DNA of 46,338 bases from Muribaculaceae bacterium. Lineage in GTDB: Bacteria; Bacteroidota; Bacteroidia; Bacteroidales; Muribaculaceae. The position numbers and the translations under genes were made by a program. This document shows positions 1 to 46,338 of the stretch, piece after piece. The notes under the pieces were generated by a model, which saw nothing but the letters and a program-made list of their open reading frames with translations, searched no databases and had not been told where the DNA came from. The stretch spans positions 298,907 through 345,244 of the forward strand of contig JAMPII010000001.1 in assembly GCA_023662835.1 (NCBI GenBank). Direction: 5' to 3'. Every line of letters starts with the position of its first letter. Position 1 is the first letter of the stretch.

Positions 1-173
1 CTCCAAGCCAGCGACCCCAGCGGCCCTGAAATTTTATGATATGGGCCCTAAGGTGCAATTCTTAATAATAACTAAAATTTTGGCTGTCGACAATTCAAAT
101 CAAAAGAAAAGTTTGTACTTTTATGTTTAATTCAATAAAAAATGGCTGCGAAGCCTAAAACAGTCAATAACCT

Positions 174-2465
174 ATGTCAAAAGTCACAAAAGAATTGGCT
201 CTCGAATATCACCGTGAGGGCAAACCCGGAAAAATTGAGGTTGTACCAACCGTGCCGTACTCGTCTCAATTGGATTTGGCACTGGCCTATTCGCCAGGCG
301 TAGCATACCCGTGTAAAGAAATTGAAAAAAATCCTACCGACGCATACGAGTACACCAGCAAAGGAAATCTGGTAGCCGTTATATCGAACGGCACGGCTGT
401 GCTCGGTTTGGGCGACATCGGTCCGCTGGCCGGCAAACCGGTAATGGAAGGGAAAGCTCTTCTGTTCAAAATATTCGCCGGTATTGATTGTTTTGATATT
501 GAAGTGAACGAAAAAGACCCGGAAAAATTCATTGCCATTGTAAAGGCGCTCGAACCTACATTTGGCGGTATTAACCTGGAGGATATAAAATCGCCCGAAT
601 GCTTCGAAATAGAGCAACGTCTCAAAAAGGAATGCTCCATTCCGGTGATGCACGACGACCAACACGGAACGGCTATCATTTCAGCCGCCGGCTTGCTGAA
701 CGCCCTCGAAATACAAGGAAAGAAAATTGAAGATATCAAACTGGTTGTAAACGGCGCAGGAGCTGCGGCCGTGAGCTGCACGAAATTATACATGGCGCTT
801 GGCGTAAAACACGATAACATCGTGATGTGCGATTCCAAAGGAGTAATAAACGAATCGCGAACCAACCTCAATCCGCTGAAAGCTGAATTTGTGACCAAAC
901 GTCCTATAAACACCCTAGCCGAGGCAATGGCAGGAGCTGACGTTTTCCTGGGATTGTCGGTTAAGGATGTTGTAACTCCTGAAATGATTCAATCAATGGC
1001 AGAGCGGCCTATCGTGTTTGCATTGGCAAATCCCGATCCCGAAATTGCATACGACACAGCAATGGCCTCACGCCCCGATCTGATTTTTGCTACAGGTCGC
1101 TCCGACTATCCCAACCAGATAAACAATGTTTTAGGGTTTCCCTACATTTTCCGCGGCGCGCTCGATTGTGGCGCAACACAAATAAACGAATCGATGAAGC
1201 TAGCGGCAGTACACGCTATAGCCAATTTAGCCAAACAGCCCGTACCCTCGGTTGTGAACTCAGCCTACGATATGACAGGCCTACACTTCGGCCGCGACTA
1301 TATCCTGCCAAAACCGCTTGACCCAAGGCTAATCACTACCGTGGCGCCGGCCGTAGCCAAAGGCGCAATGGAATCGGGCGTAGCCAAACGTCCGATCACC
1401 GACTGGAAAGCTTACAACGAAAAACTGCGTCACCTGATGGGCCACGACTCAAAACTTATGCGCCGGTTCACTGAAGAAGCCGCCATAAACCCGAAACGCG
1501 TGGTTTTCGGCGAAGCAAACACCGACAATATGCTACGCGCCGCCGCATCGGCCTATCACGACGGCATATGCATCCCCGTGCTGCTCGGCAATGAAGAGAT
1601 GATTCAAAAACGCGCCAACCGTCTGGGCATCGACTTAACCGGGATAGAGATTGTAAACCTTCGCCACGACCGCGAAGCCGAACGCCGCGCCCGCTATGCC
1701 GCCTACTACGCCAACAAACGACAACGCGACGGAGCAACATACTTCGAGGCTCTGGAACTGATGTTCGACCGCAACTATTTCGGAATGATGATGGTTGAGA
1801 CAGGCGATGCAGATGCAATGCTTGCCGGCATTTACTCCGGAAGTAACGTCCCGACCGAAATTGCACGCAAGGTTGTTGGCATACGTCCCAGCTACGAACA
1901 CTTCGCCACAATGCATATTCTAAACACCAAACAAGGCGTTTACTTCCTGGCCGATACAATGATAAACGACACTATCGACGAACGCACACTGCTCGACATC
2001 ACCCGTCTGGCACGCAACGGCGTGGAATACTTTGCCCACAAACCGGTAATGGCAATGGTGTCGCATTCCAACTTCGGGTCGAACAAAGAGCAGGAACCAC
2101 GCACTGTCCACAAAGTTGTCGAAAAAATGCACGAACTATATCCCAACCTAGCAATCGACGGCGAAATGCAGGCCCACTACGCCATAAACGGCGAAATGCG
2201 CGACAAAAACTTCCCCTTCAACAAGCTGGTCGGACAAACAGTCAACACCCTGATATTCCCCAACCTGAGCGCAGCCAACACCGCCTACAAGCTAATGCTG
2301 GCAATGGGCGTGGGCGAAGCCATAGGCCCGATACAAATGGGATTGAACAAGCCAATCCACTTTATAAACGTCGACTCACCCGTACGCGATATCGTAAACC
2401 TTGCCACAGTTGCAGCAATCGATGCCGCCGTACAACATAAATTCGGCAACGACCACGACAACTAG
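174..2465 (+). CDS. maeB: NADP-dependent malic enzyme with C-terminal phosphotransacetylase-like domain
   Basis: Cytosolic enzyme that oxidatively decarboxylates malate to pyruvate, making NADPH. The 763 residues match the usual size of the long MaeB type. The N-terminal malic domain contains PYSSQLDLALAYSPGVAYPC (about residues 27-46). The dinucleotide-binding stretch VVNGAGAAAVSC lies near residue 190. From about residue 430 to the end there is a PTA_PTB-like domain, which in this family is regulatory (acetyl-CoA binding) rather than catalytic. The ATG at 174 follows an A-rich leader with no Shine-Dalgarno sequence, as is normal in Bacteroidota. It is a host housekeeping gene outside the prophage. 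I found no convincing TTTG/TAnnTTTG promoter in bases 1-173, which otherwise look non-coding. Confidence 0.95.
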   Translation: MSKVTKELALEYHREGKPGKIEVVPTVPYSSQLDLALAYSPGVAYPCKEIEKNPTDAYEYTSKGNLVAVISNGTAVLGLGDIGPLAGKPVMEGKALLFKIFAGIDCFDIEVNEKDPEKFIAIVKALEPTFGGINLEDIKSPECFEIEQRLKKECSIPVMHDDQHGTAIISAAGLLNALEIQGKKIEDIKLVVNGAGAAAVSCTKLYMALGVKHDNIVMCDSKGVINESRTNLNPLKAEFVTKRPINTLAEAMAGADVFLGLSVKDVVTPEMIQSMAERPIVFALANPDPEIAYDTAMASRPDLIFATGRSDYPNQINNVLGFPYIFRGALDCGATQINESMKLAAVHAIANLAKQPVPSVVNSAYDMTGLHFGRDYILPKPLDPRLITTVAPAVAKGAMESGVAKRPITDWKAYNEKLRHLMGHDSKLMRRFTEEAAINPKRVVFGEANTDNMLRAAASAYHDGICIPVLLGNEEMIQKRANRLGIDLTGIEIVNLRHDREAERRARYAAYYANKRQRDGATYFEALELMFDRNYFGMMMVETGDADAMLAGIYSGSNVPTEIARKVVGIRPSYEHFATMHILNTKQGVYFLADTMINDTIDERTLLDITRLARNGVEYFAHKPVMAMVSHSNFGSNKEQEPRTVHKVVEKMHELYPNLAIDGEMQAHYAINGEMRDKNFPFNKLVGQTVNTLIFPNLSAANTAYKLMLAMGVGEAIGPIQMGLNKPIHFINVDSPVRDIVNLATVAAIDAAVQHKFGNDHDN

Positions 2466-2496
2466 AGCACATCCGGCAACCACCAATCGTATCACC

Positions 2497-3780
2497 ATGA
2501 AGCAATTACAAACAATCGTCGCAGTCCTGACATGTGCGTTCAACATCGCGGCATCCGACTACGTCATAACCGACTACGGAATCACAACCGACAGCACGCT
2601 TATTCAAACACAAAAAATCCAGAACGTAATCGATCTGGCCGAAATAAACGGTGGCGGCCGAATTGTGATTCCTAAAGGCACGTTCCTAAGCGGCGCCCTG
2701 TTCTTCAAGCCGGGAACAACACTGCATCTTGCCGACGGAGCCGTGCTGAAAGGCTCCGACAACATACTGGATTTCCCACTGCTGCCATCGCGAATGGAAG
2801 GCAGGAACATATATTACTACGCCGCCCTGATCAACGCCTACAACGTCCCGCGATTTGCCATAACCGGTTCGGGGACAGTAAACGGCAACGGCCATAAATA
2901 TTGGGCCGACTTCTGGCGCCGTCGCGATTTAGCCGCGCAAAACGACAATGGACGCGAGTTCACCAATCTAGAAGTGCACCGCCCACGGCTCGTATTCATA
3001 TGGGGATGCGACAACGCCACCCTCGACGGACCAACATTCTGCAATTCACCCTTCTGGACCTGCCATTTCTATCAGTGCCGCAACCTGACGGTAAAAAATT
3101 GCCGCATGACAACCCCATCTCGCCCTGTACGCGCACCCAGCAGCGACTGCATCGATCTGGACGTATGCTCAAACGTTAACATCTCGAACTGCTTCTTCAA
3201 CACCGACGACGACGGCGTGTGCATAAAAGGAGGAAAAGGAGTATTCGCCCAGCAAATGTATGGCAACGGACCCGTCGACTCCGTAACCGTAAAACACTGC
3301 ATTTTCGGGCCAAACCTACACGGAACCGTAACCCTTGGCAGCGAATGCATAAACGCAAACGCAATCTTCCTCGACAGCTGCACCGTGAACAACAACTGCG
3401 CCATACTCCGCCTGAAAATGCGTCCCGACACCCCGCAAAACTACTCCAACATACACATTTCAAACATCACAGGCCGCTGCGGAGAAATAATATCCATGCG
3501 CCCATGGACACAATTCTTCACCCTCGAAGGCACCAACCGCAAACCCCACGCAAACGTCAGCAACATACTCGTTGAAAACATCGACGTAGCTTGCTCCGGC
3601 GCAGCCGCCCACCTGCAAGGCAACCCCGACGACAAAGTAACAAACATCACACTACGCAACATCAACGCCACCGCAACAAAAGACATCCACAGCGCATACA
3701 AACTCAACATCCAGAATATGAGCATCAAGACAATCAGCGGCAAAGCCATCGACAACCCCGATGCCGAATTCGAAAAATAA
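2497..3780 (+). CDS. Secreted GH28-like right-handed beta-helix glycosidase (polygalacturonase family)
   Basis: Probable exported pectin-type glycosidase. The start at 2497 is chosen because it begins a short signal peptide (MKQLQTIVAVLTCAFNIAAS); an upstream in-frame extension would run into the malic enzyme gene. The mature protein starts with the family-typical stretch about an index of elements joined by repeated beta-helix turns. NTDDDGVCIKGG (about residues 233-245) resembles the GH28 catalytic NTDD motif, and ILRLKMRPD (about 302-310) resembles the RIK motif. Total 427 residues, usual for the family. It lies 31 bp after maeB on the same strand, but functional linkage is unlikely. Substrate cannot be read from sequence; related pectate lyase-fold proteins are the main alternative. 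Confidence 0.8.
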   Translation: MKQLQTIVAVLTCAFNIAASDYVITDYGITTDSTLIQTQKIQNVIDLAEINGGGRIVIPKGTFLSGALFFKPGTTLHLADGAVLKGSDNILDFPLLPSRMEGRNIYYYAALINAYNVPRFAITGSGTVNGNGHKYWADFWRRRDLAAQNDNGREFTNLEVHRPRLVFIWGCDNATLDGPTFCNSPFWTCHFYQCRNLTVKNCRMTTPSRPVRAPSSDCIDLDVCSNVNISNCFFNTDDDGVCIKGGKGVFAQQMYGNGPVDSVTVKHCIFGPNLHGTVTLGSECINANAIFLDSCTVNNNCAILRLKMRPDTPQNYSNIHISNITGRCGEIISMRPWTQFFTLEGTNRKPHANVSNILVENIDVACSGAAAHLQGNPDDKVTNITLRNINATATKDIHSAYKLNIQNMSIKTISGKAIDNPDAEFEK

Positions 3781-3804
3781 CCGAGCACAATTACGCGACA
3801 CCCC

Positions 3805-3833
3805 ATTTTATCCTCACAAAACAATGATAAAAT
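3805..3833 (+). terminator. Weak hairpin after the glycosidase gene
   Basis: ATTTTATC (3805-3812) pairs with GATAAAAT (3826-3833) around a 13-nt loop, 25 bp after the stop codon. AT-rich stem and no clear T run, so a terminator role is only possible. Confidence 0.25.
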
Positions 3834-3892
3834 AACCACAAACGCACCGCTAAAAACTTTTCGTAACTTTCCGCGCAAAAACAACACTAAAT

Positions 3893-3923
3893 TTTGCCGA
3901 TAAAAAAAATAATTATAACTTTG
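3893..3923 (+). promoter_or_regulatory. Bacteroidota-type promoter for tRNA-Leu
   Basis: TTTG (3893-3896) is separated by 19 bases from TAACTTTG (3916-3923). This is an exact match to the primary sigma factor consensus TTTG-N19/20-TAnnTTTG known for Bacteroides. Transcription would start near 3930, leaving a 5' leader of roughly 75 nt before tRNA-Leu. Confidence 0.8.
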
Positions 3924-4006
3924 TAGCCGGAAAAGCGAAACGTCCGCTAAAAGACAAGCACAAAAGAGTGCAACAATAACTTTACAACAACGACGTTAGC
4001 CTCATT

Positions 4007-4087
4007 GCCCAGGTGGCGGAATGGTAGACGCGCTCGTTTCAGGTGCGAGTGCTGCGAGGCGTGCAGGTTCGAGTCCTGTTCTGGGCA
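4007..4087 (+). tRNA. tRNA-Leu (anticodon CAG)
   Basis: A cloverleaf can be folded. Acceptor GCCCAGG (4007-4013) pairs with TCTGGGC (4080-4086, one G-U pair), with A73 at 4087. The anticodon stem CTCGT/GCGAG encloses loop TTCAGGT, giving CAG. A long variable arm (about GTGCTGCGAGGCGT) marks it as class II, and the T arm is GCAGGTTCGAGTCCTGT. CCA is not encoded. The layout matches bacterial tRNA-Leu(CAG) closely. Its 3' end is the phage attachment site, so the last 14 or so bases at this end are supplied by phage DNA. Confidence 0.97.
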
Positions 4088-4088
4088 C
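4075..4088 (+). repeat. attL core (14-bp direct repeat)
   Basis: CCTGTTCTGGGCAC, identical to 46089-46102. It covers the T arm and acceptor 3' strand of tRNA-Leu, the common crossover zone for tyrosine integrases, and insertion rebuilds the tRNA. Confidence 0.9.
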
Positions 4089-4090
4089 TG

Positions 4091-4127
4091 TAAACCCCTT
4101 TTAACTCATTGAGTTTTAAGGGGTTTA
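4091..4127. terminator. Phage-supplied terminator hairpin behind tRNA-Leu
   Basis: TAAACCCCTT (4091-4100) pairs with AAGGGGTTTA (4118-4127), and inside it AACTCA pairs with TGAGTT. It follows the tRNA at once and lies inside the phage, so it would replace the host terminator displaced to the far side of attR. Symmetry would let it work in both directions. Confidence 0.65.
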
Positions 4128-4133
4128 TAATTT

Positions 4134-4159
4134 CCAATAAGCAACCAATAAGCAACTTT
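4134..4159 (+). repeat. Left integrase arm-type site (26-bp repeat)
   Basis: Two tandem copies of CCAATAAGCAA followed by CTTT. The identical 26 bp occurs in the same orientation at 45942-45967 near the other end. Position and tandem 11-bp form fit arm-binding sites of a tyrosine integrase. Confidence 0.75.
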
Positions 4160-4171
4160 GAGTATAAAATA

Positions 4172-4203
4172 ACACGCGCATAACTTCACAGTCGGGCGCG
4201 TGT
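4172..4203 (-). terminator. Candidate terminator of the leftward late operon
   Basis: ACACGCGC (4172-4179) and GCGCGTGT (4196-4203) form an 8-bp GC-rich stem with a 16-nt loop. Read leftward it is followed by TTATTTTATA, moderately T-rich. It lies 27 bp past the last phage gene. Confidence 0.55.
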
Positions 4204-4230
4204 CGGTTCACTTATTACGGATTGGTCTAT

Positions 4231-4752
4231 TTATTTCTTTCTTTTCAGATACAGGAAAAGCACCCACATAAGAAAAGCGATACAGCACAGTGCGCCTACG
4301 GATATAAATATTTCCTCGTACCACGTTTTGCCCTGCTTCTTTTCCTCTGTCTGCTTTATACGGTCGGTTCGGTCGGCAGTCACACCGTTAAGCTGCTCGG
4401 TGTGTCCGGCGTTGATTTCCTCGGCCTGGGCTACGCCTTTGTCTTGGGTAACGCTCCCTTTGTGGTGGTGCTTGATATTCTTCACCCCCTCCAGTGTTAC
4501 GTTACCGGCTGTGTCGATGCTGACTTTACCGCCACCCTCGACAAATTCCACCATGCCACCGCCGGAAAACTCCCCGGCGGTTTTTGTGGTGTTAATGTCA
4601 GCGCGTAGGTAAGTCGCAGTATCTTTGCTGACTTTGGTAGTGTCAGTGACCGATACAACGCTGTTGCACTCTGTCACTATCGCCTGTTTGCTTCTGCATG
4701 AAAACAGGCATACCGCCACCATCGCGACGGCAATAGGCATTAATCTTTTCAT
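4231..4752 (-). CDS. Candidate unimolecular spanin (lipoprotein with C-terminal membrane anchor)
   Basis: The product has 173 residues from the ATG at 4752, which overlaps the endolysin stop as ATGA; a longer in-frame start adds 12 residues that do not look like a signal peptide. It has a lipoprotein signal ending in lipobox LFSC (MKRLMPIAVAMVAVCLFSC), a central polar segment, and a C-terminal transmembrane helix (about residues 145-168) with a positive tail LKRKK. An outer-membrane lipid anchor plus an inner-membrane anchor in one chain is the hallmark of u-spanins, which fuse the two membranes at lysis. Its place directly after the endolysin supports this. No sequence family was recognised, so the function is inferred from topology and position. 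Confidence 0.65.
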   Translation of the reverse strand: MKRLMPIAVAMVAVCLFSCRSKQAIVTECNSVVSVTDTTKVSKDTATYLRADINTTKTAGEFSGGGMVEFVEGGGKVSIDTAGNVTLEGVKNIKHHHKGSVTQDKGVAQAEEINAGHTEQLNGVTADRTDRIKQTEEKKQGKTWYEEIFISVGALCCIAFLMWVLFLYLKRKK

Positions 4753-5324
4753 GGGTTGAATGTAATAGCGTTGAGACGGCGTAACCATCCTTTTTTATAT
4801 TTGTTGTTTACCGGGCGGCTTGCGCAAATACGCTCTATAAATGCTTTGCGCTCTGCTACTATCTTGCTAAAGAATGTAGCCGGATTTTGTGCGTTAACCG
4901 CTGCAATGGTTTTTGGGCCTACCACTCCATCAACTTTAACGCCTAATGTCTGCTGTGGTATGGTGATACCATATTTGCCGGAAGCCCAAACCCAATCTAC
5001 CAAAATTTCTGCTACGGATTGGTTTTTGATTTCGTCGGCTCTCCATCTATCCCAAAACATTGTTTTGAGTATGTCAAGCCACTGGGCGTATGTCATAGCG
5101 CGTAAACGCTCGACAGTCGGGCGCGGATAGCCTTTTTTACGGCAATACTCCGTATATGTCGCTATCGTCACGCCTACCATAGTTGCGCCACCTAAATCAT
5201 CGGGGTCATTGGCATACCCGGTTTTACGGGCCTTCTCAAAAAGTTTTTCGCCTGTCAGTCCGGCAGGATTTACCCCGGCTTCAAACTGAATGATAAAAGG
5301 CACTATTTTTTCTACGTTTGCCAT
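4749..5324 (-). CDS. Endolysin, glycoside hydrolase family 108
   Basis: Peptidoglycan hydrolase of 191 residues, typical of the GH108 group (N-acetylmuramidase domain plus a C-terminal peptidoglycan-binding_3 domain). The catalytic Glu should be in FEAGVNPAG (about residues 14-22), and DPDDLGGATMVGVT (about 40-53) is the family-typical second motif. The C-terminal half includes TLGVKVDGVVGPKTIAAVN, the usual PG-binding_3 start. No signal peptide is seen, so export would need a holin. It is translationally coupled to the spanin candidate downstream and lies at the end of the late operon, where lysis genes belong. Confidence 0.88.
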   Translation of the reverse strand: MANVEKIVPFIIQFEAGVNPAGLTGEKLFEKARKTGYANDPDDLGGATMVGVTIATYTEYCRKKGYPRPTVERLRAMTYAQWLDILKTMFWDRWRADEIKNQSVAEILVDWVWASGKYGITIPQQTLGVKVDGVVGPKTIAAVNAQNPATFFSKIVAERKAFIERICASRPVNNKYKKGWLRRLNAITFNP

Positions 5325-5342
5325 ATTATATGTGATAATGGG

Positions 5343-5693
5343 TTAATAATCGCTTGGTGGTATTCTATCCTTACAGCCTCGTTTGTGGCATTTCTTTACC
5401 TCTGCCTCGGCTAACTTTAGTTCTATCTCATGGCGGCGGTGCAGTTCTTCCAAATGCGCGTTTTGCTCGGTGCGCAATTCCGCATAGATATGGTCTATCT
5501 TTGCGTCGCGTTCTGCTAATCTGCTCTCCAACCAGTCAACTTGTTTTCTTTCGTTCTCGTTTTCGGATGCTACCACGGCGGCTACATCTTGGCGGTCTTG
5601 CACCTTTCGGCCTCTCCACCATTTTACCGCCTCGATAGCTCCCTGTATGCCGCCTATACCGCCGACAATGGTTAATATCTCTGCTATATCCAT
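5343..5693 (-). CDS. Small protein with N-terminal hydrophobic segment and coiled coil; possible holin
   Basis: 116 residues. The first 25 (DIAEILTIVGGIGGIQGAIE) are a glycine-rich hydrophobic segment that could cross the membrane once. The rest (about residues 35-100) is a charged heptad-rich coiled coil, ending in a basic, Cys-containing tail. It sits immediately upstream of the endolysin in transcription order, where a holin or lysis-associated protein is expected; no other holin candidate is visible. XhlA-like and structural roles are also possible. The family is not recognised. Confidence 0.5.
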   Translation of the reverse strand: MDIAEILTIVGGIGGIQGAIEAVKWWRGRKVQDRQDVAAVVASENENERKQVDWLESRLAERDAKIDHIYAELRTEQNAHLEELHRRHEIELKLAEAEVKKCHKRGCKDRIPPSDY

Positions 5694-5697
5694 TTTG

Positions 5698-5844
5698 TTA
5701 TATTGGGTGTAGTTCTATGATTATTTCGTTATTCTTTTCTTCGACTATCACGGTGTACCGGGTCATAAGCAACCGTAATAAATCCATATCCAGTGTGTCA
5801 GTGCGTAACACTATTCCCGGAAGCGCAGTTTTAATAATCTCCAT
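5698..5844 (-). CDS. 48-residue ORF overlapping the end of the reverse transcriptase
   Basis: Frame MEIIKTALPGIVLRTDTLDM... ends ...IIIELHPI, 48 residues. Its ATG (5842-5844) lies inside the last codons of the DGR reverse transcriptase, a 14-bp overlap that implies coupled translation. The pattern, alternating hydrophobic residues with a possible beta-alpha-beta fold, is protein-like, and the ORF fills the only gap between the reverse transcriptase and the next gene. The family is not recognised. It may be a DGR-linked accessory gene or an ordinary lysis-region gene. Confidence 0.55.
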   Translation of the reverse strand: MEIIKTALPGIVLRTDTLDMDLLRLLMTRYTVIVEEKNNEIIIELHPI

Positions 5845-7012
5845 CTCTAATACGTTTTAGTGTTTCGGCTCTTGGCCGGTATTGCTTTTTGATTATGATG
5901 CTACGGTAATCGCCTTTTATGGTCAGATACTCCATAACATGCGGCTTAATCATGCCAACTATCTTTTTACGCTTACGGTACTCATCGCAATGGCGTAGTA
6001 ATCCCATGTAGGAATTAATACTGCAAATCGCGCTTTCTATTTCGGCAATATCCTTTGCTCGGTTCAATCGCTTTACCGCTCCAATGAAATTATTTATAGT
6101 GCGGTTGCAGGTATATGTACGATGGGGTCTAACAACGGCCCCGGTAAACTCTACGCCTTTGCGGTAATGTTGTATATAAAATTTCTTTTCGTTCAGGGTT
6201 AAATGATACTCGGCTAACTTTGCACGGATTTTAGGAACTGCGGCTAATAGTTTCTGTTTGTCAGCGTCGATGCAATAAAAATCATCAACGTACCGCCCAT
6301 GATATATAAACCCTAATAACTCTAAAAACCAATCCAAATTGTCTAACAGGAAATTGGCAAATATCTGTGCAAACAAATTCCCAATTGCTACGCCTTTACC
6401 ACGTCCGTTGGTGAATAATGATTTATTCGGTGGTAGGTAATCCCAAAAGTGCGCCGGGCTATGGCGTTCACAATTATACTCCGGCTCATGCAGGATAACC
6501 ACACGGCAAACGTAGCGTAAATCCTCCTTATCGTATTCGTGGTAATGCTCGACTATAAAGCGGTCAACCATTTCGGCTAACATCGCTTTTACGATGCTCA
6601 TAAAAAAGCCTTTTAAATCCAGCTTCATTATGTAGCAATCTTTAGTGTAATTCTCGCTGCAACGGCGTATATCTTCCTTTAGCATATTCACGCCGTATAA
6701 CTGCCCTTTACCTACTCGACAATTAAACGTGCGTGGGTTGAATATTTTTTCAAATAGCGGCTCTAATCTTTGCGCTATGTAGTGGTGTACTATCCTATCT
6801 TCAAATGAGGCGGCAAACACTTCGCGGTATCTCGGTCGCGTCACGACAAAACAAATTGACTTACCCGGCGTGTACGTCCGCGCATTAATACGGTCACGCA
6901 AAGCAATCAGTTTGCTTTCGTAATCCATTTCGTACACGGTCGCGCTGGCTGTTCTCCGCTTATTCTTACGGCAGTCATAGTACGCCTGTAGTATATCGTC
7001 TGTTGTTATCAT
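5831..7012 (-). CDS. DGR reverse transcriptase
   Basis: 393 residues, the usual size for diversity-generating retroelement reverse transcriptases. Fingers/palm motifs are visible: KLDLKGFF with the first catalytic Asp (132), YVDD (241-244) with the other two, and GVAIGNLFAQ (207-216). The last fits the DGR-type motif [ILV]GxxxSQ, with Ala in place of Ser, which distinguishes DGR enzymes from retroviral and group II intron enzymes. It copies the template RNA with errors at adenines and feeds the cDNA into the variable repeats. It lies directly after TR (51 bp) and Avd, the classic DGR order. Confidence 0.95.
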   Translation of the reverse strand: MITTDDILQAYYDCRKNKRRTASATVYEMDYESKLIALRDRINARTYTPGKSICFVVTRPRYREVFAASFEDRIVHHYIAQRLEPLFEKIFNPRTFNCRVGKGQLYGVNMLKEDIRRCSENYTKDCYIMKLDLKGFFMSIVKAMLAEMVDRFIVEHYHEYDKEDLRYVCRVVILHEPEYNCERHSPAHFWDYLPPNKSLFTNGRGKGVAIGNLFAQIFANFLLDNLDWFLELLGFIYHGRYVDDFYCIDADKQKLLAAVPKIRAKLAEYHLTLNEKKFYIQHYRKGVEFTGAVVRPHRTYTCNRTINNFIGAVKRLNRAKDIAEIESAICSINSYMGLLRHCDEYRKRKKIVGMIKPHVMEYLTIKGDYRSIIIKKQYRPRAETLKRIRDGDY

Positions 7013-7063
7013 TCAGTTTTAATTATTTGCCTAATTACTCGCTATTGCCAAATCCGTAAAAAG

Positions 7064-7173
7064 TGCTGAAACCGGGCGCACTCTGCCCTTATTGCTGGCC
7101 TTAGTGTTCCAGTTGTTGAGGTTGCCGTTGCTGAGGTTCAGATTCCATGCGTTCGTCGCGCTGTTCTCTGTAG
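7064..7173 (-). repeat. DGR template repeat (TR)
   Basis: 110-bp template, transcribed leftward and not translated as part of a target gene. It aligns without gaps to VR1 (7802-7911) and VR2 (37133-37242). The end nearest the reverse transcriptase (7064-7091, beginning TGCTGAAACCGGGCGCACTC) is identical in all three copies; this is the initiation-of-mutagenic-homing region. In coding sense the variable part is full of AAC codons, which mutate to give Gly, Tyr, Ser, His, Asp, Arg and others at the targets. The transcript from the avd-TR-RT interval is the template RNA. Confidence 0.95.
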
Positions 7174-7224
7174 GTCGCAGTCGATGCCGCATTGTCTTGG
7201 TGTGGTGCTATCACCGTTACCAAT

Positions 7225-7249
7225 CTTATTAGGTTGGCAACCTAATAAG
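7225..7249. repeat. Perfect 12-bp inverted repeat between avd and TR
   Basis: CTTATTAGGTTG, one central base, then its exact reverse complement. It lies 51 bp upstream of TR in transcript sense, within the presumed template RNA leader, and has no T run, so it is unlikely to be a terminator. It could fold as an RNA hairpin or bind a dimeric protein. Confidence 0.75.
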
Positions 7250-7304
7250 TCTTAACCATGAATGATGGTACGCGGCCCATTTATTACGGAACTTGCACAC
7301 TTGG

Positions 7305-7724
7305 TTAGTCGTAACTTTCCAATTCCGGCGATTTAGTCTTAATCTCGGTTTTGCCTACCGCGATTAGTGACTTTTTCCATGCTGAACTTTGTTTGCCGAT
7401 AGCGTCCAAAAGTTCCACGATATGTGCGTGCCGCCCTTTGCCTTTTATCCATTGTCTTTCACCTGCTATACGCAATAAAGTTTTTATAGTTTCAAACTTT
7501 ACTTGGAAGTTAACCAAATGCGCTATGCGTGTTTCGCGGTCGCGGTTCATATACGCTGCTGCAATTTCCTGTATAATATCGGTCGCTAAATCGTGCAGTT
7601 TGCTACCGATGGTGTATTTGTAGCTGCGTGGAAAATTTGGTGTAACGTCCAAAATCTCATCCATTAGGGCGCGTGTGTCCAGATAGATGCGAGTATTTGA
7701 AACCAATTTTACTTTGTTTGCCAT
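7305..7724 (-). CDS. avd: DGR accessory protein, Avd-like four-helix bundle
   Basis: 139 residues, mostly helical and basic, with the length and charge of Avd and the related S23/four-helix-bundle proteins. Avd forms a pentameric barrel that binds the reverse transcriptase and the template RNA and is needed for cDNA priming. Recognisable parts are SRKLHDLATDIIQEIAAAY-like helix 2 (SYKYTIGSKLHDLATDIIQE, about residues 34-53) and the basic stretch RQWIKGKGRHAHIV. It is placed between the first target gene and TR, as in known DGRs. Confidence 0.85.
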   Translation of the reverse strand: MANKVKLVSNTRIYLDTRALMDEILDVTPNFPRSYKYTIGSKLHDLATDIIQEIAAAYMNRDRETRIAHLVNFQVKFETIKTLLRIAGERQWIKGKGRHAHIVELLDAIGKQSSAWKKSLIAVGKTEIKTKSPELESYD

Positions 7725-7743
7725 TGCTTTAGTTGCGTATAAT

Positions 7744-7763
7744 GGTGCGGCTTTCGCCGCACC
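7744..7763. promoter_or_regulatory. DGR target-site hairpin of VR1
   Basis: GGTGCGGC, loop TTTC, GCCGCACC: a perfect 8-bp GC-rich stem whose coding-strand loop is GAAA. It lies 38 bp past the end of VR1 and outside the coding region. DNA hairpins/cruciforms of this size with GRNA-type loops just beyond the VR are known to promote DGR retrohoming. Confidence 0.88.
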
Positions 7764-7789
7764 AAAGGTTAAAGATTGACCACTAACGA

Positions 7790-8575
7790 TTAACTAATAA
7801 ATGCTGAAACCGGGCGCACTCTGCCCTTATAGCTGGGCTTAGGGCCCCAGCCGTTGAGGTAGCCGCCGCTGAGGTTCAGATACCATGCGCCCGGCGCGCC
7901 GCCCTCTGTAGAAGTCCAGTACCAGTTTTCAAGCAACTGGGTAGCCCCCGATATAAGACTGAGGCAATAGTTAATCTTTGTCATGTTGGCGTAAATCATC
8001 ATCATTTCGCCTACTGACGGAAGCCACCATTTACCGGCTGTAAGTCCTTTGCCGTTTGCGTTGGCACGGCTGTAGAGATTACAAAAGCCGGGGGCGTAGG
8101 CTGCGGTATTGGTCACAGCCGCCGACGTGCTTTTTGATATGATAGATGCGGTGTTGGCCTTGCCGTTCCAATCGGCAATAGCCGTTACGCGGTCGCTTGT
8201 CGTGGTCGCTCCACCGCTTACCGCTGCGGAACTCCACAAAATACCTGCGCTGTCGGCTTCGGTAGGTGCCACTACCAGCACTTTGCCACCCTCGACTACT
8301 ACCACGCCGTCGGCAATTTCACCGCTGTTCTGTAGGCTCGTCCACTTATGGGGCTTTACCATTAGTGGATAATCATCGCTTTTGCGGTGGTACATGATAA
8401 ACACGCCGTCCATCATGTTGTTAAGGTTCATGCCGTCTAAAATAGCGGTCTTTAGGTTGTTAATGTCGATTAGCGACACTTTGCCGTTTGCGTCAACTTT
8501 CGCAAACTTTTCGCCACTGGCTACCGTGGTCGTGGTAGTCTGTGCGCTTAACTTCTTGGTCTTTTTAACTGCCAT
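7790..8575 (-). CDS. DGR target protein 1, C-type-lectin-like variable protein
   Basis: 261 residues. The N-terminal 120 residues are a Thr/Ala-rich linker and a small domain. The C-terminal part (about 135-261), with ADWNGKANT, KWWLPSVGEMMMIYANM and WYWTSTEGG...GRVRPVSAFIS, has the DUF1566/FGE-like C-type lectin form seen in DGR targets. VR1 covers about residues 222-258, and the frame ends just after the invariant GRVRPVSAF. Compared with TR, variable residues have become Gly, Tyr and Pro. It is the last gene of the tail block, so it is likely displayed on the tail tip or fibre as a receptor-binding protein. Its C-terminal 130 residues are homologous to the gene at 37109-37804. Confidence 0.9.
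   Translation of the reverse strand: MAVKKTKKLSAQTTTTTVASGEKFAKVDANGKVSLIDINNLKTAILDGMNLNNMMDGVFIMYHRKSDDYPLMVKPHKWTSLQNSGEIADGVVVVEGGKVLVVAPTEADSAGILWSSAAVSGGATTTSDRVTAIADWNGKANTASIISKSTSAAVTNTAAYAPGFCNLYSRANANGKGLTAGKWWLPSVGEMMMIYANMTKINYCLSLISGATQLLENWYWTSTEGGAPGAWYLNLSGGYLNGWGPKPSYKGRVRPVSAFIS
7802..7911 (-). repeat. DGR variable repeat 1 (VR1)
   Basis: 110 bp aligned to TR with 17 mismatches; 16 are at coding-strand adenines of TR, and one is G to C. The first 28 bp next to the stop codon are invariant. Confidence 0.94.
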
Positions 8576-8587
8576 GATTTTAATTAA

Positions 8588-10105
8588 TTATGATTGTTCG
8601 TTAATGCGTCTTGCTGTATATGTGAGGCCGTAGCCATTAAGCGTACCACTTGTTTTCGTCGGGTCGTAGATTAGCAAAAATGTTTGGCTATCACCTGCCC
8701 CCAATTCTACACGGTCATTGTAACTATTATTCCAATGTACGATTAGCGGTAAATCGGTGCTATTCCACGGTGTTGCTTTACTACTGTCTTGCAATTTATT
8801 ACGTCCGTAGATGTAAAAATTGGTGGTATTCAAATCAGCCAACACCGTAAACAACACACAGAATGGTGTGCTATCCGATATGCTTAATGCTCTGCGTACC
8901 TCTGTCAGTGTCGGTAAAGTAATGCCACTGCGCGATACTCCGCTATAAATACACCAATAGTTATTTTCTTTGAGGGTCACATATCCACTATAAATTGTAC
9001 CTGCTACGCTACAAGTGAATTTGCTAAACTTATGTCCGGCTATCATACCATTTAGCGTACCATTTCCAGTACCTAAAAAAGCATGATTATAGCCGCCATT
9101 TTCAGCCGATAGCAACAGCGCGATATTACGCCCTAAACCCCATTGGTCTAAAGTATCGTCATTTTCAAACCTCGCCACTGCTCTTGACCCGGAAGTAACC
9201 GGCAGCACATTACCGCCTATCCCGGCAAAACATTTGTGCGTGTCGTTACGAAAAACTATATAGGCATCATTTGTAAATGGGTCGTTGGTTAGTCCTGTGC
9301 CAGATATTTTAAACCCTGCTATGCGTCCGCTCTCTATTTCCGCGTTACGCACTGTTATACCATCAAACGTGCCGGTTTTGCAGGTAACATTACCGTCCTT
9401 GGCTTGGAAAAGCACATTACCGCTTGCGTCCTTCATGTCTATGCACTCCACACCCAAATTTTTAACCAGCGCGTAGGTTGCTAATAAAATCTTGGTCGCT
9501 ACCAATTCAATTTTATCACCTAATTGCCAATACTTATTGTTTTGGTCTGTGGTGCTTCCGGGATAATTGCTTGCCGTCTTGGTATGGCTTTTGATGCAGC
9601 TATAATAATTATCGCCATACATAACTACATCTTTCCACGCTTCGCCATCGCCCCCGGCTTGGAAACCATAGCCGGTTGCACAGTCGCTCCACGCTTGGGG
9701 GCCTCGCAGTGCCGGGCCTCTGTCACCTTTGCCGCCGGTCTGTCCCTGTCGGTTTATCTGCAATGCAGCTTTAGCCACTATCGCACCGCTAACTTGGTAT
9801 TCAAATACGACACTTCTATATGATATAGCCCCATTTGTAATAAGTCCATTACTAACTACACGGTCTTCTGTTCCGGCAGAATTGACAAAACGCAAATACA
9901 TTGTGCCATCCGTGGCAACGGTCATTTTATCGCCTACCGTCTTATAAGCGGTAGCGGTGATATTTGAAGTGTCGGTTTTGTCGTTAGCATCGACATAGAC
10001 ACTGGCAGGGGATAGCATAACAGAATATATTACGCTATCCTCTCCCGGTTCTCCTTTATCACCTTTGCGGATAAACTTTACAACTCTTGTAGTTCCTATG
10101 CTCAT
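8588..10105 (-). CDS. Tail fibre-like protein with collagen-type segments
   Basis: 505 residues. The N-terminus KFIRKGDKGEPGEDS and a later GQTGGKGDRGPALRGP are Gly-X-Y collagen-like stretches, common as trimeric stalks in phage tail fibres. A middle part (about residues 140-200) resembles a carbohydrate-binding-type stretch (WSDCATGYGFQAGGDGEAWKD), and the rest is a Gly/Asn/Thr-rich beta region likely to form the distal fibre. It shares the N-terminal pattern TRxxKFIxK with the gene just upstream, so the two may attach to the same tail part. It is 12 bp upstream of DGR target 1 and probably forms the fibre that carries it. Confidence 0.7.
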   Translation of the reverse strand: MSIGTTRVVKFIRKGDKGEPGEDSVIYSVMLSPASVYVDANDKTDTSNITATAYKTVGDKMTVATDGTMYLRFVNSAGTEDRVVSNGLITNGAISYRSVVFEYQVSGAIVAKAALQINRQGQTGGKGDRGPALRGPQAWSDCATGYGFQAGGDGEAWKDVVMYGDNYYSCIKSHTKTASNYPGSTTDQNNKYWQLGDKIELVATKILLATYALVKNLGVECIDMKDASGNVLFQAKDGNVTCKTGTFDGITVRNAEIESGRIAGFKISGTGLTNDPFTNDAYIVFRNDTHKCFAGIGGNVLPVTSGSRAVARFENDDTLDQWGLGRNIALLLSAENGGYNHAFLGTGNGTLNGMIAGHKFSKFTCSVAGTIYSGYVTLKENNYWCIYSGVSRSGITLPTLTEVRRALSISDSTPFCVLFTVLADLNTTNFYIYGRNKLQDSSKATPWNSTDLPLIVHWNNSYNDRVELGAGDSQTFLLIYDPTKTSGTLNGYGLTYTARRINEQS

Positions 10106-10111
10106 GGTGGG

Positions 10112-11161
10112 TTAGTCCTGTGCGGTAATTGTAATTGACACATCGCCCCCTGCTTGTATGCAGTGAGCGCGTGTAACGCTGCATGAGGCTTTAGCCGTTT
10201 CGCGGTCGGTCTGACTGTTGAGATACACACCGGCTGCATCCTTAATCACAAAATAGAAAAGTGTGTTAAGTGCCTTGGTGTTCGTGCCACGCTTGACCAC
10301 TACCGGGGTATAGGTGACTTGACCGTTACCGCTTGTGTCCTCGGTTATCGCTTCATCTTCGGGGCTTGGGTGTGGGTCTATATCGTATGGGTCGCTTGCG
10401 TCCATCACTCCTTGTATGTCCTTGCCTATCTCGCTACCATCACGGAATACGGTAACGCGATATTCGCCGTAGGTATCAATGTCGCTGGCGTGTACGGTCA
10501 ACGTCTGTGCCGTTTGTCCGCTAATAACCGCCCATCCGCTTGCACCCATCTTTTCCCATTGGTAGGTTAGGTTTTTGGTAATAGCTGCGCCGGATTGATA
10601 CGCCATTGCCTTTAAGATACAGCTACCGCCCTTTTCAACGATAACAAAATTTTTGGTATCTCCGGCCGCGATAGTCACACGGTAGCTGCTCCCGGTCGCT
10701 TGTTGGATGGGTATTGTGTAGTCGGCTTGTATATCATCGCTTTGTGTGCCATAGGATATGTGCGCTACCATTTTGATAGTTGCAGGGGCATAGCCGGAAG
10801 CGGCGGCGATATTGCCTACAATCTGTAATCCGTAGTAAAGATTATCACCTGCTGGCGCAATCTTTTTGAAAAGTCCGGCAAACGTGCCTGTGGAAGTGTC
10901 ACCGCTAAATGTAATCTTCGTGCCGTTGAAATAGTAATCTATACTGTCGGGGGTTGCTACGCCCTCGGCCACTCGGCTACTGGTACACACGAAATACAGG
11001 ATAGGTTTTGTTTTCGCAAAGTCCGGGTAGATGTTGGTAACATCATTTATGGTGCCTTCCCATTCTTGGTATAAGTCACCATCGGGACACATGATTACTG
11101 CGGAATATGTGCCGGCCTTGCTTATAAATTTTATGGTTCTTGTTGCTGTTGCACTACTCAT
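10112..11161 (-). CDS. Minor tail protein with Ig-like domain
   Basis: 349 residues, overlapping the preceding stop as ATGA. A beta-rich protein whose residues about 170-250 (GGSCILKAMAYQSGAAITKNLTYQWEKMG...) look like an Ig-like fold used for surface adhesion by phage tails. It begins TRTIKFISKAGTY, the same N-terminal pattern as the fibre gene downstream. Function in the tail tip or baseplate is inferred from position. Confidence 0.6.
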   Translation of the reverse strand: MSSATATRTIKFISKAGTYSAVIMCPDGDLYQEWEGTINDVTNIYPDFAKTKPILYFVCTSSRVAEGVATPDSIDYYFNGTKITFSGDTSTGTFAGLFKKIAPAGDNLYYGLQIVGNIAAASGYAPATIKMVAHISYGTQSDDIQADYTIPIQQATGSSYRVTIAAGDTKNFVIVEKGGSCILKAMAYQSGAAITKNLTYQWEKMGASGWAVISGQTAQTLTVHASDIDTYGEYRVTVFRDGSEIGKDIQGVMDASDPYDIDPHPSPEDEAITEDTSGNGQVTYTPVVVKRGTNTKALNTLFYFVIKDAAGVYLNSQTDRETAKASCSVTRAHCIQAGGDVSITITAQD

Positions 11162-11565
11162 TTCTTCGATGCTTTATTAGTGGTTGTTTCTTCTTCGGGG
11201 TTCTCGTCCGTTGTTTCCGGCTCTGCTTCTTCGCCCTCGGCCGGTGTCTGTGGCTCGTCGTTTTCTGCGGTATCGGTTGTTTCGTCCTCTGTAATTTCCA
11301 CTACCGGGGCGGAAACTACAAACCGGGGGTCGGTTGCTTCGGGCAGTGCGCGTGTTACCGTGCCGTCCTGTTCCTCTCTTGCCTCATGGGGCATGAGTGC
11401 GATAGCACCGATAGCGGCGAGTGTTTCATTAAGGCGAGTGAGCGGCCCAAAGGCTAACATATCACCCTGCCACAGAATATAATTGCCGTCCTTAACGGCG
11501 TTGCGGTCGTTCTCCAAATTCAGATATTTGGCCACAAGTGGATTGGCTTTAATATAACGTGCCAT
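11158..11565 (-). CDS. Small tail-region protein with acidic C-terminus
   Basis: 135 residues. Residues 1-60 are an ordered basic start (MARYIKANPLVAKYLNLE); residues about 85-135 are almost only Glu, Thr, Pro and Asp, ending in KKASKK-type lysines, and are likely disordered. It lies among minor tail genes, coupled to the next gene. Family not recognised. Confidence 0.6.
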   Translation of the reverse strand: MARYIKANPLVAKYLNLENDRNAVKDGNYILWQGDMLAFGPLTRLNETLAAIGAIALMPHEAREEQDGTVTRALPEATDPRFVVSAPVVEITEDETTDTAENDEPQTPAEGEEAEPETTDENPEEETTTNKASKK

Positions 11566-11583
11566 AATTGTTTGATTTATTGA

Positions 11584-12744
11584 TTATTGAATTAGTATTA
11601 TATTGCCGTCGCCGTCCTCAAATACTGCTCCGTCGCTGTCCTCAAAGGCGCATATAGGGCCGGTGTCCTTGACATCCAGACCCACAACACCGCCGTATAT
11701 CTCACTCATCGCCTTTGTAGGCAATACCGGGCTAATGCCGTGTCCTATCTGCGAGTAACTTAATGAGCCGCTGGCCTTATTAGTTGCGATATACCACAGT
11801 GGTAGCAAAACCTTTTCCGGGTTGGCTATCGCTCCGTTTGTATCCCAAATGCTTGCTTTCGGCACTATCTCCAAAATGCCCGGTGGTATGTTGGTCGGCA
11901 GTTCTGTAATGTCAAATTCGTATTTGGGCAATCGACGCACAAACGCCACCACTTTGCAGGGTGAGGCATCGTTGAGCGTTACCCCCGACGGATTACCGCC
12001 AATGTCATATTTTGCACGGCAGCGCAGATACAGTTCTGTACCCATCAATGAGCGGTCAACAGTGCAGCTCGTGCCATCGGCAGATACCGTAACGTCATAG
12101 TCCAACGTAGTATCATCGCCTACGGCAGTCCATGTGTTATCGTCGCGGAAAATTTCCCATACGAAAACGCGGTTAGCGGCCGCACATTCGGTTACGCCTA
12201 ATTTCAAACTGGCGTGTACCGTTTGTTTGTCCGGGTCTATCAGCGGATTGTATATTGTTTGGTCGGCAGCATCTAAATACAACTGCGGTGCAAACATCGT
12301 GGAGTTGCCACATACGATTATGTGTGTGTTTTGTATCGTGTGTATTTGGTTGGTGCGCGTATCTGTGTACTCGGCAAAAAATTCCAACGTAATAGGCACT
12401 TGGGGCTGTGCGTTCTTCTTCACCTTGATACGCCCGGCATTGCCGCCGCTTGTCGTAATCTCATAGTTGGTGTTGGTGCTGTCTATGAGCGTCCGCACAC
12501 CGCCTACAATTTCGTACCACTTCACGTTTGCGAGATAGTGGTTAACACTTCCGGCCGCTAAAAATTCGTCCTTATCCATGCGGCTAATAATCGGTTGGAT
12601 TATTAGCGGCGTAATGGTATAGTCGGGGGTGTAATCCCCTGTGTCAGCGTCAAAGTTTTGTTTATCCGGCACACTGCCATCAATAGAAAACCCGACATTT
12701 ATTTGCAGCGGTCTAAAGTTAAAATCAAATCTTCTTGTTTTCAT
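11584..12744 (-). CDS. Minor tail/baseplate protein of unknown family
   Basis: 386 residues, beta-rich, with Ig-like alternation (for example RIKVKKNAQPQVPITLEFFAEY, given here only by region about 125-146). It starts MKTRRFDFNFRPLQINVG. No catalytic motif is seen. The place between tape measure and fibre genes suggests a distal tail or baseplate part. Confidence 0.6.
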   Translation of the reverse strand: MKTRRFDFNFRPLQINVGFSIDGSVPDKQNFDADTGDYTPDYTITPLIIQPIISRMDKDEFLAAGSVNHYLANVKWYEIVGGVRTLIDSTNTNYEITTSGGNAGRIKVKKNAQPQVPITLEFFAEYTDTRTNQIHTIQNTHIIVCGNSTMFAPQLYLDAADQTIYNPLIDPDKQTVHASLKLGVTECAAANRVFVWEIFRDDNTWTAVGDDTTLDYDVTVSADGTSCTVDRSLMGTELYLRCRAKYDIGGNPSGVTLNDASPCKVVAFVRRLPKYEFDITELPTNIPPGILEIVPKASIWDTNGAIANPEKVLLPLWYIATNKASGSLSYSQIGHGISPVLPTKAMSEIYGGVVGLDVKDTGPICAFEDSDGAVFEDGDGNIILIQ

Positions 12745-12762
12745 CTTTATATGCCTATGGGG

Positions 12763-14436
12763 TTAATATTCAAAAATTGCTTGTTCCTCTGCGGCGGTGT
12801 TACCCATGCCGTCGCGCAGTGTCACGGTAGCGGTAAATCGTATGGTGCGCGGTATGTAGCCGTTAAAATCTATATCCTCGGCAGTGAGGTGTAGAGATTT
12901 ACCGGCCCCGGCTCTTTTAATAGCCCATGCGTTATCAGATGCTACTCGCGCTATGCCTTGCGCATCCTCGCTATATCGCGTCCAAACTACGTCTGTGTCT
13001 AATATATCCTGCGTTATGTCGATATTGTGCAGCCGTGCAATTATAGTAAGCGTAACATCAAACTTATCCGGGTCAAAAAGATAATCGGTATCGGCAAACT
13101 CTACCGTAAAATCCGGGTTGCCCTCTATCATGGCCCATGCCGTATTGTTCCATGCCGGGGCGGTGTGCGTTCCTGTAACCATGCAGCGGTATTTACACCC
13201 CATATACCACACATCGGATGTTTCATATAACCCGGTTGTAGGGTTTAATGCCTCGCTATAATAGTCTTCGGTCGCGCTCCATTCTCCACGGTCAACATAA
13301 GTAACTATCGGCTTGCCTTGATAGTCTATGCGTATAATGTCCTGCACTATCAGGCCACGCGCATACACATAATCCTGCCCCTCTGCCAAAGGCAAACCCA
13401 ATTCTTTGAGCCATTCCGGGGGCGTTCCAAAGGTCGCGCCATAGTTGGATTTGTCGATAATGGGTTTGGTAACGCCGGATAACTTCACAATGCGCCCCTC
13501 TGTGCTTGACAGATACAGGCAGCTTTGCCGTGTTGTGTCTGTTTGGTTGCCCCATCGGGCAATTTTCATCAGTTCGCACGGTGGGTAATTCTTTCCGGCT
13601 GGCACCTCATCATCGGGGTACATTGTGACCTCGATATAGTTGAGTGCAGGGTTAACGCTGTTTACCCTTAACCAACAGGTATAGTAAACGCCGCTCCCGG
13701 TTGCCAATGTGTTTATAATGCCTTTCAGCACATTGTTTTCTGCCTGTGCGGTAAAGTAGCCATCCCATTTGCTATGCAGATACAAACCAAATGTGCCATC
13801 GCCGTTATCTACCACGCGGTCTATGGTGTCACCCTCTGTTAACAGTTGGTCCCCCTCGATAGCGGCCAAACGGTTAACAATAAACTCCATCGCTTCAAAG
13901 TAACTGCGCACACGCACGGTTTCAAATTCCGCGTTTCCGTCTTTGTCGATACCTGCGCCTGTTCCGGCATACAGCGATTTTACAAACTCGCCAAAGTGTG
14001 CGCCATCACGGAATATGGCTAACCCGATAGCGGTTAAACCCTCTTTGAAAGTTATGTGACCCTCGGCTATATCATCGGCTATACGGCTCAAAAAACGCTT
14101 TGCCGCCGGACTGTCCTCTGTCAAATCAAATGCCAAATCAGCATATCCGGCTTTTACCTTTTCGGTAACGGTCTGCACTTCCAGCTCGCCGGTTTCCTCA
14201 TTCAGTACCTCGATATTTCGTGTGAGGTATTGATAGCCGTATTGGTCGGTGGTAATTTGGTCTAACGCCGCTTTGTTATAATGACTATGGGTTAGTGCGC
14301 TATCCGCGTTTCCGGCAGTATTGACAGTTATAACGCTGCTACCTCCTGCGCTCCCGGTAATACCCAATTCGCGCAATCGCTTACTTCTCGGTCGCGCTTC
14401 TCGGTTATTGGATATAAGTTTATAATCAAGTGCCAT
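12763..14436 (-). CDS. Large minor tail protein, likely baseplate or fibre base
   Basis: 557 residues. Residues about 30-150 (SVITVNTAGNADSALTHSHY onward) and the helical stretch around AEGHITFKEGLTAIG have the form of Bacteroidota phage tail-tip proteins. The C-terminal part is beta-rich, with repeated Asp/Thr-rich strands. No enzymatic motif is recognised. It starts 2 bp after the neighbouring 762-residue gene ends, so the two are probably translated together. Confidence 0.6.
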   Translation of the reverse strand: MALDYKLISNNREARPRSKRLRELGITGSAGGSSVITVNTAGNADSALTHSHYNKAALDQITTDQYGYQYLTRNIEVLNEETGELEVQTVTEKVKAGYADLAFDLTEDSPAAKRFLSRIADDIAEGHITFKEGLTAIGLAIFRDGAHFGEFVKSLYAGTGAGIDKDGNAEFETVRVRSYFEAMEFIVNRLAAIEGDQLLTEGDTIDRVVDNGDGTFGLYLHSKWDGYFTAQAENNVLKGIINTLATGSGVYYTCWLRVNSVNPALNYIEVTMYPDDEVPAGKNYPPCELMKIARWGNQTDTTRQSCLYLSSTEGRIVKLSGVTKPIIDKSNYGATFGTPPEWLKELGLPLAEGQDYVYARGLIVQDIIRIDYQGKPIVTYVDRGEWSATEDYYSEALNPTTGLYETSDVWYMGCKYRCMVTGTHTAPAWNNTAWAMIEGNPDFTVEFADTDYLFDPDKFDVTLTIIARLHNIDITQDILDTDVVWTRYSEDAQGIARVASDNAWAIKRAGAGKSLHLTAEDIDFNGYIPRTIRFTATVTLRDGMGNTAAEEQAIFEY

Positions 14437-14438
14437 AA

Positions 14439-16727
14439 TTACCCTAACCTCCTTTCGTATTCATCGGGGCGCAGTTCTGTAACCGTGGCATCGCTTGTAT
14501 CGGCTATCACATTCTGCGTGTCCTCGGTAATCATAAATTTTTTGCCCTCTTGGTTTGCCTCGGTGTATGCGCTTAACTCTCCGGCTGCTATCTTCATTTC
14601 GCCCGATAATTTTGTGCGCCTCTGCCCAAATTGGCTAAATAATGTGCCAATTAGCAAATCTTCTATCTGTGAGGTTCGCCCGGCTCTTGTCAGTTGTATA
14701 ATTTGCTTTCCGTCGGTGGTGGAAAAATAAGCACCTCGCGCAGTGGGTACACCCTCGGCACTGCTTCCGCAAATGGTATCTAATTCTATATCTTCTTTTG
14801 CCTCGGCGTTAATCTCGGCGTTATATTCGACATCATCCGTATTAATGGTTTTGTCAAACTGGCTACTGTTCATAATCTCGACTTCGGGCAGCTTGCACAA
14901 AATCCAATTAAATTTATCATTCCAAAGTCCGTAACTGTCTATGATGCTATCAATGGCTATATTTGAATTACCATCACTTAACACCCATCCGCTACGCACT
15001 TCTACCCATAACTCGCCGCCACCGGTGCCAAAATTAGGATATGGGATATATTGGCCATCTTCTGAATTAGCCAATACCGATATAATTTTACCTGTATGCG
15101 GATTGATAGCCGGGCGATTTTTGCGCCATCCTACCACTCCCGATTTTTCGGCTCTGTCATCGGTTGTGTAGTATGCCAAATAGCCCCACACGTTTTGTGT
15201 AGTTGCTGTGCTGGTGTCTTTTACCCAACTGCCATAAGTAGCGTTTAGCGTCGATACTTGCGCACTTTTTACGTCACGTTTTACTATCTCTGTATTAGTC
15301 CAACAATATACATCATTGCTATTGTCGGGCTTGAATTTGATAGTAACTGGCACATACATAAAGTTACCGCGCAAATTCCACTTTTTTTCATGGTCGGCTT
15401 GGTCTAATCCATCCATCCATTTTACGGAACTCTCAAAAGGATTAAACCGGGGGTCTAATAGCATATCCATAAGCACACGGATAACCAGCCCCCCGGACTT
15501 ATCCACAGGCGGTACCCAAATCGGGGCGGTCTTAAAGATAATACCGCCTACACTTTTCGCAGTTCCGGCAATTTGATTAGTCGGTAGTCCATGCCTCGCC
15601 CATTGCATTTGAGCGTAATAGTTATGACCGCTTCCAACCTTGAAGCCGTTTACGCCGGGCCACTTTATTGCTATGCCCTCGCTTTCTTGTCCGTCATATT
15701 GCGGCACTATTCTATAAAATCTTGCAGCGGAATTAACCAATGTGGCATTTATGCCTACCTCGCTTAACCAAATCGTAAAGCCCACATCGGTTAAATCTAC
15801 CCAGTCATTTAGGCTCGTAGCGTAGTGGTATGAGAATATGGTAGCGTCACCTATTACACGGCCGCTTGTCATATTCATTGCCGTATCAGTGGCATTTGTT
15901 TCAAGCGTCCAGCAATCTTGTTTAGACAGATTACCACTTTGCGCGTAGGTACTCCACGTTATTTTAGCATTATTGTAAACCCTATCCGTTCCCATCGTTT
16001 GGCTATCACCATCCCATATAACCGGCTCGGTGCGCCCCTCGGTATATAGCGCGTTAAGGTCATAAATATAGACACGCCCGGCGCGTTGCATCATACGGAG
16101 TGCCAAAGGTTGTAATACTCCCTCTAACACTTCTTTTAAAGTCAGTGCCTCGCCGTCCTCATCATAGAAATTGTCGCTCCTAACTTTTAGGTCGGCTAAT
16201 CCCATCGGTACGCCTGTGGGGTTTATACTTGTGCTAATAAGGCTTTCATCTAAAATGGTATTAATGGCTGTACGGCTCACACTATACGCCACAATGTCGT
16301 AAAGTGTGCGCATACCCGATAAATCATATTTGAGGCGGTCTAACACCCCAAAATCGGAAAATGTGAGCGATACAGGATAATTCGCTGCACGTTCATAAGG
16401 TTCTTCGTAAAATTCAGGGTCTAACGCGCCACTCCAGTAAAGTAAATTATTGCGGTAAACGTCCATGCGGATGCGTCCGGGTGCGATAGTATATAAATCT
16501 TCATAGGTTCTATCTCCGGGGCTTTCAATCCGCAGTGTAGCAGTGCTACCGCCTATTACTTCCTCTTTCTCGGTGTGGTCCCATTCAATTACCAACGGCT
16601 CATCGGCTTCAAAGGTCAGTGAGCCGATTTTATCAAACGGCGCGTCGGCTTCCTGCAATATCTCTACGCGCCATACAATACCTGCACGACTTAGAAACTC
16701 GCCCATATATCTTAAATACTTTGCCAT
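14439..16727 (-). CDS. Large tail protein after the tape measure, distal tail/tail-tip candidate
   Basis: 762 residues, directly after the tape measure gene with an overlapping stop and start (TGATG). In siphoviruses this position holds the distal tail or tail-tip (baseplate hub) protein. The N-terminal 250 residues (MAKYLRYMGEFLSRAGIVWRVEI) begin with a beta domain like that of distal tail proteins, and the C-terminal part includes a cleaved-looking disordered tail. Domain assignment is by position and size only. Confidence 0.6.
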   Translation of the reverse strand: MAKYLRYMGEFLSRAGIVWRVEILQEADAPFDKIGSLTFEADEPLVIEWDHTEKEEVIGGSTATLRIESPGDRTYEDLYTIAPGRIRMDVYRNNLLYWSGALDPEFYEEPYERAANYPVSLTFSDFGVLDRLKYDLSGMRTLYDIVAYSVSRTAINTILDESLISTSINPTGVPMGLADLKVRSDNFYDEDGEALTLKEVLEGVLQPLALRMMQRAGRVYIYDLNALYTEGRTEPVIWDGDSQTMGTDRVYNNAKITWSTYAQSGNLSKQDCWTLETNATDTAMNMTSGRVIGDATIFSYHYATSLNDWVDLTDVGFTIWLSEVGINATLVNSAARFYRIVPQYDGQESEGIAIKWPGVNGFKVGSGHNYYAQMQWARHGLPTNQIAGTAKSVGGIIFKTAPIWVPPVDKSGGLVIRVLMDMLLDPRFNPFESSVKWMDGLDQADHEKKWNLRGNFMYVPVTIKFKPDNSNDVYCWTNTEIVKRDVKSAQVSTLNATYGSWVKDTSTATTQNVWGYLAYYTTDDRAEKSGVVGWRKNRPAINPHTGKIISVLANSEDGQYIPYPNFGTGGGELWVEVRSGWVLSDGNSNIAIDSIIDSYGLWNDKFNWILCKLPEVEIMNSSQFDKTINTDDVEYNAEINAEAKEDIELDTICGSSAEGVPTARGAYFSTTDGKQIIQLTRAGRTSQIEDLLIGTLFSQFGQRRTKLSGEMKIAAGELSAYTEANQEGKKFMITEDTQNVIADTSDATVTELRPDEYERRLG

Positions 16728-19700
16728 CAGCTGCGGTGTTTGATGTTGTTTTCTTTTTCCAAAACTCCTACAAGTGTACGGCCGTCAATCTTGAATGTGA
16801 CTTTGCCGCTAATGCCCTCGGTAGGTTGAAGCATACCGCGCAGTTTGTCAAGTGGTGCCACCACTTCCGGGTTATTCGACGCTCCGGCATACTCGCCCAT
16901 AAGTCCGATAGTCGGGCCGCTAATAATACCGCCATCAGCAAACGGCATGACCCCTATAGCCTCTACCATCGCGGTAGCCGCTGTGGCAAATCCGGCTGCA
17001 ATGCCAAATCCGGCAAACGGTATGTAAGCGTGTGCGGCAAAATAGGCTGCTGCGGCTAATTCCATGTAACTTGCCGTAGCTAATTTGTTAGCAGCAATCA
17101 CAGGAATTTGCGCGGCGGCTGCTACCTCTGCGCTCACTGCCTCCGCGGTCTGTGCGCCTGTTGAGGTGCCCACGGCTACCGCTTCGGCGGTCTTGGCTGT
17201 GGTGTGTGCGGTTGTGGCTACTGTCAGCATATCTATTATGCTCACGATAGCCATAATGCCGTCATAAATCTGTATGAAGCCATCGACAATAGCGGTAATC
17301 TTCTGCCACGCGTTGCCGTTGCCCTCTAAAGCCTCGGTTATGCCCTCGATACCGCCACTAATGCCCTTAACGCCATCCCATCCATTACGGAATGTGTCAA
17401 AGGCGTTAATGCTCTCTTTGCGCCATTGTGAGTATGTCGCTATAAGGCTCTCAATGTCCTTGCGCTGTGTCGCAGTTACCGGGTGGTCTAAATCATTCAG
17501 CGCACGTTGCAACTCGTTAATTTTCGCGGTCAGCTCCTCAAATCCCATGCCGCGTATCTTCAACTTATATTCGCGCCCCGTCAAACGGTTTATCGCGTCT
17601 GCCTCTCTCTGCATGGATGGTATCTCTATACCACGTTGCAGGGCATTACGCTTACGCTCGTAGGCATTGATTGTAAGTTGGATGTTTTGTATTTCCTCTG
17701 CGGTAGCGGTCTTTTGCTTGGCCTGGTAGTAACTTATAGCCTCGTCTAACTTCTCAATGGTATTAAGCGTGGAAATATCGCCCGGCTTTTTAAGGTCGTT
17801 CAATACACTATCCCATGACTTTTTTAACCCGCTAAGTTGGTTGATGTTGCTTTGTATGGTTACGCGCTGTGTCGCGTCGGCCTTTTCAAGCAATTCAGTA
17901 TAATAAGATAGTTCGGTATTAAGCTGCTCATAGGTCTTAATCTCCGAAATGGGCGTAGGAATGTGCGCACCCTGCTCTAATTTGGTGCGTAGTTCCTCTA
18001 ACCGCCTAATCTCGGCATCTATCCCGGCTATGTTTTCGGCAGTAGCCTTTTTGCGTAGTATTCGCTGGTAACTTATTTCTTTGTCTATATCCTCCAGCGT
18101 TTTAATTTCGGTCGGTCGCTCTGCCTGTTTCTGCAAAAGTTCTATGGCATCCCTTGCATCCTCCCAACGCGCTATCTTTTCACGGATAATGCGCTGTTCC
18201 TCGGTGTCTGCCCCGGTCAGTTTCTTTTTGTATATTTCAATATTGGTGCTTAACTCCTCATAAGTTTTGGGGTCAGCTACCGCAGTTTTCTTTTTTGACT
18301 TACTTTGTGTGCCTATCCCGGTCTGCGCCTCCAATATTTTTTTACGCGCTTTCAGTTGGTCGTTATAGGCCTTTAATTTCTTTATTTCGCTTGCATCGGT
18401 GGTGTTTTTGAGGCTCTTTTCGGTTTTCTCTATGGCATCCGATACTTGTTGCCATGTCATTTCACTAACCTTAATTTCCTTATTGGATGCAGCCAAACCC
18501 CGGCTAATCTCGCCTGCGACTTCGCCGGTTTTCTTTGTTATGACATCCAAACGCTTTTGCAATTCGGCTTCGGTATTCTCAAACTCTTTTAATTCCTTTT
18601 TCGCCTGCTTGTATTCTTCCGTTTCAACCTCACGGCGGCCAGTTTCTTGTGCGACAGTACCAACTTGCCTACGGTCAACAATAATCTTTTTCGCTTTGCC
18701 AGACCGCTCTAATTCGACTTTTTTCTCGGCTGCCAATTCCTTATTGACGGAAGCCTCAGCAATCTTTGCGGCCAACGCTCTTGCCTGTGCTTCGTAACCT
18801 ATCTGCTTAACGTATAGCTGACTCTTTTCAGTAAGTATTTTATACCATTCTTCTGCGGTCTTATGCACTCCGAAAAGGTCACTGTATGTTTCATTTAAAT
18901 GCTGTATCGCTTCCTTTGTAGATTTTTTAGCCTTGATAAGTTCGCCTAATGCTTTAGTGTCCTTATCAATCTGCACCTTTGCGGATGCGGCCGCCTGTGT
19001 GTATTCGTCGGTAGCATCATCTAATTTTTCTACGCTCTCGGTAGCATCATCGGCGGCACTGCAAAAATGTTCGATTATAGTAGTGACTATGGCAATAGCT
19101 GCGCCAATGCCTGTAGCAATCATCAAACCGCGCAAAGCAATTTTAAATGCGGTCGCGCTGTACGCACCCCCTTTCATCGCGGAACTGAATACGCGCACAA
19201 CTGCGGCGGCCTGCTTTCCTCGCAAACCCAAAGTGACCATAGCGACACTGACTAATTTTGTGCGTGTCGCTACCAGCATTTGTGTTACATTAAGCTGCTT
19301 AAATGTGGTAATCAATATGGCAGCACTTGAAGCCGTACCCAGTAGCCCGGCAGTAAAATTGATATACGGTTGTGCTGCGGATGTAAACCCGGCTATTACG
19401 TCGATAACGGTAGCCCATTGATTTTTGAGCATTTGATTAACCGCGCTCCCGGTGCTTGCCATGTCATTATAGGCTGCATCCATCGTTCCGGCACTGTCAA
19501 CCATTCCGGCTACGTTGGTGCTGAATTTGTCGGCTAACTCGCCCTGCAATGGGATTAGGGCGCGTAATGCTCTTGAACTTGCAAATAGTTTGCCGTACAC
19601 CTCTTGCTCCAGTGTTCCACTTGCGGCGGCATACTCCTTAACGCTAACATCCAACGATTGCAGGAAATTTTGCATACCCCCGGCGGCCTTGATAGCGGCG

Positions 19701-20500
19701 GCATCAAACTGAATACCCATTTTAGCGGCCATTTCGGTTGCTTCACTGCTCGGTTTTATTAAGGCATTAAGGATAGCGGCTAACTGCGTCGATACCTCGG
19801 CGGTGTTACCGCTCACGCCTGTAAGTGTCGCAAACGCGCCTAACAGTTCGTCAATAGTTACGCCTAATGTAGCGGCACTACCAGTGACTGACGGCAAAGC
19901 CTCGGCCAACTGTTCAAACGATGTTACACCGTTCTTTGCGGTCAACTGTATTTTGTCCTGTATGTCTTGGGCCGCGCTCCACTCCATACCGTAGTTTTTA
20001 ATTACGGTCGCAGTTACGCCCACGACTTTATTAATATCGGCGATACCGCCTACTGCGGAACGTGCGGAAGCGTTCAAATACTCTATCCAGTTATCTTCCG
20101 GCACACCGTTAGAGATAACTTGATATAGTCCGTTTGCGAGTTGGTCACGCGCTATGGGTATTTGCTTCGCTAAATCCGCTACCTCGCCTTTGAGCTGCTT
20201 AAATCCTGCGCTGTCTTTACCGGCCATCGTGTTAGCGGCCTTCATAGCCTTGCTAAACTGCGCACTTTCACCGGTTATTGATGCTAATGTGTTGCTAATT
20301 TGGTTGGCTGCGCCTGTCACGGCTTGCAAACCTTGTACGGCGGCACTCCAATTTACCAAAGACGTTTTTAACTTCTCGGATGCTTCAAGTGTGGAAGTCA
20401 TAACGGTTTTTAGGCCGTTAGCGTCCTGTGCAATGGCCTTAAACCCTTTGCCATCGCCATCCAGTTTAAACGTAATTGATATGGTGCTGTTTCCTGCCAT
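16727..20500 (-). CDS. Tail tape measure protein
   Basis: 1257 residues, the longest gene of the tail block, just after the chaperone pair. The N-terminal part (about 90-360) is the phage tail tape measure TP901-type core domain (SAQFSKAMKAANTMAGKDSAGFK...). It has hydrophobic segments near residues 450-475 (GLMIATGIGAAIAIVTTII) and 1160-1205, thought to insert in the membrane on DNA ejection. Between about residues 745 and 960 a unit of about 52-58 residues occurs four times (starting KTYEEL, KTLEDI, KTYEQL, NTIEKL), helical and heptad-rich. The length sets the tail length; at about 1.5 angstrom per residue this suggests a tail of some 190 nm. Confidence 0.93.
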   Translation of the reverse strand: MAGNSTISITFKLDGDGKGFKAIAQDANGLKTVMTSTLEASEKLKTSLVNWSAAVQGLQAVTGAANQISNTLASITGESAQFSKAMKAANTMAGKDSAGFKQLKGEVADLAKQIPIARDQLANGLYQVISNGVPEDNWIEYLNASARSAVGGIADINKVVGVTATVIKNYGMEWSAAQDIQDKIQLTAKNGVTSFEQLAEALPSVTGSAATLGVTIDELLGAFATLTGVSGNTAEVSTQLAAILNALIKPSSEATEMAAKMGIQFDAAAIKAAGGMQNFLQSLDVSVKEYAAASGTLEQEVYGKLFASSRALRALIPLQGELADKFSTNVAGMVDSAGTMDAAYNDMASTGSAVNQMLKNQWATVIDVIAGFTSAAQPYINFTAGLLGTASSAAILITTFKQLNVTQMLVATRTKLVSVAMVTLGLRGKQAAAVVRVFSSAMKGGAYSATAFKIALRGLMIATGIGAAIAIVTTIIEHFCSAADDATESVEKLDDATDEYTQAAASAKVQIDKDTKALGELIKAKKSTKEAIQHLNETYSDLFGVHKTAEEWYKILTEKSQLYVKQIGYEAQARALAAKIAEASVNKELAAEKKVELERSGKAKKIIVDRRQVGTVAQETGRREVETEEYKQAKKELKEFENTEAELQKRLDVITKKTGEVAGEISRGLAASNKEIKVSEMTWQQVSDAIEKTEKSLKNTTDASEIKKLKAYNDQLKARKKILEAQTGIGTQSKSKKKTAVADPKTYEELSTNIEIYKKKLTGADTEEQRIIREKIARWEDARDAIELLQKQAERPTEIKTLEDIDKEISYQRILRKKATAENIAGIDAEIRRLEELRTKLEQGAHIPTPISEIKTYEQLNTELSYYTELLEKADATQRVTIQSNINQLSGLKKSWDSVLNDLKKPGDISTLNTIEKLDEAISYYQAKQKTATAEEIQNIQLTINAYERKRNALQRGIEIPSMQREADAINRLTGREYKLKIRGMGFEELTAKINELQRALNDLDHPVTATQRKDIESLIATYSQWRKESINAFDTFRNGWDGVKGISGGIEGITEALEGNGNAWQKITAIVDGFIQIYDGIMAIVSIIDMLTVATTAHTTAKTAEAVAVGTSTGAQTAEAVSAEVAAAAQIPVIAANKLATASYMELAAAAYFAAHAYIPFAGFGIAAGFATAATAMVEAIGVMPFADGGIISGPTIGLMGEYAGASNNPEVVAPLDKLRGMLQPTEGISGKVTFKIDGRTLVGVLEKENNIKHRS

Positions 20501-20501
20501 A

Positions 20502-20822
20502 CTATTTGTTTATTTCGTCGCCTAATCGTTTTGCGACATCTTCAAATCGTTTTTGTTTTTCCTCTGCGGTCAACTTGGGTTCGTCGCTTCGGTGGGTTCT
20601 CTTATCCCACGGCAGCGGTATAAGCTGCTTGGGTGTTATCTTCTTTTTGATATGCGGCTGTATGCAGATGGTAGCCAAAATCCGGGTGCGCTCCCATGCC
20701 TCGCGGTTCTGTTGCTCATTCATTTTGCGCCATGCCTCGCAGATACTTTCAAACTCATCAAATTCAAGTGCGCAAAATTCATCAAGCGACAAACCGATAC
20801 AGCCGACGGCGATACCTAACAA
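20502..20822 (-). CDS. Tail assembly chaperone, T extension expressed by -1 frameshift
   Basis: The open frame has no ATG; the nearest start-like codon is TTG at 20822, so separate translation is doubtful. Read through a -1 slip on the A run at 20842-20850, the upstream chaperone continues without a stop into this frame as KPVGIYDLLGIAVGCIGLSL..., giving a product of 215 residues in all. The region FESICEAWRKMNEQ...WERTRILATI has the form of the tail assembly chaperone C-terminal domain (TAC). The arrangement G/GT between major tail protein and tape measure is the classic lambda gpG/gpGT design. Confidence 0.8.
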   Translation of the reverse strand: MLGIAVGCIGLSLDEFCALEFDEFESICEAWRKMNEQQNREAWERTRILATICIQPHIKKKITPKQLIPLPWDKRTHRSDEPKLTAEEKQKRFEDVAKRLGDEINK

Positions 20823-20833
20823 ATCATAAATCC

Positions 20834-21148
20834 CTACAGGCTTTTTTTTTCACCGGCTGTTTTGTCGGTGGGTTCTGTCTGTTCGGGTGCTATTGCCTGG
20901 TTCCACGCTGTCATATCTTCCGGGGTGATATTGTCGGCAAAATCCAAAAGTGACAAATTAAAATCTTTGCCCTCTCGCTTGGCTGCTGACGATACACAAC
21001 ACCACAGATAGGTACACAAATCGCTAAAACTTGTAGGGTCTATCTCGGTAATCTCACGGCCCGTTTCCTTTTTGAAACGAAGCATAGCCCCCATAGTAGG
21101 GCTACAGGGGTATGCCGTTCCGTTAATGACTATTTCCAAACGCTTCAT
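20834..21148 (-). CDS. Tail assembly chaperone, G-type product
   Basis: 104 residues, starting MKRLEIVINGTAYPCSPTMG, lying between the major tail protein (stop and start overlap as TAATG) and tape measure. It ends 6 codons after the A9 run in ordinary reading. By comparison with other long-tailed phages, most ribosomes make this short form and a fraction shift to make the long form; both coat the tape measure during tail building. Confidence 0.78.
   Translation of the reverse strand: MKRLEIVINGTAYPCSPTMGAMLRFKKETGREITEIDPTSFSDLCTYLWCCVSSAAKREGKDFNLSLLDFADNITPEDMTAWNQAIAPEQTEPTDKTAGEKKSL
20842..20850 (-). promoter_or_regulatory. Slippery sequence for -1 ribosomal frameshift
   Basis: Nine T on the plus strand, nine A in the coding strand (GAAAAAAAAAG, which contains the slippery heptamer A-AAA-AAG). 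The zero frame ends in TAG 6 bp later; the -1 frame stays open to the stop at 20502. No obvious downstream pseudoknot was found by eye. Confidence 0.8.
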
Positions 21149-21624
21149 TACTCGGTAGCCGTTTCAGGGGTTTCGGTAATAGCGGTTTCGTCAAGTGTAT
21201 CGGGTTCGCCGTCATTCTCAAATGATGCGGTGTATGTGGCATCATCCTGTGCAGGGTCGGTGCGCTCCAGCGACGAAATGATAAACTTACCTGCCAAATA
21301 GGGTTTGTCGCTATTTTCACGCTCCATACACTTAACCTTTACACTCTCGCCGGCTTTCCATGCCTTTACAAGTGCCTTGTAGCCGGTTTCACTCTCACCG
21401 TAGAAGCAAAGGCCCTCGACGGAGATAGAGATACTTAAACCTACCACGCCTTTGCCTTTCCATAGCCCGGCAGTGATATTTGCAGATGCTACAGGCTTAA
21501 CGGCTCGGTCTTTTGTTTCGCTGTTCATGGTGGTTGTGTGCGTGGTGCAATGTCCTACGGCTTTATCGCCTACATACACCAGCATATCACTACCATTACA
21601 ATAGCCTTTTTTAGTTGTTGCCAT
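21148..21624 (-). CDS. Major tail (tube) protein
   Basis: 158 residues. Residues about 25-130 include CTTHTTTMNSETKDRAVKP... and the Ser/Gly-rich strands typical of the phage major tail protein fold of Bacteroidota siphoviruses. It lies just before the chaperone pair. It has its own 120-bp upstream region, which resembles the one ahead of the DGR gene at 37109-37804. Confidence 0.82.
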   Translation of the reverse strand: MATTKKGYCNGSDMLVYVGDKAVGHCTTHTTTMNSETKDRAVKPVASANITAGLWKGKGVVGLSISISVEGLCFYGESETGYKALVKAWKAGESVKVKCMERENSDKPYLAGKFIISSLERTDPAQDDATYTASFENDGEPDTLDETAITETPETATE

Positions 21625-21749
21625 ATTGTTTATAAATGTTAAAATTTTCCTAAATTTTGCGTTTAACGGCTTTTCTCTGTAGGGTGATACTTTTACTATG
21701 TTTGTTATCTCCGTGCGTCTATCGCGCTAAAAATGCCGTTTTCTTAAAT
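21625..21749 (-). promoter_or_regulatory. Leader of the major tail gene, shared with the distant DGR target gene
   Basis: Non-coding. 26 of the first 27 bases ahead of the ATG match those of 37802-37828. A 15-bp block (TATGTTTGTTATCTC on the plus strand, ending at 21711) is identical to one in front of the 37804 gene at a spacing within one base. The sequence shows no consensus sigma box, so a phage-specific late promoter or leader is inferred. Confidence 0.55.
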
Positions 21750-22142
21750 TCATATCTTCACGTTGAATAATAACTGCTGCACAAAGGCATCATCTTGGTA
21801 GGCTTCTTCGCTGTCGGCTAAATAGCAACCTCGCATAACTTGGCCGTCATGTTCGGCGGTGGTAAAGTCCAGTGCGGCGCGTACCGCCTCGGCTAATTCT
21901 ACCCCCTCGCCATATCGCTCGGTAAAGCAAATAACCTCCACCTGTATTTCATCTGCCCCCGGCTGACCTTGCTTTTGAGGATTAGCCGATAGTGCAGTGC
22001 GTCGATACAGGATATAGGGCAATTCCGCGCTGTCGGTCGCTACCGGGAAAACTTTATTTGTCCGGGCGGCTACATCGGCATTTTCCAATAGGATAGCGCG
22101 GATTATTGCCCCTGCGCTCAAAGATGTTTTAGGTACAGCCAT
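21750..22142 (-). CDS. Tail terminator/completion protein (DUF3168-type)
   Basis: 130 residues; starts MAVPKTSLSAGAIIRAILLENADVAARTNKVFPV and includes ELPYILYRRTALS and VQVEVICFTERYGEGVELAEAVRAAL-like text, matching the DUF3168/gpU-type tail-completion layout. It overlaps the gp10-like gene by 14 bp. Confidence 0.72.
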   Translation of the reverse strand: MAVPKTSLSAGAIIRAILLENADVAARTNKVFPVATDSAELPYILYRRTALSANPQKQGQPGADEIQVEVICFTERYGEGVELAEAVRAALDFTTAEHDGQVMRGCYLADSEEAYQDDAFVQQLLFNVKI

Positions 22143-22650
22143 GTTTCTTAGCTACTCTTGTTACGTTGTTAACTATTTCGTTGTGCAATCCCTCTGTTAC
22201 GCTTCCGCGCACTTGTTGTAGTGTCTGCTGCATAAATCCGTACCGCTTCATAAATCCGCGTGTCTTGGTGGTTCTCCAGCCTTTAGGCGATAGGAATTTT
22301 GTAGCGGTTTTAGATTTACGCCATTTCGTACCGGCTTCGGCCCAAATCAGCACAGGTTTTTTAAGTCCTCTGCGGTTTGTATGAAATCCGTACTCCTTGC
22401 CGCTCTTTCCGGCCTTTTTCGTGCCAATGGTGACACGAAAACCGGCTTTGCGCTTAAACACTATTGCGCGTATGCCACGCTCTAAATCCCGGTCGCTCCT
22501 TATGCTTCCGCGCAGATTGTTTATTGCGGTCTTGCGCACTTGGTTAGCCTCTCGCCTAAATGCGCCTTTTAGGGCGCGTAGGCGGTGGGGTTCGTCAAGT
22601 TCAGCAAACAACCGCTGCAACTCTCTATCATCGTACTGCATTTGGGCCAT
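22129..22650 (-). CDS. HK97 gp10-like head-tail protein
   Basis: 173 residues, strongly basic. The N-terminal stretch LRALKGAFRREANQVRKTAINNLRG and the region RKAGFRVTIGTKK match the HK97 gp10 family (head-tail joining). Overlaps its neighbour at the tail-terminator side. Order capsid - connector - gp10-like - tail terminator is normal. Confidence 0.7.
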   Translation of the reverse strand: MAQMQYDDRELQRLFAELDEPHRLRALKGAFRREANQVRKTAINNLRGSIRSDRDLERGIRAIVFKRKAGFRVTIGTKKAGKSGKEYGFHTNRRGLKKPVLIWAEAGTKWRKSKTATKFLSPKGWRTTKTRGFMKRYGFMQQTLQQVRGSVTEGLHNEIVNNVTRVAKKHGCT

Positions 22651-22657
22651 ACCGCGA

Positions 22658-22981
22658 TTATGGGTTTACACGTTCACACACTAAAGTTTTCATGCCCCTA
22701 TCTTTGTTAGGAATTACGTTTGTTACCGTATAGAGATAGCCCCCTAACTGCTCCACGCGCCATAGTTCTTTGACCGGGTGCGCGTCGCGTATGTTGAACT
22801 CTACGCGGTAGTCCGGGAAATGTTCGCCTACTTCCTCGCTTCCGTTACCATAGAATTTGACACGCTCGGCGTGGATGGTGCGACGTTCAACAAATTTTGT
22901 CGGTGCCTCGTCACCCCATTTGTCGGCTGTTCCGATAGGCTCAAATGTTTTAAGCCTGTATCGCATTTTTCCGGCTCTCAT
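22658..22981 (-). CDS. Head closure/head-tail adaptor (gp9/SPP1 gp16-like)
   Basis: 107 residues: MRYRLKTFEPIGTADKWGDEAPTK with ERRTIHAERVKFYGNGSEEV, the usual form of head-closure proteins. Begins at MRAGK (22981) or at the internal ATG MRYRL 15 bp on; the first overlaps the connector gene by 32 bp. Confidence 0.72.
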   Translation of the reverse strand: MRAGKMRYRLKTFEPIGTADKWGDEAPTKFVERRTIHAERVKFYGNGSEEVGEHFPDYRVEFNIRDAHPVKELWRVEQLGGYLYTVTNVIPNKDRGMKTLVCERVNP

Positions 22982-23285
22982 TGCTTCCTAATTTCCGATA
23001 TGGTTTTATTAATGCCTGTAGTGCGTCCGGCACCTCATACATCTGCGCTGTGCTGGCACTCTCGCGTTGGTTATACCAATGGGCGGCCAACATCATTACA
23101 GCGTGTTTCAGCGGTGCAGGAAATTCGCCGCCGTTGCCGTCGGTCAGTTCCTGTTCACTGCGGTTGGTAGCCGTAGTAACGGCTACCTCGGCAGTGTCGA
23201 TTAGATGTTGCAAATACTCATCATCATCACTGAAATCATCAGCTCTGACGTGTATTTTAAATAATGCCAAACTCACTACAGCCAT
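22950..23285 (-). CDS. Head-tail connector (gp6-like)
   Basis: 111 residues, with LFKIHVRADDFSDDDEYLQHL and ...AVMMLAAHWYNQRES, matching the gp6-like head-tail connector family, which sits under the portal ring. It follows the capsid gene. Confidence 0.75.
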   Translation of the reverse strand: MAVVSLALFKIHVRADDFSDDDEYLQHLIDTAEVAVTTATNRSEQELTDGNGGEFPAPLKHAVMMLAAHWYNQRESASTAQMYEVPDALQALIKPYRKLGSNESRKNAIQA

Positions 23286-23299
23286 GACAGAAAACTATT

Positions 23300-24442
23300 T
23301 TATGCGCCTGTGGATGCGGCGGCTACCTTACCCAACTTAAATGCCTCTTTGCGCAGTGTGGTAGTGCCATAGTTGACGTTAAGCACGAAATCTACGGCAT
23401 CCTTACGCGCTTGGCTGTAGGGGTCGATAACAAACGAAATGTCACCAAAAAGGCCCATCGGTTGATAACGCCAATCGCCCAAACCAATGTTACCCTCACC
23501 GATATAGTGGGTGGTAAACACAGGCAGTCCGGCGATACGGTCATTTTCACACACCATAATGCCGCTACCTGCATCTTTGGGTGTGGCCTCGGCGATAGCC
23601 TTTTGTGCCTTTGTCATAATCCAACAAAGATGCTCACCATCTACGCCGGTTTCCAGTACCTTTGCTTTCATGGTGTTGAACTCCTTGAAAGTAGGTTCGG
23701 CACTGAAATTAAACAAATCCTTTGCTGCTACCCCGACGTATGGGCCTACAAGTGTGGTAGCACCTGTAACTTTTGAAGTGCTAAAAAGGATTTTGTTAAT
23801 GAGCATAGCCACGGCCAAAGGCATGAGGTTCTTTGCAATTGTTTCAATCAAACCCTCGGTCTGAATGATGGTTTGACGTGTGATTGGTATAGCGATACCA
23901 ATACGCTGCGGTGCAGCTGTCAGTTTGCCTAACTTGATTTTGGTATCAGTCAGTGCCACACCCTCACCGGCTATAGTTGCCTCTACGGCCTCGTATGTCG
24001 GCCAAACGTAATCGCCGGCCAACCCGGTAGGCATAGGCAAACCTACCTTGTCGAGTATGAGGCCCTCGGTTAGCGGTGTCAAAATGTCCTGCACCTTGAG
24101 CGGCACTACTGCGCTATCGGCTGTGTCCGCAACCATCATAAGGTCGCGTACAAGCAAAATTTGTGTCTGCTTGCCGTTCTGCATATTTTCGCGGATAATA
24201 CGCGATGCGTCGGCGGCGGCGTTGGGGTTCTCGCGCAGATGCTCTGCGGCTGCTACCTGCATTTTCATCTGTAGCAACTGGTTCTCGCGTGTCAGGGCGG
24301 CAAACTCGGTGTTTTCTGCCTCGGTACGCTCGCGCTGCTCCTTTTCACAGGCATCGGCAATTTCGCCGATACGGTCGCAGTTGGCTTGATATTTGTTTAC
24401 CAACTCGCGCACGTTCAGTTTTTCTTTTTTCTTTTTTTCCAT
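23300..24442 (-). CDS. Major capsid protein, HK97 fold
   Basis: 380 residues. The N-terminal 100 residues are a charged coiled coil (MEKKKKEKLNVRELVNKYQA...), the delta/scaffold domain cut by the protease. The rest has the HK97 capsid form, with VPLKVQDILTPLTEGLILDKVG, VWPTYEAVEATIAGEGVALTD and an IPITRQTI motif. Follows the prohead protease gene after a 23-bp gap. Confidence 0.9.
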   Translation of the reverse strand: MEKKKKEKLNVRELVNKYQANCDRIGEIADACEKEQRERTEAENTEFAALTRENQLLQMKMQVAAAEHLRENPNAAADASRIIRENMQNGKQTQILLVRDLMMVADTADSAVVPLKVQDILTPLTEGLILDKVGLPMPTGLAGDYVWPTYEAVEATIAGEGVALTDTKIKLGKLTAAPQRIGIAIPITRQTIIQTEGLIETIAKNLMPLAVAMLINKILFSTSKVTGATTLVGPYVGVAAKDLFNFSAEPTFKEFNTMKAKVLETGVDGEHLCWIMTKAQKAIAEATPKDAGSGIMVCENDRIAGLPVFTTHYIGEGNIGLGDWRYQPMGLFGDISFVIDPYSQARKDAVDFVLNVNYGTTTLRKEAFKLGKVAAASTGA

Positions 24443-24465
24443 ACTGAAACTGTTGGGGTTAATAA

Positions 24466-25161
24466 TTAATATAATTTCTGCGTGGCAGCGCGGCGCATTT
24501 CTCGCAACTGCATACGCATTGTTTCGTTATCTTCTTTGGGTTCGGGGTTCTCCGGCTCTTTGTCCTCGCGTAGCCCGGTTATAAACTCACGCGCTTCTAC
24601 TGACGTGTCGGGATAAGCCGGGTCAGCGGCCAAAGTAAAATCATACACGCCTGTTACCGCTTTAATAGTGTAGGTTATCTGCGTGGCACCGTTCACTACT
24701 TTTGCGGTTCGCTCCACAAAATCACTATCCCAATATCGGGTAGTAAATGCAAAACTACAGCCGGATATATCGCCACGGCGTACCAACTCTAACGCCTTAT
24801 CGCCGTCAACTGTGTTAGGCGCGTCAAACTCAAATTTTACGCCTTTCTCATCGACGGTGTAGGATAGTGTGCCATTGCCGGATTTACTACGCGCTAATAT
24901 CAACTGGCGGTCGTGGAACATGGTAAACTTAATGTCGCAACCGTCTAACATTTCCTTTGTGATAGCATCCGGCGCAATGACTTCGCGGGCCTCGCTGTCC
25001 TCATCACTCCATAGTGGTGCGGACGGCACTCCGAAAAGGATAGCGTAGCCGACAATAGTACGGCTCTGCGCCTCACCCTCGGCAGCCTCTCGCACTTGCA
25101 GTTCTGCGCAATCAACACGCAAAACTCGCCTTTGCTCTGTTTCCTTATTCTTCGTTGTCAT
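24466..25161 (-). CDS. HK97-family prohead protease
   Basis: 231 residues, overlapping the portal stop by 17 bp. The catalytic His is in FTMFHDRQLILARS (about residue 83), and the catalytic Ser in DISGCSFAF (about residue 135). YAILFG near residue 42 is the family's N-terminal motif. It cleaves the capsid delta domain. The C-terminal 30 residues are acidic and then basic and may bind the scaffold. Confidence 0.88.
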   Translation of the reverse strand: MTTKNKETEQRRVLRVDCAELQVREAAEGEAQSRTIVGYAILFGVPSAPLWSDEDSEAREVIAPDAITKEMLDGCDIKFTMFHDRQLILARSKSGNGTLSYTVDEKGVKFEFDAPNTVDGDKALELVRRGDISGCSFAFTTRYWDSDFVERTAKVVNGATQITYTIKAVTGVYDFTLAADPAYPDTSVEAREFITGLREDKEPENPEPKEDNETMRMQLREMRRAATQKLY

Positions 25162-26401
25162 TGTTTATATCTTTGTTTTTGGGTTCTTCCGGCGTTTGCG
25201 GTTGCGCCCCTATTTCTTCTATGCCCCGGAGATTAGCCGACACTAATATTTTATCGCCTCCGTCAACAGGCGGTAAATTTTCCTCTTTGCGCAGTTCGTT
25301 TACGGAAGCCGTACCGTTTGCAAGTCGTGTAGTTTGGTATTTTGCTTTGCTATCCAAATCACAGGCGTACAAACCGCGTCTGTCAAATTGGATTTTGTAT
25401 TTGTAGGCTAATTGCGGTGCAACCAATTTGCGGTGTAATTCCACCTCAATGCTTCGTAGCAATGGATTTAGTGTGTGGCTCAAAAAGGCTACATTAGCCT
25501 GCTCCGCGCTCTTGTAGTTGTTGCTGGTATCGTCAAACACAAAAGATGGATGCACACCGAAAAAGCGGCAAATCTCACGCACGGTAAATTTGCGGCTCTC
25601 CAAAAACTGCATATCGGTTGAACTCATTGAAAGTTGGTCGAAATGCAGCTGACCGGGTAGGCTTACAATCCTTTCGCCATCACGAAAACGGCTATCTATG
25701 TCTATCGCGGTTTTCTCCAGTTCCTTATCTTGGTACTCGCCAAATCCGCGTATGCTGGTGTCATTCGACACGATACCGCGCACATTACCGCCATTGGCAA
25801 ACCTTTCGTGGGTTTCCTTATCACCTGTTGCAGCGATATTCATTGTGAGCCGGGCAAAGGTTAAGACGCTCACGCCTTTTTTGCTATCCCGGACGGTCAG
25901 ACCCTTAATGTGTATAACCTCATCCTCCGTGTAACGTCCTTTAATGCCGTTGTTAAGGTCGCAAATGTCGTAGCGGTCATTAATCGTATCATGGTTCACC
26001 GTTCCGCGCTCACACAGTGCCAAACGGTCTATCTGCATGGTTACGAAATTGTAAACCGGCACTATGTAGGCATTGCCATCCAGTAGCACGTTTTGCACTA
26101 TTTGCCGCCAAAAGTCAAAGGCGTTAATAGCAAAATCCGGCTGCACATTCAGCAAATAGTTTAGTGGGCTTTTCTCATCATCGACAAAAATACCATCCTT
26201 GCGCTTTAGGTACTGCACCGGCAAATTTGCCACACTTTCGCTTAACAATTTCACACAGCGGTAAACGGTCGCTATGCTCATGGCTGTATGGTCGCCGTAA
26301 ACCAAAAGCGACGTAGCCCCGGTGCGGTATGTTGCGCCCGGGGTTTCTGCGTTGCTGGTTTCACGCTTAAAAAGCCCTAATATACTATGCCAAAAGCTCA
26401 T
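25145..26401 (-). CDS. Portal protein, HK97 family
   Basis: 418 residues with the start at MSFWHSILGLF (26401); an in-frame ATG 33 bp upstream gives an unlikely extra stretch. TAMSIATVYRCVKLLSESVANLPV (about residues 38-60) and the later HPSFVFDDTSNNYKSAEQANVAFL are hallmark portal segments. Forms the DNA entry ring and leads the head operon after the terminase. Confidence 0.92.
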   Translation of the reverse strand: MSFWHSILGLFKRETSNAETPGATYRTGATSLLVYGDHTAMSIATVYRCVKLLSESVANLPVQYLKRKDGIFVDDEKSPLNYLLNVQPDFAINAFDFWRQIVQNVLLDGNAYIVPVYNFVTMQIDRLALCERGTVNHDTINDRYDICDLNNGIKGRYTEDEVIHIKGLTVRDSKKGVSVLTFARLTMNIAATGDKETHERFANGGNVRGIVSNDTSIRGFGEYQDKELEKTAIDIDSRFRDGERIVSLPGQLHFDQLSMSSTDMQFLESRKFTVREICRFFGVHPSFVFDDTSNNYKSAEQANVAFLSHTLNPLLRSIEVELHRKLVAPQLAYKYKIQFDRRGLYACDLDSKAKYQTTRLANGTASVNELRKEENLPPVDGGDKILVSANLRGIEEIGAQPQTPEEPKNKDINNDNEE

Positions 26402-26552
26402 ACTATTACATTGCCAATATGCAAAATTAATCAAATAAAATGGCTTTTAAAAACTTGTGCATTAGTGTGTTATCTTCCTTTGTTTTCCTTTTTTTTACTT
26501 ATTTTCCTTTGTTGTCTTATTTTGTATTAACAAAATTTTACGTTAACAATTT
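26402..26552. other. Non-coding gap between portal and large terminase
   Basis: AT-rich 151 bp without a coding frame. Holds TAATTTTG on the minus strand (26422-26429), a possible -7 box, but no matching TTTG at the proper distance. Several TTTTCCTTTGTTTTC-like repeats (26479-26520) resemble those near attR. Confidence 0.35.
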
Positions 26553-28259
26553 TTAACGCTCGTAATCCATAAACATACGCATACACATCAGTTTGGTAAT
26601 TACTCCATCAATCTTCTGTGTTTGCTTCCGCTTTATCGGCTTGCAGTTCTCCAGTTTGTCAGTGTCTAACACGGCATTTCCAAAGCAATAGTAGTTAATC
26701 GGGTTGTCATTGATAAAGATATGCCCAGTTTTCGCCCCATGCTCAAAACTTTCAACCGGGGCTGTGAAATTGCCATAGGTCTGTTTTACCCCTGTCAGCA
26801 CATTGTTAGCCCCGGAAGCCGCCAACATATTTATTACCTCTTGGCTTTTCCATGGGTCATAGCCGATACCCAAAATGCGCACGACGGTATTAAGATACAG
26901 CACCCGGTTAACGATGGTGCGGTAGTCGATTACATCCCCATCGGTCAATATCAAATAACCTTTTTCAGCCCACACCCGATACATTCTTTCGTTTGGGTGC
27001 CCCGATAGTGCGCCATTCGGAAAAAAGTAATCAGTATGAAAATAGAAATTTTTACGCTGTTGGTCATAGATACCCATAGTGAGTGCGCTAAAATCGTCAC
27101 TCTCGGATAGGTCTAACGCTAACATCGCGTCGGGGCGGCCTTTGATTGCATCCAGCGGCATGGGCCTGGCGATACTACGCGCCAATGTGCTGCTTATCCA
27201 ACTGCGTTGCTCATTCTCGGCATAGATGTTAAGCAACTTGGTACGAAAAGCCAACATAGCATCAGCACCATTACGGATAGCGTTTTTGTACTCCTGTCGG
27301 TAAAAATCAATGCTGACAGTCACCCCCATGTGCGGTTGCACTTTGTACCACGTTTCTTCTGCGTCCTCTGCGTCGTCTAAATCCGGTTCAAAGATATGCG
27401 CAAATAGACTATCATCTTCAAACTCTCCTAACAACACGGATTTATAGCCCTGCAACATATCGTAAAACGGCCCGTCAAATACATCGCTGGCGGTGGTAAT
27501 AATCACTGTCAGCGGATTTTCGCGCACACCCATCGACGTTGTTAGCACGGTCAAAAGGCTGTTATCTCGCGCTTGGCTAAACTCATCCATGATTACCGTG
27601 CTGGCGTTCAAGCCGTCTTTAGTCCGGGCATTGGCTGTAAGACACTGCGCAAATGCCGTGCGGTCTTTGCGCTTGCTCTTAATGGTCTGCTCGTTGACCG
27701 TGTAGCGGCGTTCCTTGGGGTCTAATTTCCTCATGCAGCCGCGTATCACATCAAAACACTTTTTGGCCTGGTCGTTGCTGTTAGCCCCGGTGTAACTTTC
27801 GGCATTGGCATCGCCATACAACAAATCATCAATCGCCAATGAAGCACTTGAAGTTGTTTTGCTGAATTTGCGCGGAACAAACAAAACCGCTTCGCGCACC
27901 ACTCGCTTGCCATTATGCCAAAAGCCGTAGATACTCGCAAACTGAAATGTTTGCACCGGGGTTAGCGCATACTTCTGTAGTCCGCGCTTTCCCGGAAAAT
28001 GCAAATTTTCGTAAAGCGTAAAAAAACGCTTTACCTCTGTGGCGTTCACTCCGTATTTGTCGGCCATATAGAAAAACCGCTTTACTGCCAACTGCTCAAA
28101 AAGGTTGTGCGCGTCCGGGCGGTTGGCTACATCGGTCAGATACTTTACTAACCGTGTGTCAACATCGCGCAGATGGTATTCGGCTATCGGTATGCTTTTG
28201 AGCTGCGCTGTAACTTCCGCTTTCGCTTGCCGTAGTTTGTCCTTTTCTTCCTCTGTCAT
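26553..28259 (-). CDS. terL: Large terminase subunit
   Basis: 568 residues. ATPase: Walker A-like VPRKFSKTTS (about residues 129-137), Walker B VIMDEFSQA (222-230, with the catalytic Glu), and the coupling motif ITTASD (254-259). Nuclease: LALDLSESDD starting near residue 380 with the metal-binding Asp 383. Terminase_1 form. It pumps DNA into the prohead and cuts it. The start overlaps the small-subunit stop as ATGA. Confidence 0.93.
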   Translation of the reverse strand: MTEEEKDKLRQAKAEVTAQLKSIPIAEYHLRDVDTRLVKYLTDVANRPDAHNLFEQLAVKRFFYMADKYGVNATEVKRFFTLYENLHFPGKRGLQKYALTPVQTFQFASIYGFWHNGKRVVREAVLFVPRKFSKTTSSASLAIDDLLYGDANAESYTGANSNDQAKKCFDVIRGCMRKLDPKERRYTVNEQTIKSKRKDRTAFAQCLTANARTKDGLNASTVIMDEFSQARDNSLLTVLTTSMGVRENPLTVIITTASDVFDGPFYDMLQGYKSVLLGEFEDDSLFAHIFEPDLDDAEDAEETWYKVQPHMGVTVSIDFYRQEYKNAIRNGADAMLAFRTKLLNIYAENEQRSWISSTLARSIARPMPLDAIKGRPDAMLALDLSESDDFSALTMGIYDQQRKNFYFHTDYFFPNGALSGHPNERMYRVWAEKGYLILTDGDVIDYRTIVNRVLYLNTVVRILGIGYDPWKSQEVINMLAASGANNVLTGVKQTYGNFTAPVESFEHGAKTGHIFINDNPINYYCFGNAVLDTDKLENCKPIKRKQTQKIDGVITKLMCMRMFMDYER

Positions 28260-28669
28260 TCTGTTGGCTCTTTAGGCTCGGTGGAGTCTTTCGGGGTTCG
28301 CTTAATGATGGTTGGCTTTTTGCGTCCGGCGTTCTTTACTTTTTTGGTTAGGTCTATCAATGGGTCATCCTCATCGCCGCCGGTCAGTTCCTCCGCTGTA
28401 AGTCCTAACGCTTTCATCTGTCGCGTCACGCTATCCTGCGCGTCCTTTTGGATTTTGAAAACCGGGTGCGGTGCGAGTTTATGACCGTAGCGCGTTTCCT
28501 CCAGCACTGTTGTTTCCTCCAGTTGGTCTATATCGTCATTAGCCATGTCGAGGGTGCGCAGTGCGCTTGCCAAAGATAAAATTTGGGTGTCAAGTCCTTT
28601 GCTGTATTTCCCGGCAGCTTTAAGGGCCTTGGCAATGTCTGTTTTGTATTCGTTAACTTTTTTAGCCAT
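28256..28669 (-). CDS. terS: Small terminase subunit, P27-type
   Basis: 137 residues, helical, with the layout of the P27-type small terminase (MAKKVNEYKTDIAKALKAAGKY, followed by an acidic middle and a basic tail KKPTIIKRTPKD). It recognises packaging DNA and starts the late gene block. Coupled to terL. Upstream A-rich AAATTTTAACA(A) leader. Confidence 0.8.
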   Translation of the reverse strand: MAKKVNEYKTDIAKALKAAGKYSKGLDTQILSLASALRTLDMANDDIDQLEETTVLEETRYGHKLAPHPVFKIQKDAQDSVTRQMKALGLTAEELTGGDEDDPLIDLTKKVKNAGRKKPTIIKRTPKDSTEPKEPTE

Positions 28670-28769
28670 ATTTGTTAAAATTTCTAAAGTTCCGCAATTC
28701 CGAAAAATCGCTCACGCAAAAACAAAGGTGGGGGCGAGGTTTAACGTAGGGGTGGGGCCTTTAAAAAAT

Positions 28770-28777
28770 CCCCCCCC
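28770..28777 (-). repeat. Homopolymer tract G8 (coding strand) after the HNH gene
   Basis: Eight C on the plus strand just after the HNH endonuclease stop, followed in coding sense by T6. Intergenic. One of seven 7-9-base G/C tracts confined to 28.7-42.1 kb. Confidence 0.9.
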
Positions 28778-28781
28778 GGCC

Positions 28782-29117
28782 TCAATCGGAGAAAAATTTT
28801 TTTATCACACCGGCTACCTGTTGCTCGTTGCGTCGCTTGGTCGCTTGCTTGCCGCTTCTGCCCATATCGGTATGTACCTTAACGTGGCAGTCATGGCACA
28901 AAGCGCGTAGGTTGGTGGGGCTAAACATCAGCCGTTGTTTATCCGCTCTGCTTACCCCATACTCCACAGGTCTTATGTGGTGTACCTCTATGGCAGGGGT
29001 TATGCGCCCTTCTTCTTCGCACTGCTGACATAATGGGTGTTTAGTCAGTATATCACGCCGCAGATACAACCAGCGTGTAGTGTGTATCATGTGTATATAG
29101 TCCTTATCCTTTGCCAT
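28782..29117 (-). CDS. HNH endonuclease next to terminase
   Basis: 111 residues. HHIRPVEYG (about 46-54) is the HNH catalytic part, and the zinc-binding pairs are CQQCEEEG (about 30-37) and CHDCH (about 74-78). HNH proteins of this size just ahead of terminase genes are often needed for packaging cuts in HK97-like phages. Overlaps the SNF2 gene end. Confidence 0.9.
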   Translation of the reverse strand: MAKDKDYIHMIHTTRWLYLRRDILTKHPLCQQCEEEGRITPAIEVHHIRPVEYGVSRADKQRLMFSPTNLRALCHDCHVKVHTDMGRSGKQATKRRNEQQVAGVIKKFFSD

Positions 29118-30489
29118 TGCTATGTTTGCGTATTAAATAATTAAGACTGTCTAACAAACTCTGCTGCTTTTCCTTTTTATCTTCAAGTGACGCGCTGGCG
29201 CGTTCATCAACCGTATGCGCCCCAATCAGTTTGTACACGGTGACAGGGTGTTTTTGTCCTTGTCTATGCAGTCGTGCGTTTGCCTGTTGGAATAACTCTA
29301 AATCCCAACCGGTGCCAAACCAAACTATATAGTGGCCGCCCTGCTGCATATTCAGGCCGTAGGCAGTGGCGGCAGGATGGGCCAATAACACATCTATGCC
29401 CCCGGCGTTCCACTCCATCAGTTGTTTTTCGCCCTCATATACTTCCACCCGGTAGCCCTTTAGTTTCTTGCGTATTCGGTCTATATCATGCTTGAATTGA
29501 TAGAAAACCAATACGCTGTTACCGTTTGCGGCCTCTACTATCTCGGCTAACTTATCTACCTTTTCGCTATGGATTTCGTGTACGTTCCTATCTTCATCAT
29601 ACACTGCACCGTTTGAAAATTGCATTAGTTTGTTCATCAGTCCGGCTGCTGAATTAGCCAATATGTTTGACGGCTCGCCCTCATGCTCCTGTGTGAACTC
29701 TAACACCTTTTCGCGCTCAAACTTATTGTACGCCTCCATCGTTGCAGGTGACATTTCGACATTCACGGTGTGCATCAGCAAATCCGGCAATTGCAAATAA
29801 TCTTTCGCTTGCATAGACAGGCAAATATCGGCTATGCGGTTCCGTATGATTTCGTCACAGCCTTTTTTCACGTCGCAGCGCACTACTATGTTATTCCAGC
29901 GATGGGTTTCAAAATAGGTTTCGCGATACTTGGTAACTGACTTTCCTAACCTCTGCCCCATGTCGATACAATACATCTGACCCCAAAGGTCGATAAGTCC
30001 GTTAGGCGCAGGGGTGCCGGTCAAACCGATTACTCGCTTTACCGTGGGCCGTGCCACTCGCATAGCCTTGAAGCGTTGAGAATTTGAGTTTTTAAAGCTG
30101 GTTAACTCATCAATCACCAACACATCAAACGGAAGTTTACCGCCGTAAACTCCTACAAGCCATACAAAGTTATCACGCCCAATAACGTAAACATCCGCTT
30201 TTTCTGCCAATGCCATTTTACGTTTTTTCTCCGTACCCATCACCTTAACCACTTTAAGCCCTTGCAGGTGGTTCCACTTTGCCGCCTCTGTACTCCATGT
30301 GGTTTCAGCAACTTTCTTGGGTGCTACTACAAGTGTACGGCTAATCTCGCACTCGTCGATTAATTCCTGTATCGCGGTCAGTGTGCTAACCGTCTTGCCT
30401 AATCCCATGTCGAGAAACAAACCGCAGTGTGGATAATCCAATATCCATTGTGTCGCTGTACGCTGGTAGTCGTATGGTCTGTAATTCAT
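29104..30489 (-). CDS. SNF2-family DEAD-like helicase
   Basis: 461 residues. Walker A DMGLGKTVST (27-36), Walker B VIDELTS (125-131), motif III LTGTPAPNG, and the C-terminal motif ANARLHRQGQKHPVTVYKLI, all typical of phage SNF2/DEAD helicases. It lies after the VRR-NUC gene (4-bp overlap). This trio SNF2-VRR_NUC-VirE is a common phage replication/recombination cassette. Confidence 0.93.
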   Translation of the reverse strand: MNYRPYDYQRTATQWILDYPHCGLFLDMGLGKTVSTLTAIQELIDECEISRTLVVAPKKVAETTWSTEAAKWNHLQGLKVVKVMGTEKKRKMALAEKADVYVIGRDNFVWLVGVYGGKLPFDVLVIDELTSFKNSNSQRFKAMRVARPTVKRVIGLTGTPAPNGLIDLWGQMYCIDMGQRLGKSVTKYRETYFETHRWNNIVVRCDVKKGCDEIIRNRIADICLSMQAKDYLQLPDLLMHTVNVEMSPATMEAYNKFEREKVLEFTQEHEGEPSNILANSAAGLMNKLMQFSNGAVYDEDRNVHEIHSEKVDKLAEIVEAANGNSVLVFYQFKHDIDRIRKKLKGYRVEVYEGEKQLMEWNAGGIDVLLAHPAATAYGLNMQQGGHYIVWFGTGWDLELFQQANARLHRQGQKHPVTVYKLIGAHTVDERASASLEDKKEKQQSLLDSLNYLIRKHSNGKG

Positions 30490-30812
30490 TTTGCGATATT
30501 GTTTAAAAGTTCGTCGATGTCGGCTTTATTGTCGATTACCTTAACTTCATGCCCCATGCCGGATAATTCCGCGTGGCGTATCAATTGCCGTTTGTCCGGC
30601 TTGCGTCCTTTGCTTTTAAGTTCTACCCAAATCACTTTTGCGCCCGGAAGCACCAACAGGCGGTCGGGATAGCCTACCATGTTCGGGTTAGAGTATTTGA
30701 GGCAGGGCAAACCGTGTTCCTTGGCCTTTTCAACCAAATATCTTTCTATCGACTTTTCCGATACTTCGGCATGGTCGGTTATGTGGGTTAAATCTATCTT
30801 TTTCATCTTCAT
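30486..30812 (-). CDS. VRR-NUC domain nuclease
   Basis: 108 residues. NPNMVGYPDRLLVLPGAKVIWVELKSKG contains the PD-(D/E)XK-like core of VRR-NUC (G-x-PD and E-x-K, about residues 48-70). Single-domain form common in phages, linked to helicases and thought to resolve branched DNA. Followed upstream by a 273-bp AT-rich gap. Confidence 0.9.
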   Translation of the reverse strand: MKMKKIDLTHITDHAEVSEKSIERYLVEKAKEHGLPCLKYSNPNMVGYPDRLLVLPGAKVIWVELKSKGRKPDKRQLIRHAELSGMGHEVKVIDNKADIDELLNNIAK

Positions 30813-30821
30813 TTTTGAGGT

Positions 30822-31084
30822 GTAACCAAAATTTGTAACTTGGGTAAAAACTTTCTTATACGCGGGATATATGCGTATTTATGCTATATTACCCCTATAA
30901 TACATTATATAATATCTTATATATATTTTATAGTTACATAGTTACATATAGTTATTAATTATTGATTATCAAATTTTTACAGGTGTAACCAAAAACGTAA
31001 CTAATAGCGTCGCTTTGGTTTACAGTTACCAAAACTGGATTTTGTAACCGAAAATGCGATTTTTGATTTTTCATTTTCAGTTAC
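30822..31084. other. Candidate replication origin (GTAAC repeats and AT-rich core)
   Basis: Between VRR-NUC and the VirE helicase. GTAAC or its complement occurs nine times (for example 30822-30826, 30835-30839, 30984-30988, 30997-31001, 31044-31048, and GTTAC at 30933, 30941, 31025, 31080). Several are paired as GTAACCAAAA...GTAAC. Between the repeats there is a very AT-rich stretch (about 30890-30970) suited to melting. No coding frame is seen. Origin role is inferred from repeats plus AT richness and from the neighbouring replication genes. Confidence 0.5.
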
Positions 31085-31085
31085 G

Positions 31086-33527
31086 TTAAATCTCGCTTTC
31101 GTCCTCGGTGCTGACAGGGCGTTTAAACGCTTTTTGCACTCCGTACAATGCTTGCGCGTGTCTGCTTGCGCCTACTCGCTCCCATCCTAATGCGTCCAGC
31201 ATACGGCAAACTTTCCGGGATAGGTATTTGTATTCCTTATCCGTCATGTCACGCCCCATACGTTCACAAATAAACTCTGCCGCACATACACTATCGCGTA
31301 CTATAATCCCGTCCTCGCTCAATGGGTCAGGGTTTTTAAGCCATGCGCGGCGGCGCATCAAATCCCAACTGCCCCAGTCGGTAGGCAGCTTCGTGTTTAG
31401 ATATGCCACTAACACCGCCTGTAATTCGTCGGTGTCATTGTCGGTGTACTCACTCTGTCGCTGTCTTGCTTCGGCTTCCAAATCACCGGGCAAATATAGT
31501 TTCTCGCCCTGCTTCCAATATTCTACAGCCTCGGCCCACAACTGGTCCCTATCGGCTATAAGCTGCTCAAACCATTGCGCCCCATGCTTGCGTAATTCCG
31601 GCTTTATAGGGATAATCGGGAAACGTCTGTTGCCTGTTTCATCCTTTAGAAAATATTGCTCATTAGTTGTGCCGAAAAACACGCACTGACGCGGAAATAT
31701 CTCTTTGTGTACGGCATAGGCCGGGCGGTATTCGTCACTCCGTGCGGTAATGAATTGCTTTACAGTCGAAATTTCACTGCGCTTCATTCCGTCTAACTCG
31801 CCTATCTCGATAAGGTGCGCACCGCGTACCTGCTCTGCGCCCTCTTTGCCCTCCATAGACGTTAGCCCATCTTTGTAGTATTCGCCGCCCATGATGCTAA
31901 TGAGCGTCGATTTACCTGCGCCTTGCGGCCCTGCGAGTATAAGGCAGTAATCATATTTGCAGCCCGGCTCCATGACACGCGCCACTGCTGCGGTGAAATG
32001 GATGCGAGTAATGGCGCGGTTAAGTCTGCTATCCTCCGCACCGGCATAGTCGATAATAAGACGTTCCAGTCTTGGCACTCCATCCCATACAAGCCCCTTG
32101 AAATATTCGCGTATCGGATGGCGGCGATGCCGTGTTATTACCATGTCTAATGCGTCCTTGATTTTGTCTTTGCCTGTAACATCGTAGGCGTTTTCCAACC
32201 AACCGCGCAAATTAGCATCATCACGGTTGCCCCATGATGCCGCCTTTGCATCCCACGGCAAACCGCCTACTACTGAAATGTTATTGCGCAGTAGGTCTAA
32301 ATACAGATGTTTTTTTAGTCCAGGGTCATTCTCCAGCACAGCCACAATGTTGTTAATGGTGCTTTTCAATGCCCCTTTGCGGTCATAGTCCAAATGCTCC
32401 ATCCAGTCGGTGTTAGCGTCCTCGGTGGGTGCTTCTGTCGCGTCGATGTCGGCAAAGTCGCTATCTGCGTCCGCGATGCGTTCTTTGGTGAGCAATACGC
32501 GCACCGCCTTATCTGTGGCTGCAAAATCCTGCATTTTAAGGTATGAAGGCCTCCGGGTAATGTCCGTTACCTTTGTACCCTCGTCCTCTATGCCAAACTT
32601 ATGTATGCGCACCAAATCAAAGGCGTTGCAAAGTTGACGGCTCGCCGGGTCTGTGTCATGGTGGGAAAATGCAAACTTGTTTTCGTATGTGACACAGCCC
32701 CCGGCCACGCTTCCAGCTCTATAGGTGTATCGCCCATCATGCCCGGTTTTTTCGTAGATGTCGGGCAGGAATTTTTCTATAGCGTCCTCAATGGTGTAGG
32801 CTCGGCAAAATGCGCCTATCAGTCCGGGTTTCTCCAGTGGGTCACCGGCCTTGCGTATCTCATGCGCCAACACGTCACCCTCACGGCTCGACATGGGCCA
32901 CTCGCTAACATCCTGCGGATTTCGGTATGTGGCCAATACTTTATCCACGTCAAAGGCCGGGCCGTCTTGATAATCGAAAACAAAATCACCGTCACGGCTT
33001 GTACTCGGCCAATAAAACAGGCGTGGCAGCTGGTATGTGGTATGGTCGAAAAGTTCTATGCCTATCTTTGCAGTCCAGTATCGGCAAACCGGCTCATACT
33101 CGGCAGGGGTCATTTGTCTGTTAGCCGGAAGCAACAGGCGTAAACGCGGTTTCTCCTTTGTGTGCTTGTGAGTGCTGTAGATGGCGGCGGCGCAGTCGAA
33201 ATTCATCGTAAAATCATCCCACACGTCTGCTGTGCCATAGTCAATATCAAGTGTGACGATGGTACGGTACAGTACGTTTGCGGTCTTTCGTGTGCCGTTG
33301 CTTAAATAGCCTCCGACAAAACCGCCTACATCCTTAATGCCGCTTTGTTCCTCTCGGCTCATGCGTAGATACTCGCGTACTGTTTCGCCGGTTCGCTTCG
33401 TGTCAGCACACCGGGTTAAAATCTCGCTCCACTTCCATATACGGTTTTTCCACTTTTTAGATAACCGGCTGTGCGCTGTGGCAATGTCTAACTCAAAATC
33501 GTATTTTGGTTTTATTGGATTAGCCAT
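31086..33527 (-). CDS. VirE/VapE-type helicase with N-terminal BT4734-like domain
   Basis: 813 residues. N-terminal BT4734-like part (about residues 45-190) has the form of an archaeo-eukaryotic primase fold (TLDIDYGTADVWDDFT, with paired acidic residues). The C-terminal VirE part has Walker A LAGPQGAGKST (about 529-539), an acidic ATPase motif LIEIGELD, and FFGTTNEQYFLKDETGNRRF. This is a superfamily 3-type phage replication helicase, probably a primase-helicase. It overlaps the gene before it by 16 bp. Confidence 0.85.
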   Translation of the reverse strand: MANPIKPKYDFELDIATAHSRLSKKWKNRIWKWSEILTRCADTKRTGETVREYLRMSREEQSGIKDVGGFVGGYLSNGTRKTANVLYRTIVTLDIDYGTADVWDDFTMNFDCAAAIYSTHKHTKEKPRLRLLLPANRQMTPAEYEPVCRYWTAKIGIELFDHTTYQLPRLFYWPSTSRDGDFVFDYQDGPAFDVDKVLATYRNPQDVSEWPMSSREGDVLAHEIRKAGDPLEKPGLIGAFCRAYTIEDAIEKFLPDIYEKTGHDGRYTYRAGSVAGGCVTYENKFAFSHHDTDPASRQLCNAFDLVRIHKFGIEDEGTKVTDITRRPSYLKMQDFAATDKAVRVLLTKERIADADSDFADIDATEAPTEDANTDWMEHLDYDRKGALKSTINNIVAVLENDPGLKKHLYLDLLRNNISVVGGLPWDAKAASWGNRDDANLRGWLENAYDVTGKDKIKDALDMVITRHRRHPIREYFKGLVWDGVPRLERLIIDYAGAEDSRLNRAITRIHFTAAVARVMEPGCKYDYCLILAGPQGAGKSTLISIMGGEYYKDGLTSMEGKEGAEQVRGAHLIEIGELDGMKRSEISTVKQFITARSDEYRPAYAVHKEIFPRQCVFFGTTNEQYFLKDETGNRRFPIIPIKPELRKHGAQWFEQLIADRDQLWAEAVEYWKQGEKLYLPGDLEAEARQRQSEYTDNDTDELQAVLVAYLNTKLPTDWGSWDLMRRRAWLKNPDPLSEDGIIVRDSVCAAEFICERMGRDMTDKEYKYLSRKVCRMLDALGWERVGASRHAQALYGVQKAFKRPVSTEDESEI

Positions 33528-33769
33528 TGTTTATGCCCCCCCAGCATTTCACGGAAATAGTCGGTGTTTTCTTCATCGGTTATTATCTCTATGTCGCGCA
33601 CTCCTGCACCGCTTCCGTCTGTAACAATATCGCGTATCACTTGGGGCGCGGTTGATTTTTTTATGCGTAATTCGCACTGTGGCGTGTTGTCGGCTTCCAT
33701 GATGTCGTAGAGTGCCGACAATTCATTGCAGGGTATCACAAATCTTAATATAACGTCTGCCATAGTCAT
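33512..33769 (-). CDS. Small phage protein of unknown function
   Basis: 85 residues; start MTMADVILRF (or MADV 6 bp on). Mixed alpha/beta, acidic, with a G7 tract (33536-33542) near its end encoding GG. Ends within the VirE gene start. Not recognised. Confidence 0.6.
   Translation of the reverse strand: MTMADVILRFVIPCNELSALYDIMEADNTPQCELRIKKSTAPQVIRDIVTDGSGAGVRDIEIITDEENTDYFREMLGGHKQWLIQ
33536..33542 (-). repeat. Homopolymer tract G7 (coding strand)
   Basis: Seven G inside the last codons of the 85-residue gene, 9 bp from the VirE start codon. Confidence 0.9.
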
Positions 33770-34564
33770 TTACTTTTTGAAGTGGTCGGGTAAATAGGAA
33801 AAAATGTGTTTGATAACTTCTACAGTCCAGCCGTTACCCAACATCTTGTATTGCTGTGTTTCCGATACCACAAACTTGTACCATGTTGGTATAGTCTGCA
33901 ACCTCGCGCACTCTGTCGGTGTCAGTTTCCGTATGCGCGGTATTTGCTCGTCCTCTGCCTCCAGCACGTTTATAGTGCGCCCTCCGTGTTCGCTCATCAG
34001 TGCCGGGGCTATTCCGTCCGGGTGGTAAACTCGGTTTTGTTGGTACGGCTGTGCGCCGTTGCTTTCCCTGCTTGGGTTAAGCTGCATTATCAAATTATCC
34101 TTTTGCACGGTTGTAATAGTATTCGTTTTGCCGTCGGTTCTCGGCTCTAATCGGGTTATCGCCTTGCGTGGCTCTTTGATTTCGTGCGCCTCATACTGGC
34201 GGCGTATCGCTTTGCCATACTCGGTGCGTTGTGAGGTGAGGCACACAGGTTGCATTATTAGATTGTCCTTTGCCACAGTAGTAAGGCAGTTGGTTTTACC
34301 GGGTTCCGGGCATGGTTCTAAATGCTGCTCTATGCTTCCGTCCGGGGCGGTGTTCCGTCCTCTTGACGCTACACAAATAGCATCTTCAATTATATATGGT
34401 TGGTGGTTCGTTGTCAATGTTTCGCTTTTTTGGTCGATAAATAATATTGTTCCAAACTCGGATAATCCCGATTTCCGGCTATCGCCTCGGTGTGGTCGTA
34501 GTCCTCTGTCGGTTAGCGATACGCCGCCAATTCGCGGTATGTCGGGGGGGGTGTTACTTTTCAT
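33770..34564 (-). CDS. C5 cytosine methyltransferase, C-terminal part (split gene)
   Basis: 264 residues. Holds motifs IX-X of C5 methyltransferases at the end: RIRKLTPTECARLQTIP (about 212-228) and YKMLGNGWTVEVI (about 240-252). Upstream is a long, repeat-containing target-recognition region with two similar units ending KDNLIMQ. It cannot act alone, since motifs I-VIII are in the neighbouring N-terminal frame. It starts at an ATG next to a C8 tract (34544-34551). Either a second polypeptide that reassembles with the N-terminal part, or the remainder of one gene broken by frameshifts; the second seems more likely. Confidence 0.7.
   Translation of the reverse strand: MKSNTPPDIPRIGGVSLTDRGLRPHRGDSRKSGLSEFGTILFIDQKSETLTTNHQPYIIEDAICVASRGRNTAPDGSIEQHLEPCPEPGKTNCLTTVAKDNLIMQPVCLTSQRTEYGKAIRRQYEAHEIKEPRKAITRLEPRTDGKTNTITTVQKDNLIMQLNPSRESNGAQPYQQNRVYHPDGIAPALMSEHGGRTINVLEAEDEQIPRIRKLTPTECARLQTIPTWYKFVVSETQQYKMLGNGWTVEVIKHIFSYLPDHFKK
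34544..34551 (-). repeat. Homopolymer tract C8 (coding strand) in the methyltransferase
   Basis: Eight G on the plus strand, 13 bp after the start of the C-terminal methyltransferase frame, at the junction with the middle frame. Confidence 0.9.
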
Positions 34565-34759
34565 TCTCCATTACATAAGGCCTGGTGCCAAATCCATCGT
34601 AGCCATTATAGTATGATGCCGTTATGCACGGTACTTTACCGCTATCGTTGAATAATAGGCCGCCGCCATTGTTGATATATGGTTTTACTATTGTGGCACT
34701 TTCACTAAATTGCGTACTCCTTGACCGCCTACAATTATGGTGCTGCACTTGCCCCCCCC
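34554..34759 (-). pseudogene. Displaced middle segment of the methyltransferase
   Basis: Reading from the G8 tract with one G fewer gives EGGQVQHHNCRR... through ...GYDGFGTRPYVMENEK, ending at 34554. It contains the pattern GKVPCITASYYNGYDG typical of repeats in long phage C5 methyltransferases. With 7 G the N-terminal frame would reach 313 residues. Nine G instead opens a different frame that stops soon after. Thus the frame depends on tract length. Confidence 0.6.
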
Positions 34760-35496
34760 TCATGGAACTTTGCACGGAAGCCGTTACCGGCTTTCTCGTT
34801 CCGCTCATTGTAGGCTAACAGGCTCTTAACCGTTTCCTCTTTCAGATAGTATTTTTCATCTACCTTATCCTCTAAAATATCTTTTAGATATAGTTCGCGG
34901 TCTTGCGGTTGAGGTATCGCGCTGTAATACCCATCGAACAAATTAAGTTTACGCACTCTTATGTTAGTCCAGTATATACGCCTACGGTTCTGCGCAGATA
35001 CAAGCGCACTATTTATGTGTACGCCTGTAATGCCTATTGCATCCGATAGCACCTTTTCCCATTTTTTACCCATTTCCACATTTTCAAGTAAAAACAGGAT
35101 GTCGGGGTTACTCTCTCTCAATTCCGACAAAATGCGCATATATTCCCAAAACAGATAACTTTGCCCCTCAAATTCAAATCCGGCGGCTTTCAGCTCCATG
35201 TAGCGCGGCAGGGTGTATATTTCTTCATGCGCTGTGGTTTTCATCCCTGCGCGTTTTCCGGCAAAACTGAATGACTGGCAGGGGCTACCGCCTATGAGCA
35301 TATCGACATGACCCAATGCCCGGCCATCGATATTCCGCACGTCACCTAACTGTATGGTGTCCGGGAAATTTGCCATAGTGTTTTGTATGGCAAACTTATC
35401 TACTTCGCTGGCGTAATATTTTTCAATCGGTATGCCTAACTCCTGTAGGGCGATGCGTCCGCAACTCATACCGTCAAATAGGCTTAATACAATCAT
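34735..35496 (-). CDS. dcm: C5 cytosine methyltransferase, N-terminal part (frame cut at G8)
   Basis: 253 residues as read. Motif I FDGMSCGRIALQ (7-18), motif IV GGSPCQSFSFAG with catalytic Cys73 (69-80), motif VI ENVEMG (138-143) and motif VIII QNRRRIYW (169-176) are all present. The frame ends ASAAP soon after the G8 tract at 34752-34759. It transfers a methyl group to C5 of cytosine; in a phage this protects against host restriction. The start overlaps the stop of the corrected PP-loop frame as ATGA. Motifs IX-X are in the next frame. Confidence 0.85.
   Translation of the reverse strand: MIVLSLFDGMSCGRIALQELGIPIEKYYASEVDKFAIQNTMANFPDTIQLGDVRNIDGRALGHVDMLIGGSPCQSFSFAGKRAGMKTTAHEEIYTLPRYMELKAAGFEFEGQSYLFWEYMRILSELRESNPDILFLLENVEMGKKWEKVLSDAIGITGVHINSALVSAQNRRRIYWTNIRVRKLNLFDGYYSAIPQPQDRELYLKDILEDKVDEKYYLKEETVKSLLAYNERNEKAGNGFRAKFHEGGASAAP
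34752..34759 (-). repeat. Homopolymer tract G8 (coding strand) in the methyltransferase
   Basis: Eight C on the plus strand. One fewer restores an open frame through the middle segment to 34554. Confidence 0.9.
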
Positions 35497-35668
35497 ACGT
35501 CAAAAATATTTGGTTGTTTATGATTAGTGTACCATTTCGCTATACCCTGCTTGCTTATCCACCAGTGAAATACTTCCTCATCGGTTAGGTCGGGGTACTG
35601 GTTCATGTAGCCATTCGCACGGAGTTTTGCGATAGTACGGAGTAATAGGGCGCGGTATTTAGGATAAT
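35493..35668 (-). pseudogene. Displaced C-terminal end of the PP-loop gene
   Basis: With one G fewer in the tract at 35669-35677 the PP-loop protein continues as GGDYPKYRALLLRTIAKLRA... to ...NIFDV, ending at 35493 where TGA overlaps the methyltransferase ATG as ATGA. The corrected gene has 290 residues. Restored protein-like sequence and restored ATGA coupling both argue that this is the true C-terminus. Confidence 0.8.
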
Positions 35669-36366
35669 CCCCCCCCCTGTCTTAAAATCTCTTTCTTGGA
35701 CGCCATAGGGCAGAATAAACAGCCTAACCGCCTCCATCCTTTATCGTATAGGGTGCAGTGTTCAACCCTAACAACTTCGTTAAGGAAATACCATACATCT
35801 GCCTCGCTCCAGTCGATAATAGGATTAATTACTATTTTGTCTTTACCTTTGATACATTGTACGCCCTCAATTTCTTTGGTGCGTGTAAATTGGTCAAACT
35901 CTTCAAATGAGCCTCTAAACTTCGGTTCTCGTCTGCCTACTATTTCAGCCTCTCTACGCTTGTTTCGCTTAACGCTTTCTTGTCGGCGTACACCAGTTAG
36001 CGTAACTGTTCCTGCGCCTTTGGTTTCTTTCAATACCGCACAGCAAAAGCGCATACGCATAGTGGGTAATGCTTTCTTCTTTACACACAGTTGAGCAAAG
36101 GTCATTTCGGGGCGGTCATTTATCACGTCCGGGTAGTTGGTACGGATAAACCGTACAACTTCGGGTGGGTCTAATGTTGTTAGCGCGTAATGCGCTTCAA
36201 ACCTTACACCGGCTAAAACTGCAACGTGGTATAATGCTTGACTATCTTTGCCTCCGCTAAAAGCCAAATAAAACCCCTTGTCAAAATATCGTAGTGCTAA
36301 TGCTTCCGATTTTCGTAGTAGGTCGATGCTATGTTGTAGCCGTTGGTCAAAATTGATAGGTTTCAT
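35659..36366 (-). CDS. PP-loop (phosphoadenosine phosphosulfate reductase-family) protein, frame broken at G9
   Basis: 235 residues as read. PP-loop AFSGGKDSQAL (35-45) binds ATP or a similar nucleotide. Later REPKFRGSFEEFDQFTR and LGCLFCPMASKKEI (with Cys pairs) resemble the phage members of this family. Reading stops at GGGLS straight after the G9 tract; one base fewer restores about 55 residues. Role in phages is unknown. Possible parts in sulfur-based DNA or RNA modification are suggested by its place beside a methyltransferase, but this is inference. Starts as ATGA over the end of the next gene. Confidence 0.82.
   Translation of the reverse strand: MKPINFDQRLQHSIDLLRKSEALALRYFDKGFYLAFSGGKDSQALYHVAVLAGVRFEAHYALTTLDPPEVVRFIRTNYPDVINDRPEMTFAQLCVKKKALPTMRMRFCCAVLKETKGAGTVTLTGVRRQESVKRNKRREAEIVGRREPKFRGSFEEFDQFTRTKEIEGVQCIKGKDKIVINPIIDWSEADVWYFLNEVVRVEHCTLYDKGWRRLGCLFCPMASKKEILRQGGGLS
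35669..35677 (-). repeat. Homopolymer tract G9 (coding strand)
   Basis: Nine C on the plus strand, the longest of the seven tracts. Length 8 restores the PP-loop gene. Confidence 0.92.
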
Positions 36367-36737
36367 TCTTCGGTAGATTGATGGTTATTACACGCTTCCT
36401 GCTGCGGTTCTACGATGTTATCAGATACGGTACACGTTCCTATATCATCACCATCCATGCGGTAGAAAATGCAGCTGTGGCAGGTTAGATTATTCATATC
36501 TCGGCTATATCCCATTTTCAATATCATTATTTGCCGCGCCTGTTCCGCTTCGGCCTCCGTAGCATAAAGCATCCCGGCGGCTAACTCATAGCGATGCCGC
36601 CTTAATATCTGCGGATTGTTTTTATAAAAAAAGTAATCACGCTGTTTGTCAAATCTGACTTTGGAAGCCTCCGGGTTACGGTGGTCGAAAGTCCAAAACA
36701 TTTGACCGGGTGTTAGGGTCTTTAGCGGTTCGGGCAT
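36363..36737 (-). CDS. Phage protein with a C-terminal cysteine cluster
   Basis: 124 residues. Six Cys in CHSCIFYRMDGDDIGTCT and the tail (about residues 86-116) may bind a metal. The middle is helical and charged. ATGA overlap with the PP-loop gene suggests common translation. Family not recognised. Confidence 0.65.
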   Translation of the reverse strand: MPEPLKTLTPGQMFWTFDHRNPEASKVRFDKQRDYFFYKNNPQILRRHRYELAAGMLYATEAEAEQARQIMILKMGYSRDMNNLTCHSCIFYRMDGDDIGTCTVSDNIVEPQQEACNNHQSTEE

Positions 36738-36745
36738 AGTCGGAA

Positions 36746-37057
36746 TTAGACATTATCGGTTAGTGCTTGTTGAACTTCTTCCGCGCAGTTCTTTATATAG
36801 GGGCGCGTATCTCCGTCGCTAAAGTCGCACGTTTCGGCCCACACGGTCAGCCAAAAGCCAAATACTTTTACCTGCACTTTTACCGTGTAGAGTTTAGGGC
36901 CTGCGATGGTTTGATAGCGCGGCGGTTCTATGTCAGATATGCGAGTATCGACGTAGTGTGTGTTATCGTCTATGCTCTCTTTGATACGCGATTTAAGGCG
37001 TAGGTGTCTTGCGATTGATTGACCGGCTATGTTGTTGGTTGTATTGATTGCTTCCAT
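36746..37057 (-). CDS. Small phage protein of unknown function
   Basis: 103 residues. Helical start, then beta strands (YTVKVQVKVFGFWLTVWAE, about 61-79). No motif recognised. It lies just after the DGR target-2 gene and its hairpin. Confidence 0.6.
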   Translation of the reverse strand: MEAINTTNNIAGQSIARHLRLKSRIKESIDDNTHYVDTRISDIEPPRYQTIAGPKLYTVKVQVKVFGFWLTVWAETCDFSDGDTRPYIKNCAEEVQQALTDNV

Positions 37058-37076
37058 GTGGCATGATGGGTTTTAA

Positions 37077-37098
37077 TTGCCCGGCTTTCGCCGGGCAA
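37077..37098. promoter_or_regulatory. DGR target-site hairpin of VR2
   Basis: TTGCCCGGC, loop TTTC, GCCGGGCAA: a perfect 9-bp stem with coding-strand loop GAAA, 34 bp past VR2. Same plan as at VR1; both share TTAAAGATTGAC between hairpin and VR. Confidence 0.88.
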
Positions 37099-37108
37099 AG
37101 TGTAAAGA

Positions 37109-37804
37109 TTAAAGATTGACTATTGATTTAAATGCTGAAACCGGGCGCACTCTGCCCTTACTGCTGGCCTTAGTGCGCCAGCTGCCGAGGTTGCCGTTGC
37201 TGAGGTGCAGATGCCATGCGTCCGTCGCGCTGCCCTCTGTAGATGTCAGATACCATTTGCCGGGTATCTCTTGACCTCCGACAAATCGGAGTGCGGCATT
37301 AATGGCTTTGCGGTTAGTATATATCAGATACATTTCGGCCACGCTCGGTATATACTCACCATCTTTGAGTTTGATAGCCGGATTAAGGCCTATTTCTTTT
37401 AGATGCTCTGTGTTGGTCTTGCCGTTCCAGTCTGCCACAGCATCTATATATGTATCTATGTAGCCGTCATAGTCGGTTGTGTCCTCATTGACGGTTAGCG
37501 TTACATCGTTGCCGTTGTCTGCGTCATGGAGTGCCACAGTTAGGGCGCGTTCACCCTGCTTTATTGCGATGCCTGTTACCTCTGCATCGGTAGATATTAG
37601 ACGCTCACCCGGAAATTTTTGTATCTTGCCGTCTGCATATACGACATAGATACCATCCGATAAGACGCTACCATATCCTGTAGAGTTTTGCTCTGCCACG
37701 ACTTTGCCATTTTTGATAAAGTCGTAAATCTCCTGTAGTGTGCAGTCCTGTAAGCTGCACATTTCTTTGACGATTTCCAAACGGTCTTTTTCTTCTGTTG
37801 TCAT
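37109..37804 (-). CDS. DGR target protein 2, C-type-lectin-like variable protein in the early region
   Basis: 231 residues. VR2 covers about residues 188-224, then GRVRPVSAFKSIVNL ends the protein. ADWNGKTNT, EYIPSVAEMYLIYTN and WYLTSTEGS align with target 1 (lectin-like fold). The N-terminal part (about 1-110) differs. Not next to structural genes but between replication genes, about 30 kb from the reverse transcriptase. Its upstream region matches that of the major tail gene, so late expression and a tail or accessory adhesion role are inferred. A role inside the cell cannot be ruled out. Confidence 0.9.
   Translation of the reverse strand: MTTEEKDRLEIVKEMCSLQDCTLQEIYDFIKNGKVVAEQNSTGYGSVLSDGIYVVYADGKIQKFPGERLISTDAEVTGIAIKQGERALTVALHDADNGNDVTLTVNEDTTDYDGYIDTYIDAVADWNGKTNTEHLKEIGLNPAIKLKDGEYIPSVAEMYLIYTNRKAINAALRFVGGQEIPGKWYLTSTEGSATDAWHLHLSNGNLGSWRTKASSKGRVRPVSAFKSIVNL
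37133..37242 (-). repeat. DGR variable repeat 2 (VR2)
   Basis: 110 bp aligned to TR with 11 mismatches, every one at a template adenine (coding strand). The 28 bp at the stop-codon end are identical to TR and VR1. Confidence 0.94.
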
Positions 37805-37892
37805 ATTGTTTACAAATGTTAAAATTTTATGAGATTTCGCGTTTAAGCGCGTTTCGTTATCTCGGAGTATGTTTTATTATGTTTGTTATCTC
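37805..37892 (-). promoter_or_regulatory. Leader of DGR target 2, shared with the major tail gene
   Basis: First 27 bases differ at one position from those at 21622-21648; the 15-bp block TATGTTTGTTATCTC recurs at the same spacing. The gap between target 2 and the small HNH gene is otherwise empty. Confidence 0.55.
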
Positions 37893-37910
37893 TGTGGCTC
37901 TAATGCGCTC

Positions 37911-38141
37911 CTATGGCGTTTTTAGCGGTATCGGTGCTAATCCCGATAATTGTAAGCGTTCCATTTCGTGTAAATGCTGGTGACACGATAGGCACAATGC
38001 TTGTACGTTGTCGGGGCTAAATTCCAGTTCGGGATAATACACACGCGGTTTTATATGGTGTATGCTTACGCTTATCCAGTCTATAGCACAGCCGCAAATC
38101 TCGCATTGGTGGTTTGCCCGGTCTAATGCCATGCCGCGCAT
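37911..38141 (-). CDS. Small HNH endonuclease
   Basis: 76 residues. Zinc Cys pairs CEICG (about 13-17) and CLSCH (about 50-54) with HHIKPRVYYP (about 28-37) form a minimal HNH fold. Likely a free-standing nicking or homing enzyme or a replication-linked nuclease. Overlaps the 53-residue gene. Confidence 0.88.
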   Translation of the reverse strand: MRGMALDRANHQCEICGCAIDWISVSIHHIKPRVYYPELEFSPDNVQALCLSCHQHLHEMERLQLSGLAPIPLKTP

Positions 38142-38284
38142 TTCGCGACGTTTTTTTGCCGTGCCTTTTTCTCAAACTGTATCACCTGCATAGCATGATT
38201 AGCCACATACAGGTTAAGCCGTCCGATTTTGAAGCGTATAAAGTTGGCTCGGCATTGCACTTTGATAAAATCTTTTAGTTTCAT
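38123..38284 (-). CDS. 53-residue basic ORF between DNA polymerase and HNH gene
   Basis: Frame MKLKDFIKVQCRANFIRF... to ...KNVAKCAAWH, 53 residues, strongly basic. Starts 5 bp after the DNA polymerase stop and overlaps the HNH start by 19 bp, filling an otherwise empty gap, which supports a real coupled gene. Function unknown. Confidence 0.6.
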   Translation of the reverse strand: MKLKDFIKVQCRANFIRFKIGRLNLYVANHAMQVIQFEKKARQKNVAKCAAWH

Positions 38285-38288
38285 ACCG

Positions 38289-40241
38289 TCAATCTTTTAG
38301 GTAGTAGGGTGTAGTGTAACCTGCGCCTTTTAGCGGTAAATCTCGACACCATTCTATAGGCTCGCTAAACAGGGCTTCAACATCCGACAATGGTCTATCT
38401 TCCGGCACCTCGGCTACTATCTCGTCATGGATATGGAATACTACAGGCAGATTTTCACGCTTTGCGCGGAGTATCACGATACCCAAAATATCACGCGCTA
38501 TAGCCTGTACTACGTTTTCGGTCAGTTTGCCGCCGTAGGTGCGTATCTTTTCCCATTTTTTAGTAGTTTGGTTTAGCCCCTCATACTCTATTATGTCGTG
38601 GTTTCCTCTCCATCCGTCATTGTATTCTGTGCCAACACTGGTGCGCGGATAGCACATTACACGTCCTGACGGCAGGGTAATAGTTAGCATACCCCAACGG
38701 AAGCCTACTATTATCCCACGATGGATAGTTACGCTTTTGTTGGTTTTGATTGCCGTAATAGCGGCTTTTTCTATGATTTCCCACAGGCGTACTATTTTAG
38801 GGTTAGACTTACGCCACAGCCGTACTATTTCCTTTTCTTCGGTTTCGGATAGTCCTAACTTTTTACCGCCCATTGCTTCCAATGCTGACACGCCGCCGCC
38901 GTAGCCCAAAGCCAAAACCGCGATTTTGCCTTTTTGCCGTAGGTCGGCATTGCGTCCGTGTTTCTCCACCGGCACACCAAACATCTGTGAGGCACTGGCG
39001 CAATAGATGTCACCGCCTCTTTTGAAAACATCCAACACCCAACTTTCACCGGCTAACCATGCTATAACTCGGGCCTCGATAGCGGAAAAGTCGCAGACGT
39101 GGAACACATGACCGGGTGCGGCTATAAATGCCGTGCGTATCAGTTCGCTTAATACCTGCGTAACATTGGCATAGTTCTGTTCAAACTCTTCCAAATCTCC
39201 GGCTTTAACCAACTGTCGCGCATAGCCCAAATCGGGTAGGTGATTTTGCGGTAGGTTCTGCACCTGCACCAATCTACCGGCCCATCTGCCTGTACGCGCA
39301 GCACCGCAAAACTGCAACAGTCCGTGTATGCGTCCGTCTGCACAAACGCACGTTTGCATAGCGTTATATTTCTTGTTGGATGTCTTACCCATTTCCCTGC
39401 GCAAAGCCAATACTTTACGCGCTTTGGGGTAATAAGTCAATAATGCTTCGATTTCATCAAGGTTCTTTTTGTTTAGGCTGGCTACGCTCATCCCGGCAGT
39501 CTTTTGCAAATAGGCTTTAATCTGCGCCGGGCTGTTAGGGTTCTCCAGTCCTGTAAGCTGCTGCGCCTCTTTCAATAGTTCTGCCTTATACTCATCATCA
39601 AAACGTGCGGCAGCGTCAACCAACACACGGTCTATCATAACGCCACGGTCGTTTATCTCTTGGTCTGCGGTATAAAGTTCCTCATCAAATGGGGCTGGTT
39701 CCAGTCTGCGTACTTTGTCTAACACTGCCTGTTCTACCTCCACGTCACGGATGTTGTATTGCTTGAAAGTTTCCCATCGTTCCGGGGCGGCACTCGGCAG
39801 ATGTCGCACACCATTTTTGCCGGGTACGGAGAAAAAGCGTATCAGTGTCTTGCCCTCTACCATTTTGCCGTCTGCGAGTTTTAGCACCTCACCACATTGA
39901 CCTAATGACAATGGCAAACCCATCCGGGCGGCTCTCACCATCGTACACCGCCACTGTGCAGGGTCTAACGGTTCGGTATAGCCATAATACTTGCCGATAC
40001 AGATACGCTCAAAGGCTGCGTTAAATGCGGTCTTGATAACGCATGAGTCGGTTAGGGCATTGCGCACATCATCGGGCAGTGTTTCACCCTGCGCAAAGTC
40101 CACACAGATTACCGGCCCGTGGTCAATGCTGTAGGCAAATAAAAGTATTGTAAAGTCTGGTGCCTCTACATACTTGTAAACGCCGCTGCTTGTTAGGTCA
40201 ATACTACTGTAGGTTTCTATGTCTATGGCTAACTCTTGCAT
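38289..40241 (-). CDS. Family A DNA polymerase with 3'-5' exonuclease domain
   Basis: 650 residues. Exo motif I AIDIETYSS (5-13), exo II FNAAFER, polymerase motif A HVCDFSAIEARVIAW (about 378-392), motif B GKIAVLALGYGGG, motif C HIHDEIVAEV (about 601-610). Phage replicative polymerase of the pol A type found with DUF2800/DUF2815 genes. Upstream 40263-40270 is a G8 tract. Confidence 0.94.
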   Translation of the reverse strand: MQELAIDIETYSSIDLTSSGVYKYVEAPDFTILLFAYSIDHGPVICVDFAQGETLPDDVRNALTDSCVIKTAFNAAFERICIGKYYGYTEPLDPAQWRCTMVRAARMGLPLSLGQCGEVLKLADGKMVEGKTLIRFFSVPGKNGVRHLPSAAPERWETFKQYNIRDVEVEQAVLDKVRRLEPAPFDEELYTADQEINDRGVMIDRVLVDAAARFDDEYKAELLKEAQQLTGLENPNSPAQIKAYLQKTAGMSVASLNKKNLDEIEALLTYYPKARKVLALRREMGKTSNKKYNAMQTCVCADGRIHGLLQFCGAARTGRWAGRLVQVQNLPQNHLPDLGYARQLVKAGDLEEFEQNYANVTQVLSELIRTAFIAAPGHVFHVCDFSAIEARVIAWLAGESWVLDVFKRGGDIYCASASQMFGVPVEKHGRNADLRQKGKIAVLALGYGGGVSALEAMGGKKLGLSETEEKEIVRLWRKSNPKIVRLWEIIEKAAITAIKTNKSVTIHRGIIVGFRWGMLTITLPSGRVMCYPRTSVGTEYNDGWRGNHDIIEYEGLNQTTKKWEKIRTYGGKLTENVVQAIARDILGIVILRAKRENLPVVFHIHDEIVAEVPEDRPLSDVEALFSEPIEWCRDLPLKGAGYTTPYYLKD

Positions 40242-40262
40242 CAGTTTGATTGTTTAGGAATA

Positions 40263-40286
40263 CCCCCCCCGGCAAAAGTACCGGGG
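40263..40286 (-). repeat. Hairpin with G8 tract upstream of DNA polymerase
   Basis: CCCCGG and CCGGGG (40267-40272 and 40281-40286) form a 6-bp stem with an 8-nt loop, next to eight C (40263-40270) on the plus strand. It lies 22 bp ahead of the polymerase ATG and could affect its translation. Confidence 0.65.
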
Positions 40287-40312
40287 TGGATATTCGGTTA
40301 GTGGCAGATGTC

Positions 40313-40867
40313 TTACAAATCCTCATCATCTTCGCTGTCGATGTCGGCAAAGTCATTTTCTGCGGAAGCCCTACCGCCTAACTTCTCATCATCCTTAAAT
40401 TTCATAAGGTTGTTGAGGCCACAGGCTACACCTCGGTTTCCGTTGGTGTCATAGGCGTAGAATGTCACGGAAGCGATAGCCCATACGCCGCTATACATTT
40501 CTTCCTCGTCCACGATGGGGGCTTTGTTGCGGTCAACGATACCGGGGCGCGTGTTGCTCTTGGCGTTGAGGTAGTAGCATCCTGCATATACCTCATCATC
40601 CTTATCGTCACCGTCGCGCAGTGGCAAATCGAGTTTCTTGGGTTCTTTGCCGCCCCACTTCGATACGATGCCGGCGGCTTTGGCTGCTTCGATTGCCTTT
40701 TTGATGGCGTTGATGGTTTCCGTTTCCGTTTTCGGGATAAGTATATTAGTCATATACTTGCCGTTTTTCTCGTCACCCTCGGGGGCATACTTGGTGAAAA
40801 CGTGGGTGTAGCTCAATCGGCACGGGCCGAACACTACTTTAGTGTCTGTTGCTTTTGGCGTAATCAT
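40313..40867 (-). CDS. DUF2815-type ssDNA-binding protein
   Basis: 184 residues from MITPKATDTKVVFG (40867); the in-frame start further upstream would overlap the next gene. VFGPCRLSYTHVF at the start and the acidic tail ADIDSEDDEDL fit the phage OB-fold single-stranded DNA-binding group, always with the DNA polymerase and DUF2800. It covers ssDNA in replication and recombination. Confidence 0.82.
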   Translation of the reverse strand: MITPKATDTKVVFGPCRLSYTHVFTKYAPEGDEKNGKYMTNILIPKTETETINAIKKAIEAAKAAGIVSKWGGKEPKKLDLPLRDGDDKDDEVYAGCYYLNAKSNTRPGIVDRNKAPIVDEEEMYSGVWAIASVTFYAYDTNGNRGVACGLNNLMKFKDDEKLGGRASAENDFADIDSEDDEDL

Positions 40868-40889
40868 ACGATTGTTATTAAATGGGTTG

Positions 40890-42050
40890 TTAATTAATAT
40901 TGATGTCGTTAAAATCATCGGAAGCCGCATTGTATGCCGGGCGTTTATCCTCATTGGGTACTAATGTCGGCTTGCCCTGCGGCTTGGTTATGTAATCCGC
41001 ACACAGTGTTGCAAACCGCTTTTTGCCTACCAACTTTTCAAGGTCTGAAATACCATTTAGCGTAGCCGGTTTCATGTATTCGGTTTGGTCATAACCCTGC
41101 TCTGCCAATAGTGAGGCTACCGCGTCAGTGTCTGTTATCTTTCGGTTGCTGCGCCCCTCGACTAACTTAAAGCCGGGGTAGGCTACACCGCCTAACGCCT
41201 GTTGCAATGCGTATTCCTCGACACTGGTACACCATGCCTTAATGATGGATAGCCACGGCAGGATGTCGGCGGCCATTTCTTCGGGCGCGATTAGTCCGGG
41301 GTTCGGGTTTCCTTTGGCTATAGTCGCACATCGGTTTGCCAATGCCTTGCAGCTGCATTTCACTTTGCAGAATTGGCACCACTCGCCGGGGTTCTGCTGC
41401 GCATTGCCTTTGTGGGCTGCTTCGGCTTTCGGCCGCAGTTCCTTTTCTGCCCATTCCATCAAGTCAGCCACCGACATTTCAAACTCGCTTAAATTGTCGA
41501 TACGCGGCTGTACTATCGTCATGCGCACACGGTCTATGCGATACTCAAAACTATTCGCGAGATACGCGCCTATGGCGTAGATTTTCATTTGCGGATTGTC
41601 AACCGCCGACACTTTCACACCTTTGCCGTATTTAAAATCTATAATCTCCATACAGCCGTCGGCGATAATCGTAGCATCGGAAGTTCCAAAGGCTTCCGGC
41701 ACATAGTCGGAAAAATCCAACCGTGTTTCGATTAGTAACTGCGCGTCCTTTGTCACAGTCCGGGCGGCATTGAATTTTTCCAACACGATAGTTTTGTAGG
41801 TATCGGTGTACTCATCCATTTCGCCGGTGTGGTAGGTGCTGTTCAGTTCTTCTATTTCCTTATCCTCTGCATCGGTCGGAAGCCCCATAAATGATTTTAG
41901 TTTCTTCGCGCAGTATGCGTGTGCTAATGTACCCTCCTGCGCGTAACTGCTTTCATTGTCGGGTGCGTCCGCTTCCAGCCGTGGGGCGGCTGCGCAATTC
42001 ATCCACCTGTGGGCGGCCGATGGTGATAATAGTGCGTGTTGTCCGGGCAT
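40890..42050 (-). CDS. DUF2800 PD-(D/E)XK nuclease
   Basis: 386 residues. Core FGTSDATIIADGCMEIIDFKYGKG (about residues 121-144) gives the D...D-x-K active site, and the cysteines CQFCKVKCSC (about 228-237) the iron-sulfur-type cluster seen in Cas4/RecB-like proteins. DUF2800 is a phage exonuclease likely used in recombination, paired with the ssDNA-binding gene. Confidence 0.86.
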   Translation of the reverse strand: MPGQHALLSPSAAHRWMNCAAAPRLEADAPDNESSYAQEGTLAHAYCAKKLKSFMGLPTDAEDKEIEELNSTYHTGEMDEYTDTYKTIVLEKFNAARTVTKDAQLLIETRLDFSDYVPEAFGTSDATIIADGCMEIIDFKYGKGVKVSAVDNPQMKIYAIGAYLANSFEYRIDRVRMTIVQPRIDNLSEFEMSVADLMEWAEKELRPKAEAAHKGNAQQNPGEWCQFCKVKCSCKALANRCATIAKGNPNPGLIAPEEMAADILPWLSIIKAWCTSVEEYALQQALGGVAYPGFKLVEGRSNRKITDTDAVASLLAEQGYDQTEYMKPATLNGISDLEKLVGKKRFATLCADYITKPQGKPTLVPNEDKRPAYNAASDDFNDININ

Positions 42051-42060
42051 ACTGTTTACT

Positions 42061-42615
42061 TTAAAAGTTTGCTGGGGGGGGTGCTATCAATCCTTTTTCG
42101 TCAAGTATGAGCGCGTCACATTCGGCGATAAACGCGGCTCTGCGGTCGGCAGGTAGCGCACTGGGCTTGTCGGCACCCAATATGGCGGCTATCTGCTTAA
42201 ATTGCGCGGTCAGTGCCTTATGGTGCTTTTTGTAAGGCTCACTATTGGGATTGTCTTTGTAGTCCTCTCCCTCAAACCGCTGGCGTGTGCGGTGCATGGC
42301 TGCGCGTATGTCTTCCTCGGTCAGTTCCTTTTCGGGCTGAATGGCAGGGCTGTCAACCATCGGGCGGTAATCCTGTTGCGTTTCCGTCTGCTGCGATGCC
42401 TCCGGCTCTGCTGGCACTTCCGGGGCATTGGCTTCGGGTGCCTCCGCTTCGGTCTTGGTACGCCGTGCGCGTCTTGGTTTCTCACTTTCCGGCTGTGTGT
42501 CGGATGCCGGAAGCTGCACCGGGGTAGCCGGGCGGTTCTCCAGCAATGCGGTTAGGAATGTAGCTAAGTGCGGCGTTACTCCTATCTGCACGTTAATGTT
42601 TAAATCGAAATTCAT
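42061..42615 (-). CDS. Early phage protein with disordered Pro/Glu-rich linker
   Basis: 184 residues. Residues about 30-95 are Pro/Glu/Ala-rich and basic (RRARRTKTEAEAPEANAPE), the rest helical. A C8 tract (42074-42081) encodes the PPP near the end. No family recognised. Confidence 0.6.
   Translation of the reverse strand: MNFDLNINVQIGVTPHLATFLTALLENRPATPVQLPASDTQPESEKPRRARRTKTEAEAPEANAPEVPAEPEASQQTETQQDYRPMVDSPAIQPEKELTEEDIRAAMHRTRQRFEGEDYKDNPNSEPYKKHHKALTAQFKQIAAILGADKPSALPADRRAAFIAECDALILDEKGLIAPPPANF
42074..42081 (-). repeat. Homopolymer tract C8 (coding strand)
   Basis: Eight G on the plus strand, in frame near the 3' end of the linker-rich gene, 13 bp from its stop. Confidence 0.9.
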
Positions 42616-42626
42616 TTTACTGTAGT

Positions 42627-42920
42627 TTAAATGTTGGCTCTATTCTTCATGCAATAACTATTGGCTTGGGCCGCTATGTCCTCGGCGGTCGCTACCGGGT
42701 TAGCGGTCAGCCATTGTTCCAACTCCGTGCGCTTGAAATAGCACATCTTGCCATTGGGCTTGTAGTGCGGTATCTCTCCGCGCATTGTGAGTTTATACAG
42801 ATGGCTTATTTTAATACCCATGTACTTCGCCGCTTCTTCGGTTGTTAGTACCTCTTTGGTATATATCTTGGTGGTTTCAACCACGGCTGCGGCTATCTGC
42901 TCAATCTCTTTCTGTGTCAT
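42627..42920 (-). CDS. Helix-turn-helix protein, excisionase-like
   Basis: 97 residues. TTEEAAKYMGIKISHLYKLT and PHYKPNGKMCYFKRTELEQWL (about 26-71) match the HTH_17/MerR-like DNA-binding fold of excisionases. Likely directs excision with the integrase. Overlaps the next gene by 20 bp. Confidence 0.82.
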   Translation of the reverse strand: MTQKEIEQIAAAVVETTKIYTKEVLTTEEAAKYMGIKISHLYKLTMRGEIPHYKPNGKMCYFKRTELEQWLTANPVATAEDIAAQANSYCMKNRANI

Positions 42921-43116
42921 AAGGCAATTTTGTTAGCGATAGGGTATTGTTGACAAAATCGGATGCCGCTCTAAACCGGCACCGTAGCATAGGCCCTAAC
43001 CGATATGCTATTGCCTTGCCTGTGTTGATTGCGGAAGCATCGGGCAGGACAAACACGATAGTTTCACCAACCTGCATTTCTCGCAGTGTTTCTGTGGTTA
43101 CTTTATTCTTTTCCAT
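42901..43116 (-). CDS. Early phage protein of unknown function
   Basis: 71 residues from MEKNKVTTETLREMQ (43116). A longer in-frame start would overlap the small membrane gene, so this one is preferred. Beta-rich middle with VGETIVFVLPDAS. Not recognised. Confidence 0.6.
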   Translation of the reverse strand: MEKNKVTTETLREMQVGETIVFVLPDASAINTGKAIAYRLGPMLRCRFRAASDFVNNTLSLTKLPYDTERD

Positions 43117-43124
43117 ATTAGTAT

Positions 43125-43256
43125 TTACATTGGTATTCCGGCCTCGTAGCACATCCACATAAAAGCCCTTACAAGCTCCCAAAATATGATACCGGCGGCT
43201 ATCATGCCGACAATGGCGAGTGCGGTTAACGCACGTTCTTTTACTTTCTCTGTCAT
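43125..43256 (-). CDS. 43-residue membrane protein
   Basis: Frame MTEKVKERALTALAIVG... to ...CYEAGIPM, 43 residues, with one hydrophobic helix (about residues 10-29). Lies 5 bp after the 81-residue gene and 8 bp ahead of the next, so likely a real early gene. Function unknown. Confidence 0.6.
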   Translation of the reverse strand: MTEKVKERALTALAIVGMIAAGIIFWELVRAFMWMCYEAGIPM

Positions 43257-43261
43257 GGTTG

Positions 43262-43507
43262 TTATCTCGGATAAAAAGTTACTACCAATCTACCGGCCAG
43301 GCCTTTGAACTGCGGCGCGTGTGCCATGCTCTTTAGGCACTTGCGGCTGTAGTGTTCGGCATGGAGATTGCCGACGATTTCACAAAAGCGTGTGAAGCCA
43401 ACTACTATGCGCTTGCGTTCCTTTGGGAACGTAAGGCGTATGAGGTAGTCGCGGTTAATCCTTTTCCGCAAATCGGCTTCATCTTCTATCATGTACTGTT
43501 TTGCCAT
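43262..43507 (-). CDS. First leftward early gene, small basic protein
   Basis: 81 residues, Arg/Lys-rich, with RLTFPKERKRIVVGFTRFCEIVGNLHAEHYSRKCLKSM. It is the first gene after the leftward early promoter (43653-43683), separated by about 140 bp of leader. No family recognised. Could be an anti-repressor or regulator by position. Confidence 0.6.
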   Translation of the reverse strand: MAKQYMIEDEADLRKRINRDYLIRLTFPKERKRIVVGFTRFCEIVGNLHAEHYSRKCLKSMAHAPQFKGLAGRLVVTFYPR

Positions 43508-43541
43508 TGTGGTAGATGTTTGTTATTTTGTTTGCTATTCC

Positions 43542-43573
43542 TTTGGAGCAAAAGAAAAAATGTCGTAAATTTG
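43542..43573 (+). promoter_or_regulatory. Rightward promoter for the repressor
   Basis: TTTG (43542-43545) is separated by 20 bases from TAAATTTG (43566-43573), a good Bacteroidota match. Transcription would start near 43580, giving a leader of about 150 nt to the repressor gene, and runs head-on against the leftward promoter. Confidence 0.6.
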
Positions 43574-43652
43574 CGGTTGGATATATTAGACGGTTGGGCA
43601 AATTGTCCGACACTCTTTCTTATGTCCGTTTGTTAGTTTGTTATCTCGAATA

Positions 43653-43683
43653 CAAAGGTATGGTAAAAAATCGAATTGTCAAG
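43653..43683 (-). promoter_or_regulatory. Leftward early promoter
   Basis: On the minus strand CTTG (43680-43683) and TACCTTTG (43653-43660) with 19 bases between, close to TTTG-N19-TAnnTTTG. Its -33 part lies inside the inverted repeat, so the repressor could block it. Confidence 0.6.
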
Positions 43684-43696
43684 TATTACTTGGCAA
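43676..43696. promoter_or_regulatory. Operator-like inverted repeat
   Basis: TTGTCAAGT, three bases, ACTTGGCAA: a 9-bp inverted repeat with one mismatch, overlapping the -33 element of the leftward promoter and lying 32 bp before the repressor gene. Fits a dimeric HTH repressor site. Confidence 0.7.
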
Positions 43697-43728
43697 TATT
43701 TAACATTTATTAACAGTAATAGACGATT

Positions 43729-44184
43729 ATGACCGATAGCGAAATATTAAAAAGATTGTTGGATTATGTTGAATATGAGTCCGATATGACACGCAACGCC
43801 TTTGCAATTAAGGCCGGCATTGACCCTACCAACTTTAGTAAAATGTTGGCAGGAAAACAAACAATTACTAACAATACTCTCAAAAAGATTTCAAAGGCCC
43901 ACGGTATTAGTTTTGAATGGCTTTTAACTGGTGATGGCGAAATGATGTTAAAGCCGGAAGCCGCCCCGGTTGTCGGCACGCTCACTGGTGACGATGCCAA
44001 AGTGTCAGGGCGCGATATGACCATTAACCCACCGTGCGCCTACGGCAAAGGCGATACGGCAACGGAGATTGAAACATTGCGCCGCCTTATCGACAAACGC
44101 GACACACAGATAGATGCTTTAATAAAACAGATGGAGATAAAGGATAAACAAATACAGCAACTAATAGACAAACTGACAAAATGA
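43729..44184 (+). CDS. Phage repressor (XRE-type HTH with coiled coil)
   Basis: 151 residues. HTH about residues 19-60 (TRNAFAIKAGIDPTNFSKMLAG...NNTLKKISKAHGISFEWLLTG), then a linker and a C-terminal coiled coil (about 110-150, IETLRRLIDKRDTQIDALIKQM) for dimer formation. No peptidase domain or LexA-like cleavage motif is visible, so it may not be removed by self-cleavage. The only rightward phage genes are this one and the coupled lipoprotein gene. Confidence 0.85.
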   Translation: MTDSEILKRLLDYVEYESDMTRNAFAIKAGIDPTNFSKMLAGKQTITNNTLKKISKAHGISFEWLLTGDGEMMLKPEAAPVVGTLTGDDAKVSGRDMTINPPCAYGKGDTATEIETLRRLIDKRDTQIDALIKQMEIKDKQIQQLIDKLTK

Positions 44185-44603
44185 AAAAAGCGTTAATCGG
44201 TCTGCTTGTTGCGTGTGTTGGCTGCTCCGATAATGAGCCGGAAGTGTACGACGGCGTTTTAGATAACGGTCTGTACTCTTATTATGGTGCGGAATATATA
44301 GTAACAATAGGTACAGATTATAAAGATGGTTGGAACTATGAAACCAACTGTGAGCCGGGTTACATAAGCATTACAGACACTAAAACAGGCGAATATGTAT
44401 ATAGCCAAATCAACGGCATTTCATCCGTAGTGTTAGAATACAATAAAGAAAACCACACAAAGACATATAGCGGATGGGGTTACGATAATGGTTTAATTCT
44501 ATTGTGCGCACCATCATCAAATACAACATTTACAGGTATCGCAGTAAAACAATCGCCCGATATTGAATTACCGGGCGAAATGAATTTTAGGAAAATCAAA
44601 TAA
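44181..44603 (+). CDS. Lysogenic-conversion lipoprotein, coupled to the repressor
   Basis: 140 residues. Signal MKKALIGLLVACVGCSDNEPE has a lipobox (LVAC or CVGC), so it should be lipid-anchored. The rest is beta-rich, with no known motif. ATGA overlap with the repressor means it is made in the lysogen. Such genes often block superinfection or change the cell surface; both are inferences here. Confidence 0.7.
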   Translation: MKKALIGLLVACVGCSDNEPEVYDGVLDNGLYSYYGAEYIVTIGTDYKDGWNYETNCEPGYISITDTKTGEYVYSQINGISSVVLEYNKENHTKTYSGWGYDNGLILLCAPSSNTTFTGIAVKQSPDIELPGEMNFRKIK

Positions 44604-44605
44604 TC

Positions 44606-45886
44606 CTACAACTCCAGTTGGGGCAAACTGTTGATGGCTGCTTCTTTTAGGCTATCGACGGCGCGTGTGTATTTCTCGGTGTGCTTTAGTCCGCTATGCC
44701 CCAAAAGGCTTGCCACGGTCTTAATGTTCGCTCCGTTGTTTAGGATGTTGACGGCGAAACTATGCCGGGCGCAGTGCCATGTGATATGCTTCTCGATGCC
44801 GGCCCGCGCAGTCCAGTGGCGCAATGCCTTTAGGCACATATTGTGTGACGGCAGCGGAAATATTATTTCATCGCGCTTGCCCTTTTCCGATGGCTCACCA
44901 ATCAATTTGAAATGGCCGTCGTTTAGTGGTATGACAACATTGCTTGCACTGCTGTGTCCGGCCGTCTTGGCTTGGTCGAAGTGTAGCCGACGGTTGGCAA
45001 AATCCACGTTTGCAAATGTGAGGTCTTTAACATCGCACCATCGCAGCCCGGTGTATAGGCAGAATATAAACGCACGGCGTATGTCGGGGTTTTCTCCGGG
45101 GTAATGGGTGGTTATGAGCTGCTTTATCTCATCCATGCTTAACACATCTTTTTTGAGTGCGCCGTTGTCAACCTTAATCACTACCCCGGTGCATGGATTT
45201 TTCCTAATGATGTCAGCCTCTACAGCCGCTTTCACAATCTTCTTAAATCGGGCATACAGCGTGTGTGCGCCCTCGCCCTTAAACCGCTTTTGCAGATACT
45301 CCGTAAAGCCGGTAATCATTTCCTTTGTGAGTTGGTGCGGTTTTACCTTTAGCCCCTTTGACTTTTTGGCTTTGGTCTTGGCGGCCTCGGCTCTCTGCTC
45401 TTTAGTCCAGTCGGGTTTAGGTGTAAATGTGTCTTTGGGGTCTATGAGGTAGTCGATAAAACAGGCATAGGCGCGTTTTATGTGTCGCTTGTCGGCTTTA
45501 GTGTATGCCTCATAGTAGCCCCACATCCAATCAAGGAAATTAACATCTTTGTCCTTTTTCAGCCTATAGCCCTCTTCCTTTTCTAACAACTCTTGCCCTC
45601 GCTCAAACCGTATGCGCTTGGCTATCTCGATTGTTTCTTTGTTCTGCTGGCGTTCCAGCGGTGTGCGTGGAGCTTGCCATACATATAGCCCCAAACGCTC
45701 GGTGCGCCTGTTGGTCTTTTTGTAGGTGTGGCCGCTCTTGCTCTCGGCCATTTCGTAGCCTAAATAAAACTCCAAATACAGGCTATCTCGCCCATCGGTT
45801 AAGGCCTGCCCCATGAGTTTGGGATTATCGCCGGTGTTACCCTCGATAAGATAGGTGTTGTTACCTCGGTAATTCTTCTTTGCCAT
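44606..45886 (-). CDS. int: Tyrosine integrase
   Basis: 426 residues. Catalytic Arg282 (TGLRWCDVKDL), Lys307, His371-x-x-Arg374 (WHCARHSF), His397 (LLGHSGLKHTEKY) and Tyr406. The N-terminal 110 residues are the arm-binding type and the middle has the SAM-like core-binding domain, as in Bacteroidota integrases. It acts on the tRNA-Leu site. Ends 2 bp from the convergent lipoprotein gene. Confidence 0.96.
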   Translation of the reverse strand: MAKKNYRGNNTYLIEGNTGDNPKLMGQALTDGRDSLYLEFYLGYEMAESKSGHTYKKTNRRTERLGLYVWQAPRTPLERQQNKETIEIAKRIRFERGQELLEKEEGYRLKKDKDVNFLDWMWGYYEAYTKADKRHIKRAYACFIDYLIDPKDTFTPKPDWTKEQRAEAAKTKAKKSKGLKVKPHQLTKEMITGFTEYLQKRFKGEGAHTLYARFKKIVKAAVEADIIRKNPCTGVVIKVDNGALKKDVLSMDEIKQLITTHYPGENPDIRRAFIFCLYTGLRWCDVKDLTFANVDFANRRLHFDQAKTAGHSSASNVVIPLNDGHFKLIGEPSEKGKRDEIIFPLPSHNMCLKALRHWTARAGIEKHITWHCARHSFAVNILNNGANIKTVASLLGHSGLKHTEKYTRAVDSLKEAAINSLPQLEL

Positions 45887-45918
45887 TGGTTTTATTTTCC
45901 TTTGTTTTCTTTTGTTTG

Positions 45919-45926
45919 CAAAGTTA
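45919..45926 (-). promoter_or_regulatory. -7 box of the integrase promoter
   Basis: Minus strand TAACTTTG, an exact -7 match. The -33 position (about 45946-45949, CTTA) is poor and lies inside the arm repeat 45942-45967, so integrase binding could limit its own transcription. Confidence 0.5.
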
Positions 45927-45941
45927 ATAAAAATCCCTCAT

Positions 45942-45967
45942 CCAATAAGCAACCAATAAGCAACTTT
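45942..45967 (+). repeat. Right integrase arm-type site (26-bp repeat)
   Basis: Identical to 4134-4159: CCAATAAGCAA twice, then CTTT, same orientation. Confidence 0.75.
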
Positions 45968-46088
45968 CAACAAAACAAACGAAAACAAAGGAAATAAAAA
46001 TTTACCTCAAAATCCGTAATATCCTATTTGTCAGCGTTTTTATTTTCCTTTATCTTCCTTTGCTTTCTCTTAATTTTAGGGGTTTGTG

Positions 46089-46102
46089 CCTGTTCTGGGC
46101 AC
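46089..46102 (+). repeat. attR core (14-bp direct repeat)
   Basis: CCTGTTCTGGGCAC again, here as a leftover fragment of the original tRNA-Leu 3' end. Confidence 0.9.
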
Positions 46103-46153
46103 AAAATCAGCGAGTCAACAATCAGTCAGACTGATTGTTGACTCGCTGATTTT
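46103..46153. terminator. Original tRNA-Leu terminator, 24-bp perfect stem
   Basis: AAAATCAGCGAGTCAACAAT... is the start of a 24-bp perfect inverted repeat around a 3-nt loop (CAG), followed by TTTCTTTTTA. It begins at the base after attR and would have ended the intact tRNA transcript. Confidence 0.85.
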
Positions 46154-46338
46154 CTTTTTAACAGGCAAATTACAGGCAAAATCTCAACAATCTGCGCAAC
46201 TTTTGCCTGCAAACAGCATTAGACGGCAATAGAAAGTATCTGTACCTTCAATTCAATTTTCGAATTAGTGGACAGGTATGGTAGTGTCGCCGTAAACTTT
46301 CAGAAGTGGACAACAAATTCGATTACGGCTTTACTTTG
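46154..46338. other. Non-coding right flank with 11-bp tandem repeats
   Basis: No gene seen. ACAGGCAAA occurs at 46161-46169 and 46172-46180 (11-bp period), and the complement TTTGCCTGC at 46202-46210. GTGGACA is found at about 46269 and 46308; it may mark an insertion sequence end. The layout resembles the left arm of another tRNA-integrated element. Confidence 0.4.

What the first reader, a model, noticed from the sequence alone, without database searches (positions are those of the whole stretch)
37109..37804. Remote second DGR target 30 kb from the reverse transcriptase, in the early gene region
VR2 (37133-37242) matches TR over 110 bp with 11 mismatches, all at template adenines, and its gene shares a lectin-like C-terminus with target 1. 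It lies among replication genes. One retroelement therefore seems to diversify two different phage proteins, one outside the tail block. This is the strongest candidate for a new biological arrangement in the window.
Basis: partly seen in the sequence, partly recalled or inferred. Interest (0 to 1): 0.92.

Follow-up and report, generated by a model that had tools for sequence, protein, structure and literature searches.

The report
Distant second target of phage mutator
A gut-bacterium prophage carries a self-mutating cassette that appears to rewrite the tips of two of its own lectin-like proteins, one beside the cassette and one far away among the DNA-copying genes, an arrangement already described in related cultured phages.

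Summary
VR2 (37133-37242, minus strand) matches the template repeat (TR, 7064-7173) over 110 bp with 11 mismatches, all at template adenines (P 2e-6 for random positions). It ends a 231-aa gene between the DNA polymerase A and methyltransferase genes. Both targets, not the TR, are followed by a GC-rich GAAA-loop hairpin of the kind needed for homing in phage BPP-1.
That this is a new arrangement is not supported. Hedzet 2021 (PMC8143477) reports a near and a distant DGR target in Bacuni phages, at this same locus; Benler 2021 reports a structural plus a remote non-structural target in Quimbyvirus.
Added here: between Bacuni F1 and F2, 16 of 16 substitutions in a 13-kb stretch lie in the remote VR, 15 at template A. 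The locus recurs in many related virus contigs. A related prophage without detectable RT keeps the gene but lacks the hairpin. A 105-bp upstream element has its only other copy in the window before the major tail protein gene, which weakens the 'early gene' reading.
Best reading: a second diversified adhesin, probably made with tail proteins; virion location unproven.

The parts
5831..7012 (-). DGR reverse transcriptase (393 aa)
   Evidence: PF00078 E 5.4e-17, phrog_1423 E 6.2e-77; 65% identical to the Bacuni F1 RT
7064..7173 (-). template repeat (TR), 37 A in 110
   Evidence: no GC-rich hairpin after it, only a 6-bp AT stem
7305..7724 (-). Avd accessory protein (139 aa)
   Evidence: PF22296 bAvd E 2.6e-25, phrog_3206 Avd
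7790..8575 (-). near target T1 (261 aa), on the tail-gene side
   Evidence: PF07603 below cut-off; 62% identical to the Bacuni F1 near target
7802..7911 (-). VR1, 17 mismatches to TR, 16 at A
7743..7764 (-). hairpin after VR1: 9-bp stem, GAAA loop
37109..37804 (-). remote target T2 (231 aa): short own N-terminus, then the ~180-aa module shared with T1
37133..37242 (-). VR2, 11 mismatches to TR, all at A, codon positions 1 or 2
37077..37098 (-). hairpin after VR2: 9-bp stem TTGCCCGGC, GAAA loop, 34 nt after the TTTCAGCA end of the homing site
37805..37909 (-). 105-bp upstream element of T2
   Evidence: 76% identical over 106 nt to the copy before the major tail protein gene; conserved before T2 in C39, G119 and L013-L016
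21625..21729 (-). the only other copy of that element found in the window, directly before the major tail protein gene 21148-21624
   Evidence: the G201 phage (locus L016) also has a copy directly before its major tail protein gene

Best explanation
T2 is a genuine second target of the phage's one DGR. The RT with Avd copies the TR transcript with errors at adenines; the cDNA replaces VR2 at the 3' end of T2 by homing guided by the GC-rich homing site, identical in TR and both VRs up to TTTCAGCA, and by the hairpin just downstream, as at VR1. T2 carries the same variable module as the near target T1 on a different, short N-terminus, so it most likely is a second variable adhesin, made late with the tail proteins from a shared type of control element, although its gene sits in the replication block. 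Shown by sequence: TR-VR pairing, adenine bias, hairpin, shared module, conserved position, shared upstream element, and past diversification of the same locus in Bacuni phages. Inferred: activity in this prophage, timing of expression, virion location and receptor binding.
For: 11 of 11 mismatches at A. Hairpins with GAAA loops after VR1 and VR2 and no GC-rich one after TR; in Bacuni F1 loops GAAA (near) and GCAA (remote), none after its TR. VR1, VR2 and the Bacuni near target fit the 7-10 bp stem and GRNA loop of Guo 2011 (passages). Bacuni F1 versus F2: 16 of 16 substitutions in F1 21760-34890 lie in the remote VR, 15 at template A, and one more lies in the near VR. F1 versus F4: 18 of 24 substitutions in one 24.8-kb block lie in the near VR, and the remote VR is identical. 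Remote VRs stay equal to the window's TR at non-A positions while the gene body diverges: C39 73 of 73 with body 83.5% identical, G119 71 of 73 with 74.0%, L016 70 of 73 with 73.5%. In 9 distinct elements from 10 IMG/VR records with both RT and T2, 115 of 124 T2-VR mismatches are at TR A (two records gave the same element, counted once). Upstream element shared with the major tail protein gene in two phages. T2 body under purifying selection: dN/dS 0.15 against C39 and 0.08 against G119, the latter with dS saturated at 2.66.
Against: No read data, so activity in this very prophage is unseen. Hairpin rule not met everywhere: C39 has a TTTT loop, L016 and the Bacuni remote target GCAA, and of 35 further T2-like virus loci 20 had a hairpin of 7 bp or more within 110 nt and 15 had none. 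The distances of 34-40 nt, by my measure from TTTCAGCA, lie at or beyond the 4-34 bp of Guo's examples. In L013-L016 the N-terminus is a DUF3310 domain, and in L081 and L096 a Cys-rich stretch precedes T2 in frame, which fits a cytoplasmic protein as well. The upstream element is absent before T2 in Bacuni F1 and not seen, beyond a 24-nt match, before the tail gene of G119; it gave hits in 4 of 18 records, two of them only 26-44 nt long; in two other phages the T2 upstream region had no match before the tail gene. In G119, T2 persists beside a different tail-region gene and no RT.
Confidence: 0.6

Rival explanations
1. T2 is a true DGR target but a non-structural protein that acts inside the infected cell, for example binding host or rival-phage molecules in defence, counter-defence or superinfection exclusion.
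For: Position among replication and methyltransferase genes; no signal peptide that I could see by eye (no predictor run); DUF3310 N-terminus in L013-L016; kept in the G119 prophage, which has a different tail-region gene and no detectable DGR; Benler 2021 argues the same for the Quimbyvirus remote target.
Against: Upstream element shared with the major tail protein gene in two phages; same module as the tail-side target; a DUF3310-like motif also occurs on target 2 of phage nd12, considered there as a possible interface for multimers or other phage proteins (PMC10743442 passage).
Confidence: 0.27
2. T2 is a lysogenic-conversion gene (moron), transcribed from its own promoter in the prophage and shown on or near the cell surface.
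For: Its own upstream element and a strong hairpin downstream make it look like a separate unit.
Against: No signal peptide seen by eye; the downstream hairpin is explained as the DGR target hairpin; the upstream element is shared with a tail gene.
Confidence: 0.08
3. VR2 is a fossil: a past copy of the VR region no longer visited by the RT.
For: G119 suggests that a remote target can lose its RT and its hairpin and persist.
Against: VR2 has an intact hairpin and no non-A difference from TR in 110 bp; the same locus changed between near-identical Bacuni isolates.
Confidence: 0.05

Closest known systems
Bacuni phages F1, F2, F4 of Bacteroides uniformis (MT635598, MT806186, MT806185; Hedzet 2021)
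   Same: Same gene order, RT 65% identical, Avd, TR, near target and a distant target between polA and the methyltransferase; two targets stated in the paper (their VR1 is the distant one)
   Different: Other host (window genome's kin carry Muribaculaceae names); T2 about 50% identical; Bacuni F1 lacks the upstream element and has GCAA in the remote hairpin loop
Quimbyvirus DGR (Benler 2021)
   Same: One DGR with a structural target and a remote non-structural C-type-lectin target near methyltransferases
   Different: As reported there: remote target on the opposite strand and RT in three overlapping frames; here same strand and RT in one frame. No sequence comparison was made
nd4 and nd12 phages with two targets (tentaclins, PMC10743442)
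   Same: Two C-type-lectin targets from one TR; nd12 target 2 has a DUF3310-like N-terminus
   Different: Described there as one DGR cassette holding both targets; one target has its VR near the 5' end
BPP-1 DGR and Mtd
   Same: A-specific TR to VR transfer, Avd, target hairpin with GRNA loop
   Different: One target next to the RT (recalled); a larger adhesin, 381 aa

Membership tests
Diversity-generating retroelement | RT gene with nearby TR | tested here: met
Diversity-generating retroelement | VR-TR mismatches confined to template adenines | tested here: met
   VR2 11 of 11; VR1 16 of 17
Diversity-generating retroelement | Avd accessory protein | tested here: met
   PF22296 E 2.6e-25
Diversity-generating retroelement | GC-rich hairpin with 4-nt GRNA loop after the VR, not after the TR | tested here: met
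   window VR1 and VR2, against the rule; not met as to loop in C39, L016 and the Bacuni remote target
Diversity-generating retroelement | C-type lectin fold at the VR | tested here: inconclusive
   PF07603 below cut-off; structure tool off
Diversity-generating retroelement | VR changes over generations in this phage | not testable with these tools
   no reads; differences seen only at the same locus in Bacuni F1 versus F2
Bacuni-type two-target phage | Second target between polA and the methyltransferase, same gene order | tested here: met
Tail receptor-binding protein (T2) | Present in the virion | not testable with these tools
   needs proteomics
Moron / lysogenic conversion gene (T2) | Expressed in the lysogen | not testable with these tools
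   needs RNA data

The most novel reading that the evidence does not exclude
A widespread group of Bacuni-like phages uses one DGR to vary both the tail-side adhesin and a separate cytoplasmic lectin-like protein carried in the replication module, so that recognition outside and inside the cell share one mutation engine; the inner protein is kept even when the DGR is lost.
Probability: 0.2. Interest if true: 0.75.

Novelty: new member of a known kind. Interest (0 to 1): 0.4.

Why it matters
DGR surveys that look only next to the RT miss remote targets; Roux 2021 says so for its own survey (passage). Here the remote target looks like a fixed part of a phage group rather than an accident, in most cases with its own target hairpin, so one mutation engine serves two proteins at different genome positions. 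What the second protein does is open, and Bacuni F1/F2/F4 are cultured phages in which it could be tested directly. The orphan in G119 gives a natural comparison of a target with and without RT.

Tried and rejected
Chance similarity: rejected. Assembly duplicate of VR1: rejected; VR1 and VR2 differ, and the flanks and N-termini differ. 'Only one such RT in the genome': P0003 finds one, but phrog_1423 finds a second, unrelated RT on C62, which sits beside a different TR-VR-like repeat pair, so it does not explain VR2.

The first search for T2 relatives in genome contigs, with the single protein, found none; the alignment found 41, with titles mostly but not only of Bacteroidales (some are MAGs named Elusimicrobia, Saccharibacteria, Alphaproteobacteria and others). 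No PDB relative of T2 by sequence at E up to 1; for T1 one hit at E 0.13. A sigma-70 scan around T2 was at the level of shuffles (14 found, 14.0 expected). Rfam gave only the tRNA.

Not every relative fits. 4 of 13 records of 30 kb or more with a close RT had no near full-length T2 (G206, G226, G227, G228). G224's T2 match is split over two frames and was not repaired; only 49 positions were compared there. Of the 10 records with T2, 9 were compared (not G214, whose T2 is cut by the contig end), plus 28805_2217; L083, L099 and L110, which also hold an RT match, were not compared. 15 of 35 T2-like virus loci had no hairpin of 7 bp or more, L083 and L087 of the polA group among them; L113 was left out because its match runs to the contig end. 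No TR was found for T2-like genes of G173, G182, G121, G013, G181 and G119 in the stretches fetched. In G051 and G159 the hairpin loops do not fit GRNA, and one remote VR of G159 showed no hairpin. A second F1-F4 block of 15.3 kb shows 7 mismatches and 7 gap openings that I did not look into. Structure prediction was the planned test of the T2 N-terminus and could not be run.

Full report
WHAT IS THERE. The host is therefore probably a Muribaculaceae bacterium. The window holds a prophage of about 41.8 kb between 27-bp repeats at 4133-4159 and 45941-45967. At its left side lies a complete DGR: RT 5831-7012, TR 7064-7173, Avd 7305-7724 and near target T1 7790-8575 with VR1. T2, 37109-37804, ends with VR2. 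TR against VR2: 11 mismatches in 110, all at A; P 2.0e-6. The finding's coordinates and counts are exact.

COMPETENCE OF VR2. Guo 2011 (PMC3240598, passages) showed for phage BPP-1 that a hairpin after the VR is needed for homing, and gave 7-10 bp GC-rich stems with GRNA loops as the pattern in phage DGRs. VR2 is followed by a 9-bp stem with GAAA, VR1 likewise; after the two TRs examined (window, Bacuni F1) there is no GC-rich stem, only a 6-bp AT stem after the window's. C39 has a 10-bp stem with TTTT, L016 and Bacuni's remote VR have GCAA, so the loop rule is not met there, yet the Bacuni remote VR has plainly varied (below). In 10 IMG/VR records with RT and T2, a hairpin followed the T2 VR in 10, the T1 VR in 9 and the TR in 0 (two of the ten gave the same element; in one, 35498_115, only 49 positions could be compared).

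EVIDENCE OF USE. In Bacuni F1 versus F2, 16 of 16 substitutions in F1 21760-34890 lie in the remote VR, 15 of 16 at template A; F1 15610-21739 shows none, and one more lies in the near VR. A one-base shift near F1 21746 had to be allowed for. Hedzet 2021 gives 15 (table) or 16 (text) in its secondary VR. Between F1 and F4 the remote VR is identical and 18 of the 24 substitutions in one 24.8-kb block lie in the near VR. Between prophages the gene body drifts, but VR positions that are not A in the TR stay nearly the same: C39 73 of 73, G119 71 of 73, L016 70 of 73, with the last ~400 nt before the VR 83.5, 74.0 and 73.5% identical. The window's TR stands in for the TRs of these other phages.

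HOW WIDESPREAD. T2 lies shortly after polA in the window, in contig C39 of the same genome, in G119, in L013-L016 and in Bacuni F1, and in 16 of 36 further IMG/VR loci (L080-L115); 14 of those 16 have a hairpin of 7 bp or more after the stop codon. Some contigs are near-copies of each other (L013-L016; L090 and L091). The other loci have other neighbours. Of 32 virus records with a relative of the RT, 13 are 30 kb or longer, and 9 of these hold a near full-length T2 (one, G224, is split over two frames). In nine distinct elements 115 of 124 T2-VR mismatches are at TR A. Two further elements, in G051 and G159 (not checked to be phages), have a near target plus two remote ones about 47 to 56 kb from the RT; mismatches at A are 12 of 12, 18 of 18, 14 of 15 and 11 of 13.

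AN ORPHAN. G119 (92% complete) has the same replication and head genes and a T2 about 71% identical, but no RT or Avd match at the limits used, no near target in its contig, and a 1622-aa gene at the tail-fibre position, where the window has its tail-tip and DGR genes ('fibre' is my label from position, no family search was made). Its T2 is open and its upstream element is kept, but no stem of 6 bp or more follows its VR. So the protein seems to have a use without diversification, and the hairpin to decay without the RT. This is one case in an incomplete genome.

WHAT T2 MAY DO. T1 and T2 share a ~180-residue C-terminal module and differ in the first ~50 residues. A 105-bp element before T2 has one other copy in the window, directly before the major tail protein gene (tail by PF06199 and phrog_1407); the phage of L016 has the same pair. 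That suggests that T2 is made with tail proteins, though the element is not shown to be a promoter, Bacuni F1 and G119 lack the pair, and two other phages tested do not show it. Against a virion role, L013-L016 have T2 fused to DUF3310 (PF11753 E 4.9e-9) with no ATG start between the parts. I put a virion adhesin at about 0.6 and an intracellular role at about 0.27.

PRIOR WORK. Hedzet 2021 (passages, outline and section 3.5) describes the near and the distant target in Bacuni phages. Benler 2021 (passages) describes a structural and a defence-side target. Roux 2021 (passages) states that its survey would miss remote targets. The tentaclin paper (passages) treats two-target cassettes and notes a DUF3310-like N-terminus on one target 2. 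Passages of PMC9727126 and PMC12135933 were also seen. Searches on Bacuni DGRs and on DGR with DUF3310 listed two papers each. I saw no mention of the shared upstream element, the polA-side conservation in other phages or the orphan in the passages I read; the library holds open-licence papers only, so this is no proof of absence.

VERDICT. A real, well-formed second DGR target; a new member of a known arrangement; interest moderate because the role of the second protein is open and testable in cultured phages.

Noticed in passing
G000:C62 (locus L276) 880-2610: What looks like a second, unrelated DGR in the same genome: RT only 21% identical to the window's, with 111-nt repeats differing at 14 positions, all A in one copy.
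   Followed up: partly
G000:C39 (locus L007), whole 10.2-kb contig: Fragment of a second related prophage in the same genome, with its own T2 whose VR differs from the window's TR at 7 core positions, all A; DUF2815 and DUF2800 proteins 100% identical. No TR or close RT of its own was found in the genome, so homing across prophages is possible.
   Followed up: partly
window 33770-35496: Cytosine-5 methyltransferase split over two genes (34735-35496 matches dcm 1-222; 33770-34564 matches dcm 211-327); Bacuni F1 also has two methyltransferase pieces here.
   Followed up: no
window 21625-21729 and 37805-37909: The two copies of the 105-bp upstream element share CACRGAGATAACAAACATA and AAATTTTAACATTTNTAAACAAT blocks; could be a phage-specific promoter or operator.
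   Followed up: partly
L052, L056, L057, L075, L076 (genomes G051 and G159): Elements with one DGR and three targets, two of them about 47 to 56 kb from the RT and on the other strand.
   Followed up: partly
L081 4914-5792, L096 8087-9019: A Cys-rich stretch runs in frame into T2; fusion or alternative start not settled.
   Followed up: no
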